Positions 1 to 64,000 of a DNA stretch of 64,000 nt are shown piece by piece. The DNA lies in contig CAJNOJ010000266.1 of NCBI GenBank assembly GCA_905250025.1, positions 62,001 to 126,000 of the forward strand. The letters are read 5' to 3'. Origin of the DNA: Adineta ricciae (lineage: Eukaryota; Rotifera; Eurotatoria; Adinetida; Adinetidae). The notes beneath the pieces are model-generated. The model made no database searches and had not been told where the DNA came from. It saw only the letters and a program-made list of their open reading frames with translations. Position 1 is the first letter of the stretch, and each line of letters opens with the position of its first letter. A program made the translations under genes and the position numbers.

Positions 1-451
1 CTATTGATCTGTTCTTTTAGTATATTGTTGATCGAATTACAGAAATAATGCACGCAATTGAATTATAATTGACTCATTGTTGGAAATGTTGACATTTTTT
101 ATAAATTATCCTAGCAAAATAAAAGCTCGCGTGTTTGTGTACAGGAAAAAAACAGACTAAAAATCATGTTTTGAGAGTGGATTGATGGATATTTATTATT
201 TATAAAATCAAAATCAAGTTTTCATTGCTCATGCACTTAGCAACCGGAATGGTTGTTGTAGTGTTTTCCGTTTCTCTCTCCGATGCGAGAAGTGCTGCTA
301 CTTCGACTTAACTTTCTCCGAGAGAAGTGAAATGGAGTTTTTTTTTCACTTCGATTTGTGTGAGTTTGAGCGAGAAGGAAAAAACATTTTCTGCACACTT
401 ATCGATTAGATATCCAGCAATCGGCCGCTAAATAATACTTTTAGATCTTTA
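1..451. other. Non-coding 5' flank of the tail-collar gene
   Basis: No supported gene. Contains pyrimidine-rich stretches and a short complementary pair of (a)cttctctcgga-type segments around 275-330 that could form a weak hairpin. It is conserved in copy 2 with scattered changes. Confidence 0.5.
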
Positions 452-1480
452 ATGACATCTAGAACATTATTTCCACTGCCGTTTTCACTACCACCGTTCA
501 GTCGCCTCAGAATTATCAGAAGATTGAATGCGATTTATCCTAAAAAACCTGCCACAAATGAAAATTCAGAAGTATGTGATTATATATCAAATTATTAATA
601 TAATACTTCTTCTCGTCTCCGATAGATACCTCCGTTAGGATCGCCAGATGAAAAGTAATTCCATTGTCAAGAGATGCGTGCTCTATTGATAAGTCCTTTT
701 TCTTAGTGACCAAGCGCTTGAAAGTATCGATCACATTGGCATTCTCGGACTTGTCAGCGCGCTCTCAGTTGCTGCTATTCTTCTCGGCTTTTTCAGCTTA
801 ATCTTTGGTCTTCAACCGGGTGAGACCATTTTGGATGTGATGATCTAAACAATTTCCATTGGTTTTTCTTAGAAGTACCAACTGGTACCATCCTTCTCTA
901 CAGTGGGACATCAGCAGCTTTACTAGGTCAAAACGATCGATGGTTATTCTGTAATGGATCAGAAGTATCGCGTCAAACCTATCGAAACTTATTTAGTGTT
1001 ATTGGTACTATATACGGAAGCGGTGATGGCGTTAACACATTTAATCTACCTGATTTACGGGCTCGATTTCCGTTAGGTAGCACATTAAGCAGTGATGTGA
1101 CCATGCTCTCTGGCGGATCTTCAACACACACGATTACGGTTGCTGAGATGCCTTCACATAGCCATGATCAAGGATCTTTAGTTACCTCGTACAGCGGTAG
1201 TCATACACATAATTACACGGATCCTGGACATGATCATGGTGGATCAACAGGTACTCAACCATTAGGTGCTGGTAGTTCTGCTATGATTGGTTCCGGTTTT
1301 CCGGGTAATGGCGCTGGTACACATAGTCATTCGATTTCCAGCGGTAAGACAGGCATTACAATCAACACAGTTGGCGATCACAACCATACGATTAGTGGAT
1401 CGACAGGCACAACAGGATCGGGTCAAGCTATGAGCTTGATGCCACCGTATCAGACAGTTCATTACATTATTCGAACATGA
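452..1480 (+). CDS. Membrane-anchored phage-type tail-collar domain protein (copy 1)
   Basis: Four exons (452-571, 626-654, 707-819, 873-1480) encode about 289 aa. The short cytosolic-type N-terminus is rich in Arg and Pro. A hydrophobic segment at about residues 61-83 reads as one membrane helix. The rest matches the tail-collar fold (PF07484 type) of phage tail fibres and bacterial microcystin-dependent proteins: WLFCNGSEVSR, then IYGSGDGVNTFNLPDLRARFPLG. A Gly/Ser/His-rich region follows with repeated SHSH, SHTH, GHDH and DHNH motifs, then a C-terminal MPPYQTVHYIIRT as in bacterial homologues. All introns are ~50 bp with consensus ends and keep the frame. The domain is bacterial or phage in origin, while introns plus an added membrane helix indicate domestication after transfer. 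Surface display is an inference; the substrate is unknown. Confidence 0.85.
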
Positions 1481-1883
1481 AATTTTTTTTATTAAATAAT
1501 TAAAGACAATTTTCTGTATATTTTCTGACTCGCGAAAACAAATACATATGTATTATCTGTTTTGTTTTCGTGGACAAGTATAAAAACGTGTTTTGCATGA
1601 GGAGAAATGAAATGAAATGAAATGAGAGCGATATTTCATCATCGTATGCACATGTTCCCTGGTTGTCAGAACGCTTACATCATAATCGACGTATAACATA
1701 AAACGCTGTGGAAAAATCCAGTAAATGCCAATACGTAGAAGAAAAGGGAAAAAAACTTGTTTCTTTCTTCGATGACGCATTGGCAAATAGAGAAAAATTC
1801 CAACGCAGCGCTTATGTATAAATATCAGTCAGAACGAATTTCATTCGAAAATTTTGATTTATCTTGCATATATTTGATGAAAG
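1481..1883. other. Intergenic, tail-collar gene to GTPase
   Basis: AT-rich. It begins with an ATTAAATAATTAAAG tract just after the tail-collar stop, a plausible polyadenylation region. Apart from the microsatellite I see nothing coding. Confidence 0.5.
1604..1625. repeat. (GAAAT)n microsatellite
   Basis: About four tandem AAATG units in copy 1; the matching place in copy 2 (near 33470) has about two. This is a length difference between the copies in the 3' flank of the tail-collar gene. Confidence 0.8.
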
Positions 1884-2845
1884 ATGGCCGGATTTTTCTT
1901 TAATGATATTACTAGGGTAGCTCTTCAATCTATATTGGGAGTACCGACACCTCTCATACGTAAGTTACCACATTTATATGATAAAACACTCGCTGTTTTA
2001 TCGTATATCATAATGTAAAAATGAAAACTTTTCTGTGCAACTTATTTTTAGCTGACTTGAGGGAAAGACGACGTGAGCCATCCGAGGATGATGACAGAAT
2101 TCGAAGAGTTTCACCGACTCAGCAGGAAATAAGAACAGTACGTCGAGATGTGGATCGAGAACGCCGACAAGCACAACGACTGGCCAGACGACTCGAACGA
2201 ATGGAACGAAAGCAAGAGAAAAGTCGAGAGAAAACACTAAAGAAACTGGCCCGCAATACCAAATCAAATAAATTACCAGGGAAGAATATTGGACTTTTTG
2301 GACTGACATCCTGTGGAAAATCGACCACGATCAATAGTCTCTTGGGAAAAGAGCTCGCGGAGACAGGCGTGGGCGAAACAACGAAAGAAATAACACCATA
2401 CAAAGGCATGGGATACACTCTTTGGGATGTACCCGGGCGCAACGATGAACTATCATATACAAATGAAAAATATATGTCGCACATCAAAGGACTAACACAT
2501 CGTCTTGTTATTATTGAGCATACAGTCAAGGAAAACCTGGAACTGCTGCGACTGTTGGATGACCTTAATCTGAGTTACGATATCGTTGTTAACAAACTGG
2601 ATCAAGTTCGTGAAAATCAACGAGAATCTTTTCAATCGAAAATTCGACGGGAAATTTCTTCACTTAAACTAGAAGAAGTGAAAAACGTCTACTTTCTAAG
2701 TGCAATGTATCCGGATATGTTTTCAGATTGGCTGACAATGGTCGATTCTTTAACTAATGAATATCGTTATCAAAGCGCTGATCCGGATTCGTCATCAGAT
2801 TCAAGCTCAAACTCGAGCTCGGACTCAAGTTCAGATTCAGATTGA
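1884..2845 (+). CDS. IRG/Era-like GTPase with acidic Ser/Asp tail (copy 1)
   Basis: Two exons (1884-1959, 2052-2845) give 289 aa. The start is ATG 1884 because exon 1 (MAGFFFN..., a hydrophobic N-terminal helix) splices in frame through GTAAGT/TTTTAG. Residues about 27-100 are a highly charged Arg/Glu/Lys coiled coil. The G domain has a P-loop GLTSCGKS (about 109-116), G3 DVPGRND (about 151-157) and G4 NKLD (about 206-209). The layout and the ETT..ITPYKG switch region resemble immunity-related (IRG) GTPases; a finer family call is not safe. The last ~23 residues are only Ser, Asp and Asn after ADP, a possible phosphorylation or acidic tail. It lies upstream of two related GTPases and is their more diverged paralogue. 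Confidence 0.85.
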
Positions 2846-3229
2846 ACGAATATGTGAATTTAACCACCGATATTGCATTGACATCCCAAAGCATAAACCT
2901 TGAAAAGATCGGACACGCTTCTTTGTATTTTTTAACTTTGTATTACTTGTCTGATGTCTATGATAATAAGCATCTTATTTGTTTTAATCATATATAGTAC
3001 CCCACGAAAAACCTTTTTTCTCTTTAATCCCTAAATGCAACAAAGTATCTTAACTTTCGGTGTTAACTTTCTAAAGCGGTATGGTATTGGGTAGTCTGAC
3101 AAACGATGTATTCATATCTTGAAAACGTCACTGTAAACAAAAGTGTAAATTGGTCAAGAAGATCATGTTTATTCAAAAAAGGACAGGTATAATAAACAAA
3201 AATCATTATAATTATCAATTATTTATGCG
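2846..3229. other. Intergenic between convergent GTPase genes
   Basis: Shared 3' flank of the plus-strand GTPase and the minus-strand GTPase. AT-rich with AATAAA-like sequence near 3190 in the minus-strand gene's 3' region. No gene seen. Confidence 0.4.
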
Positions 3230-4342
3230 TCAGAGACCCACTAAATGATTAACCATAGTCTTCCAATCTTCAAACATATCAGGAATTTCAGCACTAACAA
3301 AGTAGATCTTCTCTACTCCTTTGAGACCAAGCTCCTTCGTTTCACTTTCAATCTTGCTCTTCACCTTGCTTTGCTCGGCATCTTTCACCAGATCGAACTT
3401 ATTGAACACGATTGTGTATTTCAGTCCAAGTTCATCGAGAAGTCTCATCAAACTCGAGTTTTCTTTCACCGTCGACCCAATGAGAATGAGACGTCGTGTG
3501 AGACCTTTGAAGAAAGAGATGTACTCCATACTGAAGTAAGAGACTTCGTCATTCCGACCAGGAATATCCCAAAGGATGAATTTTGAACCTTTGTGTGGTG
3601 TAATTGTGGTTGTTGTTTCACCAGCACCTGTTTCGGCAACAGTTTTGCCGATCAAAGTGTTGAGCATAGTAGATTTACCAGTTGAGGTCAAACCGAATAG
3701 GCCGATATTGTTACCTTCCATAGGTAAGGGTTCTGTCAGCTTTGCTAGTTCTATAAGAGTTTTCAGCGCTTGTTGATCATGCTTGGCAAGATCTTCAAAC
3801 GATTTTATTCGTTTTCGTTTCAATTCTTCGTTAAGCTTTCTGTAACGTTCAATTAGTTGAGCGTGGCGGTCACGATACTGAGCCACTTCTACTCGTAGTG
3901 CTGCATTATCATCTGTATTGCGTTCGGTCTCGACCTCCATTTGGTCTGAACTTGGCTCTGCAGTAGATGAAGGATGATGAACATTTATTGAACTGGAAGC
4001 GTTTGAATTCTTCTCCGATTGTTGACTTAACGTTGCTCCTTGTCCATATTGTGGAGTCGTTGTTTCAGTCTTCGCTTGATTTTTCGACAATTCGCGACGT
4101 AGAACGGCATTTTCCTGTGTAAGATCATCGTTTCGGGACCTTAGATCATTTAACTGCGCATTTTCAGCCGATGCACCATGACGATCTAAATATAAACAAC
4201 AAGGGTAGAAAAGCTTCGACGATAAGAAAATATCTTTCTTTTACAAAAACTCCTATAACATACCTCGAAATGAGTTAATTGTGTTTAACAGTTCTTGAAC
4301 TATATGACTGCTCAAGCATGTGATGATATTCACAGCTATCAT
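3230..4342 (-). CDS. IRG-like GTPase, long 344-aa N-terminal form (copy 1, left position)
   Basis: Two exons on the minus strand: 4264-4342 (MIAVNIIT..., hydrophobic/amphipathic) and 3230-4185. Residues about 27-165 form an extended charged region with coiled-coil stretches (AENAQLNDLRSRN, RDRHAQLIERYRKLNEELKRKR) around a Ser/Thr/Gln-rich linker. The G domain follows: GLTSTGKST, WDIPGRND, NKFD. It ends with DMFEDWKTMVNHLVGL. The ATG was chosen because exon 1 joins in phase 1 and is preserved in copy 2. It is transcribed divergently from its near-twin at 5128-6035. The domain arm 3272-3720 is almost base-identical, in reverse orientation, to 5546-5994. In copy 2 this N-terminal module sits on the other side of the pair and on the other strand. 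Confidence 0.85.
3272..3720 (-). repeat. Left GTPase-domain arm of inverted repeat (copy 1)
   Basis: About 449 bp encoding EGNNIGLFGL through IPDMF, nearly identical in reverse complement to 5546-5994. Copy-1-specific bases (a CTCGAT codon pair, AGCAAG for the KSK residues, ACAATCGTG) occur in both copy-1 arms and in neither copy-2 arm. The first ~25 bp after GGTAAC instead follow the N-terminal module type. Confidence 0.9.
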
Positions 4343-4431
4343 ACTGAAATTTCAAAGTGCAATCCGATATACAATCGATAGACACGTAGTTTTGTTCCGC
4401 ATAGTCACCGATGGCTATATATATAAGGGTA

Positions 4432-4646
4432 ACTTTGTTGGAATATTCCACATTTTATAATATTTCTTCTTCTTCGTTGTGTATGCATCTTATTCGTTTG
4501 TGATGCAATCATCAATGAAAAGGAAAAATCCTCTTCTGGTATTGTTTCGAACAAGAGAACCGCAAAAATGTGGTAAATATGGATAAGAGAAAGATTATTC
4601 TCTGAAGATTTTTTCTTCGATCTCCAGTCTTGTGTAATTACAACGT
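4432..4646 (+). repeat. Inner inverted-repeat arm, left (copy 1)
   Basis: Pairs with 4818-5040. The spacer is asymmetric, which is what allows the orientation of the segment to be read; in copy 2 the spacer is reversed. Confidence 0.8.
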
Positions 4647-4817
4647 GGTAAAAAACGTGTAATACTCAGCACTGAAAATGCGATAAAAGATTTAGAAGCA
4701 TCTAAGACAAACAGCTATCCCTTCGACTTTAGGATATTTTAAACGCAAATAGCTTGTATACGATTCTCGTGTTACTCTGACGCATGAAAAGAAACAGAAC
4801 CGAACATGGATTTGTGC

Positions 4818-5040
4818 GACGTCGTAATTACACGAGACTCGAGATCGAGGAAAAAACCTTCAGATAATAATCTTTCTCTTACCCATATTTGCCATATTTT
4901 TGCGTCTCTCTTGTTCGAAACGATACCAGAAGAGGATTTTTCCTTGTCATTGATGATTGCATCACAAACGAATAGGATGCATGAGCAACGAAGAAAAAGA
5001 AATATTATAAAATGTGGAATATTCCAACAAAATTGCTTCT
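4818..5040 (-). repeat. Inner inverted-repeat arm, right (copy 1)
   Basis: Imperfect reverse complement of 4432-4646, with small indels and substitutions. It sits 90-300 bp upstream of the plus-strand GTPase start. Confidence 0.8.
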
Positions 5041-5127
5041 ATCTGAATACATATATATTCATATGTAGTCTTGATATCGAATAGATATTCTCGTTACAAA
5101 TCAATTTCAGTAGCGCTTGCGAAAAAC

Positions 5128-6035
5128 ATGGCTTATTGGGGATTAGCTATACCAGCGGCTATCAGAGTCGTTGAAACCTTGTTAAACGAAGTAGCAGGAA
5201 GAAAAAAGGGTGAGTAAAGAAACTTCTGTCCATGAAATCGCAATAAGATATTGAATGCATGATTTCTCTGAACCGTAGCACGTTTTTTTACAAATACTAT
5301 GTTGATCTTGTAGGTGAATCACCCGCTGTAGTGAATCCGTCCAATAGTTCAGCTGAAGCAGCCGAATTACGGCAAGAACTAGCTGAATATCGCGCACAAA
5401 ATGCTAAATTACTCTCACGATTCGACACACTTACCGCAGAGATGGAAAGAAAGAGGATCACGACGTTTGAACAACTTCAAAAACGGGATCAACAAGCTAA
5501 GAATGATCTCATCCACTTGGCTCAGGAGACAAAGCCAGCTAAGTTGGAAGGTAACAACATCGGTCTGTTCGGTTTGACCTCAACTGGTAAATCTACTATG
5601 CTCAACACTTTGATCGGCAAAACTGTTGCCGAAACAGGTGCTGGTGAAACAACAACCACAATTACACCACACAAAGGTTCAAAATTCATCCTTTGGGATA
5701 TTCCTGGTCGGAATGACGAAGTCTCTTACTTCAGTATGGAGTACATCTCTTTCTTCAAAGGTCTCACACGACGTCTCATTCTCATTGGGTCGACGGTGAA
5801 AGAAAACTCGAGTTTGATGAGACTTCTCGATGAACTTGGACTGAAATACACAATCGTGTTCAATAAGTTCGATCTGGTGAAAGATGCCGAGCAAAGCAAG
5901 GTAAAGAGCAAGATTGAAAGTGAAACGAAAGAGCTTGGTCTCAAAGGAGTAGAGAAGATCTACTTTGTTAGTGCTGAAATTCCTGATATGTTCAGTGATT
6001 GGGTCAATATGGTCGACGATTTGACAAATGCGTAA
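5128..6035 (+). CDS. IRG-like GTPase, short 267-aa N-terminal form (copy 1, right position)
   Basis: Exons 5128-5209 and 5314-6035. Exon 1 encodes MAYWGLAIPAAIRVVETLLN, a hydrophobic/amphipathic N-terminal helix that could bind membrane (inference). A short coiled coil follows (AEAAELRQELAEYRAQNAKL, then LTAEMERKR). The G domain has GLTSTGKST, WDIPGRND and NKFD, and the end is DMFSDWVNMVDDLTNA. The N-terminal module differs completely from the divergent neighbour although the G domains are almost identical. ATG 5128 is supported by in-frame splicing (phase 1 at Gly) and by the same exon at 35901-35982 on the other strand in copy 2. Confidence 0.85.
5546..5994 (+). repeat. Right GTPase-domain arm of inverted repeat (copy 1)
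   Basis: Reverse-complement partner of 3272-3720. With it, it brackets about 1.8 kb that is inverted between the two copies of the duplication. Confidence 0.9.
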
Positions 6036-7009
6036 AAGCTGCGAACTGAATAAGACACATTTTTTTTATAGTTTTATCGTTTATCAAGAATGCGGATCGA
6101 TTCGTATTTGTATTGTGAAAATAAATACACTTTTTCATTTGCTTCTGCTGTGTATATTCTCAAAATTGTTTCTTGATAGTGAAACAATCGTTGTAACAAG
6201 ACAAAATATATTTCTATTCCAATATGATATCATCCATTGCGCCTATTTCTCAATTCCTTCACCAATAACCTTATGATAGATAGAGGGCAATATTTTTTCG
6301 GACCATCTGTCCGTTGTATAATAATATCTAAACGCAACAGTCCTCTGACTTTCAACGATAAATTCAAAGTTGCGTACAATTTATTGTTCTCCTTACCTTT
6401 AGATATTTCCGTGTAGAATTTAAATAGAATCGATAGAAGATGATAAACTGTGCTATTACATAAAATATAATACTTCCTTTTTTCATCATAACGGTGGATG
6501 AAAGAAGAAAACGTTTGTACATATTTTCTAAACAAATGATTGTTTCGATTCAGTCCATAGATCACATGCGTGTCAAGGTGTGAGAAAAACAAACGAATAA
6601 TATATCATTGGGTCAATCGTCTAATTTCTGTTCTCTGTATACGTAGATAAGGAAAAAGGAAAGCAAACATAATTTGATCATCCGTTAAACGAAATGACCG
6701 AATTGTCAAAGATAAAATATAGATGTTCGTCTCAACTATACACGGCGAAAATTACCCCACCGAAAGCAAATATGTACAACCATAACTACACACCGTCTTT
6801 TTTTTTCGTTATGATGACGGCGCATTCCTTTGTTTTGTAAATAACTTAAGATAGGCAGATCGAGAATGATACCCTCAATTGGTATGTGATGAGGATGTGT
6901 AGGAAAAAAAATATTTTTTACGGTTGAATGCCATTGACGTCAAACTTGTTTGGTTTATAATCCTCGCGAAATGTACGTCGAATCTTCATTCAGTCTTTCA
7001 GATTACAAG
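6036..7009. other. Intergenic, GTPase pair to EF-hand gene
   Basis: About 1 kb, AT-rich, conserved in copy 2 at comparable divergence. Open frames here are short and not preserved in copy 2. The last ~100 bp (GGTTTATAATCC near 6950-6962) carries a TATAA-like element about 50 bp before the EF-hand start. Confidence 0.5.
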
Positions 7010-7383
7010 ATGAGCGCTCAAGCGAACGTTGTAAGTTGCCTTTTCCATCGCGAAATTTCGTTTGTCTTTCTCACGGTTTACTGTTTTTTATGTGATAGAA
7101 CGGCGAACATGCAATTGAAACATTGACCTATGAAATCGGTCTCGATGTTGCTCTGGCTGGTTTCACTAAAAATCCCATCGAATATGAAAAATACAGTGCT
7201 GCCGCAAACGCAAATGCACGTCATTCATACGGCCTCGGACCAGATGTTGGTATTGGCGCGCCCAATGTAGCACGACGAAGCGCACAATATGATCCAGCTG
7301 CCGCCATGTTCGATTACGCAGATGTAAATCACGACGGAGGAATTGATCAAGCTGAATTCAGCACTCTCATGAGATCGCTTTGA
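7010..7383 (+). CDS. Small EF-hand protein (copy 1)
   Basis: Exon 1 (7010-7030, MSAQANV) and exon 2 (7099-7383) encode about 101 aa. The C-terminus carries one recognisable EF-hand: helix-like AAAMFDYA, loop DVNHDGGIDQAEF with Asp/Asn/Asp/Gly/Ile/Glu in canonical positions, then STLMRSL. The N-terminal part (EIGLDVALAGFTKNPIEYEK and GLGPDVGIGAPNVARRSAQY) has no family I recognise. A single hand suggests it pairs with a degenerate hand or dimerises (inference). Copy 2 preserves exon lengths exactly, with two residue changes in the part compared, which suggests constraint. Confidence 0.85.
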
Positions 7384-8118
7384 TTCTTCGCTTTTCTGTC
7401 AAATTTGATTTTTGTTCGTAAATAAAAAGTAACGATAAACAACAGTTGATAATTCCATTGAAAGGTGATTATGCAACAGATAAGTTGATCAAAATAGATT
7501 GTGAATGAAGAATAAACGATAGTATATCTATATCCTATTTTTTTTTGTGAACAGCGATACTTATATTTTTTCACCACGAACGAATGTACCTGTGTTTAGT
7601 TTAGGGCCCTAGTCTAAGATTAGCATGTTACAAAAATCATCGCCATAAAGGTGAATAATAGAAACACGTGTGCATATCAATCTGCCGCTGTTTACCTTAT
7701 ATTTTTTGCATATATTTTGGTTTGGCGTGATCGAATGTCTCGTTAACGTTTTTTGTTTTCAACTTCGAGAGAGCTGAATTGATATTACTCGGAACAAATC
7801 TTCTGAATCCGAGAAAGTACATCTGAACGCAATGTGTGCACTTGTACTTATTTCATGATTATTTTGCACATAATCACTGGTAGAAATAATCGTTTGTTCA
7901 CAAAGTGAACTAATTATATTTGAAAATATAAGAATGAAGAAGGTGGCTGCATTTCTCTCTCTCTTTCTCTATTGTTGACTGGTAGTCGAAAAGGAAAAAA
8001 AGAAACGATTCTATTCTGTAAAAACTAACAGCATTCATGTCAATAAGTATCAATGTGAAAATATAAAAATTGATCGATAATTGTCTGAGAAGTAATTGAT
8101 TTCGAGATAGTCGTACTT
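7384..8118. other. Intergenic, EF-hand gene to double Rab gene
   Basis: AT-rich, with a short TCTC tract near 7955-7970. The AATAAA at 7421-7426, about 40 bp after the EF-hand stop, is a plausible polyadenylation signal. No gene seen. Confidence 0.5.
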
Positions 8119-10071
8119 ATGGCTGTGCAAAAGTATGTTCAGAATCAAATTTTCACGGGAAAAAAAGAATTTTTTGTTGTATATGAAAGGTTCAAACTCG
8201 TATTCATGGGCGACGCAAATGTTGGCAAATCATCGCTGTTGTCACGTTTTGGAGTACGTGTAATGTGCATGTTCTTTTTTCTCTTAGATCAATCTTTCGC
8301 TGCTCTATTAGAACGATGTTTTCAACGAAACAGCAGCTCCAACTGTCGGAGTCGATTTTGTAAGTAACGCACACCGGTACGTGGAAAAGGAATTAATGCA
8401 GAAAACTTACAGATAACTCATCGATTGCAAAGTGATGGAAAAACTATTCGATTACAAATTGTAAATAGAAATGAGACGATGAAAAGATTACTTGAATACT
8501 TGTGATTGTTCTAGTGGGATATCGCCGGTGAAGAACGATTTCGATCATTGACAGGTGATATTTACTATTTGTCATTTTTATCTATACCGAACGATCATCT
8601 TTCTAGATACTTACGTACAAGGTATTGATGGCGCTGTCATCGTTTTCGATATCACAAATTCTGTATGTATAGTCAGTGGAATTTCTCTGTGATATCGTGC
8701 AGATGTTGTTGTTACAGAATTCATTCAAAAACGTTCGATATTGGTCTGAAATGTTCAATAACAATCAATCTGCGAACGTGGTGAAACTGTTGGTGGGTAA
8801 TAAATGTGATCTATCCACAGAACGAGTGATTGAACATTCAGAAGCAAAAGTATGTCAGGCAGATTGAACCAATCAAAGTTTCGACTCTCTCTCTGCTCAT
8901 AGGAGTTAGCTGATTCGTTAAATATACCTTACATTGAAGCATCAGCGAAGGATACTTCTAATGTGCACGAAATATTTCTTACCATGGTGAATAATATGGC
9001 AAAAACAACAGTTACATCTCTGACAATAGAACCTATTGTTTCTCATGAAGAAAAAATAAAACTGGAATGTGATGTTTCAGCTGCATCGGCGTGTGAAGAG
9101 TAAAGTCTTGTGTCCAATCAGATGATTCCGAACGATGGGCTGATATTCATATCTTATCTAGGTATCGAAAGTGTAAATTAGTGCTACTTGGAGATTCATG
9201 CGTTGGAAAATCTGCTCTATTAAAACGACTGACGGTAAATATGAATTCATTGCCGTTATTTATCATCATATTGACAGCTTTTAGCAAGATACATTTGATG
9301 GTGATTTTCAACCAACAGTTGGTATCGATTTCGTAGGCCTTTGTTCGTTTCATTATAGAATCCACAGATAGATTCGTTTTGTATTTGTAGATTACTCATA
9401 CAATAACACAAAATGAACAATCGATACGGTTTCAAATTGTACGTTGACAATCACTTCTATTTTGTTCTTTTTTTTTCTTCTGATTGAAACTTTTCAGTGG
9501 GATACAGCTGGTCAAGAGCGATATCGGAGTTTATCGGGTAACGACATATGTTCCATTGCTATAAACCACTGTTCTGATTTTCAGGTAGTTACTGTCAACA
9601 TGCCGATGGTTTTATCATTATTTTCGATGTTACCAATGAAGTATGTTATTTCAATTGAATTCATATGCTAATATCATTACTATTGAGGAATCATTCAACA
9701 ATCTAACTAAATGGTTGAGCGATGCTTATGCCAATAATACAAATAACGTCAAAACTATATTTGTGGGAAATAAATGTGATCTAACAGCTGAACGAGTAGT
9801 TCATTACGATCAAGCTAAAGTATTCATTACTCAAAAATGCTATTGAGCTTGTCGTCATCATGGATATTTGTTTGTTTTGTAGGCTTTAGCTGATTCAAGG
9901 AATGTAACTTATCTGGAGACATCGCCTAAGAATGGCACCAACGTCGAACAAGTTTTCATGTATTTCTTTAATGGCCTGATATCGAAGGAATCATCGAGGA
10001 AAACAAGTAGTCCAACTATTCGACTTGAGCCGAAAGGCAAATCAAAAGGAACTACGAGTGGATTTTGTTGA
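8119..10071 (+). CDS. Tandem two-domain Rab-like GTPase (copy 1)
   Basis: Fifteen exons: 8119-8132, 8190-8253, 8312-8359, 8413-8460, 8515-8554, 8607-8662, 8718-8849, 8903-9099, 9162-9234, 9285-9332, 9391-9438, 9498-9537, 9585-9640, 9688-9819, 9883-10071, giving 394 aa. Domain 1: FKLVFMGDANVGKSS, PTVGVDF, WDIAGEERF, NKCD, ASAKD. Domain 2: CKLVLLGDSCVGKSA, PTVGIDF, WDTAGQERY, NKCD, TSPKN, ending SGFC with a single C-terminal Cys (possible prenylation). The halves share intron positions and exon lengths (48, 48, 40, 56, 132), so the gene arose by internal duplication. The exon 8 donor overlaps an in-frame stop (GAG TAA). Using GTAAAG joins the domains in frame; intron retention gives a ~200-aa single-domain product. 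Domain 1 has Glu in place of the catalytic Gln of switch II. Confidence 0.8.
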
Positions 10072-10349
10072 ACATGACAACGAATCACTTTCTTAAGGGT
10101 GTGGATGTAATTCAAATAAAAACGTCTCATGTTCGCTACTTCCACTCACACCGATAGAAAATGTAAACATCCATCAAAAGTACTCAAATACAAATTTTTG
10201 ATGTGCTCTGTTTGTTACATGTTCTTTTAATGATTTTTCTCGAACAAAAACACACAAAACAGCAGAGACGAGAACAAATTATTGAAACTCGTGCATATAT
10301 TCCTTATTAATCAGTCCACTAACCTAGTTAGTGATAAAAATTCCGTAAC
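10072..10349. other. Short intergenic before NHL gene
   Basis: AT-rich, with ATTCAAATAAAAACG near 10110 as likely 3' end sequence of the Rab gene. Nothing else seen. Confidence 0.4.
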
Positions 10350-11958
10350 ATGTCGACATACCATCGTATGCTCAGAGTCCTTATTGCTCAAATGATTCTT
10401 CTTCTTGCCAGTCGAATCGTATCTGTGCAGATTGGGTCAATTCAAGGTGTCTCGTTCTTCTCCTCTACCGGAATTACTGTACCAACGAATGATTCGTGTG
10501 CTGAATGCATATGTACTATGATGTTATCAGACGACATTATTGGTCTTAGTTGTTCACAAAATCAAACATGTTTGTTCGTCTACAATTATTCGCTCCCTTA
10601 CAATCTGACCGTCGATCCTAATTCATCTTTTTATTTTCGTAGCTTACCGCCCGAACAATACTACACTACTTTTGAAACAACTACAAACATAGGAACAAGT
10701 TAGTAGAAACGAAAGGAAGTACACATATTGACTTTGTTCTTATGCTAGCAACGGAAAAACAGTTGACAGCTCAAGCTGTATGGTCAGCTACAGGTGATAC
10801 TGTGGCTGGCAGTAGTGCAGCTGGTTTGGCTGGCAACATATCATTAACTGGTCCAGGTCCCATCGCTTTCGATATAGACAACAATCTGTATGTGAATGAT
10901 TACGGCAAGCATCGTGTCATTATATATCCAAGCAATGGATCAATGCCCAGGGTAATCGCTGGTACCGGAACGGCAGGATCGAAAATGAACCAGCTCAATT
11001 CGCCAAATGGTATAGATATAGACACGACTGGAGCACTATATATAGTAAGCACGATATGATTCTTATGAAGTGGCATCAGGTTGATCATGAAGTTTTCATT
11101 AGGCAGATCAAAACAATCATCGTATCCAGAGATGGCTTCCCGGAGCTACGAATGGTACGACCGTTGCTGGAACAACAGGAACTAGTGGGTCAACTCTAGA
11201 TCTACTAAACAAAGTAAGTTCAGACAATACATCTGTCAATAGAGAACAAACGAGAAGATTTGCCTTCTTTTCTATAGCCTCAAAGTATTTCTATTGATTC
11301 AAGCACTTGGAATATGTATATCTACGATGGTCAAAATTATCGAGTTCTCAAGTGGCAGCTAGGCGCCTCACAAGGCATCATGGTTGCTGGTAAGTAGAAA
11401 ACGTTAGTAGTTTGATTTTGAAACAATGACATAAGTACTGTTTTTGTTCACTTTAGGAAACGGATCGACCGGTACGTCTTTGAGCAATATCGCCTATGCA
11501 TATGATGCAAAGTTTAACTCCAATGGTAATATTTATGTACCTGATTATAACAATGGGCGCGTTGTTAAATGGACTCCACCGTCAACGTATGGTGTCTTAG
11601 TCGCTGGGCAAGTTAGCAGTTCAGGATCGACCTCGAATCGATTGAAACAACCCACACAAATTATTCTAAATTCAGCTGGAGATATCTACATTTGTGATTA
11701 TGGTAATGTTAATCATGAATATACAAGTGAAAAGCAATGAAATATTTCGTCGATTTCCTTTCTGTAGGTAATCATCGAATTCAACGGTGGATTAACGGAG
11801 CATCTAATGGTTCGACAGTTGTGGGCAACGGAACAGCTGGCTCAAACTCCAACCAATTACACAGCCCATATGGCATCGCTTTTGATAGATTCAACAATCT
11901 GTACGTTGCAGACAGCGGCAATAATCGTATTCTACGATTTAATTTAACAAACTCCTGA
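10350..11958 (+). CDS. Secreted NHL-repeat protein (copy 1)
   Basis: Six exons: 10350-10698, 10749-11044, 11103-11213, 11278-11389, 11457-11702, 11768-11958, about 434 aa. The N-terminus MLRVLIAQMILLLASRIVSV reads as a signal peptide. A Cys-rich, N-glycosylatable region follows (NDSCAECICTMM, NQTC, NYS). From about residue 130, NHL-type beta-propeller blades repeat: GPIAFDIDNNLYVNDYGKHR, GIDIDTTGALYI...ADQNNHRIQRW, and a final GIAFDRFNNLYVADSGNNRI. It is probably an extracellular binding scaffold; ligand unknown. The first ATG (10350) is not kept in copy 2, so the in-frame ATG at 10368, which starts directly on the signal peptide, may be the true start. Confidence 0.85.
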
Positions 11959-12032
11959 ATGACAACATTCTGCTAAAACTTTGATTTTGTTCGTATAGAT
12001 TCAAAAGAGAGAATTACGCATATGTCATTTTA

Positions 12033-13340
12033 TTATTTTTGCCACGGGAAGACTGACGATTTTGTGGAATTTGCTACTCTCCAGCAGACATTCGTTCGTT
12101 TGTTAATCTCTTTTATTGAATGTCTAGATTTGCTTAAAATTAATCGACGCCAATATGCATTACGTAATTTTTCCATACGGTACGTTTGTTTCATTAGATA
12201 AAACTTCGTCGTCGAAATTTTCTTCAACTTCTCATTCAAAAATTCTTCTGTAATCTCTTTATAATCATGAATAACAACAACAGGCAAGTTTTCATAAAGA
12301 ACATTAAGCGACGAATTCCAAACGATAGGGATCATGTCCAAATACAAGGCTTCCCACGTTCGATGACAATCAAGACCGTTGCCACGCGGTGATAACCAGA
12401 ATGAATGTTCACGATTTCGTCGATAGACATCAATAAGATTTGATGGATTAACACCAGAAGTTTTACTGAGACACATTATAAATGATTGATTTTTCTTCCT
12501 ATGTATGCACAAATCTTTCCAAATACGCCGGCGCAATCCTGTTTCATCGTTCTTCGACAAATAGTTGATGAGCAAAAGATTTTTTCTCAACATATTATCT
12601 TTGTTAAACAATATTCGATGAGTCATGTCCATTGGTTGAATGTACTTTATCGGCTCGTCTATATCGCCATATAGTTGTGGTAGTGTGTAATTACTCTGCT
12701 CTTTGTAGATCGTTTTCATTGCTTCGGCCATTTCATAACATTGAAGACCTATTGAACAAAAAAGCAAGTCGTTTTTTAACGATTTTTCATTGATGAACTT
12801 TATACCGATTGGAATATGAGTGAATTTCTTGCTCGTCGAACTAGCGATTGCGCCATTCTGACCAAACCAATGAATAATTTTCGAATCGGCTCGTTCGAGA
12901 TAGTCGAGAATCGGTGAAGATGAATCACCTTCACCTGTAATTAGAACAAATCTATGAAAAAGATGCGGATAAACATCTGTGAAGAATGTGCCAATCGCCC
13001 AAATGCTAACATAGATAATACTACCGTCAGGTAGACACGGAGCAATGTGTTTTCCATTTCTTGTTGTTTCGATTCGCTCGTGAGATCCATACGGCCAACC
13101 GTAAACCCAATCGGCCATATTACGAAAATTCAATTGACAAACAAAGTCAGGATAATGTCGAGTTAGATGGTGTGAATCAAAATGAAGATAGTCGTGCGAT
13201 AAACTCATCACATAAGGACATAATTGCGAACAATTGGATGATTCTTGTTCATTTAATATTTTCGAGCGATTAGTTGGAAGATGAAGAGTGGCAAACAGAA
13301 CGATAAGAAGAAGAACGATCGTATATCGTCGCACGAACAT
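12033..13340 (-). CDS. Exostosin/GT47-like type II membrane glycosyltransferase (copy 1)
   Basis: One uninterrupted exon of 435 aa, unlike its intron-rich neighbours. The N-terminus MFVRRYTIVLLLIVLFATLH is a short basic stretch plus one membrane helix, the signal-anchor layout of Golgi transferases. Toward the C-terminus is SFWLSPRGNGLDCHRTWEAL, then YLDMIPIVW, the nucleotide-sugar-binding type motif of exostosin-like (GT47) proteins. Several NxS/T sites are present. The lack of introns is compatible with retroposition or horizontal acquisition. Donor and acceptor sugars cannot be told. The copy-2 counterpart is frameshifted, so this is the only apparently intact copy in the window. Confidence 0.75.
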   Translation of the reverse strand: MFVRRYTIVLLLIVLFATLHLPTNRSKILNEQESSNCSQLCPYVMSLSHDYLHFDSHHLTRHYPDFVCQLNFRNMADWVYGWPYGSHERIETTRNGKHIAPCLPDGSIIYVSIWAIGTFFTDVYPHLFHRFVLITGEGDSSSPILDYLERADSKIIHWFGQNGAIASSTSKKFTHIPIGIKFINEKSLKNDLLFCSIGLQCYEMAEAMKTIYKEQSNYTLPQLYGDIDEPIKYIQPMDMTHRILFNKDNMLRKNLLLINYLSKNDETGLRRRIWKDLCIHRKKNQSFIMCLSKTSGVNPSNLIDVYRRNREHSFWLSPRGNGLDCHRTWEALYLDMIPIVWNSSLNVLYENLPVVVIHDYKEITEEFLNEKLKKISTTKFYLMKQTYRMEKLRNAYWRRLILSKSRHSIKEINKRTNVCWRVANSTKSSVFPWQK

Positions 13341-13722
13341 GTCAAAACGCTTGTCACCTTTATGAATGATCGCACCTTACAAGTTCATTAAAAAGATAAA
13401 TCAATTCTATACGGCCTGTCATGCATGAATAACGAAAGGAGTAAGCAGTAAGTGTATGTCTTCATTCAATCACATGTTTTTTTCTTGTTCTGTCGCTTAT
13501 CACGAAATAAACTGGTGTGAAAAACACCTGTTGAATATCCAATTTCTCTTGTTTCTTTTGTCATTTCGAATAGACATGATCGATTAGAAAAAGATTTTGT
13601 CTTAATCGTTGATGTACCGAAACTAAATCAGCATCAGGGAGAAATAATTTATTATCGAGTACAAAAAAAAACCATAAGAGAACGCTTTTCCTGAGATGTA
13701 CACAAAAAAACTTGCTTTCGAA
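13341..13722. other. Intergenic between two minus-strand single-exon genes
   Basis: 5' flank of the glycosyltransferase and 3' flank of the ADP-ribosyltransferase gene. A poly(A/T)-rich stretch with TTATTATCGAG near 13650. No gene seen. Confidence 0.4.
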
Positions 13723-16700
13723 CTAATTCTCCAGCTGTAAAATACTTTCGTTTATATATCGTTTGACTTGTTCGATTTTATGTGATGCTGCCGAAGAATC
13801 TTTTTTGTAGTATGTTAACGCTAATCGATAGTCAGCTATTGCTTGATTGAAATGACCCTTCTGAAAATGAATTTTCGCTGTCGCTGTATAAATATCTGCC
13901 AATGAAGAATCTCTCGATGTACTCGCTTCGATTGATTTACTGAAATAATATAGCGCTTGATTGTAATCACGTTTTTCATAATGAATATTTGCAATAATCA
14001 AATAAATCATATCGGCCGTCGTTGATGTTTTGTCATCAGTTCGTGAACGAAGTAATTTCAGAAAATGATCCAATGCTCGATCTTGGTAATAGGATTTGAA
14101 CGGTTTATTATGTAGAATTTCATAAAGACTATTCAGTGGTTTTCGTTCGGCTTCGGTTTGTGTTTGAATCAATTGCTTCCAACGCTCGGCGGTCGACACC
14201 GTACCCGTCGGAAAAGAGATATGCTTCGTCAAATAGATCTTTCCTATCAATGCGTAGATCTCATCGATTGGCAAATCTGAAGTTTCTATTCGGCAATGGA
14301 TTAGACGATTGAAGAACAGTAACGCTTCGTCATAGATTTCCATATCAAAATAAATATATGCCATGTTTTTGTAAATATCTGCCAACGAAAGATCCTTGAA
14401 CGTTTTCTCTTCGGACTCATTCGCTAATAATTTATAATAAAAAAGCAACGCTTGGTTATAGTTTCGTTGAGAGAGATTTATATTCGCAATAACATTGTAA
14501 CTTTCCGACAGTAAGGAATCACCAGTGGATAATGTTTTCAATTGTTTCTTGAGTATTTGATGGAAATACTCGATAGACTGATCGCGATGTCGCTGATCGA
14601 AATATTTGCCTTCGATCAGTTTTATTGATGCTACTGATAACGATCGTAGTGTAGGTTTTGGAAAATAATCGCAAGCTAAATAGATCGATTTGATGTATGA
14701 ATAAGCACGTTCGATGGCGGTTTTCTCATTCGACTTGGCTTGTGCGTGAGAATCTAATTGAAGATTGAAGTAAAGCAGCGCGTGTGAGAAGTTCTTCTGT
14801 TTGAAATAAATCACGGCGATGAGGTGGTAGATGTCAGCTAACGAAGGGTCTTGAACGAGAGTTCTGTCTAAGAGTTTGTGCAATAATTTTTGAAGATATT
14901 TCATGGAATGAGTGAGATTATGTTGTTCGAAATAGATTACACAGATGAATTTGTAAATTTTCATGATTAGTGTGTCGTTTGATGGTGGTTGAACTTTCAT
15001 TTCGAGATGAAGTGCTTTCCGAAAAAATTTTAACGCTTCGTCGAAACTTTGGATTTCGAGGTAGACATGTGCGAGTATTTGATAAGAATCACTTAGCGAA
15101 CTATTTTTTGTGATGAGCTCTTCGAAATAGTCGATCAGACGGTTGAAATGACGTTGTTCTATCGAACTCTCCGTCAGAGACGCGATTCGAAGAGATCTCG
15201 GTAGGAGATTTATCGTTGTTACGAAGCCTAATTTCGACTTCTTCGTCGAAGCAAATCGATCATAATCACAAAAAACTTTCCCGATACTTGCTAATGTCGC
15301 ATTCAATTCTTTGACGTCTATTTTCAATTGACAATCAAGTAGATGATTATAATGGATCAATGCTTGAGGATAATTTAATTTGTCCAGATAGATATTCGCA
15401 GTATATTTATAAAGATCAGCCAATCGACGATAATTTCTCGGAACTTTTTCTAGTTGACTACTGAGCAATTTCTTGAGATAAATCAATGCTTGATCGTAAT
15501 TATGTATTTCAACGTTGATATTGCTGATCACTTCGTAAATCTCGTATAGTTTCGGATCAGTTGACGATTTGGTCTTCAATTCATTGTTCATTACATTTTC
15601 AAAGGAGACTAATGCTTCTTCCATATTTTGCTTTTCTAATAGGATATTTCCGAGAATTTTATGTAAATGAGTGAATTGTGCATCGCCCGTTTGGAGTTTG
15701 ACCGATTCGATCTTTAACAACTGTTGAAAATAACGCAAAGCTTGATCTAAATGTCGTTTTTCGAAATGAACACTTTCAATCATACGGAATGAGTCGGACA
15801 GGTCAGCTCGATTTGATAAGGAATCTTGCATTTGTGTAATCAACGAGTTTCCAAAATAAAGTAGAGAATTTTCAAAAAAATTGTTTTGAGCATAAATTTT
15901 GCCGATGATTTCATATGTTTTGTCGATTGCTTCTTCATCCACAGGTTTCACTCGTGCTTGAGCATCGACTAGTCGATTGAAATAAATCAATGCCAATGGG
16001 TAGTCATCGAGTTTTAAATGAAGATTCGCGATGGTTCGGTAGAGCTCGATCAATGATGGATCATCTGGAAGTTTCCGTTCGAGATCGTTTTTCAGCGATT
16101 TATGAAAGTAGTCCAAGGCATCTTCGATGTTGTCTTTTTTCAAATATGTATTCGCAATTGTGTTGTAGGTTTCTGTGATCGCTGGATTACCGATGTTTAA
16201 TCGTTCCAGTTGATTTTTCAGAAGTTTATCCAAATAATCCAGTGCTTGATCGTAATTGTTTTGTGCTAAATAAGTTTTGCCAAGAATCGAATACGTTTCA
16301 CCGACAGCCGGATGTTTCCATAGTAATGTTTTCAATTGATTTTCGAGTAATTTGTTGAAGTAGTGCAATGCTTGATCATAGTCACCTTTCTTTTGGTAAA
16401 GAAAACCAAAGTTTTTGAAACTCTCCGCGAAATCCGAATGATTGTTTGGTAAAGATTTCGCTTGTAGATCGTATGCTTTTTGTATACATTCGAATGCTTT
16501 GCTTTCCTGGTCAAAATCGGAGTACATCTGTCCCATTGCGATGTAAGTATAGCCTAAATCTGGATGATCAGCGAACAAAGCTTTTTGTTGCGTCTGGATT
16601 GCTTTTTGGAAGATATTTTTCGCTTTTTCGAATTGTTTCAATGCCGTGAAGATCTTTCCTAATTCGATGTATGTATTCGCAATGAACGATGGTCGTGTGG

Positions 16701-17985
16701 TATTCGTCTGATGCTGTAAACACTTGTACTGATATTCCAAAGCGATTTTATAATTTCCCATGGTGGAATGCAGTTTGGCTAGACCGGCGTAAGTCATCGA
16801 ATGATTGTTTTTCTCGAACTTCAACGCTTGTTCGTAATGATGAAAGGCGAGAGGATAATTTTCTTGATGGGAATGAATTAAACCTAAATCATTGTGGCAT
16901 TGTCCGACAAGAAAGTGCTCTTTGGTTTTTGGATCGTTCGATAAATAATTCATTGCTAGATCTAAATGCCTTCGAGCATCATCATAATCTCCTTTCTTTT
17001 CGTTAACTTGTGCGAGACCATGATAGCAAGTAGCCAAATCGAAATCTTCTTTGATCAGTTTCTCTTTTAACAACATTTTATAATGAGCTTCAGCTTCATC
17101 GAATTTTTGCATTTGCATCATGTAAAGACCGAGACTTACCAGCATATTCTTCCCTTCTAACTCTCGTTCCAGCTCGACTTCAAATCGGGTTAAGTCACCG
17201 TCTTCATCGCCGCATAATGTCAAATTCGCTCGCCAAATTTTCAATTCTTTATCAAACCAAATTTGATCAATACGAAAAACACAACCGAACATGAACAGCA
17301 CTTCGTCTTCCTTAGCAAACGCACTGAGATTTTTCACATCAGCATACGGCCGACTCGATTGTCGTAAATCAAGTTTAATTTCTAATAGAATTGTCGTTAA
17401 CGTCTCTGATTTTGTTCCGCTCATGGCGAACTCTAATGCTTGCTTACGGTTCGTACTTGTCGACAGAAATGAATTCATCGATAATAATTGACCTTTAGCA
17501 TACTTGATTCGATTCACTTCGTCAACACTGATCATCTGGCCACGATACACTGTCAAGGACATGGTTGGACTTGTAATTAAGAAGGTTATTTGTTCATAGG
17601 CTAATTGATTGTATAGGTCACGAATGAATTGTGTAAACGCAATCAGATCTCCAATACTTTGTGTCCGTAAGGCTTTGTTTAACAAGCGATATATACATGA
17701 TTCACGTGTGTACCAATAGATGGCTTTCTTTGGATCGTAGCTTGTATCGAACTCTTTCATAATCTGTTGATCTGTTGCATCGGTAGGATCAAAATGCTCG
17801 ATAAGTGTGGCTTTTTTCGAAAGATCGGTCAAACCTTCCGATAGTAAACGTTTGAGAATCACTTGATAGAGCAGAAACTCTCCATTCAATTCATTATGTT
17901 GACTTTGCATATCTTGTAAGCAAAAAACATTCGCCATCGAGCCGGCATTTCCGCTCGCTTTGCTAACGGATTTTCTTCGCAACAT
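13723..17985 (-). CDS. NAD:arginine ADP-ribosyltransferase with long TPR array (copy 1)
   Basis: Single exon of 1420 aa. Residues about 40-250 form an ADP-ribosyltransferase domain of the R-S-E class: Arg in LTVYRGQ (about 148), NSFLSTSTNR (about 171-180), and an E-x-E motif in AKEDEVLFMFG (Glu about 226 and 228) with the second Glu expected to be catalytic. From about residue 285 to the end, tetratricopeptide-type repeats of ~34-42 aa occur (for example KFDEAEAHYKMLL, NYPLAFHHYEQALKF, NYDQALDYLDKLL, HFNQAIADYRLALTYYKKD). Some are spaced like kinesin-light-chain repeats. It probably modifies Arg on proteins recruited by the TPR array; targets are unknown. Such ART-TPR proteins are a recurrent family in rotifers. 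The catalytic residues look intact. Confidence 0.88.
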   Translation of the reverse strand: MLRRKSVSKASGNAGSMANVFCLQDMQSQHNELNGEFLLYQVILKRLLSEGLTDLSKKATLIEHFDPTDATDQQIMKEFDTSYDPKKAIYWYTRESCIYRLLNKALRTQSIGDLIAFTQFIRDLYNQLAYEQITFLITSPTMSLTVYRGQMISVDEVNRIKYAKGQLLSMNSFLSTSTNRKQALEFAMSGTKSETLTTILLEIKLDLRQSSRPYADVKNLSAFAKEDEVLFMFGCVFRIDQIWFDKELKIWRANLTLCGDEDGDLTRFEVELERELEGKNMLVSLGLYMMQMQKFDEAEAHYKMLLKEKLIKEDFDLATCYHGLAQVNEKKGDYDDARRHLDLAMNYLSNDPKTKEHFLVGQCHNDLGLIHSHQENYPLAFHHYEQALKFEKNNHSMTYAGLAKLHSTMGNYKIALEYQYKCLQHQTNTTRPSFIANTYIELGKIFTALKQFEKAKNIFQKAIQTQQKALFADHPDLGYTYIAMGQMYSDFDQESKAFECIQKAYDLQAKSLPNNHSDFAESFKNFGFLYQKKGDYDQALHYFNKLLENQLKTLLWKHPAVGETYSILGKTYLAQNNYDQALDYLDKLLKNQLERLNIGNPAITETYNTIANTYLKKDNIEDALDYFHKSLKNDLERKLPDDPSLIELYRTIANLHLKLDDYPLALIYFNRLVDAQARVKPVDEEAIDKTYEIIGKIYAQNNFFENSLLYFGNSLITQMQDSLSNRADLSDSFRMIESVHFEKRHLDQALRYFQQLLKIESVKLQTGDAQFTHLHKILGNILLEKQNMEEALVSFENVMNNELKTKSSTDPKLYEIYEVISNINVEIHNYDQALIYLKKLLSSQLEKVPRNYRRLADLYKYTANIYLDKLNYPQALIHYNHLLDCQLKIDVKELNATLASIGKVFCDYDRFASTKKSKLGFVTTINLLPRSLRIASLTESSIEQRHFNRLIDYFEELITKNSSLSDSYQILAHVYLEIQSFDEALKFFRKALHLEMKVQPPSNDTLIMKIYKFICVIYFEQHNLTHSMKYLQKLLHKLLDRTLVQDPSLADIYHLIAVIYFKQKNFSHALLYFNLQLDSHAQAKSNEKTAIERAYSYIKSIYLACDYFPKPTLRSLSVASIKLIEGKYFDQRHRDQSIEYFHQILKKQLKTLSTGDSLLSESYNVIANINLSQRNYNQALLFYYKLLANESEEKTFKDLSLADIYKNMAYIYFDMEIYDEALLFFNRLIHCRIETSDLPIDEIYALIGKIYLTKHISFPTGTVSTAERWKQLIQTQTEAERKPLNSLYEILHNKPFKSYYQDRALDHFLKLLRSRTDDKTSTTADMIYLIIANIHYEKRDYNQALYYFSKSIEASTSRDSSLADIYTATAKIHFQKGHFNQAIADYRLALTYYKKDSSAASHKIEQVKRYINESILQLEN

Positions 17986-19216
17986 GTTACGCCGTGATAT
18001 CCAGAAGAAGAAAAAAATTTCATAGAAGCACTCTTCACGAGTATGGTGAGACGAAAAATCAGACCTGCGAGCGGTAATGTTTATATTATTGTATTTGCAC
18101 CGATGATTACATGAATATATTACCTATAGATATTATCTATTCAAATCATCGACCTTGCGTTTGCACATGTTCTCTTATTTTTCAATCGTAATTGATCAGC
18201 TATGCACTGTACGTCTTATGATCGACGATTAATCCATTTGATTCGCAAAGATGGTATACAATGTGGCTAATCGAAAATATTTGTCGTTTCTCTTAAGTAG
18301 CTTTTATCAACAACAACAAAACCCGATGGATACGATTTTGGACAATAATAGTAATGCGTTCCTTCTCATAACCGATTTCATCGTCGATTTCGGTAATTAA
18401 ACAGACAAATTTGAATGATTGGATACTCAATGCAGCTTTCAACATGTTATTATTATGGTCAAATGTGATGAGTGAAGGTAAAGAATCATCGATATATCTG
18501 CATATACAAACTTTTACCGGCGTTTTACATGTCATAGTCGAGCTTTCAATAAGATTATTCACCAATGTGAAAAGCCAAGCGAATACATATTTCGGTTAGA
18601 ATGATCGATTTTATTTATATGAAATCAAAAAGATATTCTACTCATTTTATTGATAATGTAAGCCAGTTTAAGTGAAGTTCTTTTGCTTCTCCCCCTACTG
18701 GTACGTCCTACATACAATTTAGTTTCTCTACACCACTTGATTATTGACCGTTCCATTTGTAGAACTATCTATTATATAAAAATGCTTTACTTCAAGACAC
18801 CCAGTTTAATTACCTTTTGATAATGTCAATCAACGACAGATGTATATATGCATATTTTCCCTATGTCTATTTTTCATTGCTCCAGGTAAAACAGAATGAT
18901 GGACGGAAAATTTCAACGGAGTTCGCTGGCACCTTTTGTCAAACTGAATTAGTAACGAAAGTATATAGGTACAGTAATATTCAATTTTCTATTCCAACTC
19001 ATGTGGTAAACTAATGTAGACAGAATGGTAATTTCACATTTATTGGCGAAAACAAATGGAAAAATCAAGTGAAATAAAATAAATTTCCTTCGATAATTGG
19101 CGAAAGGATATGCTCTATTGTACATCGACCTATAAAAGCTAGTAAATGTAGACGACAAGAAATAACAATTTCAATCACATATAAGCAAGCGCGTATTGAT
19201 TGTTGATCTGATTCAA
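17986..19216. other. Long intergenic region, ART-TPR to Trp-rich gene
   Basis: About 1.2 kb with no supported gene. Short open frames on both strands differ between copies. It is the 5' flank of the minus-strand ART gene and of the plus-strand Trp-rich gene. CTATAAAAGC at about 19131-19140, about 80 bp before the Trp-rich start, is a good TATA-box candidate and is kept in copy 2. Confidence 0.5.
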
Positions 19217-19534
19217 ATGTCTACAGCACGAGCTGCCACCACTGCCGGCTTGTTTCGACAACGACCACAAGCACCAATGGCGCCAATGCAAACAGGTTCG
19301 TTCAAATATTGCTTCGTTTAGTTCTTAACATTTTAAATTTCAGCTGAAAAAGATCCACGTGATGCATGGTATCGTCCATGGGGTAGATATGGTCGTTGGG
19401 GTCCCTCATGGGGATGGCCTGCTTATCCATATCCTGCATGGGGATGGGGAGCATGGGGTTTGTAGCGTCCAGATATTTGATCATTCTCACAATACTGACC
19501 TATTTTGTCATTTCTAGATCCCTTCTGGTGGTAA
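19217..19534 (+). CDS. Tiny Trp/Pro/Gly-rich protein with two possible C-termini (copy 1)
   Basis: Exons 19217-19295, 19344-19457 and 19518-19534 give 69 aa. The start MSTARAATTAGLFRQRPQAP is basic and Ala/Pro-rich. The rest repeats Trp with Pro, Gly and Tyr (AWYRPWGRYGRWG, GWPAYPYPAWGWGAW). If the second intron (GTTTGT...TTTCTAG) is not removed, the product ends at TAG 19463-19465 with Gly-Leu; if removed it ends DPFWW, which continues the Trp theme and favours splicing. No family is recognised. No obvious signal peptide. Possible structural or RNA/carbohydrate-binding role is only a guess. All splice sites and both stops are conserved in copy 2. Confidence 0.65.
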
Positions 19535-20010
19535 ACAAAGACTTTGATGGAACTAAACAAACTCCCTGAACTCTCTTGCACAAGGCACTATACATTCTTT
19601 CCTTTTCTGTCTATCTTTGAACTGTAGTAATCGAATAAATTTCAACAGAACATGTCTTAAATACTGTTCATTCGTACTCAGATACATATTCATATTCTAG
19701 CACATAGTATAACGTACATAACGAAATGATCGAAGAATGGAACTAATGCGAGTATATTGGCGTAGATACTAAGAAAAGAAGATGAAAGAGACAGAAATAT
19801 TTCTAAACGAGAGACACATCATATCGATGGGAGTTACAGTATAACAGTTGACTGTAAAAGCGTCATTGGCGATTCCAAGACTATCTGGGCATCGATTGTT
19901 TTTGATAAAATCAATTGGTCCTAACACGGAGAAAAGCAAAGATTTACTCAAAACATGAAAAGTGAACAGAATTCTAGTTCTTGATAAGACTACATCGTTT
20001 TCCATTTAAC
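19535..20010. other. Intergenic after Trp-rich gene
   Basis: AATAAA-type sequence (CGAATAAATTTC near 19631) is a probable 3' end signal. No gene seen. Confidence 0.4.
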
Positions 20011-20340
20011 AGGTGAAGTATTCAAAGACCGTACTATGTACGAGATCGTAACGCATTTACCAATGGAAACTGCTCGAGTTCTCCAGCGCACGAATCAACA
20101 AATGCCTTGTACGGAAGATGAACATGGCAGTCCTATATACAATTCAGATATTCTCGATCAAATGTACGATAATTATCTTGCAAATATCTTCATTCCCATT
20201 CTGAAATGAACGAGTTTGATTTAAACGCTACATCTACATTTGTATGAACGATAGGGTGGTCAAGTGGAGATTTTCTCAAGAAACTATTACGACATGTTAG
20301 CACCGCCAGTATGTCGATTGATTTCTTCGAAATCATCAAG
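20011..20340 (+). pseudogene. Decayed glycosidase-like fragment (copy 1, shortened)
   Basis: After a splice-acceptor-like ACAG comes an open stretch of ~65 codons (EVFKDRTMYEIVTHLPMETA...HGSPIYNSDILDQMYD), then a stop. A short piece encodes SSGDFLKKLLRHVSTAS-type sequence. Copy 2 holds the same pieces plus ~0.8 kb more, including FLKKLLQHASTAGTSIDF and an ECDPAVDAIYG motif that resemble GH39 beta-xylosidase-type proteins. In copy 1 the intervening sequence is deleted. The family assignment is tentative; that the region is broken is clear. Confidence 0.45.
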
Positions 20341-20417
20341 TTGGATATTGTTTATTTCTCAATGAACTCTACTGAATTGTTCACAATATTTCATTCTACT
20401 CCAATAGTCTTTTGCAG

Positions 20418-22553
20418 TTATATGTGTTTCTGGCCGAGTTGCAAAGCCTCTTCACAGGCTTGAATGCTGTGCGTAAGTTTATTTCGCAGAAGGGTTTGCT
20501 GTTGTGGTTCGCGCATGTATTGAAGCAGTTGTGATGAAGGCACTGAGCAGCTCAACAGCTCGTCCATTTTCAGTGCACATTTGGTGATGAAATGATAGTA
20601 GCATACTTGTGCGATGTTGTCAGTGATGCGCTTTTCCACGACCTAGGTGGACGAACAAATCGTTTTTCTACGTTTATGAAAAAGTTAAATGGAGAGTATT
20701 ACCTTTGAGTAGGAATGCAAAGAGATTTGAATATCAATTGCCGCTTGTGCTTCGTTAGACATAGATGCATAAGCGAGTTCATCACTGACAGTTTTCACCT
20801 TTTGCACAAATGTTGATGATGAAGAGGCAGTACTTGATTGCTCCTTGATTTTCTTCATATCTTGCTTTACTTTGTTCACCGTATCCATATAGTAATGATT
20901 GAGAGTGAATACACGTCGTTCCGTATCGAGTATTTCCTCAACGCGTTCTTGCAATTTTTCTTTTTTGTCACTTAATTCTTTTCCAATGGTATCTTTCAGA
21001 CGTTGTTTTAGCCGAGGATAATCATTACTGAACGCTTGATCGAACAATTGTAATAAGCATCGATTCGTATATTCATGCATCTGCTCCACTGCATTGCGAC
21101 AACATTCGGGTAATTTTTGTAGTTCTTTTCGAAAGAGCCCTACGATTATTTGATAACTTGGAAAGTTAGGCAGAGATATACCAGCGGCTCGATCGATTTC
21201 TCGAAGTACGGTTTTATGATATTGAGGTGAAAAGAAGTTTGTGAAACTTTCCCGACAATCGTCTTGAAACTTGCGTTGTATTTGGTAAATGTAATACGCG
21301 ATATGATTCTCATCTTCTTTATAATCTTCGTCACTTTCACCTAATATATACTCTGATTCAAGTTGATTATCTTGAGTAGTCAATGTAGTCTTATGTTGCA
21401 CGGTATCCATTGACGCCACCTGGTCGTATTCACCTTTCACGTTGTCATTGATACTTTCCCGGAACGCATTAATCATTGATTGAAAAATGGTCCAACAGTC
21501 AGCTTCAGTATTCAACGAAGCAGGAAGCTTTTTCAATTTATTTTTCTTTTCCATGATTTGCTTTTTCAAATCTTTGATTATGCCTGGTAATGTCAGACGA
21601 ATGCGCTCTTGCTGTATGGTAGCCAAACGACGGACTAATTGTTCGCTTCCTTTGTATTCATCGGGTAGACCTTGAAATTCGTCTTTATGATCAATAAAGA
21701 ATTGCTTTTCACGTTTTCTCATCTCTTCGAATGAAATATTTTCATCAATTTCGTGCTGATTCCGATTGAGCACTGCGACGCAGCCCAACTGTAGATCCAT
21801 AGAACCAGAACCACGACCCTGCAATTTTTCGGCGATACCTTTGTCGAATTTATCAATCTTAGAGGCCGCAATTAGTTGTCGCTGACATTGTGGATCAAAT
21901 TTCTTAGCAAGTTTCATCGATTCGGATGTAGTAAAATCAGTCGAAGCCGGAATCACATGTAGAACAATCTAAATAGATGCTCATAGCAATTTACAATGCG
22001 TTTCGAACTAACTTACCGCAGTGGATGGTTCAATATATTTGTTAATCAAACTTAGAATTTGCTCATGAATATCATCTGCTTGACCAGATATAGCATTTCG
22101 GGTGATACCAGGAAGATCAACTAGTGTCAGATCATACGGAATATCATGTTTGTACACCGTTAAGTAGATAGGATTTGCGCTGACGTTCACCCCATCACCA
22201 GCAATTTCCGATGTTAACCGAGTGACTTCGGCGGCTATTGTTGTAAAATCGTCAATGCGTTTCTCCTTAGCAGAGCTAGCACTACTACGTATCGTTGCAT
22301 ACTCTTGATTTGATGCTGTTTTCATTCGCAACTCAAGCGGACACCGCGTACAAATATTTTGTGCTCGGGGTAATTGAATGCCTGATATCGCTTCCAACAC
22401 TGATGATTTACCTACAGATTGATCACCAACGACAACAATCTCAGGTAGAGTGACTCTCTCATCGAGCAATAGTTCGCGCATTCGATCCACAGCCAATAGA
22501 AGATCACGCGACTCATCGCTACTCAATTGTTCGTTCAGCATGTTTGGTTGCAA
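20418..22553 (-). CDS. Mx/dynamin-like large GTPase (copy 1)
   Basis: Three minus-strand exons (22017-22553, 20703-21968, 20418-20642) encode 675 aa. The dynamin G domain shows GDQSVGKSS (about 43-51), the switch region around CTRCPLEL, DLPG (about 146-149) and SKID just after the first splice. A helical middle/stalk region follows, then a GED-like C-terminus (TDNIAQVCYYHFITKCALKM...). There is no PH or proline-rich domain, so the size and layout match Mx-type dynamins better than classical dynamin. An acidic insert EDENHIAYYIYQIQ sits around the stalk. An antiviral or membrane-remodelling role is inference from the family. The plus-strand glycosidase relic ends just before its 3' end. Confidence 0.85.
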
Positions 22554-22872
22554 AAGAAGATTAAAATATCTGAATACACTAATGTCAGTTATTCTTTTTG
22601 AGACAATGCTTATATCATGAGGTCATTGGGAAAAAACCCAGTGAAATTGTTTACTTCCATCAAAATAGCGATACAACATCGCGGCAACATTTTCTACTTT
22701 ATAGTCTTTGTGCACTTTGTTATGTCACCAGATGCGATACGGCGACAATCAAAATAGCAAGCGATTACAAAGGACAGGACAAAAAAAAGTAAAAAAGGTG
22801 CATTTTATTATATGCTTGTTGGCAGGAAAAGATTGTTTGCTTATTGAAAAAACAACATTCTAGAAATGTAAT
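22554..22872. other. Intergenic, Mx-like gene to serpin
   Basis: 5' flank of the Mx-like gene and 3' flank of serpin 1. No supported gene; the open frame here reads differently in copy 2. Confidence 0.4.
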
Positions 22873-24254
22873 TTATGACGACAAAATCTCATTGTTGCCG
22901 AATTTCCCAGCGAATAACGTCACGTTTTGGCGAACTTCTCGAATGTAAAATAAAAATGGTCGATTAGCTCGAAACACAATCGGACGTTTCTTCCATGGTC
23001 CTTCAAAAGTCGTTGCTTTGGATCCCGAAAAGGCTTGAACAGCATCACTGTCGGTACCTAAATATACTCGAAACCGTTGTGTACACAGCATCACATTCTT
23101 TTCATCTATGATTTCTTACCTTGTTCATTTACATCAATAACTGCCTTGTGAATGACCTGAAATTGTTAATTGTAAGAAAACAACATGCTCGCCAGTCAAA
23201 CGCTCCTTTACCTTGTCGATAAGCAGTTGAGATCCAGCATCCTGGCTACTCACGATGCCAGTGAAATTGGCGATGTTTTGATCAAACGGGTATTTCATTC
23301 GCAGTCGTTGCAAAACAGATTTTAACTCAAAGGTGCTTTCGATTTTAAACTTCGGTACATGTAATAATAAATCTCGTGATTTCGCGTTCTCTAGTTTCAT
23401 CGCATTTTGTAACAACTGAGGCTTTGAGGTGAATTTTTGCTCAAGTCTGTGTATGGGGGCAGCTGCCTTAGGTAAAATGATTGTGAACATAAGTTGAACA
23501 TCCTTGCTGCTATGTTTATAAGGAATATGGACGATTTGTGCACGTAGTGATTTATTTCTCGCATACAGAAATTTCTCTCTTTGAACCATCAAGGTCACTT
23601 TCGATGTTGTTCCGTTTGTTTCGTAAAAAGTTGCATTGTAATCAGTCAATTTTTCGTTAAACTTACTCTCCCACGTTCCCTAGAAGAGAAACCAACTCAT
23701 AATGAAATTCATTGTTGAAGAAAGCTCATGTTTACTTTGAAATAGACACAACTAATGACAATTAACCCTGCATCTTTTGGAATATCATCAGGCAAAGGTG
23801 TGAGATTTACGAGCTGATCAGTTTGCTGCTCCACCCAAGCATTGATTTTTGAAATGGTTCTCGTTAATTCAATCTTGAAGTCTTCGAATTGAACATCCGA
23901 CGAGAACGATTTTTGAATTAGTTCTAGATAGTCTTGTTCGACTTGATATGACTTCTGTACGTAAAGACGATGGGCCAATTTCATCTGAATGGATGGATCT
24001 TGACTGACAACAGAAAATACGTTGAGAACCTGTTCAGATGTCTTGATCAAGTCTTCGATCGATCGAAATCCGAGCACATCGAGCATTTGTTTTAAGGTCA
24101 GGTGTCGAGCGCCGACTGCACACATTGACAAAGCTAAGGCAATACTAGCGGGTGAGAAAAAGAGATTTTCATCAATTCGAAGTCGACAGAGTGTTGGCTG
24201 AAATTTTTCACTGAAATGCTCAAAATTGCCGATGGTAGATGATGATGCTCCCAT
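22873..24254 (-). CDS. Intracellular-type serpin 1 with non-canonical hinge (copy 1)
   Basis: Exons on the minus strand: 23736-24254, 23212-23679, 23120-23156, 22873-23057; 402 aa. Serpin landmarks: ENLFFSPASIALALSMCAVGA, INAWVEQQTDQLV, a GTWESKF box at the exon 2 start, VIHKAVIDVNEQ, and the C-terminal FRANRPFLFYIREVRQNVTLFAGKF. MGASSS was preferred as start because the paralogue also starts MGA; an upstream in-frame extension to 24389 exists. No signal peptide is seen and Gly-2 could be myristoylated (inference). The reactive-loop hinge reads GTDSDAVQA, unlike the small-residue GTEAAAAT of its neighbour, so inhibition is doubtful. A TATAAAG lies ~45-50 bp upstream of the ATG. Confidence 0.85.
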
Positions 24255-24928
24255 GGTTGTGAGTTTTATATGATTAACTTGCAAAACGACAGACGAGTCT
24301 TTATAAATGTGAATCTTCCGGTTGATATTTATTTTTCTTTTGTCTGTGACTGAGTAACTGAAGCTTAAATTGTATGAAATAAAATTCATTCGTCATGTTT
24401 CCTTTTTGGTACGTGATTTTTGGAAGAATCATTAGCTCGATATGATTCATTCTTTTTCTGACTCATTACAATATGTGTATATCAAAAGAAAGAATAAGAA
24501 TACAGTATCGTCAGATACGGGGCAACTGAGTGCAGCCAGACTACAAAAAAATTCTCGTGAAGCAGTTATTTCTGTAGATCATGATATACGTGACATTGAT
24601 TAGCATGACTCAGAAAATAAAGAGGCTGTCTAAACAGCACATTCAAACATCAGCGAGATGGATGTGATATTTGAGAATGATGAAATATGAGCTAATACAC
24701 TATCAGAAAAAAAAAGAGCGTTCTTTTTTTTTTGTTTGATTCTTCACATATTGCCGGCAATGTTCATTTTTATTCAACTAGACATCCACGACCTTCTCTC
24801 TAATATATTGAAAGATTTTTCAATTGGAACATAGCTGAATTAGAAAACGGACAAGAAAATCATTTTTTTTTATTGAACCAAGCTTCAGAACATAGCACTT
24901 CAGACAAAAAATGATGAAGAAATGTCGT
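24255..24928. other. Intergenic between the two serpins
   Basis: Besides the promoter motif, it contains poly(T) and poly(A) tracts near 24710-24735 and 24860. A CCGGCAATGTTCATTTTTATTC segment lies near 24760. No gene seen. Confidence 0.4.
24291..24307 (-). promoter_or_regulatory. Serpin 1 core promoter motif
   Basis: Read on the minus strand: TTTATAAAGACTCGTCT, a TATA box followed by an ACTCGTCT element. The same arrangement precedes serpin 2 (26330-26350) and both copy-2 serpins. Confidence 0.6.
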
Positions 24929-26295
24929 TTAAGAAGATAATTTAGCAGCCGTGAGAAATTTACCAGCAAATAATGTCAGATTCTGACGCACTTCACGGAT
25001 ATAAAATAAAAATGGCCGATCAGCTCGAAATAAGATCGGCTGCGGTTCCCGTCGGCTTGCGCAAGTGAGTACCACTCTGACGATTGTAGCAGCAGCTGCC
25101 TCAGTACCTAAATTACATTTAGAGATTTGTTCAATGAACACCATAATTTTTTACCTTGCTCGTTCACGTCAATCAATGCTCTGTGAATAACCTAAAATCG
25201 TTCATTCGCAAAATTTCTTTCCTATCAATGTTTGTTTTACCTTGTCTATAAATAGCCGAGATTGACCATGGAGTTTACCGACAATACCAGTAAAATCTGC
25301 TTCGTTTTCATCAAATGCATCCCGCATTCCTAGTTGTGCCAAAACAGATCCATATTCAAATGAAGTTTCCATCTTGAACTTTGGCACGTACAATAGCAAC
25401 TCCCTTGGTGTCGCGTTTTGATTATTGAGCACATTGTGTAATAAACTCGGTTTTGACGCGAATTTGTTTTCGACGTCAGACAATGAAACACCTTTTTTCG
25501 GTAAGATAATCGTAAAAACAAATCGAACATTTTCACTACTGCTTTTATATGGAAGGTGAACGATTTGTACTCCTAGTGATGAGTTTTCTGCATAAGCAAA
25601 TGTTTCCTTCTGACACATCAATTCAACTTTCGATATCGTTCCATTGTTTTCATGGAAATTCGCATTGCGATCAGTTGCAGATTCACGAAACTGTTCTTTC
25701 CATGTGCCCTGAAGAAAAGATACAACAAAACTGTCAATTTTCGTCAACAGCAAAAAAGAGTTGTGTCTACTTTAAAATAAATACAGTTGACGATGAGCAA
25801 CCGTGTGTCGGTTGATATGTCACTTGGTGAAAGTAAATCCTTTATTAAGTTATTCGTTTGTTGTTCCACCCAGGCATTGATTTCGTGCGTAACTTTGATA
25901 TTGTCATTCTTGAAATCTTCCAGTTGCATATCAGCTAGGAAAGACGTCCGAATAAGTTTTAAATAATCTTGTTCGAGTTTATATGTTTTCTGTGCATAAA
26001 GACGATTGGCCAGTTTCGCCTGAATCGATTGATCTTGACCGACAATAGAAAAGATGCTGAGAATATCCTCAGACGCCTTGACCAGTTCTTCTGTTGACGA
26101 GAATTCGAGTGTATCTAGGATTTGTTGCAAGGTTTGATGTTGAGCACCAACTGCACACATTGACATAGCCAATGCAATACTTGCAGGTGAGAGAAAGAGA
26201 TTTTCGCCAGTTTGAAGACGACATAGACTTGAATAGAGTTTTTGACCAAAGTGTTCAAACGCACCAGCGGGCTGCGATGACGTCCGCGCTCCCAT
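24929..26295 (-). CDS. Intracellular-type serpin 2 with inhibitory-type hinge (copy 1)
   Basis: Minus-strand exons 25771-26295, 25241-25708, 25155-25191, 24929-25107; 402 aa, with exon lengths 525/468/37/179 against 519/468/37/185 in serpin 1. Landmarks: ENLFLSPASIALAMSMCAVGA, INAWVEQQTNNL, VIHRALIDVNEQ, then the hinge GTEAAAATIV, which fits inhibitory serpins. The reactive-loop centre is VLTCASRREPQP, with Arg a likely P1 and a free Cys nearby. The C-terminal FRADRPFLFYIREVRQNLTLFAGKF is canonical. No signal peptide. It is probably a cytosolic inhibitor of trypsin-like or papain-like proteases (inference). It is a tandem paralogue of serpin 1. Confidence 0.87.
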
Positions 26296-26800
26296 GACTG
26301 TGAATTTTATGTGATAAAATTGTAAAACCAGACGAGTTTTTATATGTATAGATCGTCTTATCAATATTTGTTATTTTTATTTTGTAAGATGACTTAGCGA
26401 TGAATCACAATAAACTTCTATTGATAACAAAACTGTCGTGTTCTAGAGTAAATTTTCTCTTTTTATAATCAGAAAATCAGGTTAAAATGACTGTGAGGGA
26501 TATGGTGACGAATCTTCGATGCAGAGGTGAGTAATACTAGTTCAGTAGTGCAACTATGTTGATAAAGAAACACTATCGTTTCATAGATGTGATTCATCTT
26601 TTTTCGTCCTACTTTGGTTTACGATAGAGTAATATTAACTTCCAATATTATATCATAAAATGTATGGGCAGAATGTTATCTTCTACTATAACGATCGCAA
26701 ATTACTCGAGAGATAGAGCAAGCGTTTTCTTCCGGGACATTCATAAGAGTATCTATGTCTTTGATTGAAGCGTCATTTCTACCAAAAAAATTAATAACAT
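26296..26800. other. Intergenic, serpin 2 to receptor relic
   Basis: Only the serpin 2 promoter motif is recognised. No conserved open frame. Confidence 0.4.
26330..26350 (-). promoter_or_regulatory. Serpin 2 core promoter motif
   Basis: Minus-strand reading TATACATATAAAAACTCGTC, the same TATA plus ACTCGTCT element as serpin 1, ~40-50 bp upstream of the ATG. Confidence 0.6.
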
Positions 26801-27541
26801 CAATCGATCGAATGTTATCATCATTCCTTTACCAATTCCATTCTGACTTTTTCTTATTTCTGAAATGCTCTCAGTTTCCTGTTCATTCATTGTTCTAACT
26901 TATGAATTGACCACCGTACCATTAATGCTATATTTTTATCATGTTGGTATTATATTTGGCACTTGACAGATAATTTCTCGATTACTTATGTTTTACGATT
27001 CAACTGATGGGATTTGCTTGGGCTTCACCAGAACGATACATCCTAACATTTCATAACCAATGTTTGTCGACAAAATTCAATCGATTTTTTATTCACTATT
27101 TTCCATTACTCATACTTGTGATCTATTGTTTTTTGTACCATTTTATACTGATTCTTTTTCCATTTTGCGGACCGTCGACGATTATGTCGCCGTTCAATGG
27201 TGTTCCTGTGCCTTGCATATTATCAGATCCATTATACATCAAATTCTTCCGACGTTTATTATTGGTACATCGAGCGTAGGAGTGCTCATGCGTGTTCTTC
27301 GACATAAAAGTCGTTTGAATCAATCGATTCATTGGCGTAAACAACAACGAATGATTATTGAATTACTGTCCATCTCAACTCTCTATTTCATATTCATGAG
27401 TCCACGAATAGCATCGCAATTTTGCATATTAGCTGATTTAGTACTGATAATGGGATGTCAGTCTACTTTCACGGTACATTCTTTGCAATTTATATTGTAT
27501 TTCTCTTTTCGTTCGTTTGTTGTACCCCAATGCCTGAACTA
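26801..27541 (+). pseudogene. Decayed rhodopsin-like GPCR (copy 1)
   Basis: Fragments of a seven-helix receptor remain in different frames: LTYELTTVPLMLYFYHVG (helix 2 type), IQLMGFAWASPERYILTFH (helix 3 with an ERY-type version of DRY), LLILVIYCFLYHFILILFPF (helix 4), and GVLMRVLRHKSRLNQSIHWRKQQRMIIELLSIST (loop 3/helix 6). Against copy 2, copy 1 has lost ~78 bp spanning helix 1/2, ~19 bp before helix 3, and 22 bp flanked by ATCAAA direct repeats near 27240. Two of these shift the frame. Bdelloid genomes carry large expanded sets of such receptors; ligand unknown. Confidence 0.7.
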
Positions 27542-27827
27542 GGAAGGAAGCTATAATGATTTTTTGTAAATTCCAAGCGAAGATAAGTAACTGCTACGAT
27601 TTCAAAAAGTCGACAAAATAAAACGTAGAACGTGTGATGAAGATGATACTTCCATCTATCGCTGTAAGTATGCTTAAATCTTATGTTCTCTTTCCTAGCT
27701 GTCATTGGTTTTCACACAGCAAACAAGCGTACAGGTATGTTGATGAGTAAGTTTTGATTTACTGCTGACTTGTTTTTCTTCTTGTCTCAAATCAAATTAC
27801 GTCATTTTAAAAATCATCAGATCTGGG

Positions 27828-28220
27828 ATGGGTTCGTTTATTGTTCTATCCGTTATTATCTTGTCACTTGTTCAGGCTGCGTCCGCCGACAATCGACCTG
27901 TTATTATCGGCTATAGTGTCGGAGGTGTTGTAGCATCAGTAAGTTTCAGTTCAAGAGAAATTCTTACTTCCAACTAACTACATTTAATGTAGATTATTTT
28001 CATTCTTGATCTGATTGCGATTTTCGAACTTTTACAATCGAGCGGACGCGGTGTGTGTTCTAAACTTATCTGGATCTTGATTATCTTCTTCTTTCCCATC
28101 GGAGGTAAATTTTTTCAACTATAGTTTCAACTCAACATTTGTACTTACGATATTCGCACAGGTCTCATTCTCTATTGTTGCTGTGCCCGTCATCGTACCG
28201 TCGATCAAGTCATTGTGTAA
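27828..28220 (+). CDS. Small PLDc_N-like membrane protein (copy 1)
   Basis: Exons 27828-27938, 27993-28104, 28162-28220; 93 aa. The start MGSFIVLSVIILSLVQAASA is a signal peptide. Two further hydrophobic segments follow: GYSVGGVVASIIFILDLIAI, then SKLIWILIIFFFPIGGLILYC. The LIAIFELLQSS...LIWILIIFFFPIGGLILY pattern matches the PLD-nuclease N-terminal (PLDc_N, PF13396-like) small membrane domain. The C-terminus CCCARHRTVDQVIV has three adjacent Cys that could be palmitoylated (inference). Function unknown. Splice sites and lengths are identical in copy 2. Confidence 0.75.
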
Positions 28221-29088
28221 CAAAGTATAAAATACTACATTGATCTGTTTCTCAAACATTTTACACACGCATATTTGTAAATTTTATCCATTCTTTTTTC
28301 TAATCACGGATATAATAAACACTACTATGTCAAACATAGTAAAAGCATCTTTGAGAATTTCCTGTTACGATAATCAAACTGGGTTTGCAACTTTGTTCTC
28401 AAATAGTGAGAGAGCGAAGTTTCTCAACGAGTTGCATGAAATTATAGATATTATGAATTCTGACATAAGAAATAAGACGGATGAATTTCGTAACAAATAC
28501 AGTACTGCATAAAACGTGTACCTTTACATCGTCAACCAAAATCTAGTACAATTATTTGTTGATGTGTCATAAGAACAAATACATCCCATTACCTTTCACA
28601 GCAACTAAAAACAGCAGATATTTATATATTCTCGAAAATGAGAGTATGCTCGAAATAGAAACGGCAACGTTATGCATATACGTCCATGAAATGGAATAGA
28701 TTTTCTAGACATGGCGTTATAAGGAGAAGTGAAATTCAAGTCACTTGCTAAGTACCATCGATTTCAATGTTAACGACATCATGTATGTGTATTCAAAAGT
28801 AGTACACAAAAAAAGATTTTTACCTGTAGTAAGTTCAGTGAAATGCCAATTGTATTTTCATACTTTCGTGATATTTGATGATCACCTTGTTTTTTTTGCT
28901 CCTTCTTCCGCTACACTAGACCTCGTTAATCTCCTATCATAGCCAACAGAAAAGTGATAAAATCGACCATTCTATCTTTTTCTCTCCTTTGCATGCTTGA
29001 TTGCATCTTATCACTCGTTTTTTCATGTACAATACTTTTCGAACATGTTAGTTTCGAACAGAAGGTGAAAGACACTCACACGGTAAAG
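28221..29088. other. Intergenic with a small unsupported ORF
   Basis: Contains an open frame 28327-28512 (MSNIVKASLRISC...) that is interrupted by a stop in copy 2, so it is probably not a gene or is a relic. A further reading frame leads into the His-rich gene but shows nothing recognisable. Confidence 0.4.
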
Positions 29089-29361
29089 ATGAGTAATCCA
29101 ACTGGTATGGGCAATGCAACTGCTCGGCATTTGCAAGAGGTTCATAATCAAATGATCCGTCATATCAATCAAAACAATCATCAACAAGCTCATTCCGTAC
29201 ACGGTCATGTGCATGAAAGTCGACGAGCACCTGAAGCTGCACATGCATCGAACGCTTCACATCATAGTTATCATGCTGCAGCCAGAGCTCATCCACCCAG
29301 TCCTTCCGTACATGAATTTGCCAGACTCTTTGTACATTATCTAATTCATCCTAAGAAATAA
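29089..29361 (+). CDS. Small His/Ala-rich protein (copy 1)
   Basis: One exon, 90 aa from ATG 29089 (MSNPTGMGNATARHLQEVHN). It contains about 20 His, many in HxH or HH pairs (HINQNNHQQAHSVHGHVHES, HHSYH), plus Ala and Ser. It ends VHEFARLFVHYLIHPKK. The frame is open further upstream to 28954, but the MSNPT start is cleaner, lacks the hydrophobic upstream reading, and is the best-conserved part in copy 2. Metal (Zn/Ni/Cu) binding is plausible from composition; no family recognised. Confidence 0.65.
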   Translation: MSNPTGMGNATARHLQEVHNQMIRHINQNNHQQAHSVHGHVHESRRAPEAAHASNASHHSYHAAARAHPPSPSVHEFARLFVHYLIHPKK

Positions 29362-29989
29362 AATTCGAACTATATCGTATTCCTTTCTTACGATGCAATA
29401 AGCGAACGATAAACAATAAGTTGCAAGTTGGTAAAGCTAAATTCAGAAACTTGTACTAGATCAGAGTATATATTCCGTGAAATGTATTTATTTCAAAAAC
29501 GTGCAACTAATGTTTTTGTTTTCTTCTATATTAACCCTTAAATAGTGATATGCACGCCATGTATGCACTCTGTTGTTAAGTAAAATACGTAGCACTTTTA
29601 TGTTTGTGTTAAAATCACAAATAATAGAGAAAGGGATTGAAAATTTTAAAAAAAGTAGAACACGGTCGGTTTATCTGATAACGATTAAAAAGAGTAAATG
29701 TGTGCACTTCCTTGAATTCTTTGTTTCCTCCTCACCAAATACTGCCATCGTAACTATATAGTCAAACAAGTGACAATAGCAACAGCAAAGCTTACATAAA
29801 ACAATGTCAGATGCGTCGTCTAACTATTAGCATTTATTCCAGCTTATTGAAAAGTTTTCAAATCAAGTTTCTACAATTGTACAATGCTGAACAAGAATCG
29901 AAACATAACCTTGGCACTTAGACTTTGTATTTAGGAAGAAAAATATAATTCTAGATCAAAACTACACCACGCACTAATCAACGACTGTT
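29362..29989. other. Intergenic, His-rich gene to FG-GAP relic
   Basis: AT-rich, AATAAA at 29358-29363 overlaps the His-rich stop. Nothing else recognised. Confidence 0.4.
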
Positions 29990-30712
29990 TTACGGGAGCT
30001 TCCGAGTAAGTTTTATTGTCTTGAGCTGCCTCTCACAGTCTGATTGTTTTTATTTTATCAGAGGTGATGCAAGAATCAACATTCTATGGGTTCTATTTCT
30101 AATTCTTATTCTTCTTTCTACGCATATGTGCTGCCATCGAAGTTTCGCTCGGCATCGTGCTTTCTCGTAATAATTTGGCTTCTACTACAACAACAACTAC
30201 AACAGGTATTTGATCTTAGTCCTCCAATTAGGAACACATTCTTCAGAGAAATACATATTACCTGACTATCGTTTTGTTTTGTCTCTAGTCACAATACACA
30301 AGTAGCTTCGTACGCAAATTCAATGCCAATTGGAATTGCTACTACTGATTTTAATCACGACAGTAAACTAGATCTTGTTATTTCCAGTTCAGGCTCAAAC
30401 AACATAGCTGTGTTCTTTGGTGTTAGCCATGGAGATTTTACACTATCCGCAACTTATTCAATCAGTGGCACTTCTTATCCTCGTAAAATTGCGGTTGCTG
30501 ATGTTAACAAAGATAACCAATTAGATTTGATCGTTGTCAGTTACTTGGGTAGTAATGTTCGTGTTCTACTACTTGGATCTAGCTCGGAAGGTTTTCCTGC
30601 ACAGACAATATTTACTGACGGTGCGAGTCCACATGAATTGGACGTTGGCAACATTGACAACGATACTTGTCCTGATATTGTCGTTGCCAACAGTGGTAGT
30701 AATAATATGTAA
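29990..30712 (+). pseudogene. FG-GAP/VCBS repeat membrane protein, broken and truncated (copy 1)
   Basis: Remains of an exon with GTAAGT donor (about 30005), a hydrophobic helix (WVLFLILILLS), a Thr-rich stretch (TTTTTT) before another donor (30206), then FG-GAP repeats: IATTDFNHDSKLDLVISSSG, KIAVADVNKDNQLDLIVVSY, DVGNIDNDTCPDIVVANSGS. The Asp-rich DxNxDxxxD loops are typical calcium-binding FG-GAP/VCBS units of extracellular adhesin-like proteins. The expected start codon is missing, helix and Thr stretch are in different frames, and the repeat array stops at 30708-30712 where the duplication junction cuts in. Confidence 0.75.
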
Positions 30713-30890
30713 ATCTGTGCAGATTTGCTTGAAGGAAACGCGTTTCAACTTTGTTGTTGTTTTATTGATTAAAACAAAACAAACGGAAAACGAAACGCTA
30801 ACGAACGAACGAGAAGAAAAAAAACGTTCTGTCTAGGTTGGTTGTGAAACACACACACCACGAGACAGAGAGAACAACTCGTGGGAAAAN
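30709..30890. other. Junction filler with an ambiguous base
   Basis: About 180 bp with no match to either copy. Low complexity: AAACAAAACAAACGG, AACGAACGAACGAG, ACACACACACCACGAGACAG. The base at 30890 is N, the only ambiguity I noticed in the window. It may mark a polymorphism, a collapsed repeat or an assembly join. Confidence 0.7.
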
Positions 30891-31706
30891 AATCTCGCAA
30901 ACAAACGACATCAGATATTGTCAATGGTGGAAAAAGCGTTGCTAAGGTATTTTAGATCGAACAATTCGTCTCTACAGATTAAAATTCATATATTCTCCAT
31001 AGGATGTTGTACATGGCGTGAAAGATGTTGTTAAAAAACCAATAACTGGTGCTAAAGAAGAAGGTGCTGCAGGTCTAATGAAAGGATTAGGTAAAGGTTT
31101 TCTCGGCGTCGTCGCGCGGCCAACAAGTAGTGTTGCTAATCTGACTAGTACATCGTGTGATGTTCTCAAACGGTAAGATGACTTTCACGGAAACAAAAAT
31201 AATCTGATTAATCGATGAAACATCACAGGACTGTAACACACGGCGATATTATTCATCGTACTCGACGCTCACGACATATCGGAACTGACTTTCTTATCCG
31301 ACCTTCGATCGCTGATGAAACAAAAGGTCGTTTTATTTTCAATGTAAGTCTTAAGAAGCAACAAACTAGTTTTTATACTTCCGTTTTTGTCAGAGACTTG
31401 ATAATAAGAAATACATTCAGTCAGATGACTATATTGCTCACATAAATTGTCTCGAAAATAATGTACTTGGTTGGTTTATGGTCACATCGAAGTGAGTTAT
31501 ATTTCAATCGATTGACTCGATGGAAACTTTGTGATTTTAGACACATTATGTTCATCAAAGATACGTCACAGAGGCCTGATGTCTACGAAATTCAATGGCA
31601 CTTTCAATACAAAGAATTAAACGAAGCGCCGAAGATGAATTTTCGGTTGAATCAAATCGAAATCAATTTAAAAGTAACTCGAGCACCCTTCTATCAAGAA
31701 GAGTAA
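30891..31706 (+). CDS. 3' end of a VPS13-like lipid-transfer protein (5' truncated)
   Basis: Exons: up to 30946, 31003-31172, 31229-31343, 31394-31491, 31541-31706, in a consistent frame. The peptide GLMKGLGKGFLGVVARPTSS followed by VTHGDIIHRTRRSRHIGTDF matches the conserved C-terminal segment of VPS13, the bridge-like lipid-transfer protein of membrane contact sites. Later exons (AHINCLENNVLGWFMVTSK, YEIQWHFQYKELNEAPK) fit its PH-like C-terminus. The 5' end stops at the N, so only roughly 200 codons are present. No second copy is inside the window; by the duplication logic its partner should lie just left of position 1. Confidence 0.7.
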
Positions 31707-32288
31707 TTGTAATCATTTAGGACGCTAAATTACGTCGAAGAATTAACAGACACCGAGAACATGAAAAGATTATTTCGTTTGAAAATCTTGGTGATGCTCG
31801 AGTATGTCCCTTTTGATCTATTCCGTTATTCTATGAACTTATTGATCTGTTCTTTTAGTATATTGTTGATCGAATTACAGAAATAATGCACGTAATTGAA
31901 TTATAATTGACTGATTGTTGGAAATGTTCACATTTTTTTATAAATTATTCTAGCAAAATAAAAGCTCGCGTGTTTGTGTACAGGAAAAAAAAACAGGCTA
32001 AAAATCATGTTTTGAGAACGGATTGATGGATATTTATTATTTATAAAATAAAAATCAATTTTTCATTGCTCATGCTCTTAGCAACCGGAATGTTTGTTGT
32101 AGTGCTTTCCGTTTCTCTCTCCGATGCGAGAAGTGCTGCTACTTCGACTTAATTTTCTCCGAGAGAAGTGAAATAGAGTTTTTTCACTTCTATTTGTGTG
32201 AGTTAGAGCGAGAAGGAAAAACATTTTCCGCACACTTATCGATTAGATACCCAGTAATCGGTTACTAAATAATACATTTAGATCTTTG
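31707..32288. other. VPS13 3' flank and start of copy 2
   Basis: The interval 31722-31800 has some coding-like codons but no usable intron links it to VPS13. From 31839 the sequence repeats the window start. Confidence 0.45.
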
Positions 32289-33317
32289 ATGAAGCCTAGA
32301 ACATTATTTCCACTTCCATTTTCACTACCACCGTTCAGTCGTCTGAGAATTATCAGAAGATTGAATGCGATTTATCCTGAAAGACCTACCACGAATGAAA
32401 ATTCGGAGGTATGTGATTATATGTCAAATTATTAATATAATACATCTTCTCGTCTTCGATAGATACCTACGCTAGGATCGTCCGATGAAAAGTAATTCAA
32501 TTGTCAAGAGATGCGTGCTCTATTAATAAGTCCTTTTTCTTAGTGACCAAGCGCTTGAAAGTATCGATCACATCGGCATTCTCGGACTTGTCAGTGCGCT
32601 CTCAGCTGCTGCTATTCTTCTCGGCTTTTTTAGCTTAATCTTTGGCCTTCAACCGGGTGAGACCATTTTGGATGTGAAGATCTAAACAATTTCCGTTGTT
32701 TTTTCTTAGAAGTACCAACTGGTACCATCCTTCTCTATAGTGGGACATCAGCAGCTTTACTAGGTCAAAACGATCGATGGTTATTCTGTAATGGTTCAGA
32801 AGTATCGCGCCAAATCTATCGAAACTTATTCAGTGTTATTGGTACTATATACGGAAGTGGTGATGGCGTTAACACATTCAATCTACCCGATTTACGGGCT
32901 CGATTTCCGTTGGGTAGCACATTAAGCAGTGATGTGACCATGCTCTCTGGCGGATCTTCAACACACACAATTACGGTTGCTGAGATGCCTTCACATAGTC
33001 ATGATCAAGGATCCTTAGTCACCTCGTACAGCGGTAGTCATACACATAATTACACGGATCCCGGACATGATCATGGTGGATCAACAGGTACTCAACCATT
33101 AGGTGCTGGCACTGCTGCTATGGTCAATTCCGGTTTACCAGGTAATGGCGCTGGTACACATAGTCATTCGATTTCCAGCGGTAAGACAAGTATTACAATT
33201 AACACAGTTGGCGATCACAACCATACGATTAGTGGATCGACAGGCACGACAGGTTCGAGTCAAGCTATGAGCTTGATGCCACCGTATCAGACAGTTCATT
33301 ACATTATTCGAACATGA
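32289..33317 (+). CDS. Phage-type tail-collar membrane protein (copy 2)
   Basis: Exons 32289-32408, 32463-32491, 32544-32656, 32710-33317, each exactly the length of its copy-1 partner; 289 aa. The start reads MKPRTLFPLPFSLPPF. The collar core WLFCNGSEVSRQ and FNLPDLRARFPLG is unchanged. Differences concentrate in the His/Gly-rich region (GAGTAAMVNSGLPGNG against GAGSSAMIGSGFPGNG). The intact frame in both copies argues that the transferred domain is still under selection. Confidence 0.85.
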
Positions 33318-33733
33318 AAATTTTTTTTTATTAAATAATTAAAGACAATTTTCTGTATATTTCTTGACCATACCATCGTTAAATCTGACTCGCGAAAACA
33401 AATACATATGTATTATCTGTTTTGTTTTCATGGACAAGTATAAAAGCGTGTTTTGCATGAGGAGAAATGAAATGAAAGCGATGTTTCATCAGCGTATACA
33501 CATGTTCCCTGGTTGTCAGAACGCTTACATCATAATCGACGTATCACATAAAACGCTATGGAAAAATCCAGTAAATGCCAATATGTAGAAGAAAAGGGAA
33601 AAAAACTTGTTTCTTTCTTCGATGACGCATTGGCAGATAAAGGAAAATTCCAACGCGGCGCTTATGTATAAATATCAGTCAGAACGAATTTCATTCGAAA
33701 ATTTCGATTTATCTTGCATATATTTGATGAAAG
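33318..33733. other. Intergenic, tail-collar gene to GTPase (copy 2)
   Basis: Counterpart of 1481-1883, with a shorter GAAAT microsatellite and an extra ~30 bp near 33365-33390. Confidence 0.4.
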
Positions 33734-34693
33734 ATGGCCGGATTTTTCTTTAATAGTATTGCTAGGGCAGCTCTTCAACCCATGTTGCGAGTACCGATGC
33801 CTTTTATACGTAAGTTACCACATTTATATGATAAAATACTCACCGTTTTATCGTATATCATAATGTAAAAATGAAAACTTTTCTGTGCAACTTTTTTAGC
33901 TGACTTGAGGGAAGGACAACGTGAGGCATCCGAGGATGATGACAGAATTCGGAGAGTTTCACCGACTCAACAGGAAATAAGAACAGTACGTCGAGATGTG
34001 GATCGAGAACGCCGACAAGCACAACGACTGATCAGACGACTCGAACGAATGGAACGAAAGCAAGGGAAAAGTCGAGAGAAAACACTTAAGAAACTGGCCC
34101 GCAAAACCAAATCAAATAAATTACCAGGGAAGAATATTGGACTTTTTGGACTGACATCCTGTGGAAAATCGACCACGATCAACAGTCTTTTGGGAAAAGA
34201 ACTCGCTGAGACAGGCGTGGGCGAAACAACAAAAGAAATAACACCATACGAAGGCACGGGATACACTCTTTGGGACGTACCCGGGCGTAACGATGAACTA
34301 TCATATACAAATGAAAAATATATGTCGCACATTAAAGGATTAACACATCGTCTTGTTATTATTGAGCATACAGTCAAGGAAAACTTGGAATTGCTACGAC
34401 TATTGGATGACCTTAACCTGAGTTACGATATCGTTGTTAACAAACTGGATCAAGTTCGTGAAAATCAACGAGAATGTTTTCAATCGAAAATTCGACGGGA
34501 AATTTCTTCACTTGAACTAGAAGAAGTGAAAAACGTCTACTTTCTAAGTGCAATGTATCCGGATATGTTTTCAGATTGGCTGACAATGGTCGATTCTTTA
34601 ACTAATGAACATCATTATCAAAGCTCTGATCTGGATTCGTCATCAGATTCAAGCTCAAACTCGAGCTCAGACTCAAGTTCAGATTCAGATTGA
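33734..34693 (+). CDS. IRG/Era-like GTPase with Ser/Asp tail (copy 2)
   Basis: Exons 33734-33809 and 33900-34693; 289 aa. P-loop GLTSCGKS, DVPGRND and NKLD are all kept. The N-terminal helix has drifted more (NSIARAALQPMLRVPMPFI) than the G domain, and the coiled coil has several charge changes. The Ser/Asp tail is identical in pattern after LDSSSDSSS. Confidence 0.85.
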
Positions 34694-35076
34694 ACGAATA
34701 TGTGAATTTAACCACCGTTATTACATTGACGTTCCAAAGCATAAACCTTGAAAAGATCGGATACGCTTCTTCGTATTTTTTTTACTTTGTATTACTTGTC
34801 TGATGTCTATGATAATAAGCATCTTATTTGTTTTAATCATATATAGTACCCACGAAAAACCTTTTTCCTCTTTAATCCCTGAATGTAACACAGTATCTTA
34901 ACTTTCGGCGTTAACTTTCTAAAGCGATATGGTATCGGACAGCCTGACAAACGATGCATTTATATCTTGAAAACGTCACTATAAACAAGAGTATAAATTG
35001 CTCAAGAAGATCATGTTTATTGAAAAAAGAAAGGTATAATAAGCAAAAATCATTATAATTATCAATTGTTTATGTG
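34694..35076. other. Intergenic between convergent GTPase genes (copy 2)
   Basis: Counterpart of 2846-3229; no gene seen. Confidence 0.4.
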
Positions 35077-35982
35077 TCAGAGACTCACTAAATGATTAAC
35101 CATAGTCTTCCAATCTTCAAACATATCAGGAATTTCAGCACTAACAAAGTAGATCTTCTCTACTCCTTTCACACCAAGTTCTTTCGTTTCACTTTCAATC
35201 TTGTTCTTCACCTTGCTTTGCTCTGCATCTTTCACCAGATCGAACTTATTGAACACAATTGTGTATTTCAGTCCAAGTTCATCCAGAAGTCTCATCAAAC
35301 TCGAGTTTTCTTTCACCGTCGACCCAATGAGAATGAGACGTCGGGTGAGACCTTTGAAGAAAGAGATGTACTCCATACTGAAGTAAGAGACTTCGTCATT
35401 TCGACCAGGAATATCCCAAAGAATGAATTTTGAACCTTTGTGTGGTGTAATTGTGGTTGTTGTTTCGCCGGCACCTGTTTCGGCAACAGTTTTGCCGATC
35501 AAAGTGTTGAGCATAGTAGATTTGCCAGTTGAGGTCAAACCGAACAGACCGATGTTGTTACCTTCCAACTTAGCTGGCTTTGTCTCCTGAGCCAAGTGGA
35601 TGAGATCATTCTTCGCTTGTTGATCCCGTTTTTGAAGTTGTTCAAACGTCGTGATCCTCTTTCTTTCCATCTCTGCGGTAAGTGTGTCGAATCGTGAGAG
35701 TAATTTAGCATTTTGTGCGCGATATTCAGCTAGTTCTTGTCGTAATTCGGCTGCTTCAGCTGAACTATTTGATGGATTCACTACAGCGGGTGATTCACCT
35801 ACAAGATCAACATAGTATTTGTAAAAAAGTGCTACGGTTCAGAGAAATCATGCATTCAATATCTTATTGCGATTTCATGGATAGAAGTTTCTTTACTCAC
35901 CCTTTTTTTTTCCTGCTACTTCGTTTAACAAGGTTTCAACGACCCTGATAGCCGCTGGTATAGCTAATCCCCAATAAGCCAT
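35077..35982 (-). CDS. IRG-like GTPase, short 267-aa N-terminal form (copy 2, left position, inverted)
   Basis: Minus-strand exons 35901-35982 and 35077-35798; 267 aa. The N-terminus (MAYWGLAIPAAIRVVETLLN, AEAAELRQELAEYRAQNAKL) is that of the plus-strand right-hand gene of copy 1. The C-terminus DMFEDWKTMVNHLVSL is that of copy 1's left-hand minus-strand gene. The gene is therefore a recombinant across the shared G domain. P-loop GLTSTGKST, WDIPGRND and NKFD are intact. Confidence 0.87.
35119..35566 (-). repeat. Left GTPase-domain arm of inverted repeat (copy 2)
   Basis: Reverse-complement partner of 37393-37840. It shares copy-2-specific bases with that arm (CTGGATGAA, AAGAACAAG, ACAATTGTG) rather than with its positional counterpart in copy 1. 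Confidence 0.9.
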
Positions 35983-36769
35983 TTTTTTGCAAGCGTTACT
36001 GAAATTGATTTGTAACAAGAATATCTATTCGATATTAAGACTACATATGTATATATATAGATAGATAGATAGAAGCTATTTTGTTGGAATATTCCACATT
36101 TTATAATATTTCTTTTTCTCTGTTGCGCATGTATCCTAATCATTTGCGATGCAATCATCAATAACAAGGAAAAATCCTCTTGTGGTATCGTTTCGTACAA
36201 GAGAAACCTAAAAATATGGTAAATATGGGTAAGAGAAAGATTGTTCTCTGAAGGTTTTTTCCTCGATCTCGAGTCTCGTGTAATTACGACATCGTAAAAA
36301 TCCATGTTCGGTGCTGTTTCTTTTCATGCGTCGGAGTAATACAAGAGTCGTATACAAGCTATTTGCGTTCAAAATATCCTAAAGCCGAAGGGATAGCTGT
36401 TTGTCTTAGATGCTTCTAAATCTTTTGTCGCATTTTCGGTGCTGACTATTACACGTTTTTTACCACGTTGTAATTACACAAGACTGGAAATCAGCGAAAA
36501 AACACCCAGGGAAGAATCCTTCTCTCCCCAATGTTTACCATATTTTTGCGTTTCTCTTGTACGAAACGATATCAGAAGAGGATTTTTCCTTGTTATTGAT
36601 GATTGTATCACAAACGAATAGGATGCATACGCAACAGAGAAAAAGAAATGTTATAAAATGTGGAATATTCCAACAAAGTTATCCTTATATATATAGCCAT
36701 TAGTGACCATATGCGAAAAAAACTACGTGTCTATCGATTGTATATTGGATTGTACTTTGAAATTTCAAT
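35983..36769. promoter_or_regulatory. Bidirectional intergenic region, inverted relative to copy 1
   Basis: Reads as the reverse complement of 4343-5127, including the asymmetric spacer (copy 1 ~4655-4800, here ~36315-36450) and the sequences next to both start codons. A GATA microsatellite lies at 36058-36073. The inner palindrome arms are still present (around 36085-36300 and 36465-36680). Confidence 0.8.
36058..36073. repeat. (GATA)n microsatellite
   Basis: Three to four ATAG units between TATATATA and AAGC; the matching copy-1 sequence (near 5040-5060) has no such expansion. Confidence 0.7.
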
Positions 36770-37882
36770 ATGATAGCTATGAATATCATCACATACTTGA
36801 GTAGTCATATAGTTCAAGAACTGTTAAACACAATTAACTCATTTCGAGGTATGTTATAGGAGTTTTTGTAAAAGAAAGATATTTTCTTATCGTTGAAGCT
36901 TTTCTACCCTTGTTGTTTACATTTAGATCGTCATGGTGCATCGGCTGAAAATGCGCAGTTAAATGATCTAAGATCCCGAAACCACGATCTTACACAGGAA
37001 AATGCCGTTCTACGTCGCGAATTGTCGAAAAATCAAGCGAAGACTGAAACAACGACTCCAAAATATGGGCAAGGAGCAACGTTAAGTCAAGAATCGGAGA
37101 AGAATTCAAACGCTTCCAGTTCAATAAATGCTCATCATCCTTCACCTACTGCAGAGCCAAGTTCAGACCAAATAGAGGTCGAGACTGAACGCAACACAGA
37201 TGATAATGCAGCACTACGAGCAGAAGTGGCTCAGTATCGTGACCGCCACGCTCAACTGATTGAACGCTACAGAAATCTTAACGAAGAATTGAAACGAAAA
37301 CGAATAAAATCGTTTGAAGATCTTGTCAAGCATGATCAACAAGCGCTGAAAACTCTTATAGAACTAGCAAAGCTGACAGAAGCCTTACCTATGGAAGGTA
37401 ACAATATCGGCCTATTCGGTTTAACCTCAACTGGCAAATCTACTATGCTCAACACTTTGATCGGCAAAGACGTTGCCGAAACAGGTGCTGGTGAAACAAC
37501 AACCACAATTACACCATATAAAGGTGCAGAATTCATCCTTTGGGATATTCCTGGTCGAAATGACGAAGTCTCTTACTTCAGTATGGAGTACATCTCTTTC
37601 TTCAAAGGTCTCACCCGACGTCTCATTCTCATTGGGTCGACGGTGAAAGAAAACTCGAGTTTGATGAGACTTCTGGATGAACTTGGACTGAAATACACAA
37701 TTGTGTTCAATAAGTTCGATCTGGTGAAAGATGCAGAGCAAAGCAAGGTGAAGAACAAGATTGAAAGTGAAACGAAAGAACTTGGTCTGAAAGGAGTAGA
37801 GAAGATCTACTTTGTTAGTGCTGAAATTCCTGATATGTTCAATGACTGGATCAATATGGTCGACGATCTGACAAACGCATAA
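36770..37882 (+). CDS. IRG-like GTPase, long 344-aa N-terminal form (copy 2, right position, inverted)
   Basis: Plus-strand exons 36770-36848 and 36927-37882; 344 aa. The N-terminus (MIAMNIITYLSSHIVQELLN, then the Ser/Thr linker and RYRNLNEELKRKR coiled coil) is that of copy 1's minus-strand gene, while the tail DMFNDWINMVDDLTNA is that of copy 1's plus-strand gene. One stretch near the P-loop differs from all other copies (GKDVAETG, PYKGAEF against GKTVAETG, PHKGSKF), marking a limit of the homogenised tract. Confidence 0.87.
37393..37840 (+). repeat. Right GTPase-domain arm of inverted repeat (copy 2)
   Basis: Partner of 35119-35566. The 5' end of the arm (AACAATATCGGCCTATTCGG) follows the long-form module, the 3' two-thirds follow the copy-2 consensus. 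Confidence 0.9.
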
Positions 37883-38899
37883 AAGCTACGAACTAACTAA
37901 GACACATTTTTTTGCATTTTATCGTTTATCAAGGATGCGGATCGATTCGCATTTGTATTGTGAAAATAAACACACTTTTTCATCTGCTTCTGCTATGTAT
38001 ATTCACAAAATTGTTTTTTGATAGTGAAACAATCGTCTTAACAAGAGAAAATGTTTTTGAACTGTTTGAAAATCAGTAAAAAAAAGACAAAGTATATTTC
38101 TATTCCAATGATATCATCCATTGCGCCTATTTCTCAATTCTTTCACCAATAATCTTATGATAGATAGAGGGCAACATTTTTTTCTGACCATCTATCCGTT
38201 GTATAATAATATCTAAACGCAACAGTCATTCTGATCTTCAACGATAAACTCAAAAAGTTATGTAGAACTAATTATTATCCTTGCTTTTGATACTTTGCTG
38301 TAGAATTCAAATAGAATCAATAGAACATGATGAACTGCGCTATTAAATAAAGTATATTATTTCATTTTTTTATCATACAAGTCGATGAAATAAGAAAATA
38401 TTTGTACATATTTTGTAAACAAATGATTTTTCCGATTCAATTCACCGATAACATGCGTGTCAAGGTGTGAGAAAAACAAACGAATAATAATACATCATTG
38501 GGTCAATCGTCTAATTTCTGTTCTCTGTATACGTAGATAAAGAAAAAGAAAAGCAAACACAATTTGATCATCCGTTAAACGAAATGACCAAATTGTCAAA
38601 GATAAAATGTAGATGTTCGTCTCAACTATACACGGCGGAAATTACTCTATCGAAAACAAATATGTACAACCATAACTACACACCGTCTTTTTTTCGTTAT
38701 GATGACGTCGCATTCCTTTGTTTTTGTAAATAACTTAAGATAGACAGATCAAGAATGCTATCCTCAATTGGTATGCGATGAGGATGTGTAGGAAAAAAAC
38801 ATATTTTTTACGGTTGAATACCATTGACGTCAAACTTGTTTGATTTATAATCCTCGCGAAATGCACGTCGAATCTTCATTCAGTCTTTCAGATTACAAG
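37883..38899. other. Intergenic, GTPase pair to EF-hand gene (copy 2)
   Basis: Counterpart of 6036-7009, with an extra segment near 38045-38090. No gene seen. Confidence 0.45.
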
Positions 38900-39273
38900 A
38901 TGAGCGCTCAAGCAAACGCTGTAAGTTGTCCTTTCCATCGGAAAATTTCGTTTGCCTTTCTCACGGTTTACTGTTTTTTACGTGATAGAACGGCGAACAC
39001 GCAACTGAAACATTGACCTATGAAATCGGTCTCGATGTCGCTCTGGCTGGTTTCACCAAAAATCCCATCGAATATGAAAAATACAGTGCTGGCGCAAACG
39101 CGAATGCGCGTCATTCATACGGCCTCGGGCCAGATGTTGGAATTGGCGCACCCAATGTAGCACGACGAAGCGCGCAATATGATCCAGCTGCCGCCATGTT
39201 CGATTATGCAGATGTAAATCATGACGGAGGAATCGATCAAGCTGAATTCAGCACTCTCATGAGATCACTTTGA
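38900..39273 (+). CDS. Small EF-hand protein (copy 2)
   Basis: Exons 38900-38920 and 38989-39273; 101 aa. The loop DVNHDGGIDQAEF is identical to copy 1. Changes are few (NANAV-side of exon 1 Ala for Val, His/Thr near the exon 2 start, Gly for Ala in SAGANANARH), the lowest divergence of the coding genes here. Confidence 0.85.
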
Positions 39274-40003
39274 TTATTCACTCTTCTGTCAAATTTGATT
39301 TTTGTTCGTAAATAAAAAGTAACGATAAACAACGGTTGATAATTTCATTGAAAGGTGATTGTGCAAGAAATAAATTGATCAAAATAGATTGTGAATGAAG
39401 AATAAACGGTAGTATTTCTGTATCCTATTTTCCTTGTGAACAGAAATACTTTTGTTTTTTCTCCACGAACGAATGTACCTGCATATATTTTAGGGCTCTA
39501 GTCTAAGATTAACATGTTACAAAAATCATCGTTACAAAGGTGAATAATAGAAACACGTGTACGTATCAATCTGCCGTTGTTTACCTTAGTTTTTGTATAT
39601 ATTATGGTTTGGCATGATCGAATGTCTCGTTAACGTTTTTTTGTTTTAAATTTCGAGAGAGCTGAATTGACATAACGCAGAACAAATCTTCTGAATCCGA
39701 GAAAGTACTTTTGAACGCAATGTCTGCATTTTTACTTATTTCATGATTATTTTGCACATAATCACTAGTAGAAATAATCGTTTGTTCACAAAGTGAACTA
39801 ATTATATTTGAAAATATAAGAATGACGAAGGTGGCTGCATTTCTCTTTTTCTCTTTTGTCGACTGGCAGTTGAAAAGGAAAAAAAAGAAACGATTCTACT
39901 CTTTAAAAACTAACAGCATTCATGTCATTAAGTATCAATGTGAAAATATAATAATTGATCGATAATTGCCTGAGAAGTAATTGAATTCGAGATAGTCGTA
40001 CTT
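39274..40003. other. Intergenic, EF-hand gene to double Rab gene (copy 2)
   Basis: Counterpart of 7384-8118; nothing recognised apart from the AATAAA near 39312. Confidence 0.4.
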
Positions 40004-41964
40004 ATGGCTGTGCAAAAGTATGTTCAGAACCAAATTTTCACGGTAAAAAAAGAGTTTTTTTTGTTGTTTATGAAAGATACAAACTCGTATTCATTGGCGA
40101 CACAAATGTTGGCAAAACATCGCTGTTGTCACGTTTTGGAGTACGTGTAATGTGCATGTTTTTTTTCTTTTAAATCAATCTTTCGCTGCTCCATTAGAAC
40201 GATGTTTTCAATGAAACAGCAGCTCCAACTGTCGGAGTCGATTTTGTAAGTAACACTGGTACGTAGAAAAGGAGTTAATACAGAAAATTTACAGATAACT
40301 CATCGATTGCAAAGCGATGGAAAAACTATTCGATTACAAATTGTAAATAGAAATGAGACGATGAAAAGATTATTTGCATACTTGTGACTGTTTTAGTGGG
40401 ATATCGCTGGTGAAGAACGATTTCGATCATTGACAGGTGATATTGACTATTTGTCGTTTTTATCTATGTCGAACGATGATGCATCTAGATACTTACGTAC
40501 AAGGTATCGATGGCGCTGTCATCGTTTTCGATGTCACAAATTCTGTATGTATAGTCAGTAGAATTTCTCCGTGATATCGTGCAGATGTTGTTGTTACCAG
40601 AATTCATTCGAAAACGTTCGATATTGGTCTGAAATGCTCAATAACAATCAATCTGTGAATGTGATAAAACTTTTGGTGGGTAATAAGTGTGATCTATCCA
40701 CAGAACGAGTGATTGAACATTCAAAAGCAAAAGTATGTCAGGCAGATTGAACCGATCAAAGTTTCGACTCTGTCTCTCTTTCTCTGCTCATAGGAGTTAG
40801 CTGATTCGTTGAATATACCCTACATTGAAGCGTCAGCGAAGAATACTTCTAATGTGCATGAAATATTTCTTATCATGGTGAATGATATGGCAAAAACAAC
40901 AGTTACATCTCTGACAATCGAACCTATTGTTTCTCATGAAGAAAAAATAAAACTGGAAAGTGGCGTTTCAGCTGCATCGGCGTGTGAAGAGTAAAGTCTT
41001 GTGTCCAAAAAGATGATTCCGAATGATGGACTGATATTCGTATCTTATCTAGGCATCGAAAGTATAAATTAGTGCTACTTGGAGACTCGTGTGTTGGAAA
41101 ATCTGCTCTATTAAAGCGACTGACGGTAAATATGAACTCATTGCCGTTGTTTATCATCATATTCATAGCTTTTAGCAAGATACATTTGATGGTGATTTTC
41201 AACCAACAGTTGGCATCGATTTCGTATGCCTTTGTTCGTCTCATTATAGAATCGACAGATAGATTTGTTTTGTATTTGTAGATTACTCATACGGTAACAC
41301 AAAATGAACAATCGATACGGTTTCAAATTGTACGTTGACAATCACTTCTATTTTGTTCTTTCTTTTTCTTCTGATTGAAACTTTTCAGTGGGATACATCT
41401 GGTCAAGAACGATATCGAAGTTTATCGGGTAACTGCATATGTTTCATTGCTAAATCACTGTTCTGATTTTCAGGTAGTTACTGTCGAAATGCCGATGGTT
41501 TTATCATTATTTTCGATGTTACCAATGAAGTATGTTATTTCAATTGAACTCATATGTTCATATCATTACTGTTATTCGAGGAATCATTCAACAATCTAAC
41601 CAGATGGTTGAGCGATGCGTATACCAATAATACAAATAACGTCAAAACTATATTTGTGGGAAATAAATGTGATCTAACAGTTGAACGAGTAGTTTCTTAC
41701 GATCAAGCTAAAGTATTCATTGCTCAAAAACGTTATTAAACTTGTCGTCATCATGGATATTTGTTTGTTTTGTAGGCTTTAGCTGATTCAAGGAATGTAA
41801 CTTATCTGGAGACATCGCCTAAGAATGGCACCAACATCGAACAAGTTTTCATGTATTTCTTTAATGACCTGATATCGAAGGAATCATCAACGAAAACAAG
41901 TAGTCCAACTATTCGACTTGAGCCGAAAGGAAAATCAAAAGGAACTACAAGTGGATTTTGTTGA
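40004..41964 (+). CDS. Tandem two-domain Rab-like GTPase (copy 2)
   Basis: Fifteen exons with copy-1 lengths: 40004-40017, 40077-40140, 40198-40245, 40295-40342, 40397-40436, 40489-40544, 40601-40732, 40794-40990, 41053-41125, 41176-41223, 41282-41329, 41389-41428, 41474-41529, 41581-41712, 41776-41964; 394 aa. Domain 1: YKLVFIGDTNVGKTS, with WDIAGEERF again lacking the catalytic Gln. Domain 2: YKLVLLGDSCVGKSA with WDTSGQERY. The GAG-TAA overlap with the linker intron donor (40988-40993) and the acceptor CTAG are preserved. Intron 1 differs in length, which supports its being an intron since exon reading through it would shift frame. Confidence 0.8.
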
Positions 41965-42237
41965 ACATGACAACGAATCATTTTCTTAAAGGTGTGGATG
42001 TAATTCAAATAAAAACGTCTTGTGTTCGCTACTTCCACTCACACCGATAGAAAACGTAAACATTCATCAAATATGCTCTTTTTGTTGCATCTTCTTTTAA
42101 TAATTTTTCTCGAACAAAAACAAACACAACAGCAGAGACGAGAAGAAATTATTGAAACTCGTGCATATATTTTCTATTAATCATTGCACCAGCCTAGTTA
42201 ATGATAAAAATTCCATAACTTGTCGACATACCATCGC

Positions 42238-43828
42238 ATGCTTAGAGTGCTTATCGGTCAAACGATTCTTCTTCTTGTCAGTCGAATCGTATCTGTACAG
42301 ATTGGGTCAATTCAAGGTGTCTCGTTCTTCTCGTCTACCGGAATTACTGTACTAACGAATGATTCGTGTACTGAATGCATATGTACTATGATGTTATCAG
42401 ACGACATTATTGGTCTTAGTTGTTCACAAAATCAAACATGTTTGTTCTTCTACAATTATTCGCTCCCTTACGATCTCACTGTCGATCTCAATTCATCTTT
42501 TTATTTTCGTAGCTTACCACCCGAACAACACTACACTACTTTTGAAACAACTACAAACATAGGAACAAGTTAGTAGAGACGAAAGGAAGTACACATATTG
42601 ACTTCATTCTTATGTTAGCAATAGAGCAACAGTTGACAGCTCAAGCTGTATGGTCAGCTACAGGTGATACAGTGGCTGGCAGTGGTGCAGCTGGTTTGGC
42701 TGGTAACATATCATTAACTGGTCCAGGTCCCATCGCTGTCGACATAGACAACAATCTGTATGTGAATGATTACGGCAAGCATCGTGTCATTCTATACCCA
42801 AGCAATGGATCAATGCCCAGAGTGATCGCTGGCACCGGAACTGCAGGATCGAAAATGAACCAGTTCAACTCGCCAAATGGTATAGATATAGACACGACTG
42901 GAGCACTGTATATAGTAAGCACGATATGATTCCTATGAAGTGGTATCAGGTCAGATCATCAAAATTTCCTTAGGCAGATCAAAACAATCATCGTATCCAG
43001 AGATGGCTTCCCGGAGCTACGAATGGTACGACCGTTGCTGGAACAACAGGAACTAGTGGGTCAACTCTAGCTCTGCTAAACAAAGTAAGTTCAGACAATA
43101 CATCTGCCAATAAAGAACAAACGAGAAGATTTGTCTTTTTTCCATAGCCTCAATGTGTTTCTATTGATTCAAGTACTGGGAATATGTATATCTACGATGG
43201 CCAAAATTATCGAGTTCTCAAGTGGCAGCTGGGCGCCTCTCAAGGCATCATGGTTGCTGGTAAGTAGAAAACGTTAGTAGTTTGATTTTGGTACAATGAC
43301 ATAAGTACTATTTTTGTTCACTTTAGGAAACGGATCGACCGGTACGTCGTTGAGCAATATCGCCTATGCATATGATGCAAAGATTAACTCCAATGGTGAT
43401 ATCTATGTACCTGATTATAACAATGGACGAGTTCTTAAATGGACTCCACCATCAACATCTGGTGTCTTGGTCGCTGGACAAGTTAGCAGTTCAGGATCGA
43501 CCTCGAATCGATTGAAACAGCCCACACAAATTATTGTAAATTCAGCTGGAGACGTCTACATTTGTGATTATGGTAATGTTAATCATGAATATACAAGTGA
43601 AAATCAATGAAACATTTCGTCGATTTTCTTTTTGTAGGTAATCATCGAATTCAACGGTGGATTAACGGAGCATCTAATGGTTCGACAGTTGCGGGCAATG
43701 GAACAGCTGGCTCAAACTCCAATCAATTACACAGTCCATATGGCATCGCTTTTGATAGATTCAACAATCTGTACGTTGCAGACAGCGGCAATAATCGTAT
43801 TTTACGATTTAATTTAACAAACTCCTGA
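42238..43828 (+). CDS. Secreted NHL-repeat protein (copy 2)
   Basis: Exons 42238-42568, 42619-42914, 42974-43084, 43148-43259, 43327-43572, 43638-43828. The upstream ATG used in copy 1 is TTG here (42220), so translation should start at ATG 42238, directly on the signal peptide MLRVLIGQTILLLVSRIVSV. The propeller blades are conserved (GPIAVDIDNNLYVNDYGKHR, GIAFDRFNNLYVADSGNNRI). Otherwise intact, 428 aa. Confidence 0.82.
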
Positions 43829-43926
43829 ATGGCAATATTAGTCTTCAATAAATCTGCACTATTCTGCTAAAACTTTGATTTTGTTCATATAGATTCAAAA
43901 GAGAGAATTACACATATGTCATTTTA

Positions 43927-45236
43927 TTATTTTTTCCACGGGAAGACTGACGATTTTGTGGAATTTGCTACTCTCCAGCAGAGATTCGTTCGTTTATTAA
44001 TCTCTTTTATCGAATGTCTAGATTTGATTAAAATTAATCGACGCCAATATGCATTACGTAATTTTTCCATACGATATGTGTGTTTCATTTGATAAAACTT
44101 CGCCGTCGAAATTTTCTTCAATTTCTCATTCAAAAATTCTTCTGTAATCTCTTTATAATCCTGAATAACAACAACAGGCAAGTTTTCATAAAGGACATTA
44201 AGCGACGAATTCCAAACGATAGGGATCATGTCCAAATACAAGGCTTCCCACGTCCGATGACAATCAAGACCGTTGCCACGCGGTGATAACCAGAATGAAT
44301 GTTCACGATTTCGTCGATAGACATCAATAAGATTTGATGGATTAACACCAGGAGTTTTACTGAGACACGTTATAAATGATTGATTTTTCTTCCTATGTAT
44401 GCATAAATCTTTCCAAATACGCCGGCGCAATCCTGTTTCATCGTTCTTCGACAAAAAGTTGATGAGCAAAAGATTTTTTTTCAACATACTATCTTTGTTA
44501 AACAATATTCGATGAGTCATGTCCATTGGTTGAATGTACTTTATCGGCTCGTCTATATCGCCATATAGTTGTGGTAGTGTGTAGTTACTCTGCTCTTTGT
44601 AGATCGTTTTCATTGCTTCGGCCATTTCATAACATTGAAGACCTATTCAACAAAAAAAGCAAGTCGTTTTTTAACGATTTTTCATTGATGAACTTTACCG
44701 ATTGGAATATGAGTGAATTTCTTGCTCGTCGAACTAGCAATTGCGCCATTCTGACCAAACCAATGGATAATTTTCGAATCGGTTCGTTCGAGATAGTCAA
44801 GAATCGGCGAAGACAAATCACCTTCACCCGTAATTAGAACAAATCTATGAATAAGATGTGGATAAACATCCGTGAAGAATGTGCCAATCGCCCAAACGCT
44901 AACATAGATAATACTACCATCAGGTAGACACGGGGCAATGTGTTTTCCATTTCTTGTTGTTTCGATTCGCTCGTGAGATGCATACGGCCAACCGTAAACC
45001 CAATCGGCCATATTACGAAAATTCAATTGACAAACAAAGTCAGGATAATGTCGAGTTAGATGATGTGAATCGAAATGAAGATAGTCGTACGATAAATTCA
45101 TCACATAAGGACATAATTGTGAACAACTAGATGATTCTTGTTCATTTAATATTTTCGAACGATTAGGTGAAAGACGAAGAGTGGCAAACAGAAGAATAGT
45201 AAGAAGAAGAACGATCAGATATCGTCGCACGAACAT
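43927..45236 (-). pseudogene. Exostosin/GT47-like glycosyltransferase, frameshifted (copy 2)
   Basis: Reading from ATG 45236, the frame follows copy 1 through THIPIG and then breaks: two bases are missing near 44694-44698 (GAACTTTACCG here against GAACTTTATACCG) and one A is gained in the run at 44651-44658. The net change of one base does not restore the frame, giving a stop at 44682-44684. The downstream half (232 codons, including SPRGNGLDCHRTWEALYLDM) stays open in another frame with few changes, so the break looks recent or could be a sequencing error in the A run and TA repeat. Confidence 0.75.
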
Positions 45237-45618
45237 GTCAAAACGCTTGTCACCTTTATGAATGATCGCACCTTACAGGTTGATTAAAAAGATAACTCAA
45301 TTCTATACGGTCTGTCATGCATGAACGACGAAAGAAGTAAGAGGTAAGTGTATGTCTTCATTCAATTACATGCTTTTTTCATGTTCTGTCGCTCATCACG
45401 AAACGGACTGATGTGAAAAACATCTGTTGAATGTCCAATCTTTCCTGTTTCTTTTTTCATTTCGCATAGACATAATCGATTAGAAAAAGATTTTGTGTTA
45501 ATCGTTGATGTACCAAAACTAAATCAGCATTAGAGAGAAATAATTTATTAACGACTATAAAAAAAAACATAAGAGAACGCTTTTCCTGAGATTTACAAAA
45601 AAAAAACTTGCTTTCGAA
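45237..45618. other. Intergenic, glycosyltransferase to ART-TPR (copy 2)
   Basis: Counterpart of 13341-13722; nothing recognised. Confidence 0.4.
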
Positions 45619-48600
45619 CTAATTCTCCAGCTGTAAAATACTTTCGTTTATATATCGTTTGACTTGTTCGATTTTGTGTGATGCTGCCGAAGAATCTTTT
45701 TTGTAATATATTAATGCTAATCGATAATCAGCTATTGCTTGATTGAAATGACCCTTCTGAAAATGAATTCTCGCTGTTGTTGTATAAATATCTGCTAATG
45801 AAGAATCTCTCGATGTATTCGATTCAATTGATTTATTAAAATAATATAGCGCTTGATTGTAATCACGTTTTTCATAATGAATATTTGCAATAATCAAATA
45901 AATCATATCGACTGTCATTGATGTTTTGCTATCGATTTGTAAACGAAGTAATTTCAGAAAATGATCCAATGCTCGATCTCGGTAATAGGATTTGAACGGT
46001 TTATTATGTAGAATTTCATAAAGACTATTCAGTGGTTTTCGTTCGGCTTCAGTTTGTGATTGAATCAATTGCTTCCAATGCTCGGCGGTGGACACCGCAT
46101 CCGTCGGAAAAAAGATATGCTTCGTCGAATAGATCTTTCCTATCATTGTGTAGATCTCATTGATTAACAAATCTGAATTTTCTATTCGGCAATGGATTAG
46201 ACGATTGAAGAACAGTAACGCTTCGTCGTAGATTTCCAGATCAAAATAAATATATGCCATGTTTCTGTAAATATCTGCCAACGAAAGATCCTTGAGTGTT
46301 TTCTCTTCGGACTCATTCGCTAATAATTTATAATAAAAAAGCAACGCTTGGTTATAGTTTCGTTGACAGAGATTTATATTCGCAATAACATTGTAACTTT
46401 CCGACAGTAAGGAATCGCCAGTAGATAATGTTTTAATTTGTTCCTTGAGTATTTGATGGAAATACTCGATAGACTGATCACGATGTCGCTGATCGAAATA
46501 TTTGCCTTCGATCAGTTTTATCGATGTTAATGATAACGATTTTAGTGAAGGCTTTGGAAAATAATCGCAAGCTAAATAGATCGATTTGATGTATGAAAAA
46601 GCATGTTTGGTGGCGGTTTTCTCATTGGATTTGGCTTGTGCATGACAATCTAATTGAAGATTGAGGTAAAGCAGCGCGTGCGACAAGTTCCTCTGTTTGA
46701 AATAAATCACGGCGATGAGATGGTAGATGTCGGCTAACGAAGGATCTTGAACGAGAGTTTTGTTTAAGAGTTTGTGCAATAATTTTTGAAGATATTTCAT
46801 GGAATGACTGAGATTATGTTGTTCGAAATAGATTATACAGATGAATTTGTAGATTGTCATGATTAGTGTATCGTTTGATGGTTGAACTTTCGTTTCAAGA
46901 TGAAGTGCTTTCCGAAAATATTTTAACGCTTCGTCGAAGCTTTGGATTTCGAGGTAGACATGTGCGAGTATTTGATAAGAATCACTTAGCGAAGTCTTTT
47001 TTGTGATAAGCTGCTCGAAATAGTCGATCAGACGGTCAAAATGACGTTGTTCTATCGAACTTTCCGTCAGAGACGCGATTCGAAGAGATCTCGGTAGGTT
47101 TATCGTCGTTACGAAGCCCAATTTGGACTTCGTCGTCGAAGCAAATCGATCATAATTACAAAAAATTTTCCCCATACTTGATAATGTTGCATTCAATTCT
47201 TTGACTTTTATTTCCAATTGACAATCGAGTAGATGATTGTAATGGATCAATGCTTGAGGATAATTTAATTTGTCCAGATAGATATTCGCGACATATTTAT
47301 AAAGATCAGCCAATCGACGATAATTTCTCGGAACTTTTTCTAGTTGACTAGTGAGTAATTTCTTGAGATAAATCAACGCTTGATCGTAATTATGTATTTC
47401 AACGTTGATATTGCCGATCACTTCGTAAATCTCGTATAGTTTTGGATCAGTTGATGATTTGGTTTTCAATTCATTGTTCATTACATTTTCAAAGGACGTT
47501 AACGCTTCTTCCATATTTTGCTTTTCTAATAGAATATTTCCGATAATTTTATGTAAATGACTGAATCGTGCATCGCCCGATTGGAGTTTGGCCGATTCGA
47601 TTTTTAACAACTGTTGAAAATAACGCAAAGCTTGATCTAAATGTCGTTTTTCGAAATGAACACTTTCAATCATACGGAATGAGTCGGAGAGGTCAGCTCG
47701 ATTTAATAAGGAATTTTGCATTTTTGTAATCAACGAGTTTCCAAAATAAAGTAGGGAAGTTTCAAAAAAGTTGTTTTGAGCATAAATTTTGCCGATGATT
47801 TCATATGTCTCGTCGATTGCTTCTTCATCCACAGGTCTCACTCGTGCTTGAGCATCGACTAATCGATTGAAATGAATCAATGCCGATGGGTAGTCATCGA
47901 GTTTTAAATGAAGATTCGCGATGGTTCGATAGAGCTCGATCAGCGATGGATCATCCGGAAGTTTCCGTTCGAGATCGTTTTTCAGCGACTTACGAAAGTA
48001 GTCCAAGGCATCCTCGATGTTGTCTTTTTTTAAATATGTATTCGCAATTGTGTTGTAGGTTTCTGTGATCGCCGGATTGCCGATGTTTAACCGTTCCAGT
48101 TGATTTTTCAGAAGTTTATCCAAATAATCCAGTGCTTGATCGTAATTGTTTTGTGCTAAATAAGTTTTGCCAAGAATGGAATACGTTTCACCGACGGCCG
48201 GATGTTTCCATAATAATGTTTTCAATTGATTTTCGAGTAATTTGTTGAAATAATGCAATGCTTGTTCATAGTCACCTTTCTTTTGGTAAAGAAAACCAAA
48301 GTTTTTGAAAGTCACCGCAAAGTCCGAATGATTGTTCGGTAAAGATTTCGCTTGTAGATCGTATGCTTTTTGTATACATTCGAATGCTTTGCTTTCCTGG
48401 TCGAAATCGGAATACATCTGTCCCATTGCGATATAAGTGTAGCCTAAATCTGGATGATCAGCGAACAAAGCTTGTTGTTGCGTCTGGATTGCTTTTTGGA
48501 AGATACTTTTCGCTTTTTCGAATTGTTTCAATGCTGTGAAGATCTTTCCTAATTCGATGTACGTATTCGCGATGAACGATGGTCGTGTGGTATTCGTCTG

Positions 48601-49875
48601 ATGCTGTAAACACTTGTACTGATATTCCAATGCAATTTTATAATTTCCCATGGTGTAATGTAGTTTAGCTAGACCGGCGTAAGTCATCGAATGATTGTTT
48701 TTCTCGAACTTCAACGCTTGTTCGTAATGATGAAAAGCGAGAGGATAATTTTCTTGATGGGAATGAATTAAACCTAAATCATTATGGCATTGACCGACAA
48801 GAAAATGCTCTTTGTTTTTTGAATCATTCGATAGATAATTCATTGCTAAATCTAAATGCCTTCGAGCATCATCATAATCTCCTTTCTTTTCGTTAACTTG
48901 TGCGAGACCATGATAACAAGTAGCTAAATCGAAATCTTCTTTGATCAGTTTCTCTTTTAACAACATTTTATAATGAGCTTCAGCTTCATCGAATTTCTGC
49001 ATTTGCATCATGTAAAGACCGAGACATACTAGCATATTCTTCCCTTCTAACTCTCGTTCAAGTTCGACTTCAAATCGGGTTAAGTCACCATCTTCATCGC
49101 CGCATAATGTCAAATTCGCTCGCCAAATTTTTAATTCTTTATCAAACCAAATTTGATCAATACGAAAAACACAACCGAACATGAACAGCACTTCGTCTTC
49201 CTTAGCAAATGCACTGAGATTTTTCACATCAGCATACGGTCGACTCGACTGTCGTAAATCAAGTTTAATTTCTAATAGAATTGTCGTTAACGTCTCTGAT
49301 TTTGTTCCGCTCATGGCGAACTCTAATGCTTGCTTACGGTTCGTACTTGTCGACAGAAACGAATTCATCGACAATAATTGACCTTTAGCATACTTGATTC
49401 GATTCACTTCGTCAACACTGATCATCTGGCCACGATACACTGTTAAGAACATCGTTGGACTTGTAATTAAGAAGGTTATCTGTTCATAGGCTAATTGATT
49501 GTATAGATCACGGATGAATTGTGTAAACGCAATCAGATCTCCAATGCTTTGCGTCCGTAAGGCTTTGTTTAATAAGCGATATATACATGATTCACGTGTG
49601 TACCAATAGATGGCTTTCTTTGGATCGTAGCTTGTATCGAACTCTTTCATAATCTGTTGATCTGTTGCATCGGTAGGATCAAAATGCTCGATAAGTGTGG
49701 CTTTTTTCGAAAGATCGGTCAAGCCTTCCGATAGTAAACGTTTGAGAATCACTTGATAGAGCAGAAACTCTCCATTCAATTCATTATGTTGACTTTGCAT
49801 ATCTTGTAAGCAAAAAACGTTCGCCATTGAGCCGGCATTTCCGCTCGCTTTGGTGACGGATTTTCTTCGCAACAT
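45619..49875 (-). CDS. ADP-ribosyltransferase with TPR array (copy 2)
   Basis: Single exon, 1418 aa, two residues shorter than copy 1 (one Leu in the LLPRSLR segment and one Pro in VQPPSND). The ART residues (VYRGQ, SFLSTSTNR, KEDEVLF) are unchanged and the N-terminal ~400 residues are nearly identical. The C-terminal TPR half carries most substitutions (for example TKHIFFPTDAVSTAEHW against TKHISFPTGTVSTAERW), so the catalytic end is more constrained than the partner-binding end. Confidence 0.88.
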   Translation of the reverse strand: MLRRKSVTKASGNAGSMANVFCLQDMQSQHNELNGEFLLYQVILKRLLSEGLTDLSKKATLIEHFDPTDATDQQIMKEFDTSYDPKKAIYWYTRESCIYRLLNKALRTQSIGDLIAFTQFIRDLYNQLAYEQITFLITSPTMFLTVYRGQMISVDEVNRIKYAKGQLLSMNSFLSTSTNRKQALEFAMSGTKSETLTTILLEIKLDLRQSSRPYADVKNLSAFAKEDEVLFMFGCVFRIDQIWFDKELKIWRANLTLCGDEDGDLTRFEVELERELEGKNMLVCLGLYMMQMQKFDEAEAHYKMLLKEKLIKEDFDLATCYHGLAQVNEKKGDYDDARRHLDLAMNYLSNDSKNKEHFLVGQCHNDLGLIHSHQENYPLAFHHYEQALKFEKNNHSMTYAGLAKLHYTMGNYKIALEYQYKCLQHQTNTTRPSFIANTYIELGKIFTALKQFEKAKSIFQKAIQTQQQALFADHPDLGYTYIAMGQMYSDFDQESKAFECIQKAYDLQAKSLPNNHSDFAVTFKNFGFLYQKKGDYEQALHYFNKLLENQLKTLLWKHPAVGETYSILGKTYLAQNNYDQALDYLDKLLKNQLERLNIGNPAITETYNTIANTYLKKDNIEDALDYFRKSLKNDLERKLPDDPSLIELYRTIANLHLKLDDYPSALIHFNRLVDAQARVRPVDEEAIDETYEIIGKIYAQNNFFETSLLYFGNSLITKMQNSLLNRADLSDSFRMIESVHFEKRHLDQALRYFQQLLKIESAKLQSGDARFSHLHKIIGNILLEKQNMEEALTSFENVMNNELKTKSSTDPKLYEIYEVIGNINVEIHNYDQALIYLKKLLTSQLEKVPRNYRRLADLYKYVANIYLDKLNYPQALIHYNHLLDCQLEIKVKELNATLSSMGKIFCNYDRFASTTKSKLGFVTTINLPRSLRIASLTESSIEQRHFDRLIDYFEQLITKKTSLSDSYQILAHVYLEIQSFDEALKYFRKALHLETKVQPSNDTLIMTIYKFICIIYFEQHNLSHSMKYLQKLLHKLLNKTLVQDPSLADIYHLIAVIYFKQRNLSHALLYLNLQLDCHAQAKSNEKTATKHAFSYIKSIYLACDYFPKPSLKSLSLTSIKLIEGKYFDQRHRDQSIEYFHQILKEQIKTLSTGDSLLSESYNVIANINLCQRNYNQALLFYYKLLANESEEKTLKDLSLADIYRNMAYIYFDLEIYDEALLFFNRLIHCRIENSDLLINEIYTMIGKIYSTKHIFFPTDAVSTAEHWKQLIQSQTEAERKPLNSLYEILHNKPFKSYYRDRALDHFLKLLRLQIDSKTSMTVDMIYLIIANIHYEKRDYNQALYYFNKSIESNTSRDSSLADIYTTTARIHFQKGHFNQAIADYRLALIYYKKDSSAASHKIEQVKRYINESILQLEN

Positions 49876-51105
49876 GTTACACTGTGATATCCAGAAGAAG
49901 AAAAAAATTTCATAGAAACGCTCTTCACGAGTATGTTGAGACGAAAAATCCGATCTGCGAGCGGCAATATCTATATTATTGTATTTGCATCGATGATCAG
50001 ACGAATATATTACCTATAAATATTATCTATTCAAATCATCGACCTTGCGCTCGCACACGTTTTCTTATTTTTCAATCGCAGTTGATCACCTATACACTAT
50101 ACGTCTCATGATCGATGATTAAGTCATTTGATTCACAAAGATGGTATACAATGTAGTTAATCGAACATTTTCGTCGTTTTTCTTAATGTAGTTTCTATCA
50201 ACAAAAACAAAACCCGATGGATACGATTGTGGACAACAATAGTAATGCGTTCCTTCTCATAACCGATTTCATCATCGATTTCGGTAATTAAACAGACAGT
50301 TTTTGAATGATTGGTTACTGAATGTAGCTTCAACGTGCTATTATTATGGTCAAATGTGATGAGTAAAGGTAGAGAATCGTCGATATATCTGTGTATGCAA
50401 ACGGTTACCGGTGTTTTACATACCATAGTCGGGTTTTCTATAAGGTTATTCACCAATGTGAAAGGCCAAGAGAATACATATTTCGGTTAGAATGATAGAT
50501 TATATGTATATGGAATCGAAAAGATATTCTGCTCATTTTATTGATAATGCAAGTCAGTTTAAATGAAGTTCTTTTGCTACTTCCCCTACTGGTACGCTCT
50601 ACATACAATTTAGTTTCTCTATGCCGCTTGGTTATTGACCGTTCCGTTTGTAGAACTATCTATTATATAAAAATGTTTTACTTTAAGACACCCAGTTTAA
50701 TTACCTTTGAAAATGTCAATCAACGACAGATGTATATATGCATGTTTTCCCTATGTCTACTCTTCATTGCTCCAGGTAAAACAGAATGATGGACGGAAAA
50801 TTTCAACGGAGTTCGCTGGTAGCTTTTGTCAATTGAATTAGTAACGAAAGTATATAGGTGAAGTAATATTCAATTTTCTATTCCAACTCATGTGACAAAC
50901 TAATGTAGACAGAATAGTAATTTCATATTTATTGGTGAAAACAAATGGAAAAATCATGTGAAATGAAATAAATTTCCTTCGATAATTGGCGAAAGGATAT
51001 GCTCTATTGTATATCGACCTATAAAAGCTAGTAAATGTAGACGACAAGAAATAACAATTTCAATCACATAAAAGCAAGTGCGTATTCATTGTTGATCTAA
51101 TTCAA
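49876..51105. other. Long intergenic region, ART-TPR to Trp-rich gene (copy 2)
   Basis: Counterpart of 17986-19216. The CTATAAAAGC TATA candidate is kept near 51020. Open frames differ from copy 1. Confidence 0.45.
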
Positions 51106-51442
51106 ATGTCTACAACACGAGCTGCCACCACTGCCGGTTTGTTTCGACAACGACCACAAGCGCCAATGGCACCAATGGCACCAATGCAACCATTGCAAAC
51201 AGGTTCATTCAAATATTACTTCGTTTAGTTCTTAACATTTTAAATTTCAGGTGGAAAAGATCCACGTGATGCATGGTATCGTCCATGGGGTAGATATGGA
51301 CGTTGGGGTCCCACATGGGGATGGCCTGCTTATCCATATCCTGCGTGGGGATGGGGAGCATGGGGTTTGTAGTGTCCAGCTATTTGATCATTCTCACAAT
51401 ACTGACCTATTTTTGTCATTTCTAGATCCCTTCTGGTGGTAA
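51106..51442 (+). CDS. Tiny Trp/Pro/Gly-rich protein (copy 2)
   Basis: Exons 51106-51202, 51251-51364, 51426-51442; 75 aa, or ending at TAG 51370-51372 if the last intron is retained. Exon 1 is 18 bp longer than in copy 1 through expansion of an Ala-Pro-Met unit (APMAPMAPMQPLQ). The Trp-rich core is nearly unchanged, with Pro/Gly changes only at its edges. Confidence 0.65.
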
Positions 51443-51913
51443 ACAAACACTTTGATGCAACCAACCAAACTCCCTGAACTCTCTTGCACAAGGCATTATA
51501 CATTCTTTCCTTTTCTGTCTATCTCTGAACTGTAGTAATCGAATAAACTTCCACAGAACATGTCTTAAATTCTGTTCATTTGTATTCAGACACATGTTCA
51601 TATTCTAGCATATAGTATAACATACATAATGAAATGATCGAAGAATGGGACTAATGCGAGTATATTGGCGTACTAAGAAAATAAGATGAAAGAGATAGAA
51701 ATATTTCTAAACGAGAGGCACATCATGCCAGTGGCAGTTATAGTATAACGATCGATTGTAAAAGCATCATCGGCGATTTGAGGCCTGTCTGGACATCGAT
51801 TGCTTTTGATGAAACCAATTGGTCCTATACGGAGCAAGGCAAAGATTTACTCAAAACATGAAAAGTGAACAGAATTCTAGTTCTTGATAAGACTACATCG
51901 TTTTCCGTTTAAC
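51443..51913. other. Intergenic after Trp-rich gene (copy 2)
   Basis: Counterpart of 19535-20010, with the AATAAA near 51541. Confidence 0.4.
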
Positions 51914-53000
51914 AGGTGAAATATTCAAAGACCGTACTATGTACGAGGTCGTAACGCATTTACCAATGGAAATTGCTTGACTTCTTCAGTGCACGGATCA
52001 ACAAAAGCGTTGTACGAAAGATGAACATGGCAGTCCTATATACAATTCTGATATTCTCGATCAAATGTACGATAGGGTGATCAAGTAGAGAGCTGATGTT
52101 TTGAATTCTGGAAGAAACCTAATATTCTTAGCTAGTGGTTAAGATCAGTAGAAGATTATTGTCTGCTATATGACTATTCTATTCAAATGGTGAAGTAAAT
52201 GAATCCGAATCTAAAAATTGTTGGTCTAGCATTATCAAGCACCAGTTCAAGTGGAGATTTTCTCAAGAAACTATTACAACATGCTAGCACTGCCGGTACG
52301 TCGATTGATTTCATGTCAAAGGTGCATATTATAGTCCTACTCGTAAGTATGGTCATCAAGTTCATGTTCAATATCCGAGTATCGCTTGAGTTGTCAATAA
52401 CATTCAGAGTAATTTGAGTATCATCAGCGAATATACTACAACATTTTGATCTTTATTGATGAATGTGATCCAGCCGTTGATGCAATCTATGGCGTCTCTG
52501 ATAATCAGAATTTTCCTGTCTGCAATACGGAGTAATATCCATCGGTGATTGTGGAAATGATTTATAGCATTTTATCGATGCCACTAAAAATTCAAATGAT
52601 GACAAATTCATTATCATGCATGGAAGGAAGTCGAACGTTGGCCATGAATTACCACTGACGCTGACCAGTTGTCAATGCCTTTATATTTCTGGAAAGGTTG
52701 TAAACCAAACAATTTTCTCTCGAAATCAAAAACAGTCAGCTATCTCTTCGTGGCATTTTCACATTTAAAGTAGACAATTCCGATATTCCACTAGAATATG
52801 TATTCGCAAAACATTATAAAATCGAATGAAATCATAATAACATTCATTCTAAATGGTCTAAGATGCGCAAACGTGATTATTCAAACCCCGATCAATTGAT
52901 CTTGGATTTATTAACGATTTCAACTCATGTGATTGGTTTCTTCGAAATCATCAACTTGGATATTGTTTATTTCACAATGAACTCTACTAAATTTTTCACA
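51914..53000 (+). pseudogene. Decayed GH39-like glycosidase (copy 2, longer relic)
   Basis: Pieces in several frames with stops: IFKDRTMYEVVTHLPMEIA then TGA; KIVGLALSSTSSSGDFLKKL followed by LQHASTAGTSIDFMS; FIDECDPAVDAIYGVSDNQN followed by FPVCNTE and TAA. The FLxxLLxHxSTG..IDF and ECDPAV..IYG..DN..FPV.NTE patterns recall GH39 beta-xylosidase-type proteins; I cannot confirm without a search. The ~0.8 kb containing these motifs is mostly absent from copy 1. It is likely a former plant-cell-wall-degrading enzyme gene, a class known to be acquired horizontally by bdelloids (inference). Confidence 0.5.
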
Positions 53001-53032
53001 ATATTTCATTATACTTCAACAGTCTTTTGCAG

Positions 53033-55195
53033 TTATATGTGTCTCTGGCCGAGTTGCAAAGCCTCTTCACAGGCTTGAATGCTATGCGTAAGTTTATTTC
53101 GCAGAAGGGTTTGTTGGTGTGGTTCGCGCATGTATTGAAGCAGTTGTGATGAAGGCATTGAGCAGCTCAACAGCTCGTCCATTTTCAGTGCACATTTGGT
53201 GATGAAATGATAGTAGCATACTTGTGCGATGTTGTCAGTGATACGCTTTTCCACGACCTAGGTGGACGAACAAATCGTTTTTCTACGTTTATGAAAAAGT
53301 TAAATGGAGAGTATTACCTTTGAGTAGGAATGCAAAGAGATTTGAATGTCAGTTGCCGCTTGTGCTTCGTTAGACATAGATGCATAAGCAAGTTCATCAC
53401 TGACAGTTTTCACCTTTTGCACAACTGTTGATGATGAAGAGGCAGTACTTGATTGCTCCTTTTTTTTCTTCATATGTTGTTTTTCTTTGTTCACCGTATC
53501 CATATAGTAATGATTGAGAGTGAATACACGTCGTTCCGTATCGAGTATTTCCTCAACGCGTTCTTGCAGTTTTTCTTTTTTGTCACTTAATTTTTTTCCA
53601 ATGATGTCTTTCAGACGTTGTTTTAGCCGAGGATAATCATTACTGAACGCTTGATCGAACAATCGTAATAAGCATCGATTCATATATTCATGCATCTGGT
53701 CGACTGCATTGTAACAACATTCGGGAAATTTTTGTAGTTCTTTACGAAAGAGCCCTACGATTATTTGATAACTTGGAAAGTTAGGCAGAGATATACCAGC
53801 GGCTCGATCGATTTCTCGAAGTACGACTTTATGATATTGAGATGAGAAGAAGTTTGTGAAACTGTTCCGACAATCGTCTTGAAACTTGCGTTGTATTTGG
53901 TAAATGTGATACGCTATATGATTCTCATCTTCTTCATAATCTTCATCTTCTTCATAATCTTCATCTTCTTCATCATTTTCATCTAATATATACTCTGATT
54001 CAAGTTGATTATCTTGAGTAGTCAACGTAGTCTTATGTTGCACAGTATTCATAGACGCCACCTGATCATATTCACCTTTCACGTTGTCATTGATACTTTC
54101 CCGGAACGTATTAATCATTGATTGAAAAATGGCCCAACAGTCCGCTTCAGTATTCAACGAAACAGGAAGCTTTTTCAATTTATTTTTTTTTTCCTTTATT
54201 TGCTTTTTCAAATTTTTGATTATGTCTGGTAATGTCAGACGAATGCGTTCTTGCTGTATGGTAGCTAAACGACGGACTAATTGTTCGCTTCCTTTGTAAT
54301 CATCGGGTAGATCTTGAAATTCGTCTTTATGATCAATAAAGAATTGCTTTTCACGTTTTCTCATCTCTTCGAATGAAATATTTTGATCAATTTCGTGCTG
54401 ATTCCGATTGAGCACTGCGACGCAGCCCAACTGTAGATCCATAGAGCCAGAACCACGACCCTGCAATTTATCGGCGATACCTTTGTCGAATTTGTCAATC
54501 TTAGAGGCCGCAATTAGTTGCCGCTGACATTGCGAATCAAATTTCTTGGCAAGTTTCATCGATTCGGATGTAGTAAAATCAGTCGAAGCCGGAATCACAT
54601 GTAGAACAATCTAAATAGATGTTCATGGCAATTTACAATGCGTTCCGAACTAACTTACCGCAGTCGATGGTTCAATATATTTGTTAATCAAACTTAGAAT
54701 TTGCTCATGAATATCGTCCGCTTGACCAGATATAGCATTTCGTGTGATACCAGGAAGATCAACTAGTGTCAGATCATACGGAATATCATGTTTGTACACC
54801 GTTAAGTAAATAGGATTTGCGCTGACGTTCACCCCATTACCGGCAATTTCCGATGTTAACCGAGCGACTTCGGCGGCTATTGTTGTAAAATCGTCAATGC
54901 GTTTCTCGTTAGCAGAGTCCATACTACTACGTATCGTTGCATACTCTTGATTTGTTGCTGTTTTCATTCGCAACTCAAGCGGACACCGCGTACAAATATT
55001 TTGTGCTCGGGGTAATTGAATACCTGATATTGCTTCCAACACTGATGATTTACCTACAGATTGATCACCAACGACAACAATCTCAGGTAGTGTGACTCTC
55101 TCATCGAGCAATAGTTCACGCATTCGATCCACAGCCAAAAGAAGACCACGCGACTCATCGCTACCCAATTGCTCGCTCAGCATTTTTGGTTGCAA
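53033..55195 (-). CDS. Mx/dynamin-like large GTPase (copy 2)
   Basis: Minus-strand exons 54659-55195, 53318-54610, 53033-53257; 684 aa, nine more than copy 1. The extra residues are an acidic tandem expansion in the stalk (EEDEDYEEDEDYEEDENH against EDYKEDENH). GDQSVGKSS, DLPG and SKID are unchanged. Splice sites are identical. Confidence 0.85.
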
Positions 55196-55530
55196 AAGAA
55201 GATTAAAATCTCTGGATACGCTAATGTCAGTTATTCTTTTTGAAACGATGCTTATATCATGAGATCATTGGGAAAAAACCCAGTGAAATTGCTTACTTCC
55301 ATCAAAATAGCAATACAACATCGTGGCAACATTTTCTACTTTACAGTTTTATGTACTTTGTTATGTCAGCAGATGCGATATGGCGACAATCAAAACAGCA
55401 AACGATCACAAAGAACAGAACAAAAGAAAAAGTAAAAAAGGTGCATGTTATTATATGTTTGTTGGCATGCTTGTTGGTAGTAAAAGAGGGTTCGTTTATT
55501 TAGAAAAAAAGAACTTTCTAGAAATGTAGT
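55196..55530. other. Intergenic, Mx-like gene to serpin 1 (copy 2)
   Basis: Counterpart of 22554-22872, slightly longer; no gene seen. Confidence 0.4.
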
Positions 55531-56912
55531 TTATGACGACAAAATCTCACTGTTACCAAATTTCCCAGCGAATAACGTCACGTTTTGACGAACTTCTCGA
55601 ATGTAAAATAAAAATGGTCGATTAGCTCGAAACACAGTCGTATGTTTCTTCCATGGTCCTTCAAAAGTTATTGCTTCGGATGCCGGAAAGGCTCGAACAG
55701 CATCACTGTCGGTACCTAAGTATATTCGAAACTGTTCTATACACAGCGTCACATTCTTTTCCTCTATGATTCCTTACCTTGTTCGTTTACATCAATAACT
55801 GCCTTGTGAATTACCTGAAATTGTTAATTGTAAGAAAATAACATGCTCTCCAGTCAAACTCTCCTTTACCTTGTCGATAAGCAGTCGAGATCCAGCATCC
55901 TGCGTATCCACGATGCCAGTGAAATTAGCGATGTTTTGATCAAACGGGTATTTCATTCGCAGTCGTTGCAAAATAGATTTCAACTCAAAGGTGCTTTCAA
56001 TTTTAAACTTTGGCACATGTAATAATAAATCTCGTGATTTTGTGTTCTCTAGTTTCAGCGCATTCTGTAACAGCTGAGGTCTTGAGGTGAATTTTTTCTC
56101 AAGTCTATGTATGGGGGCAGCTGCCTTAGGTAAAATGATTGTGAACACAAGTTGAACATCCTTGCTGTTATGTTTGTAAGGAATATGGACGATTTGTGCA
56201 CGTAGTGATTTATCTCTCGCATACAGAAACTTCTCTCTTTGATGCATCAAGGTCACTTTCGATGTTGTTCCGTTTGTTTCGTAAAAAGTTGCATTGTAAT
56301 CAGTCAATTCTTCGTTAAACTTACTCTCCCACGTTCCCTAGAAGAGAAACCAACTCATAATGAAATTCATTGTTAAAGAAAGCTCATGTTTACTTTGAAA
56401 TAGACACAACTAATGACAATTAATCCTGCATCTTTTGGAATGTCATCAGGCAAAAGTGTGCGATTTACGAGCTGATCAGTTTGCTGTTCCACCCAAGCAT
56501 TGATTTTTGAAGTGGTTCTCGTTAATTCAATTTTGAAGTCTTCGAATTGAACATCCGACGAGAACGATTTTTGAATCAGTTCTAGATAGTCTCGTTCGAC
56601 TTGATATGACTTCTGTACATAAAGACGATTGGCCAGTTTTATCTGAATTGATCGATCTTGACTGACAACAGAAAATGCGTTGAGAACTTGTTCGGATGTC
56701 TTGATCAAGCCTTCGATCGATCGAAATCCGAGTACATCGAGCATTTGTTTTAAGGTCTCATGTCGAGCCCCGACTGCACACATTGACAAAGCTAAGGCAA
56801 TACTGGCGGGCGAGAGAAAGAGATTTTCATCAATTCGAAGTCGACAGAGTGTTGGCTGAAATTTTCGACTGAAATGTTCAAAATTGCCTCTGGTAGATGA
56901 TGATGCTCCCAT
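55531..56912 (-). CDS. Serpin 1 with non-canonical hinge (copy 2)
   Basis: Minus-strand exons 56394-56912, 55870-56337, 55778-55814, 55531-55715; 402 aa, all lengths as in copy 1. The hinge reads GTDSDAVRAFPASEAITF, again far from the inhibitory consensus, and the loop differs from copy 1 at more positions than the flanking strands. The C-terminal FRANRPFLFYIREVRQN is intact. Confidence 0.85.
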
Positions 56913-57595
56913 GGTTATGAGTTTTATATGACTAACTTGCAAAAAGACAGACGAGTCTTTATAAATGTGAATCTTCCGGTTGATATTTGTTTTTCTTTTG
57001 TCTGTGACTAAGTAACTGAAGTTTAAATTGTGTGAAACAAAACTCATTTGTCATGTTTCCCTTTTGGTACGTGTTTTTTGGAAGAATCATTAGGTCAATA
57101 TGATTCATTATTTTTGTGACTAATTACAATATGTGTATATCAAAAGAAAGAATAATAATACAGTACCGTGAGATACGGGGCAACTGAATGCAGCTGCTCT
57201 TGGATCCAGCCAGACTAAGAAAAACTTCTTGTGAAACAGTTATTTTTGTGGATCATGATATACGTGACATTGATGAACATGACTCAGAAAATAAAAAGGC
57301 TGTCTAAACAGCACATTCAAACATCAGCGAGATGGATGTGATATTCGAGAATGATGAAATATGAGCTAACACACTATCAGAAAAAAAATCAGCGTTCTTT
57401 TTTTTGTTTGATTCTTCACATATTGCTGGCAATGCTCATTTTTATTCTAATAGACATCCACAACCTTCTCTCTAATATATGGAAAGATCTTTCAGCTGGA
57501 TCATGGCTGAATTAGAAAACGGACAAGAGAATCTTTTTTTATTGAACTAAGATTCAGAACAGTACTTCCGACAAAAAATGATGAAGAAATGTCGT
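56913..57595. other. Intergenic between serpins (copy 2)
   Basis: Counterpart of 24255-24928 with homopolymer length changes; only the promoter motif is recognised. Confidence 0.4.
56949..56965 (-). promoter_or_regulatory. Serpin 1 core promoter motif (copy 2)
   Basis: Identical TTTATAAAGACTCGTCT on the minus strand, at the same distance from the ATG as in copy 1. Confidence 0.6.
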
Positions 57596-58961
57596 TTAAG
57601 AAGATAATTTAGCAGCCGTGAGAAATTTACCAGCAAACAATGTCAGATTCTGACGTACTTCACGGATATAAAATAAAAATGGTCGATCAGCTCGAAATAA
57701 GATCGGCTGCGGTTTCCGTCGTCTTGCGCAAGTGAGCACCACTCTGACGATTGTAGCAGCAGCTGCCTCAGTACCTAAATTACATTTAGAGATTTGTTCA
57801 ATGAACACCATCATTTTTACCTTGCTCATTCACGTCAATCAATGCTCTGTGAATAACCTAAAATCGTTCATTCGTAAAAGCTCTTTCCTATCAATGTTTG
57901 TTTTACCTTGTCTATAAATAGCCGAGATTGACCATCGAATTTACCGACAATACCAGTAAAATCTGCTTTGTTTCCATCAAATGCATCCCGCATTCCTAAT
58001 TGCGCCAAAACAGATTCATAGTCAAATGAAGTTTCCATCTTGAACTTTGGCACGTGTAATAGCAATTCCCTTGGTGTCGCGTTGTGACTATTGAGCACAT
58101 TTTGTAATAAACTCGGTTTTGACGCGAATTTGTTTTCGACTTCAGACAATGAAACACCTTCTTTCGGTAAGACAATTGTAAAAACAAATCGAATATTTTC
58201 GCCACTGCTTTTATATGGAAGGTGAGCGATTTGTATTCCTAGTGATGAGTTTTCTGCATAAGCAAATGTTTCTTTCTGATGCATCAATTCAACTTTCGAT
58301 ATCGTTCCATTAGTTTCATGGAAATTCGCATTGCGATCAGTTACAGATTCGCGAAATTGTTCTTCCCACGTGCCCTGAAGAAAAAATACAACAAAACTGT
58401 TAGTTTTCGTCAACAGCAAAAAACAGTTATGCCTACTTTAAAATAAATACAATTGACGATGAGCAACCGTGTGTCAGCTGATATGTCACTTGGCGAAAGT
58501 AAATCCTTTATTAAGTTATTCGTTTGTTGTTCCACCCAGGCATTGATTTCGTGCGCAACTTTGATATTGTCGTTCTTGAAATCTTCCAGTTGCATATCAG
58601 CTAGGAAAGATGTCCGAATAAGTTTTAAATAATCTTGTTCGAGTTTACATGTTTGCTGTGCGTAAAGACGATTGGCTAGTTTCACCTGAATCGATTGATC
58701 TTGGCCGACAATAGAAAAGGTGCTGAGAATCTCCTCACACGCCTTGACCAGCTCTTCTGTTGACGAGAATTCGAGTGTGTCTAGGATTTGTTGCAAGGTT
58801 TGATGTTGAGCACCAACTGCACACATTGACATAGCCAATGCAATACTTGCAGGTGAGAGAAAGAGATTTTCGCCAGTTTAAAGACGACATAGACTTGAAT
58901 AGAGTTTTTGACCAAAGTTTTCAAACGCACCGGCGGGATACGATGATGTCCGTGCTCCCAT
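57596..58961 (-). pseudogene. Serpin 2 with early nonsense codon (copy 2)
   Basis: Exon structure as in copy 1 (58437-58961, 57907-58374, 57821-57857, 57596-57774), with the inhibitory-type GTEAAAATIV hinge and full C-terminus still readable. However, codon 28 (CAA in copy 1) is TAA here, at 58878-58880, between CRL and TGENLFLSP. Translation could only restart at MAMSMCAVG (58838), losing helix A. The rest shows no other stop or frameshift, so inactivation looks recent; RNA editing or a sequencing error are less likely alternatives. Confidence 0.8.
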
Positions 58962-59420
58962 GACTGCGAGTTTTATGTGATAAAATTGTAAAACTAGACG
59001 AGCTTTTATAGGTATAGATGGTCTTATCGGTACTTGTTATTTTTATTTTGTAAGATGAGTTAGCGATGAATCACGATAAACTTCGATTGATAACAAAACT
59101 GTCGTGTTCTGCAATAGTTTTTCTCTTTTTATAATCAGAAAATGAGGTTAAAATGGTTGTGAAGCATATGGTGACGAATCTTCGCGGCAGAGTTGAGTAA
59201 TATTAGTTCAGTAGTGCAAATATGTTGATAAAGAAACACCATCATTTAATAAATGTGATTCATCTTTTTTCTCCCTACTTTGATTTACGATAGAGTAATA
59301 TTAACTTCCAATATTAGATCATAAAATGCATGAACAGAATGTTATCTTCTACTATAACGATCGTAAATTACTCGAAAGGTAGAGCAAGCGTTTTCGTCCA
59401 GGATATCCATAAAAGTATCT
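58962..59420. other. Intergenic, serpin 2 to receptor relic (copy 2)
   Basis: Counterpart of 26296-26800; no conserved open frame. Confidence 0.4.
58996..59010 (-). promoter_or_regulatory. Serpin 2 core promoter motif (copy 2)
   Basis: Minus-strand TATAAAAGCTCGTCT, one base changed from the other three serpin promoters in the CTCGTCT part. Confidence 0.55.
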
Positions 59421-60396
59421 ATGTCTTTGATTGAAGCGTCATTTCTACCAAAAATTAATAACATCAATCGGTCAAATGTTATCATCATTCCTTTACCAGT
59501 TCGATTGTTTTTTTTTTTCTTATTTCTGAAATTCTCTCAGTTTTCTGTTCATTCTTTGTTCTATTTTACTTCTTGGCCGATCGGCAGCTGCGTCAAGCAG
59601 CACATAATCATGTGATCATTCTTATTCTTCTACTCGGCTTAACTTATGAATTGACCACCGTACCATTGATGATATATTTTTATCATGTTGGTAATATTTG
59701 GCATTTGGCAGATCATTTCTCGAACTTTTGGATATTTATCGATTATTTATGTGTTACGATTCAACTGATGGGATTTGCTTGGGCTTCACTAGAACGACAT
59801 ATCCTAATATTTCATAACCAATGTTTGCCGACAAAGTTCAATCGTTTTTTTATTCATTATTTTCGATTATTCATACTTGTGATCTATTGTTTTCTGCACC
59901 ATTTTATACTGATTCTTTTTCCATTTTTCGGACCGCCGACGATTATGTCGCCACTGAATGGTGTTTCTATGCCTTGTATATTATCCTATCCATTGTATAT
60001 CAAATGGGACGCCATTTTTCATCAAATTCTTCCAACGTTTATTATTGGTATATCGAGTATATAGGAGTGCTGGTATGTGTTCTTCGACGTAAAAGTCGTT
60101 CGAATCAATCGATTCATTGACGTAAACAGCGACGAATGATTATTCAATTATACTGTCCATCTGGACTCTCTATTTCATATTCATGAGTTCACGCACGAGT
60201 GGCATCGCAGTTTTGTATATTAGTTGGTTTAGCAACTGATAATGTGATGTCAATCTACTTTCACGGAGCATTCTTTGCCATTTATGTTGTATTTCTTTTT
60301 CCGTTCGTTTGTTGTGCGTCAAAGTCTAAATTAGGAAGGAAACTACAACGATTTTTTGTAAATTCGAAGCGAAGACAGGTAGTTGCCACGATTTGA
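59421..60396 (+). pseudogene. Rhodopsin-like GPCR, longer but broken (copy 2)
   Basis: More complete than copy 1: helix 1 (ISEILSVFCSFFVLFYFLAD), helix 2 (HVIILILLLGLTYELTTV), helix 3 (CVTIQLMGFAWASLERHI, ERH in place of DRY), helix 4 (RLFILVIYCFLHHFILILF), extracellular loop with Cys (MPCILSYP), helix 5, and a C-terminal tail KLGRKLQRFFVNSKRRQ. Breaks: a frame change at the T-run near 59506-59519 between an upstream MSLIEASFLPK frame and helix 1, a 2-bp gain near 60058-60062, and TGG to TGA at about 60119. Lesions differ from those in copy 1. Confidence 0.72.
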
Positions 60397-60619
60397 AAAA
60401 AATCGACAAAATAAAACGTAGAACGTGTGGTGAAGATGATACTTCCATCTATCGCTTTAGGTATGCTTAACTTTGCGTTCTCTTTCCTAGCTGCCATTGG
60501 TTTTCGCACAGCAAACAAGCGTGCAGGTATGTTGATGAGTAAGTTTTGATTTACTGCTGACTTGTTTTTCTTCTTGTCTCAAATCAAATTACGTCATTTT
60601 AAAAATCATCAGATCTGGG

Positions 60620-61006
60620 ATGAGTTCGTTTATTGTTCTATCCGTTATTATCTTGTCACTTGTTCAGGTCGCTTCCGCCGACAATCGACCTGTTATTATC
60701 GGGTATAGCGTCGGAGGTGTTGTAGCATCAGTAAGTTTCAGTTCAAGAGAAATTCTCACTTCCAACTACATATAATATAGATTATTCTCATTCTTGATCT
60801 GATTGCGATTTTCGAACTTTTACAATCGAGCGGACGCGGTGTGTGTTCTAAACTTATCTGGATCTTGATTATCTTCTTCTTTCCCATCGGAGGTAAATTT
60901 TCAACTATAGTTTCAACTCAATATTTGCACTTACGATTTCCACCCAGGTCTCATTCTCTACTGTTGCTGTGCCCGCCATCGTACTGTCGATCAAGTCATT
61001 GTGTAA
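60620..61006 (+). CDS. Small PLDc_N-like membrane protein (copy 2)
   Basis: Exons 60620-60730, 60781-60892, 60948-61006; 93 aa. Very close to copy 1: MSSF for MGSF at the start, Val for Ala near the signal cleavage region, Leu for Phe at the second exon start. The hydrophobic segments and CCCARHRTVDQVIV tail are unchanged. The adjacent upstream segment (60438-60550) has a short open reading frame MILPSIALGMLNFAFSFLAA that ends soon after and is not clearly coding. Confidence 0.75.
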
Positions 61007-61792
61007 CAAAGTATAAAATACTATACATTGATCTGTTTCTCAATCATTTTACACACGCATGTTTGTAAATTTTATCTATTCATTTTTCTAATCACGGATA
61101 TAATAAACATTACAATGTCAAACGTAGTAAAAGCATCTTTGAGAATATCCTGTCATAATAATTAAATTGGGTCGGCGACTTTGTTTTCAAATAATGAGAA
61201 AACGAAGTTTCTCAACGAGTTGCCTGAAGTTACAGATATTATGAATTCTGAAATAAAAAGTAAGACGAATGAATTTCGTAACAAATACATTTCATTGTGT
61301 TTCACAGCAACTGAAAAGAGCAAGTTTGAAATAGAAATGGCAATGACAACATTGTGCATATATGTACGTGAATGAAATAGATTTTCTAGACATGGTGTAA
61401 TAGGGAGAAGTGAGATTCAAGTCACTTGCTAAGTACCATCGATTACAATCTTAACGAGATAATGTATGTGTATTAAAAAGTAGTACAAACGAAGTGTTTT
61501 CCTTCAAAAAAAAATGATTTTAATCCGCAGTAAGTTCGGTGAAATGGCAATTGTATTTTCATACTTTCGTGATATTTGATCATCGTCTTGTATTTTTTGT
61601 TCTTTCTTCCACTACACTAAACCTTGTTTATTTCCTATCATAAGCAACAGAAAAGTGATAAAATCGACCATTCTGTCTCTCTCTCTCTCTCTTTGCATGC
61701 TTGATTGCATCTTATCACTCGTTTTTACATATATAATACTTTCCGACCATGTTAGTTTCGAACAGAAGGTGAAAGGCACTCACACGGTAAAG
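61007..61792. other. Intergenic (copy 2)
   Basis: Counterpart of 28221-29088; the small frame starting MSNVVKASLRIS has a stop after ~18 codons. A CTCTCTCT tract lies at about 61676-61691. Confidence 0.45.
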
Positions 61793-62065
61793 ATGAGTAA
61801 TCCAACTGGTATGGGCAATTCAACTGCTCGGCATTTGGAAGAGGTTCATAATCAAATGCTTCGTCATATCAATCAAAACAATCATCGACATGCTCATTCC
61901 GTGCACAGTCATGTGCATGAAAGTCGACCAGCACCTGAAGCTGCACATGCATTGAATGCTTCACATCATAGTTATCATGCTGCAGCCAGAGCTCCTCCAC
62001 CCAGTCCTTCAGTACATGAATTTGCCAGACTCTTTGTACATTATCTAGTTCATCCTAAGAAATAA
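61793..62065 (+). CDS. Small His/Ala-rich protein (copy 2)
   Basis: One exon, 90 aa. The His positions are mostly retained (HINQNNHRHAHSVHSHVHES), with Gln to His giving one more; the ARLFVHYLVHPKK end is conserved. Retention of the frame and composition supports a real protein. Confidence 0.65.
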   Translation: MSNPTGMGNSTARHLEEVHNQMLRHINQNNHRHAHSVHSHVHESRPAPEAAHALNASHHSYHAAARAPPPSPSVHEFARLFVHYLVHPKK

Positions 62066-62699
62066 AATTCGAATAATATCGTATTCTTTTTTGTGATACA
62101 ATAAGCGAGCGATAAACAATAAGTTGCAAATTGGTAAAGCTAAGTTCAGAAACTTGTACTGGATCAGAGTATGTATTCCATGAAATGTATTTATTTCAAA
62201 AATGTGTAACTAATGTTTTGTTTTCTTCTATATCAACCCTTACGTAGTGATATGCACGACATGTATGCTCTCGGTTGTTAAGTCAAATACATAGCATTTT
62301 TATGTTTATGTTAAAACCACAAATAATAGCGAAAAAGGTTGAAAATTTTTTTAAAAAAAGTAGAAAACGGTTTGTTTATCTGATAACGATTAAAAAAGTA
62401 AATGTGTACACTTCTTTGAATTCTTTGTTTCCTCCTCATCAAATATTGCCATAGTAACTATAGTCAAACAAGTGACAATAGCAACATCAAAGCTTATATG
62501 AAACAATGTCAGATGTGTCGTCTAACCGTTAGCATTTATTCCACCTTATTGAAAAGTTTTCAAATCAAGTTTTTACAATTGTACAATGCTGGACAAGAAT
62601 CGAAACATAAGCTTGGTGCTTAGATTTTGTATTTAGAAAGAAAAATATAATTCTAGGTCAAAACCGCATCGCGTACTAACCAACGACGAAATTTGAATA
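62066..62699. other. Intergenic, His-rich gene to FG-GAP relic (copy 2)
   Basis: Counterpart of 29362-29989; nothing recognised. Confidence 0.4.
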
Positions 62700-63764
62700 A
62701 TGTCAACGAATGTTTTACGGAAGCTTCCGAGTAAGTTTTGTTGTCTTGAGCGTGACCTATTATAGTCTGATTGTTTTTATGTCATCAGAGGTCATACAAG
62801 AATAAACATTATGTGGGTTCTATTTCTAATTCTTATTCTTCTATCTACCTATACGTGCTGCAATCGGAGTTTCGCTTGGCATCGTGCTTTCTCGTAATAA
62901 TTCGACTTCTACTACGACAACAACTACAACAGGTATTTGATGTTAGTCCTCCAATTAGGAACACATTCTCCAGAGAAATACATATTACCTGACTATCGTT
63001 TTGTTTTGTTTCTAGTCACAATGTGTAGTTCTATGTTTACACAATTAGCTTCGTACGCAATTTCAGTGACAATAGAAATTGCTACTGGTAATTTTAATCA
63101 CGACAGTAAACTAGGTCTTACCATTCCCAGTTCAGGCTCAAACAACATAGCTGTGTTCTTTAGTGTTGGCAATGGAAATTTAAACCATCCACAACTTATT
63201 CAATCGGTGGCACTTCTTATCCTCGTAAAATTGCGGTTGCTGATGTTATCACAAATAACCAATTAGATTTGATCGTTGTCAATTGTTTAGATGGTAATGT
63301 AGGTGTTCTACTTGTATCTAGCTGGAGAAATTTTTCTGCACAGACAATATTTATTGCCGATGCGAGTCCATACGGAGTGGACGTTGGTGACATTGACAAC
63401 GATAATTGTCCTGATATTTTCGTTGCCAAATAGTGGTAGTAACAATATAGACATCCTGCTTGGTTGCTGTAATGGGACATTTCGTACTCAACAGCGGATC
63501 TCCACTGGGGCAGGTATAATCCAAATATGGTTGCCGTCGCTGACATGAACAGCGATAATCTGCCGGACGTTGATTGTGTTCATTATGGTGTAATGATTAA
63601 CTATGATAATGAAACATTCGCCTCCGAAGCCCTAACTTCAGTTATAAAATAGCGGCGGTCCAAATAGATTGGCGACTGATGATTTCAAAGGTGACACTAC
63701 AATTGACATTGCTATTACGAACCCTGGAAACAGCACAGTTCAAACATTCTTAAATCCGTGCTGA
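62700..63764 (+). pseudogene. FG-GAP/VCBS repeat membrane protein, decayed (copy 2)
   Basis: The start MSTNVLRKLP (62700) and GTAAGT donor are present. After splicing, SHTRINIMWVLFLILILLST is the membrane helix. The frame then shifts before GVSLGIVLSRNNSTSTTTTT. Repeats follow with breaks: EIATGNFNHDSKLGL, KLRLLMLSQ (shifted), DVGDIDNDNCPDIFVAK then a stop, SDNLPDVDC, and a final TDDFKGDTTIDIAITNPGNS ending near 63764. The copy extends ~320 bp beyond the copy-1 truncation, showing what the junction removed. Confidence 0.7.
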
Positions 63765-64000
63765 AACATTTGACTACAAATTAGAGTGCTATCTTGTTTC
63801 TTTTCATACTTTAATAAAATATAAGAAAACAAAATTAAAATGTTGATTTCGAAGCTGATATTTCATTGTCAGTATATGAGAACGCATATTTTTGGCAGAT
63901 TAACATGCAATGAATGTTATTGACACTAGTATATAGATTGCAATGAATAAAATCGATGCGGCAACAAGTGAAAAAGCGACATATAATTGAATTAGCCATG
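63765..64000. other. 3' flank of FG-GAP relic
   Basis: AT-rich, with TTTAATAAAATATAAG near 63810 as a plausible polyadenylation region. No VPS13-like sequence appears here, unlike after copy 1. Confidence 0.45.

Follow-up and report, generated by a model that had tools for sequence, protein, structure and literature searches.

Opposite orientations of a head-to-head pair of IRG-like GTPase genes in two homologous blocks of an Adineta ricciae contig

Among the systems compared here, the closest precedent for the locus is VIM4–VIM2 of Arabidopsis thaliana, which likewise consists of head-to-head paralogues with an inversion. Inversions between accessions are attributed there to nonallelic homologous recombination (NAHR); the breakpoints perhaps lie within the genes and are not precisely definable according to the authors, and the flanking boundaries are conserved (PMC13213937). 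The system differs from ours in being a plant locus, in having one accession where a deletion is also present and related genes are silenced by small RNAs, and in that orientation differs between accessions, whereas here it differs between two copies of one record. Human inversions between inverted repeats are also assigned to NAHR, and are described as polymorphic and often recurrent, with signs of recurrence in 11 of the 16 that were analysable (PMC3961182). Because such inversions recur often in humans, recurrence here would not be strange, although the scales differ: the human repeats span 1.6–24 kb and the segments between them 5.1–226 kb (PMC3961182), compared with arms of 0.45 kb and a segment of 2.7 kb in our case. 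A third point of comparison is the flip/flop mating-type switching of Ogataea (Hansenula) polymorpha and other yeasts, which involves a segment between inverted repeats (PMC4238957, PMC6692504). The likeness lies in a eukaryotic segment that is flanked by inverted repeats and found in two orientations. The yeast flip sets the active versus the repressed MAT locus and is induced by nutrient limitation, whereas here the 5′ regions accompany their genes. Among the literature matches listed for bdelloid inversions, palindromes and assemblies, A. vaga chromosomes, recurrent inversions, yeast flip/flop switching, rotifer immunity-related GTPases and exon swapping by inversion, the locus is not named in titles or the starts of abstracts.

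The sequence analysed (the window) is a 64-kb stretch of A. ricciae contig CAJNOJ010000266.1. In a BLASTN self-comparison, nearly the whole window resolved into two homologous blocks of ~31 kb that are arranged head to tail:

2 to 30708, plus strand: homologous block 1 (first haplotype or copy)
30709 to 31839: junction of 1.1 kb without detected homology elsewhere in the window, with the sole N at 30890
31840 to 63448, plus strand: homologous block 2 (second haplotype or copy)

Direct pieces are 87–94% identical between the blocks and the inverted piece is 94.8% identical. Direct matches account for 93.1% of the first 30,710 bases, and only base 1 and positions 3721–5544, 20172–20310, 28502–28651 and 30709–30710 of that stretch fall outside them. 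The sole minus-strand match between the blocks (E up to 1e-5) joins 3273–5992 to 37839–35120 and, given this direct cover, it is not a product of chance. Identity of the direct matches outside the flipped segment ranges from 88.8 to 97.0% in 1-kb bins, so the GTPase segment is about as similar between the blocks as its surroundings, and is the only part that is flipped. The GC content of the window is 36.8%; a value of 35.6% is published for A. ricciae (PMC5916493). A search at the bacterial-code setting found no tRNA genes in the window, Tandem Repeats Finder returned five rows, every one a short array, and the composition profile showed nothing notable.

Synonymous divergence bears on what the two blocks are. 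Pooled over 11 gene pieces, Ks between them is 0.132 and Ka is 0.034; the pieces were picked from open frames, stop to stop or nearly, with some intron or upstream codons included. N-terminal serpin pieces, a receptor-like frame, an FG-GAP frame and other small frames were outside the pool, as were two within-copy rows for the arms described below, because these compare arms rather than copies and include tail codons. Mean Ks values reported for A. ricciae are 0.135 for homologs and 1.267 for ohnologs (Nowell et al. 2018, PMC5916493), and the mean for A. vaga homologs is 0.05 (PMC5916493); the value in the window is thus near that of the published A. ricciae homologs and far below that of the ohnologs. 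The lone N lies in the junction, and neither copy of the gene pair contains one. The homology of block 1 ends at 30708, just short of where an open FG-GAP frame (30266–30712) closes. Because of the lone N in the junction and the allele-like Ks, haplotypes joined in scaffolding are favoured over a tandem array, and the two copies most probably represent the homologous haplotypes of a single animal, placed head to tail. Two points count against this assignment: a true tandem duplication that held an assembly gap would likewise show one N, and the direct pieces, at 87–94% identity, diverge more than the median of 4.55% between A. ricciae gene copies, although the pieces include noncoding DNA.

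A genuine ~32-kb tandem duplication within a single chromosome, with the GTPase pair of one unit later inverted, overlaps with the other explanations considered here, and we regard it as unlikely. It takes the head-to-tail blocks of the record at face value, and two scaffolds with tandem homologous blocks, the two cases of linked homologous blocks in A. ricciae, have been described without being demonstrated to be errors (PMC5916493). Against it stand the single N in the junction, the 181 bp without homology ahead of that N and the allele-like Ks in the tested genes. The sequence-only reading that preceded this analysis had spoken of two copies; copies on one chromosome are less likely than haplotypes joined by a scaffolder, given the lone N, the Ks and the near-full homology. 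The 181 bases themselves (30709–30889) have no detected match in the window, and are perhaps the end of a mobile element at a contig edge.

Several other differences and genes were observed in the blocks. An exostosin-type glycosyltransferase match, weak and under the Pfam cut-off, is found at 12033–13376 (minus strand) and 43927–45272 (minus strand); the gene is open in block 1, and the block 2 copy is split by a frame shift within a homopolymer run, which could mean that one haplotype has truly lost the gene, or could come from faulty sequencing. An 852-bp stretch in block 2 (52075–52926) corresponds to 139 bp in block 1 (20172–20310). Open frames of ~1465 codons at 13723–18123 and 45619–50013 (Ka/Ks 0.20 between blocks) have an ADP-ribosyltransferase-like match and long TPR arrays (Pfam, block 1 copy). 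Positions 824–1480 and 32661–33317 encode a protein with a phage tail-collar domain (Pfam, block 1 copy; Ka/Ks 0.17 between blocks), which is a candidate for horizontal origin in what appears to be an animal genome.

The flipped segment contains most of a head-to-head pair of related GTPase genes, and a third related gene lies beyond it:

2021 to 2845, plus strand: third related GTPase gene, not part of the flipped segment; its counterpart in copy 2 is 33905–34693, orientation unchanged
3230 to 4342, minus strand: copy 1 left gene, long form, 344 amino acids; exon 1 4264–4342, exon 2 3230–4185
5128 to 6035, plus strand: copy 1 right gene, short form, 267 amino acids; exons 5128–5209 and 5314–6035
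35077 to 35982, minus strand: copy 2 left gene, short form, 267 amino acids; exons 35901–35982 and 35077–35798
36770 to 37882, plus strand: copy 2 right gene, long form, 344 amino acids; exons 36770–36848 and 36927–37882
4343 to 5127: intergenic region between the start codons of copy 1, 785 bp; lies reversed at 35983–36769 in copy 2
4416 to 4654: inner inverted repeat, long-form side, 239 nt; 88% complementary to 4811–5049
4655 to 4810: asymmetric 156-nt spacer; copy 2 at 36301–36456, inverted
4811 to 5049: inner inverted repeat, short-form side; partner of 4416–4654

All four gene models are open, their modelled splice sites are GT and AG, and Ka/Ks between the copies is 0.30 for the long form and 0.23 for the short form. 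As the sequence-only reading had noticed, the two forms trade sides: the spliced models run 344 then 267 residues from left to right in copy 1, and 267 then 344 in copy 2. The same reading had the C-terminal tails staying in place, and the last codons do track side, not form, with FEDWKTMVNHLV(G/S)L on the left and DW(V/I)NMVDDLTNA on the right in both copies. The inner inverted repeat has a core of 213 bp (4434–4646) at 91.5% identity by BLAST. The folding energy of 4416–5049 as single-stranded DNA is −210 kcal/mol, whereas 20 shuffles average −58, a difference that is expected for a repeat of such length.

For the three GTPase types scanned, the best Pfam match is MMR_HSR1. The IIGP family, with a cut-off of 24 bits, scores 24.1 bits with the short form, 31.6 with the third gene and 23.0 with the long form, and is matched by all six proteins at E up to 0.001. 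A profile built from six sequences and compared with the PDB ranks IRG structures first (4.5e-11 to T-cell-specific GTPase 2); Foldseek placed EngB first and IRGs next. The structure model (mean pLDDT 72.7, pTM 0.61) comprises a G domain preceded by a long N-terminal helix, and the modelled protein ends 22 residues past the last strand, after one helix, which leaves no room for the C-terminal helical domain of IRGs. That domain is a defining feature of IRGs. Taken together, the Pfam, profile and model results suggest IRG-like G domains without the helical C-terminal domain: the proteins resemble immunity-related GTPases (IRG, Pfam IIGP) in the G domain, which is a weak match to the IRG type, and are predicted to differ in lacking the helical C terminus and having the long N-terminal helix instead. 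A search for relatives of these GTPases gave no match in viral contigs, prokaryote genomes, phages or plasmids.

Each copy of the gene pair is an imperfect palindrome whose outer arms lie in the G-domain exons. In copy 1, 3273–3720 and 5545–5992 form inverted arms of 448 bp that are 98.9% identical; the arms of copy 2 (35120–35567 and 37392–37839) are 96.9% identical. Direct homology between the copies ends at 3720/35567 and restarts at 5545/37392, and the long copy-to-copy match between the arms is inverted. Two short direct matches inside the segment (221 and 214 columns, 87%) have their source in the inner inverted repeat. Across the 1.8-kb interior (3721–5544 against 35568–37391), 1713 of 1827 columns are identical in the inverted alignment and 923 of 2058 in the direct one. 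The spacer behaves in the same way (146/156 inverted, 54/179 columns direct), in agreement with the earlier statement that the intergenic region is reverse-complemented together with its asymmetric spacer. At the variable sites of the inner repeat, 23 track module, 4 copy and 0 side, counts that are expected if modules and intergenic DNA rotated jointly; a further 52 sites are private to one arm and 8 are mixed. The copies, otherwise collinear, thus appear to differ by an inversion whose breakpoints are held by inverted repeats.

The same data bear on whether the N-terminal modules could instead have been traded by two independent gene-conversion or replacement events, with no inversion at all. 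The arms do bear signs of gene conversion (see below); the 156-nt spacer (146/156) and the stretch of 4390–5058 around it (89%) are inverted along with the modules. We reject independent conversion of the modules because the spacer is inverted too, and consider it hardly credible. Recombination between the inverted arms that moves the 5′ regions and N-terminal modules to the other tail, as first proposed, fits a sequence in which spacer and intergenic DNA are also inverted.

To locate the exchange, the four arms were aligned without gaps over 561 columns and their variable sites were sorted by module, copy and side. Columns 1–63 contain 25 module-linked sites and 1 private to one arm, and columns 489–561 contain 32 side-linked (tail-linked) sites, 9 private to one arm and 3 mixed. 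In the middle 425 columns there are 9 copy-linked sites, 0 module-linked and 0 side-linked, as well as 14 private ones (8 in the right arm of copy 2, 4 in the left arm of copy 2, 1 in each arm of copy 1). The breakpoints would therefore lie between the last module-linked and the first tail-linked site:

3273 to 3697, minus strand: breakpoint interval, left arm of copy 1, from last module-linked to first tail-linked site
5568 to 5992, plus strand: breakpoint interval, right arm of copy 1, from site sorting across arms
35120 to 35544, minus strand: breakpoint interval, left arm of copy 2, from site sorting across arms
37415 to 37839, plus strand: breakpoint interval, right arm of copy 2, from site sorting across arms

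The expectation that the breakpoints fall within the inverted arms is thereby refined to 425 of the 448 bp, and the crossover can be placed no more finely because no site there tracks tail or module.

All nine informative two-two sites in this interval pair the arms by copy, for which the chance is 5e-5 under equal thirds. This grouping points to gene conversion between the G-domain arms within each copy. With the third GTPase gene as outgroup, four of the nine copy-linked sites could be polarised, two of them derived in copy 1 and two in copy 2; mutations that postdate the separation of the copies thus appear to have spread to both arms of their own copy, with conversion at work in each of the two. 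Recent origin does not by itself account for how alike the arms are, because immediately upstream the coding sequences of the long and short form match at 125 of 220 positions. An assembler that reused one repeat sequence could mimic part of the within-copy likeness; blind collapse of the arms is disfavoured by the nine copy-specific sites that were kept. The eight private sites of the right arm of copy 2 are clustered at 37423–37529 (columns 72–178), in the G domain; the third GTPase agrees with that arm at four of them, with the other three arms at two and with neither at two. This tract is either an older state retained in copy 2 or the result of conversion from the third GTPase gene.

The similarity of the arms also makes an error of orientation a live rival, because left and right arms share exact stretches of up to 335 bp in copy 1 and up to 249 bp in copy 2. 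Under this explanation the haplotypes are alike in life, and one interior was reversed by the assembler or scaffolder across indistinguishable arms, so that the printed orientation depends on linkage across a perfect repeat of 335 or 249 bp. If the 2018 A. ricciae assembly is the source, its methods list a short-insert library of 250 bp with 100-base reads, and such pairs could hardly connect module to tail; if the matter was left unresolved, copies would be expected to disagree half the time. The authors also allow that scaffolding errors may be behind some collinearity breaks (PMC5916493). On the other side, the same methods list mate pairs (3 kb, 51 bases) as well as PacBio sequencing of a 10-kb library on 3 SMRT cells; mate pairs and long reads could in principle resolve an interior of 1.8 kb, and the gene-pair copies contain no N. 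We consider such an error possible, though the less expected outcome.

Our preferred explanation, which we hold to be probable though by no means secure, is an allelic inversion polymorphism that arose by recombination of inverted paralogous exons, with the two haplotypes joined in scaffolding and a small effect on coding. Head-to-head paralogous IRG-like GTPase genes would have formed a large imperfect palindrome, whose two G-domain exons would be homogenised in each copy by noncrossover gene conversion, as the site pattern suggests. In one lineage, the 1.8–2.7 kb between these inverted exons would have been flipped by a crossover involving both of them, or by break repair that led to an equal result, as the orientations indicate. 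The intergenic region and both N-terminal modules would have moved as a single block, and each flank would have kept its own final 13 residues and 3′ end. Because the whole intergenic region is inside the inverted segment, the promoters of both genes presumably travel with them, and both genes would probably stay expressed in either state. Beyond the near-identical arms, the flip re-pairs the 13-residue tail and the 3′ end alone.

The terms ‘cassette’ and ‘switch’, used in the sequence-only reading, find no support: one state is seen per copy, and the intergenic region travels with its genes. An active invertible switch would alter the tail and 3′ end of each N-terminal form by repeated flips in germ line or soma. 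Both orientations are present in the record, the conversion implies contact between the arms in each copy, and the reading frames fit in either orientation. Set against these points, a single state is seen per copy, the intergenic region accompanies its genes in either state so that 13 residues and the 3′ end alone are swapped, and conversion suffices to explain the homogenisation. No recombinase family was found among the 10 frames scanned with Pfam, though a recombinase could be encoded elsewhere. Such a switch seems to us very improbable, and scarcely less so is repeated flipping in clonal lineages, for example by break repair after desiccation, under which one asexual line would hold both orientations and tail combinations. 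An inversion between inverted repeats, of a known kind and with no programmed switch, is the best reading.

If the opposite orientations are an assembly error, the locus would illustrate how a short inverted pair of paralogues can give a diploid assembly the false appearance of an allelic inversion. Either way, the proteins are little altered: their G domains are nearly identical, and what is exchanged next to them amounts to 13 residues and the 3′ end. If the inversion is real, the locus would be a marked inverted repeat in which conversion (the nine copy-linked sites) and crossover (the orientation) may be counted in the same arms, in a presumably asexual animal. Were repeated flipping true, the locus would serve as a natural read-out of exchange within chromosomes in an animal that lacks ordinary sex.
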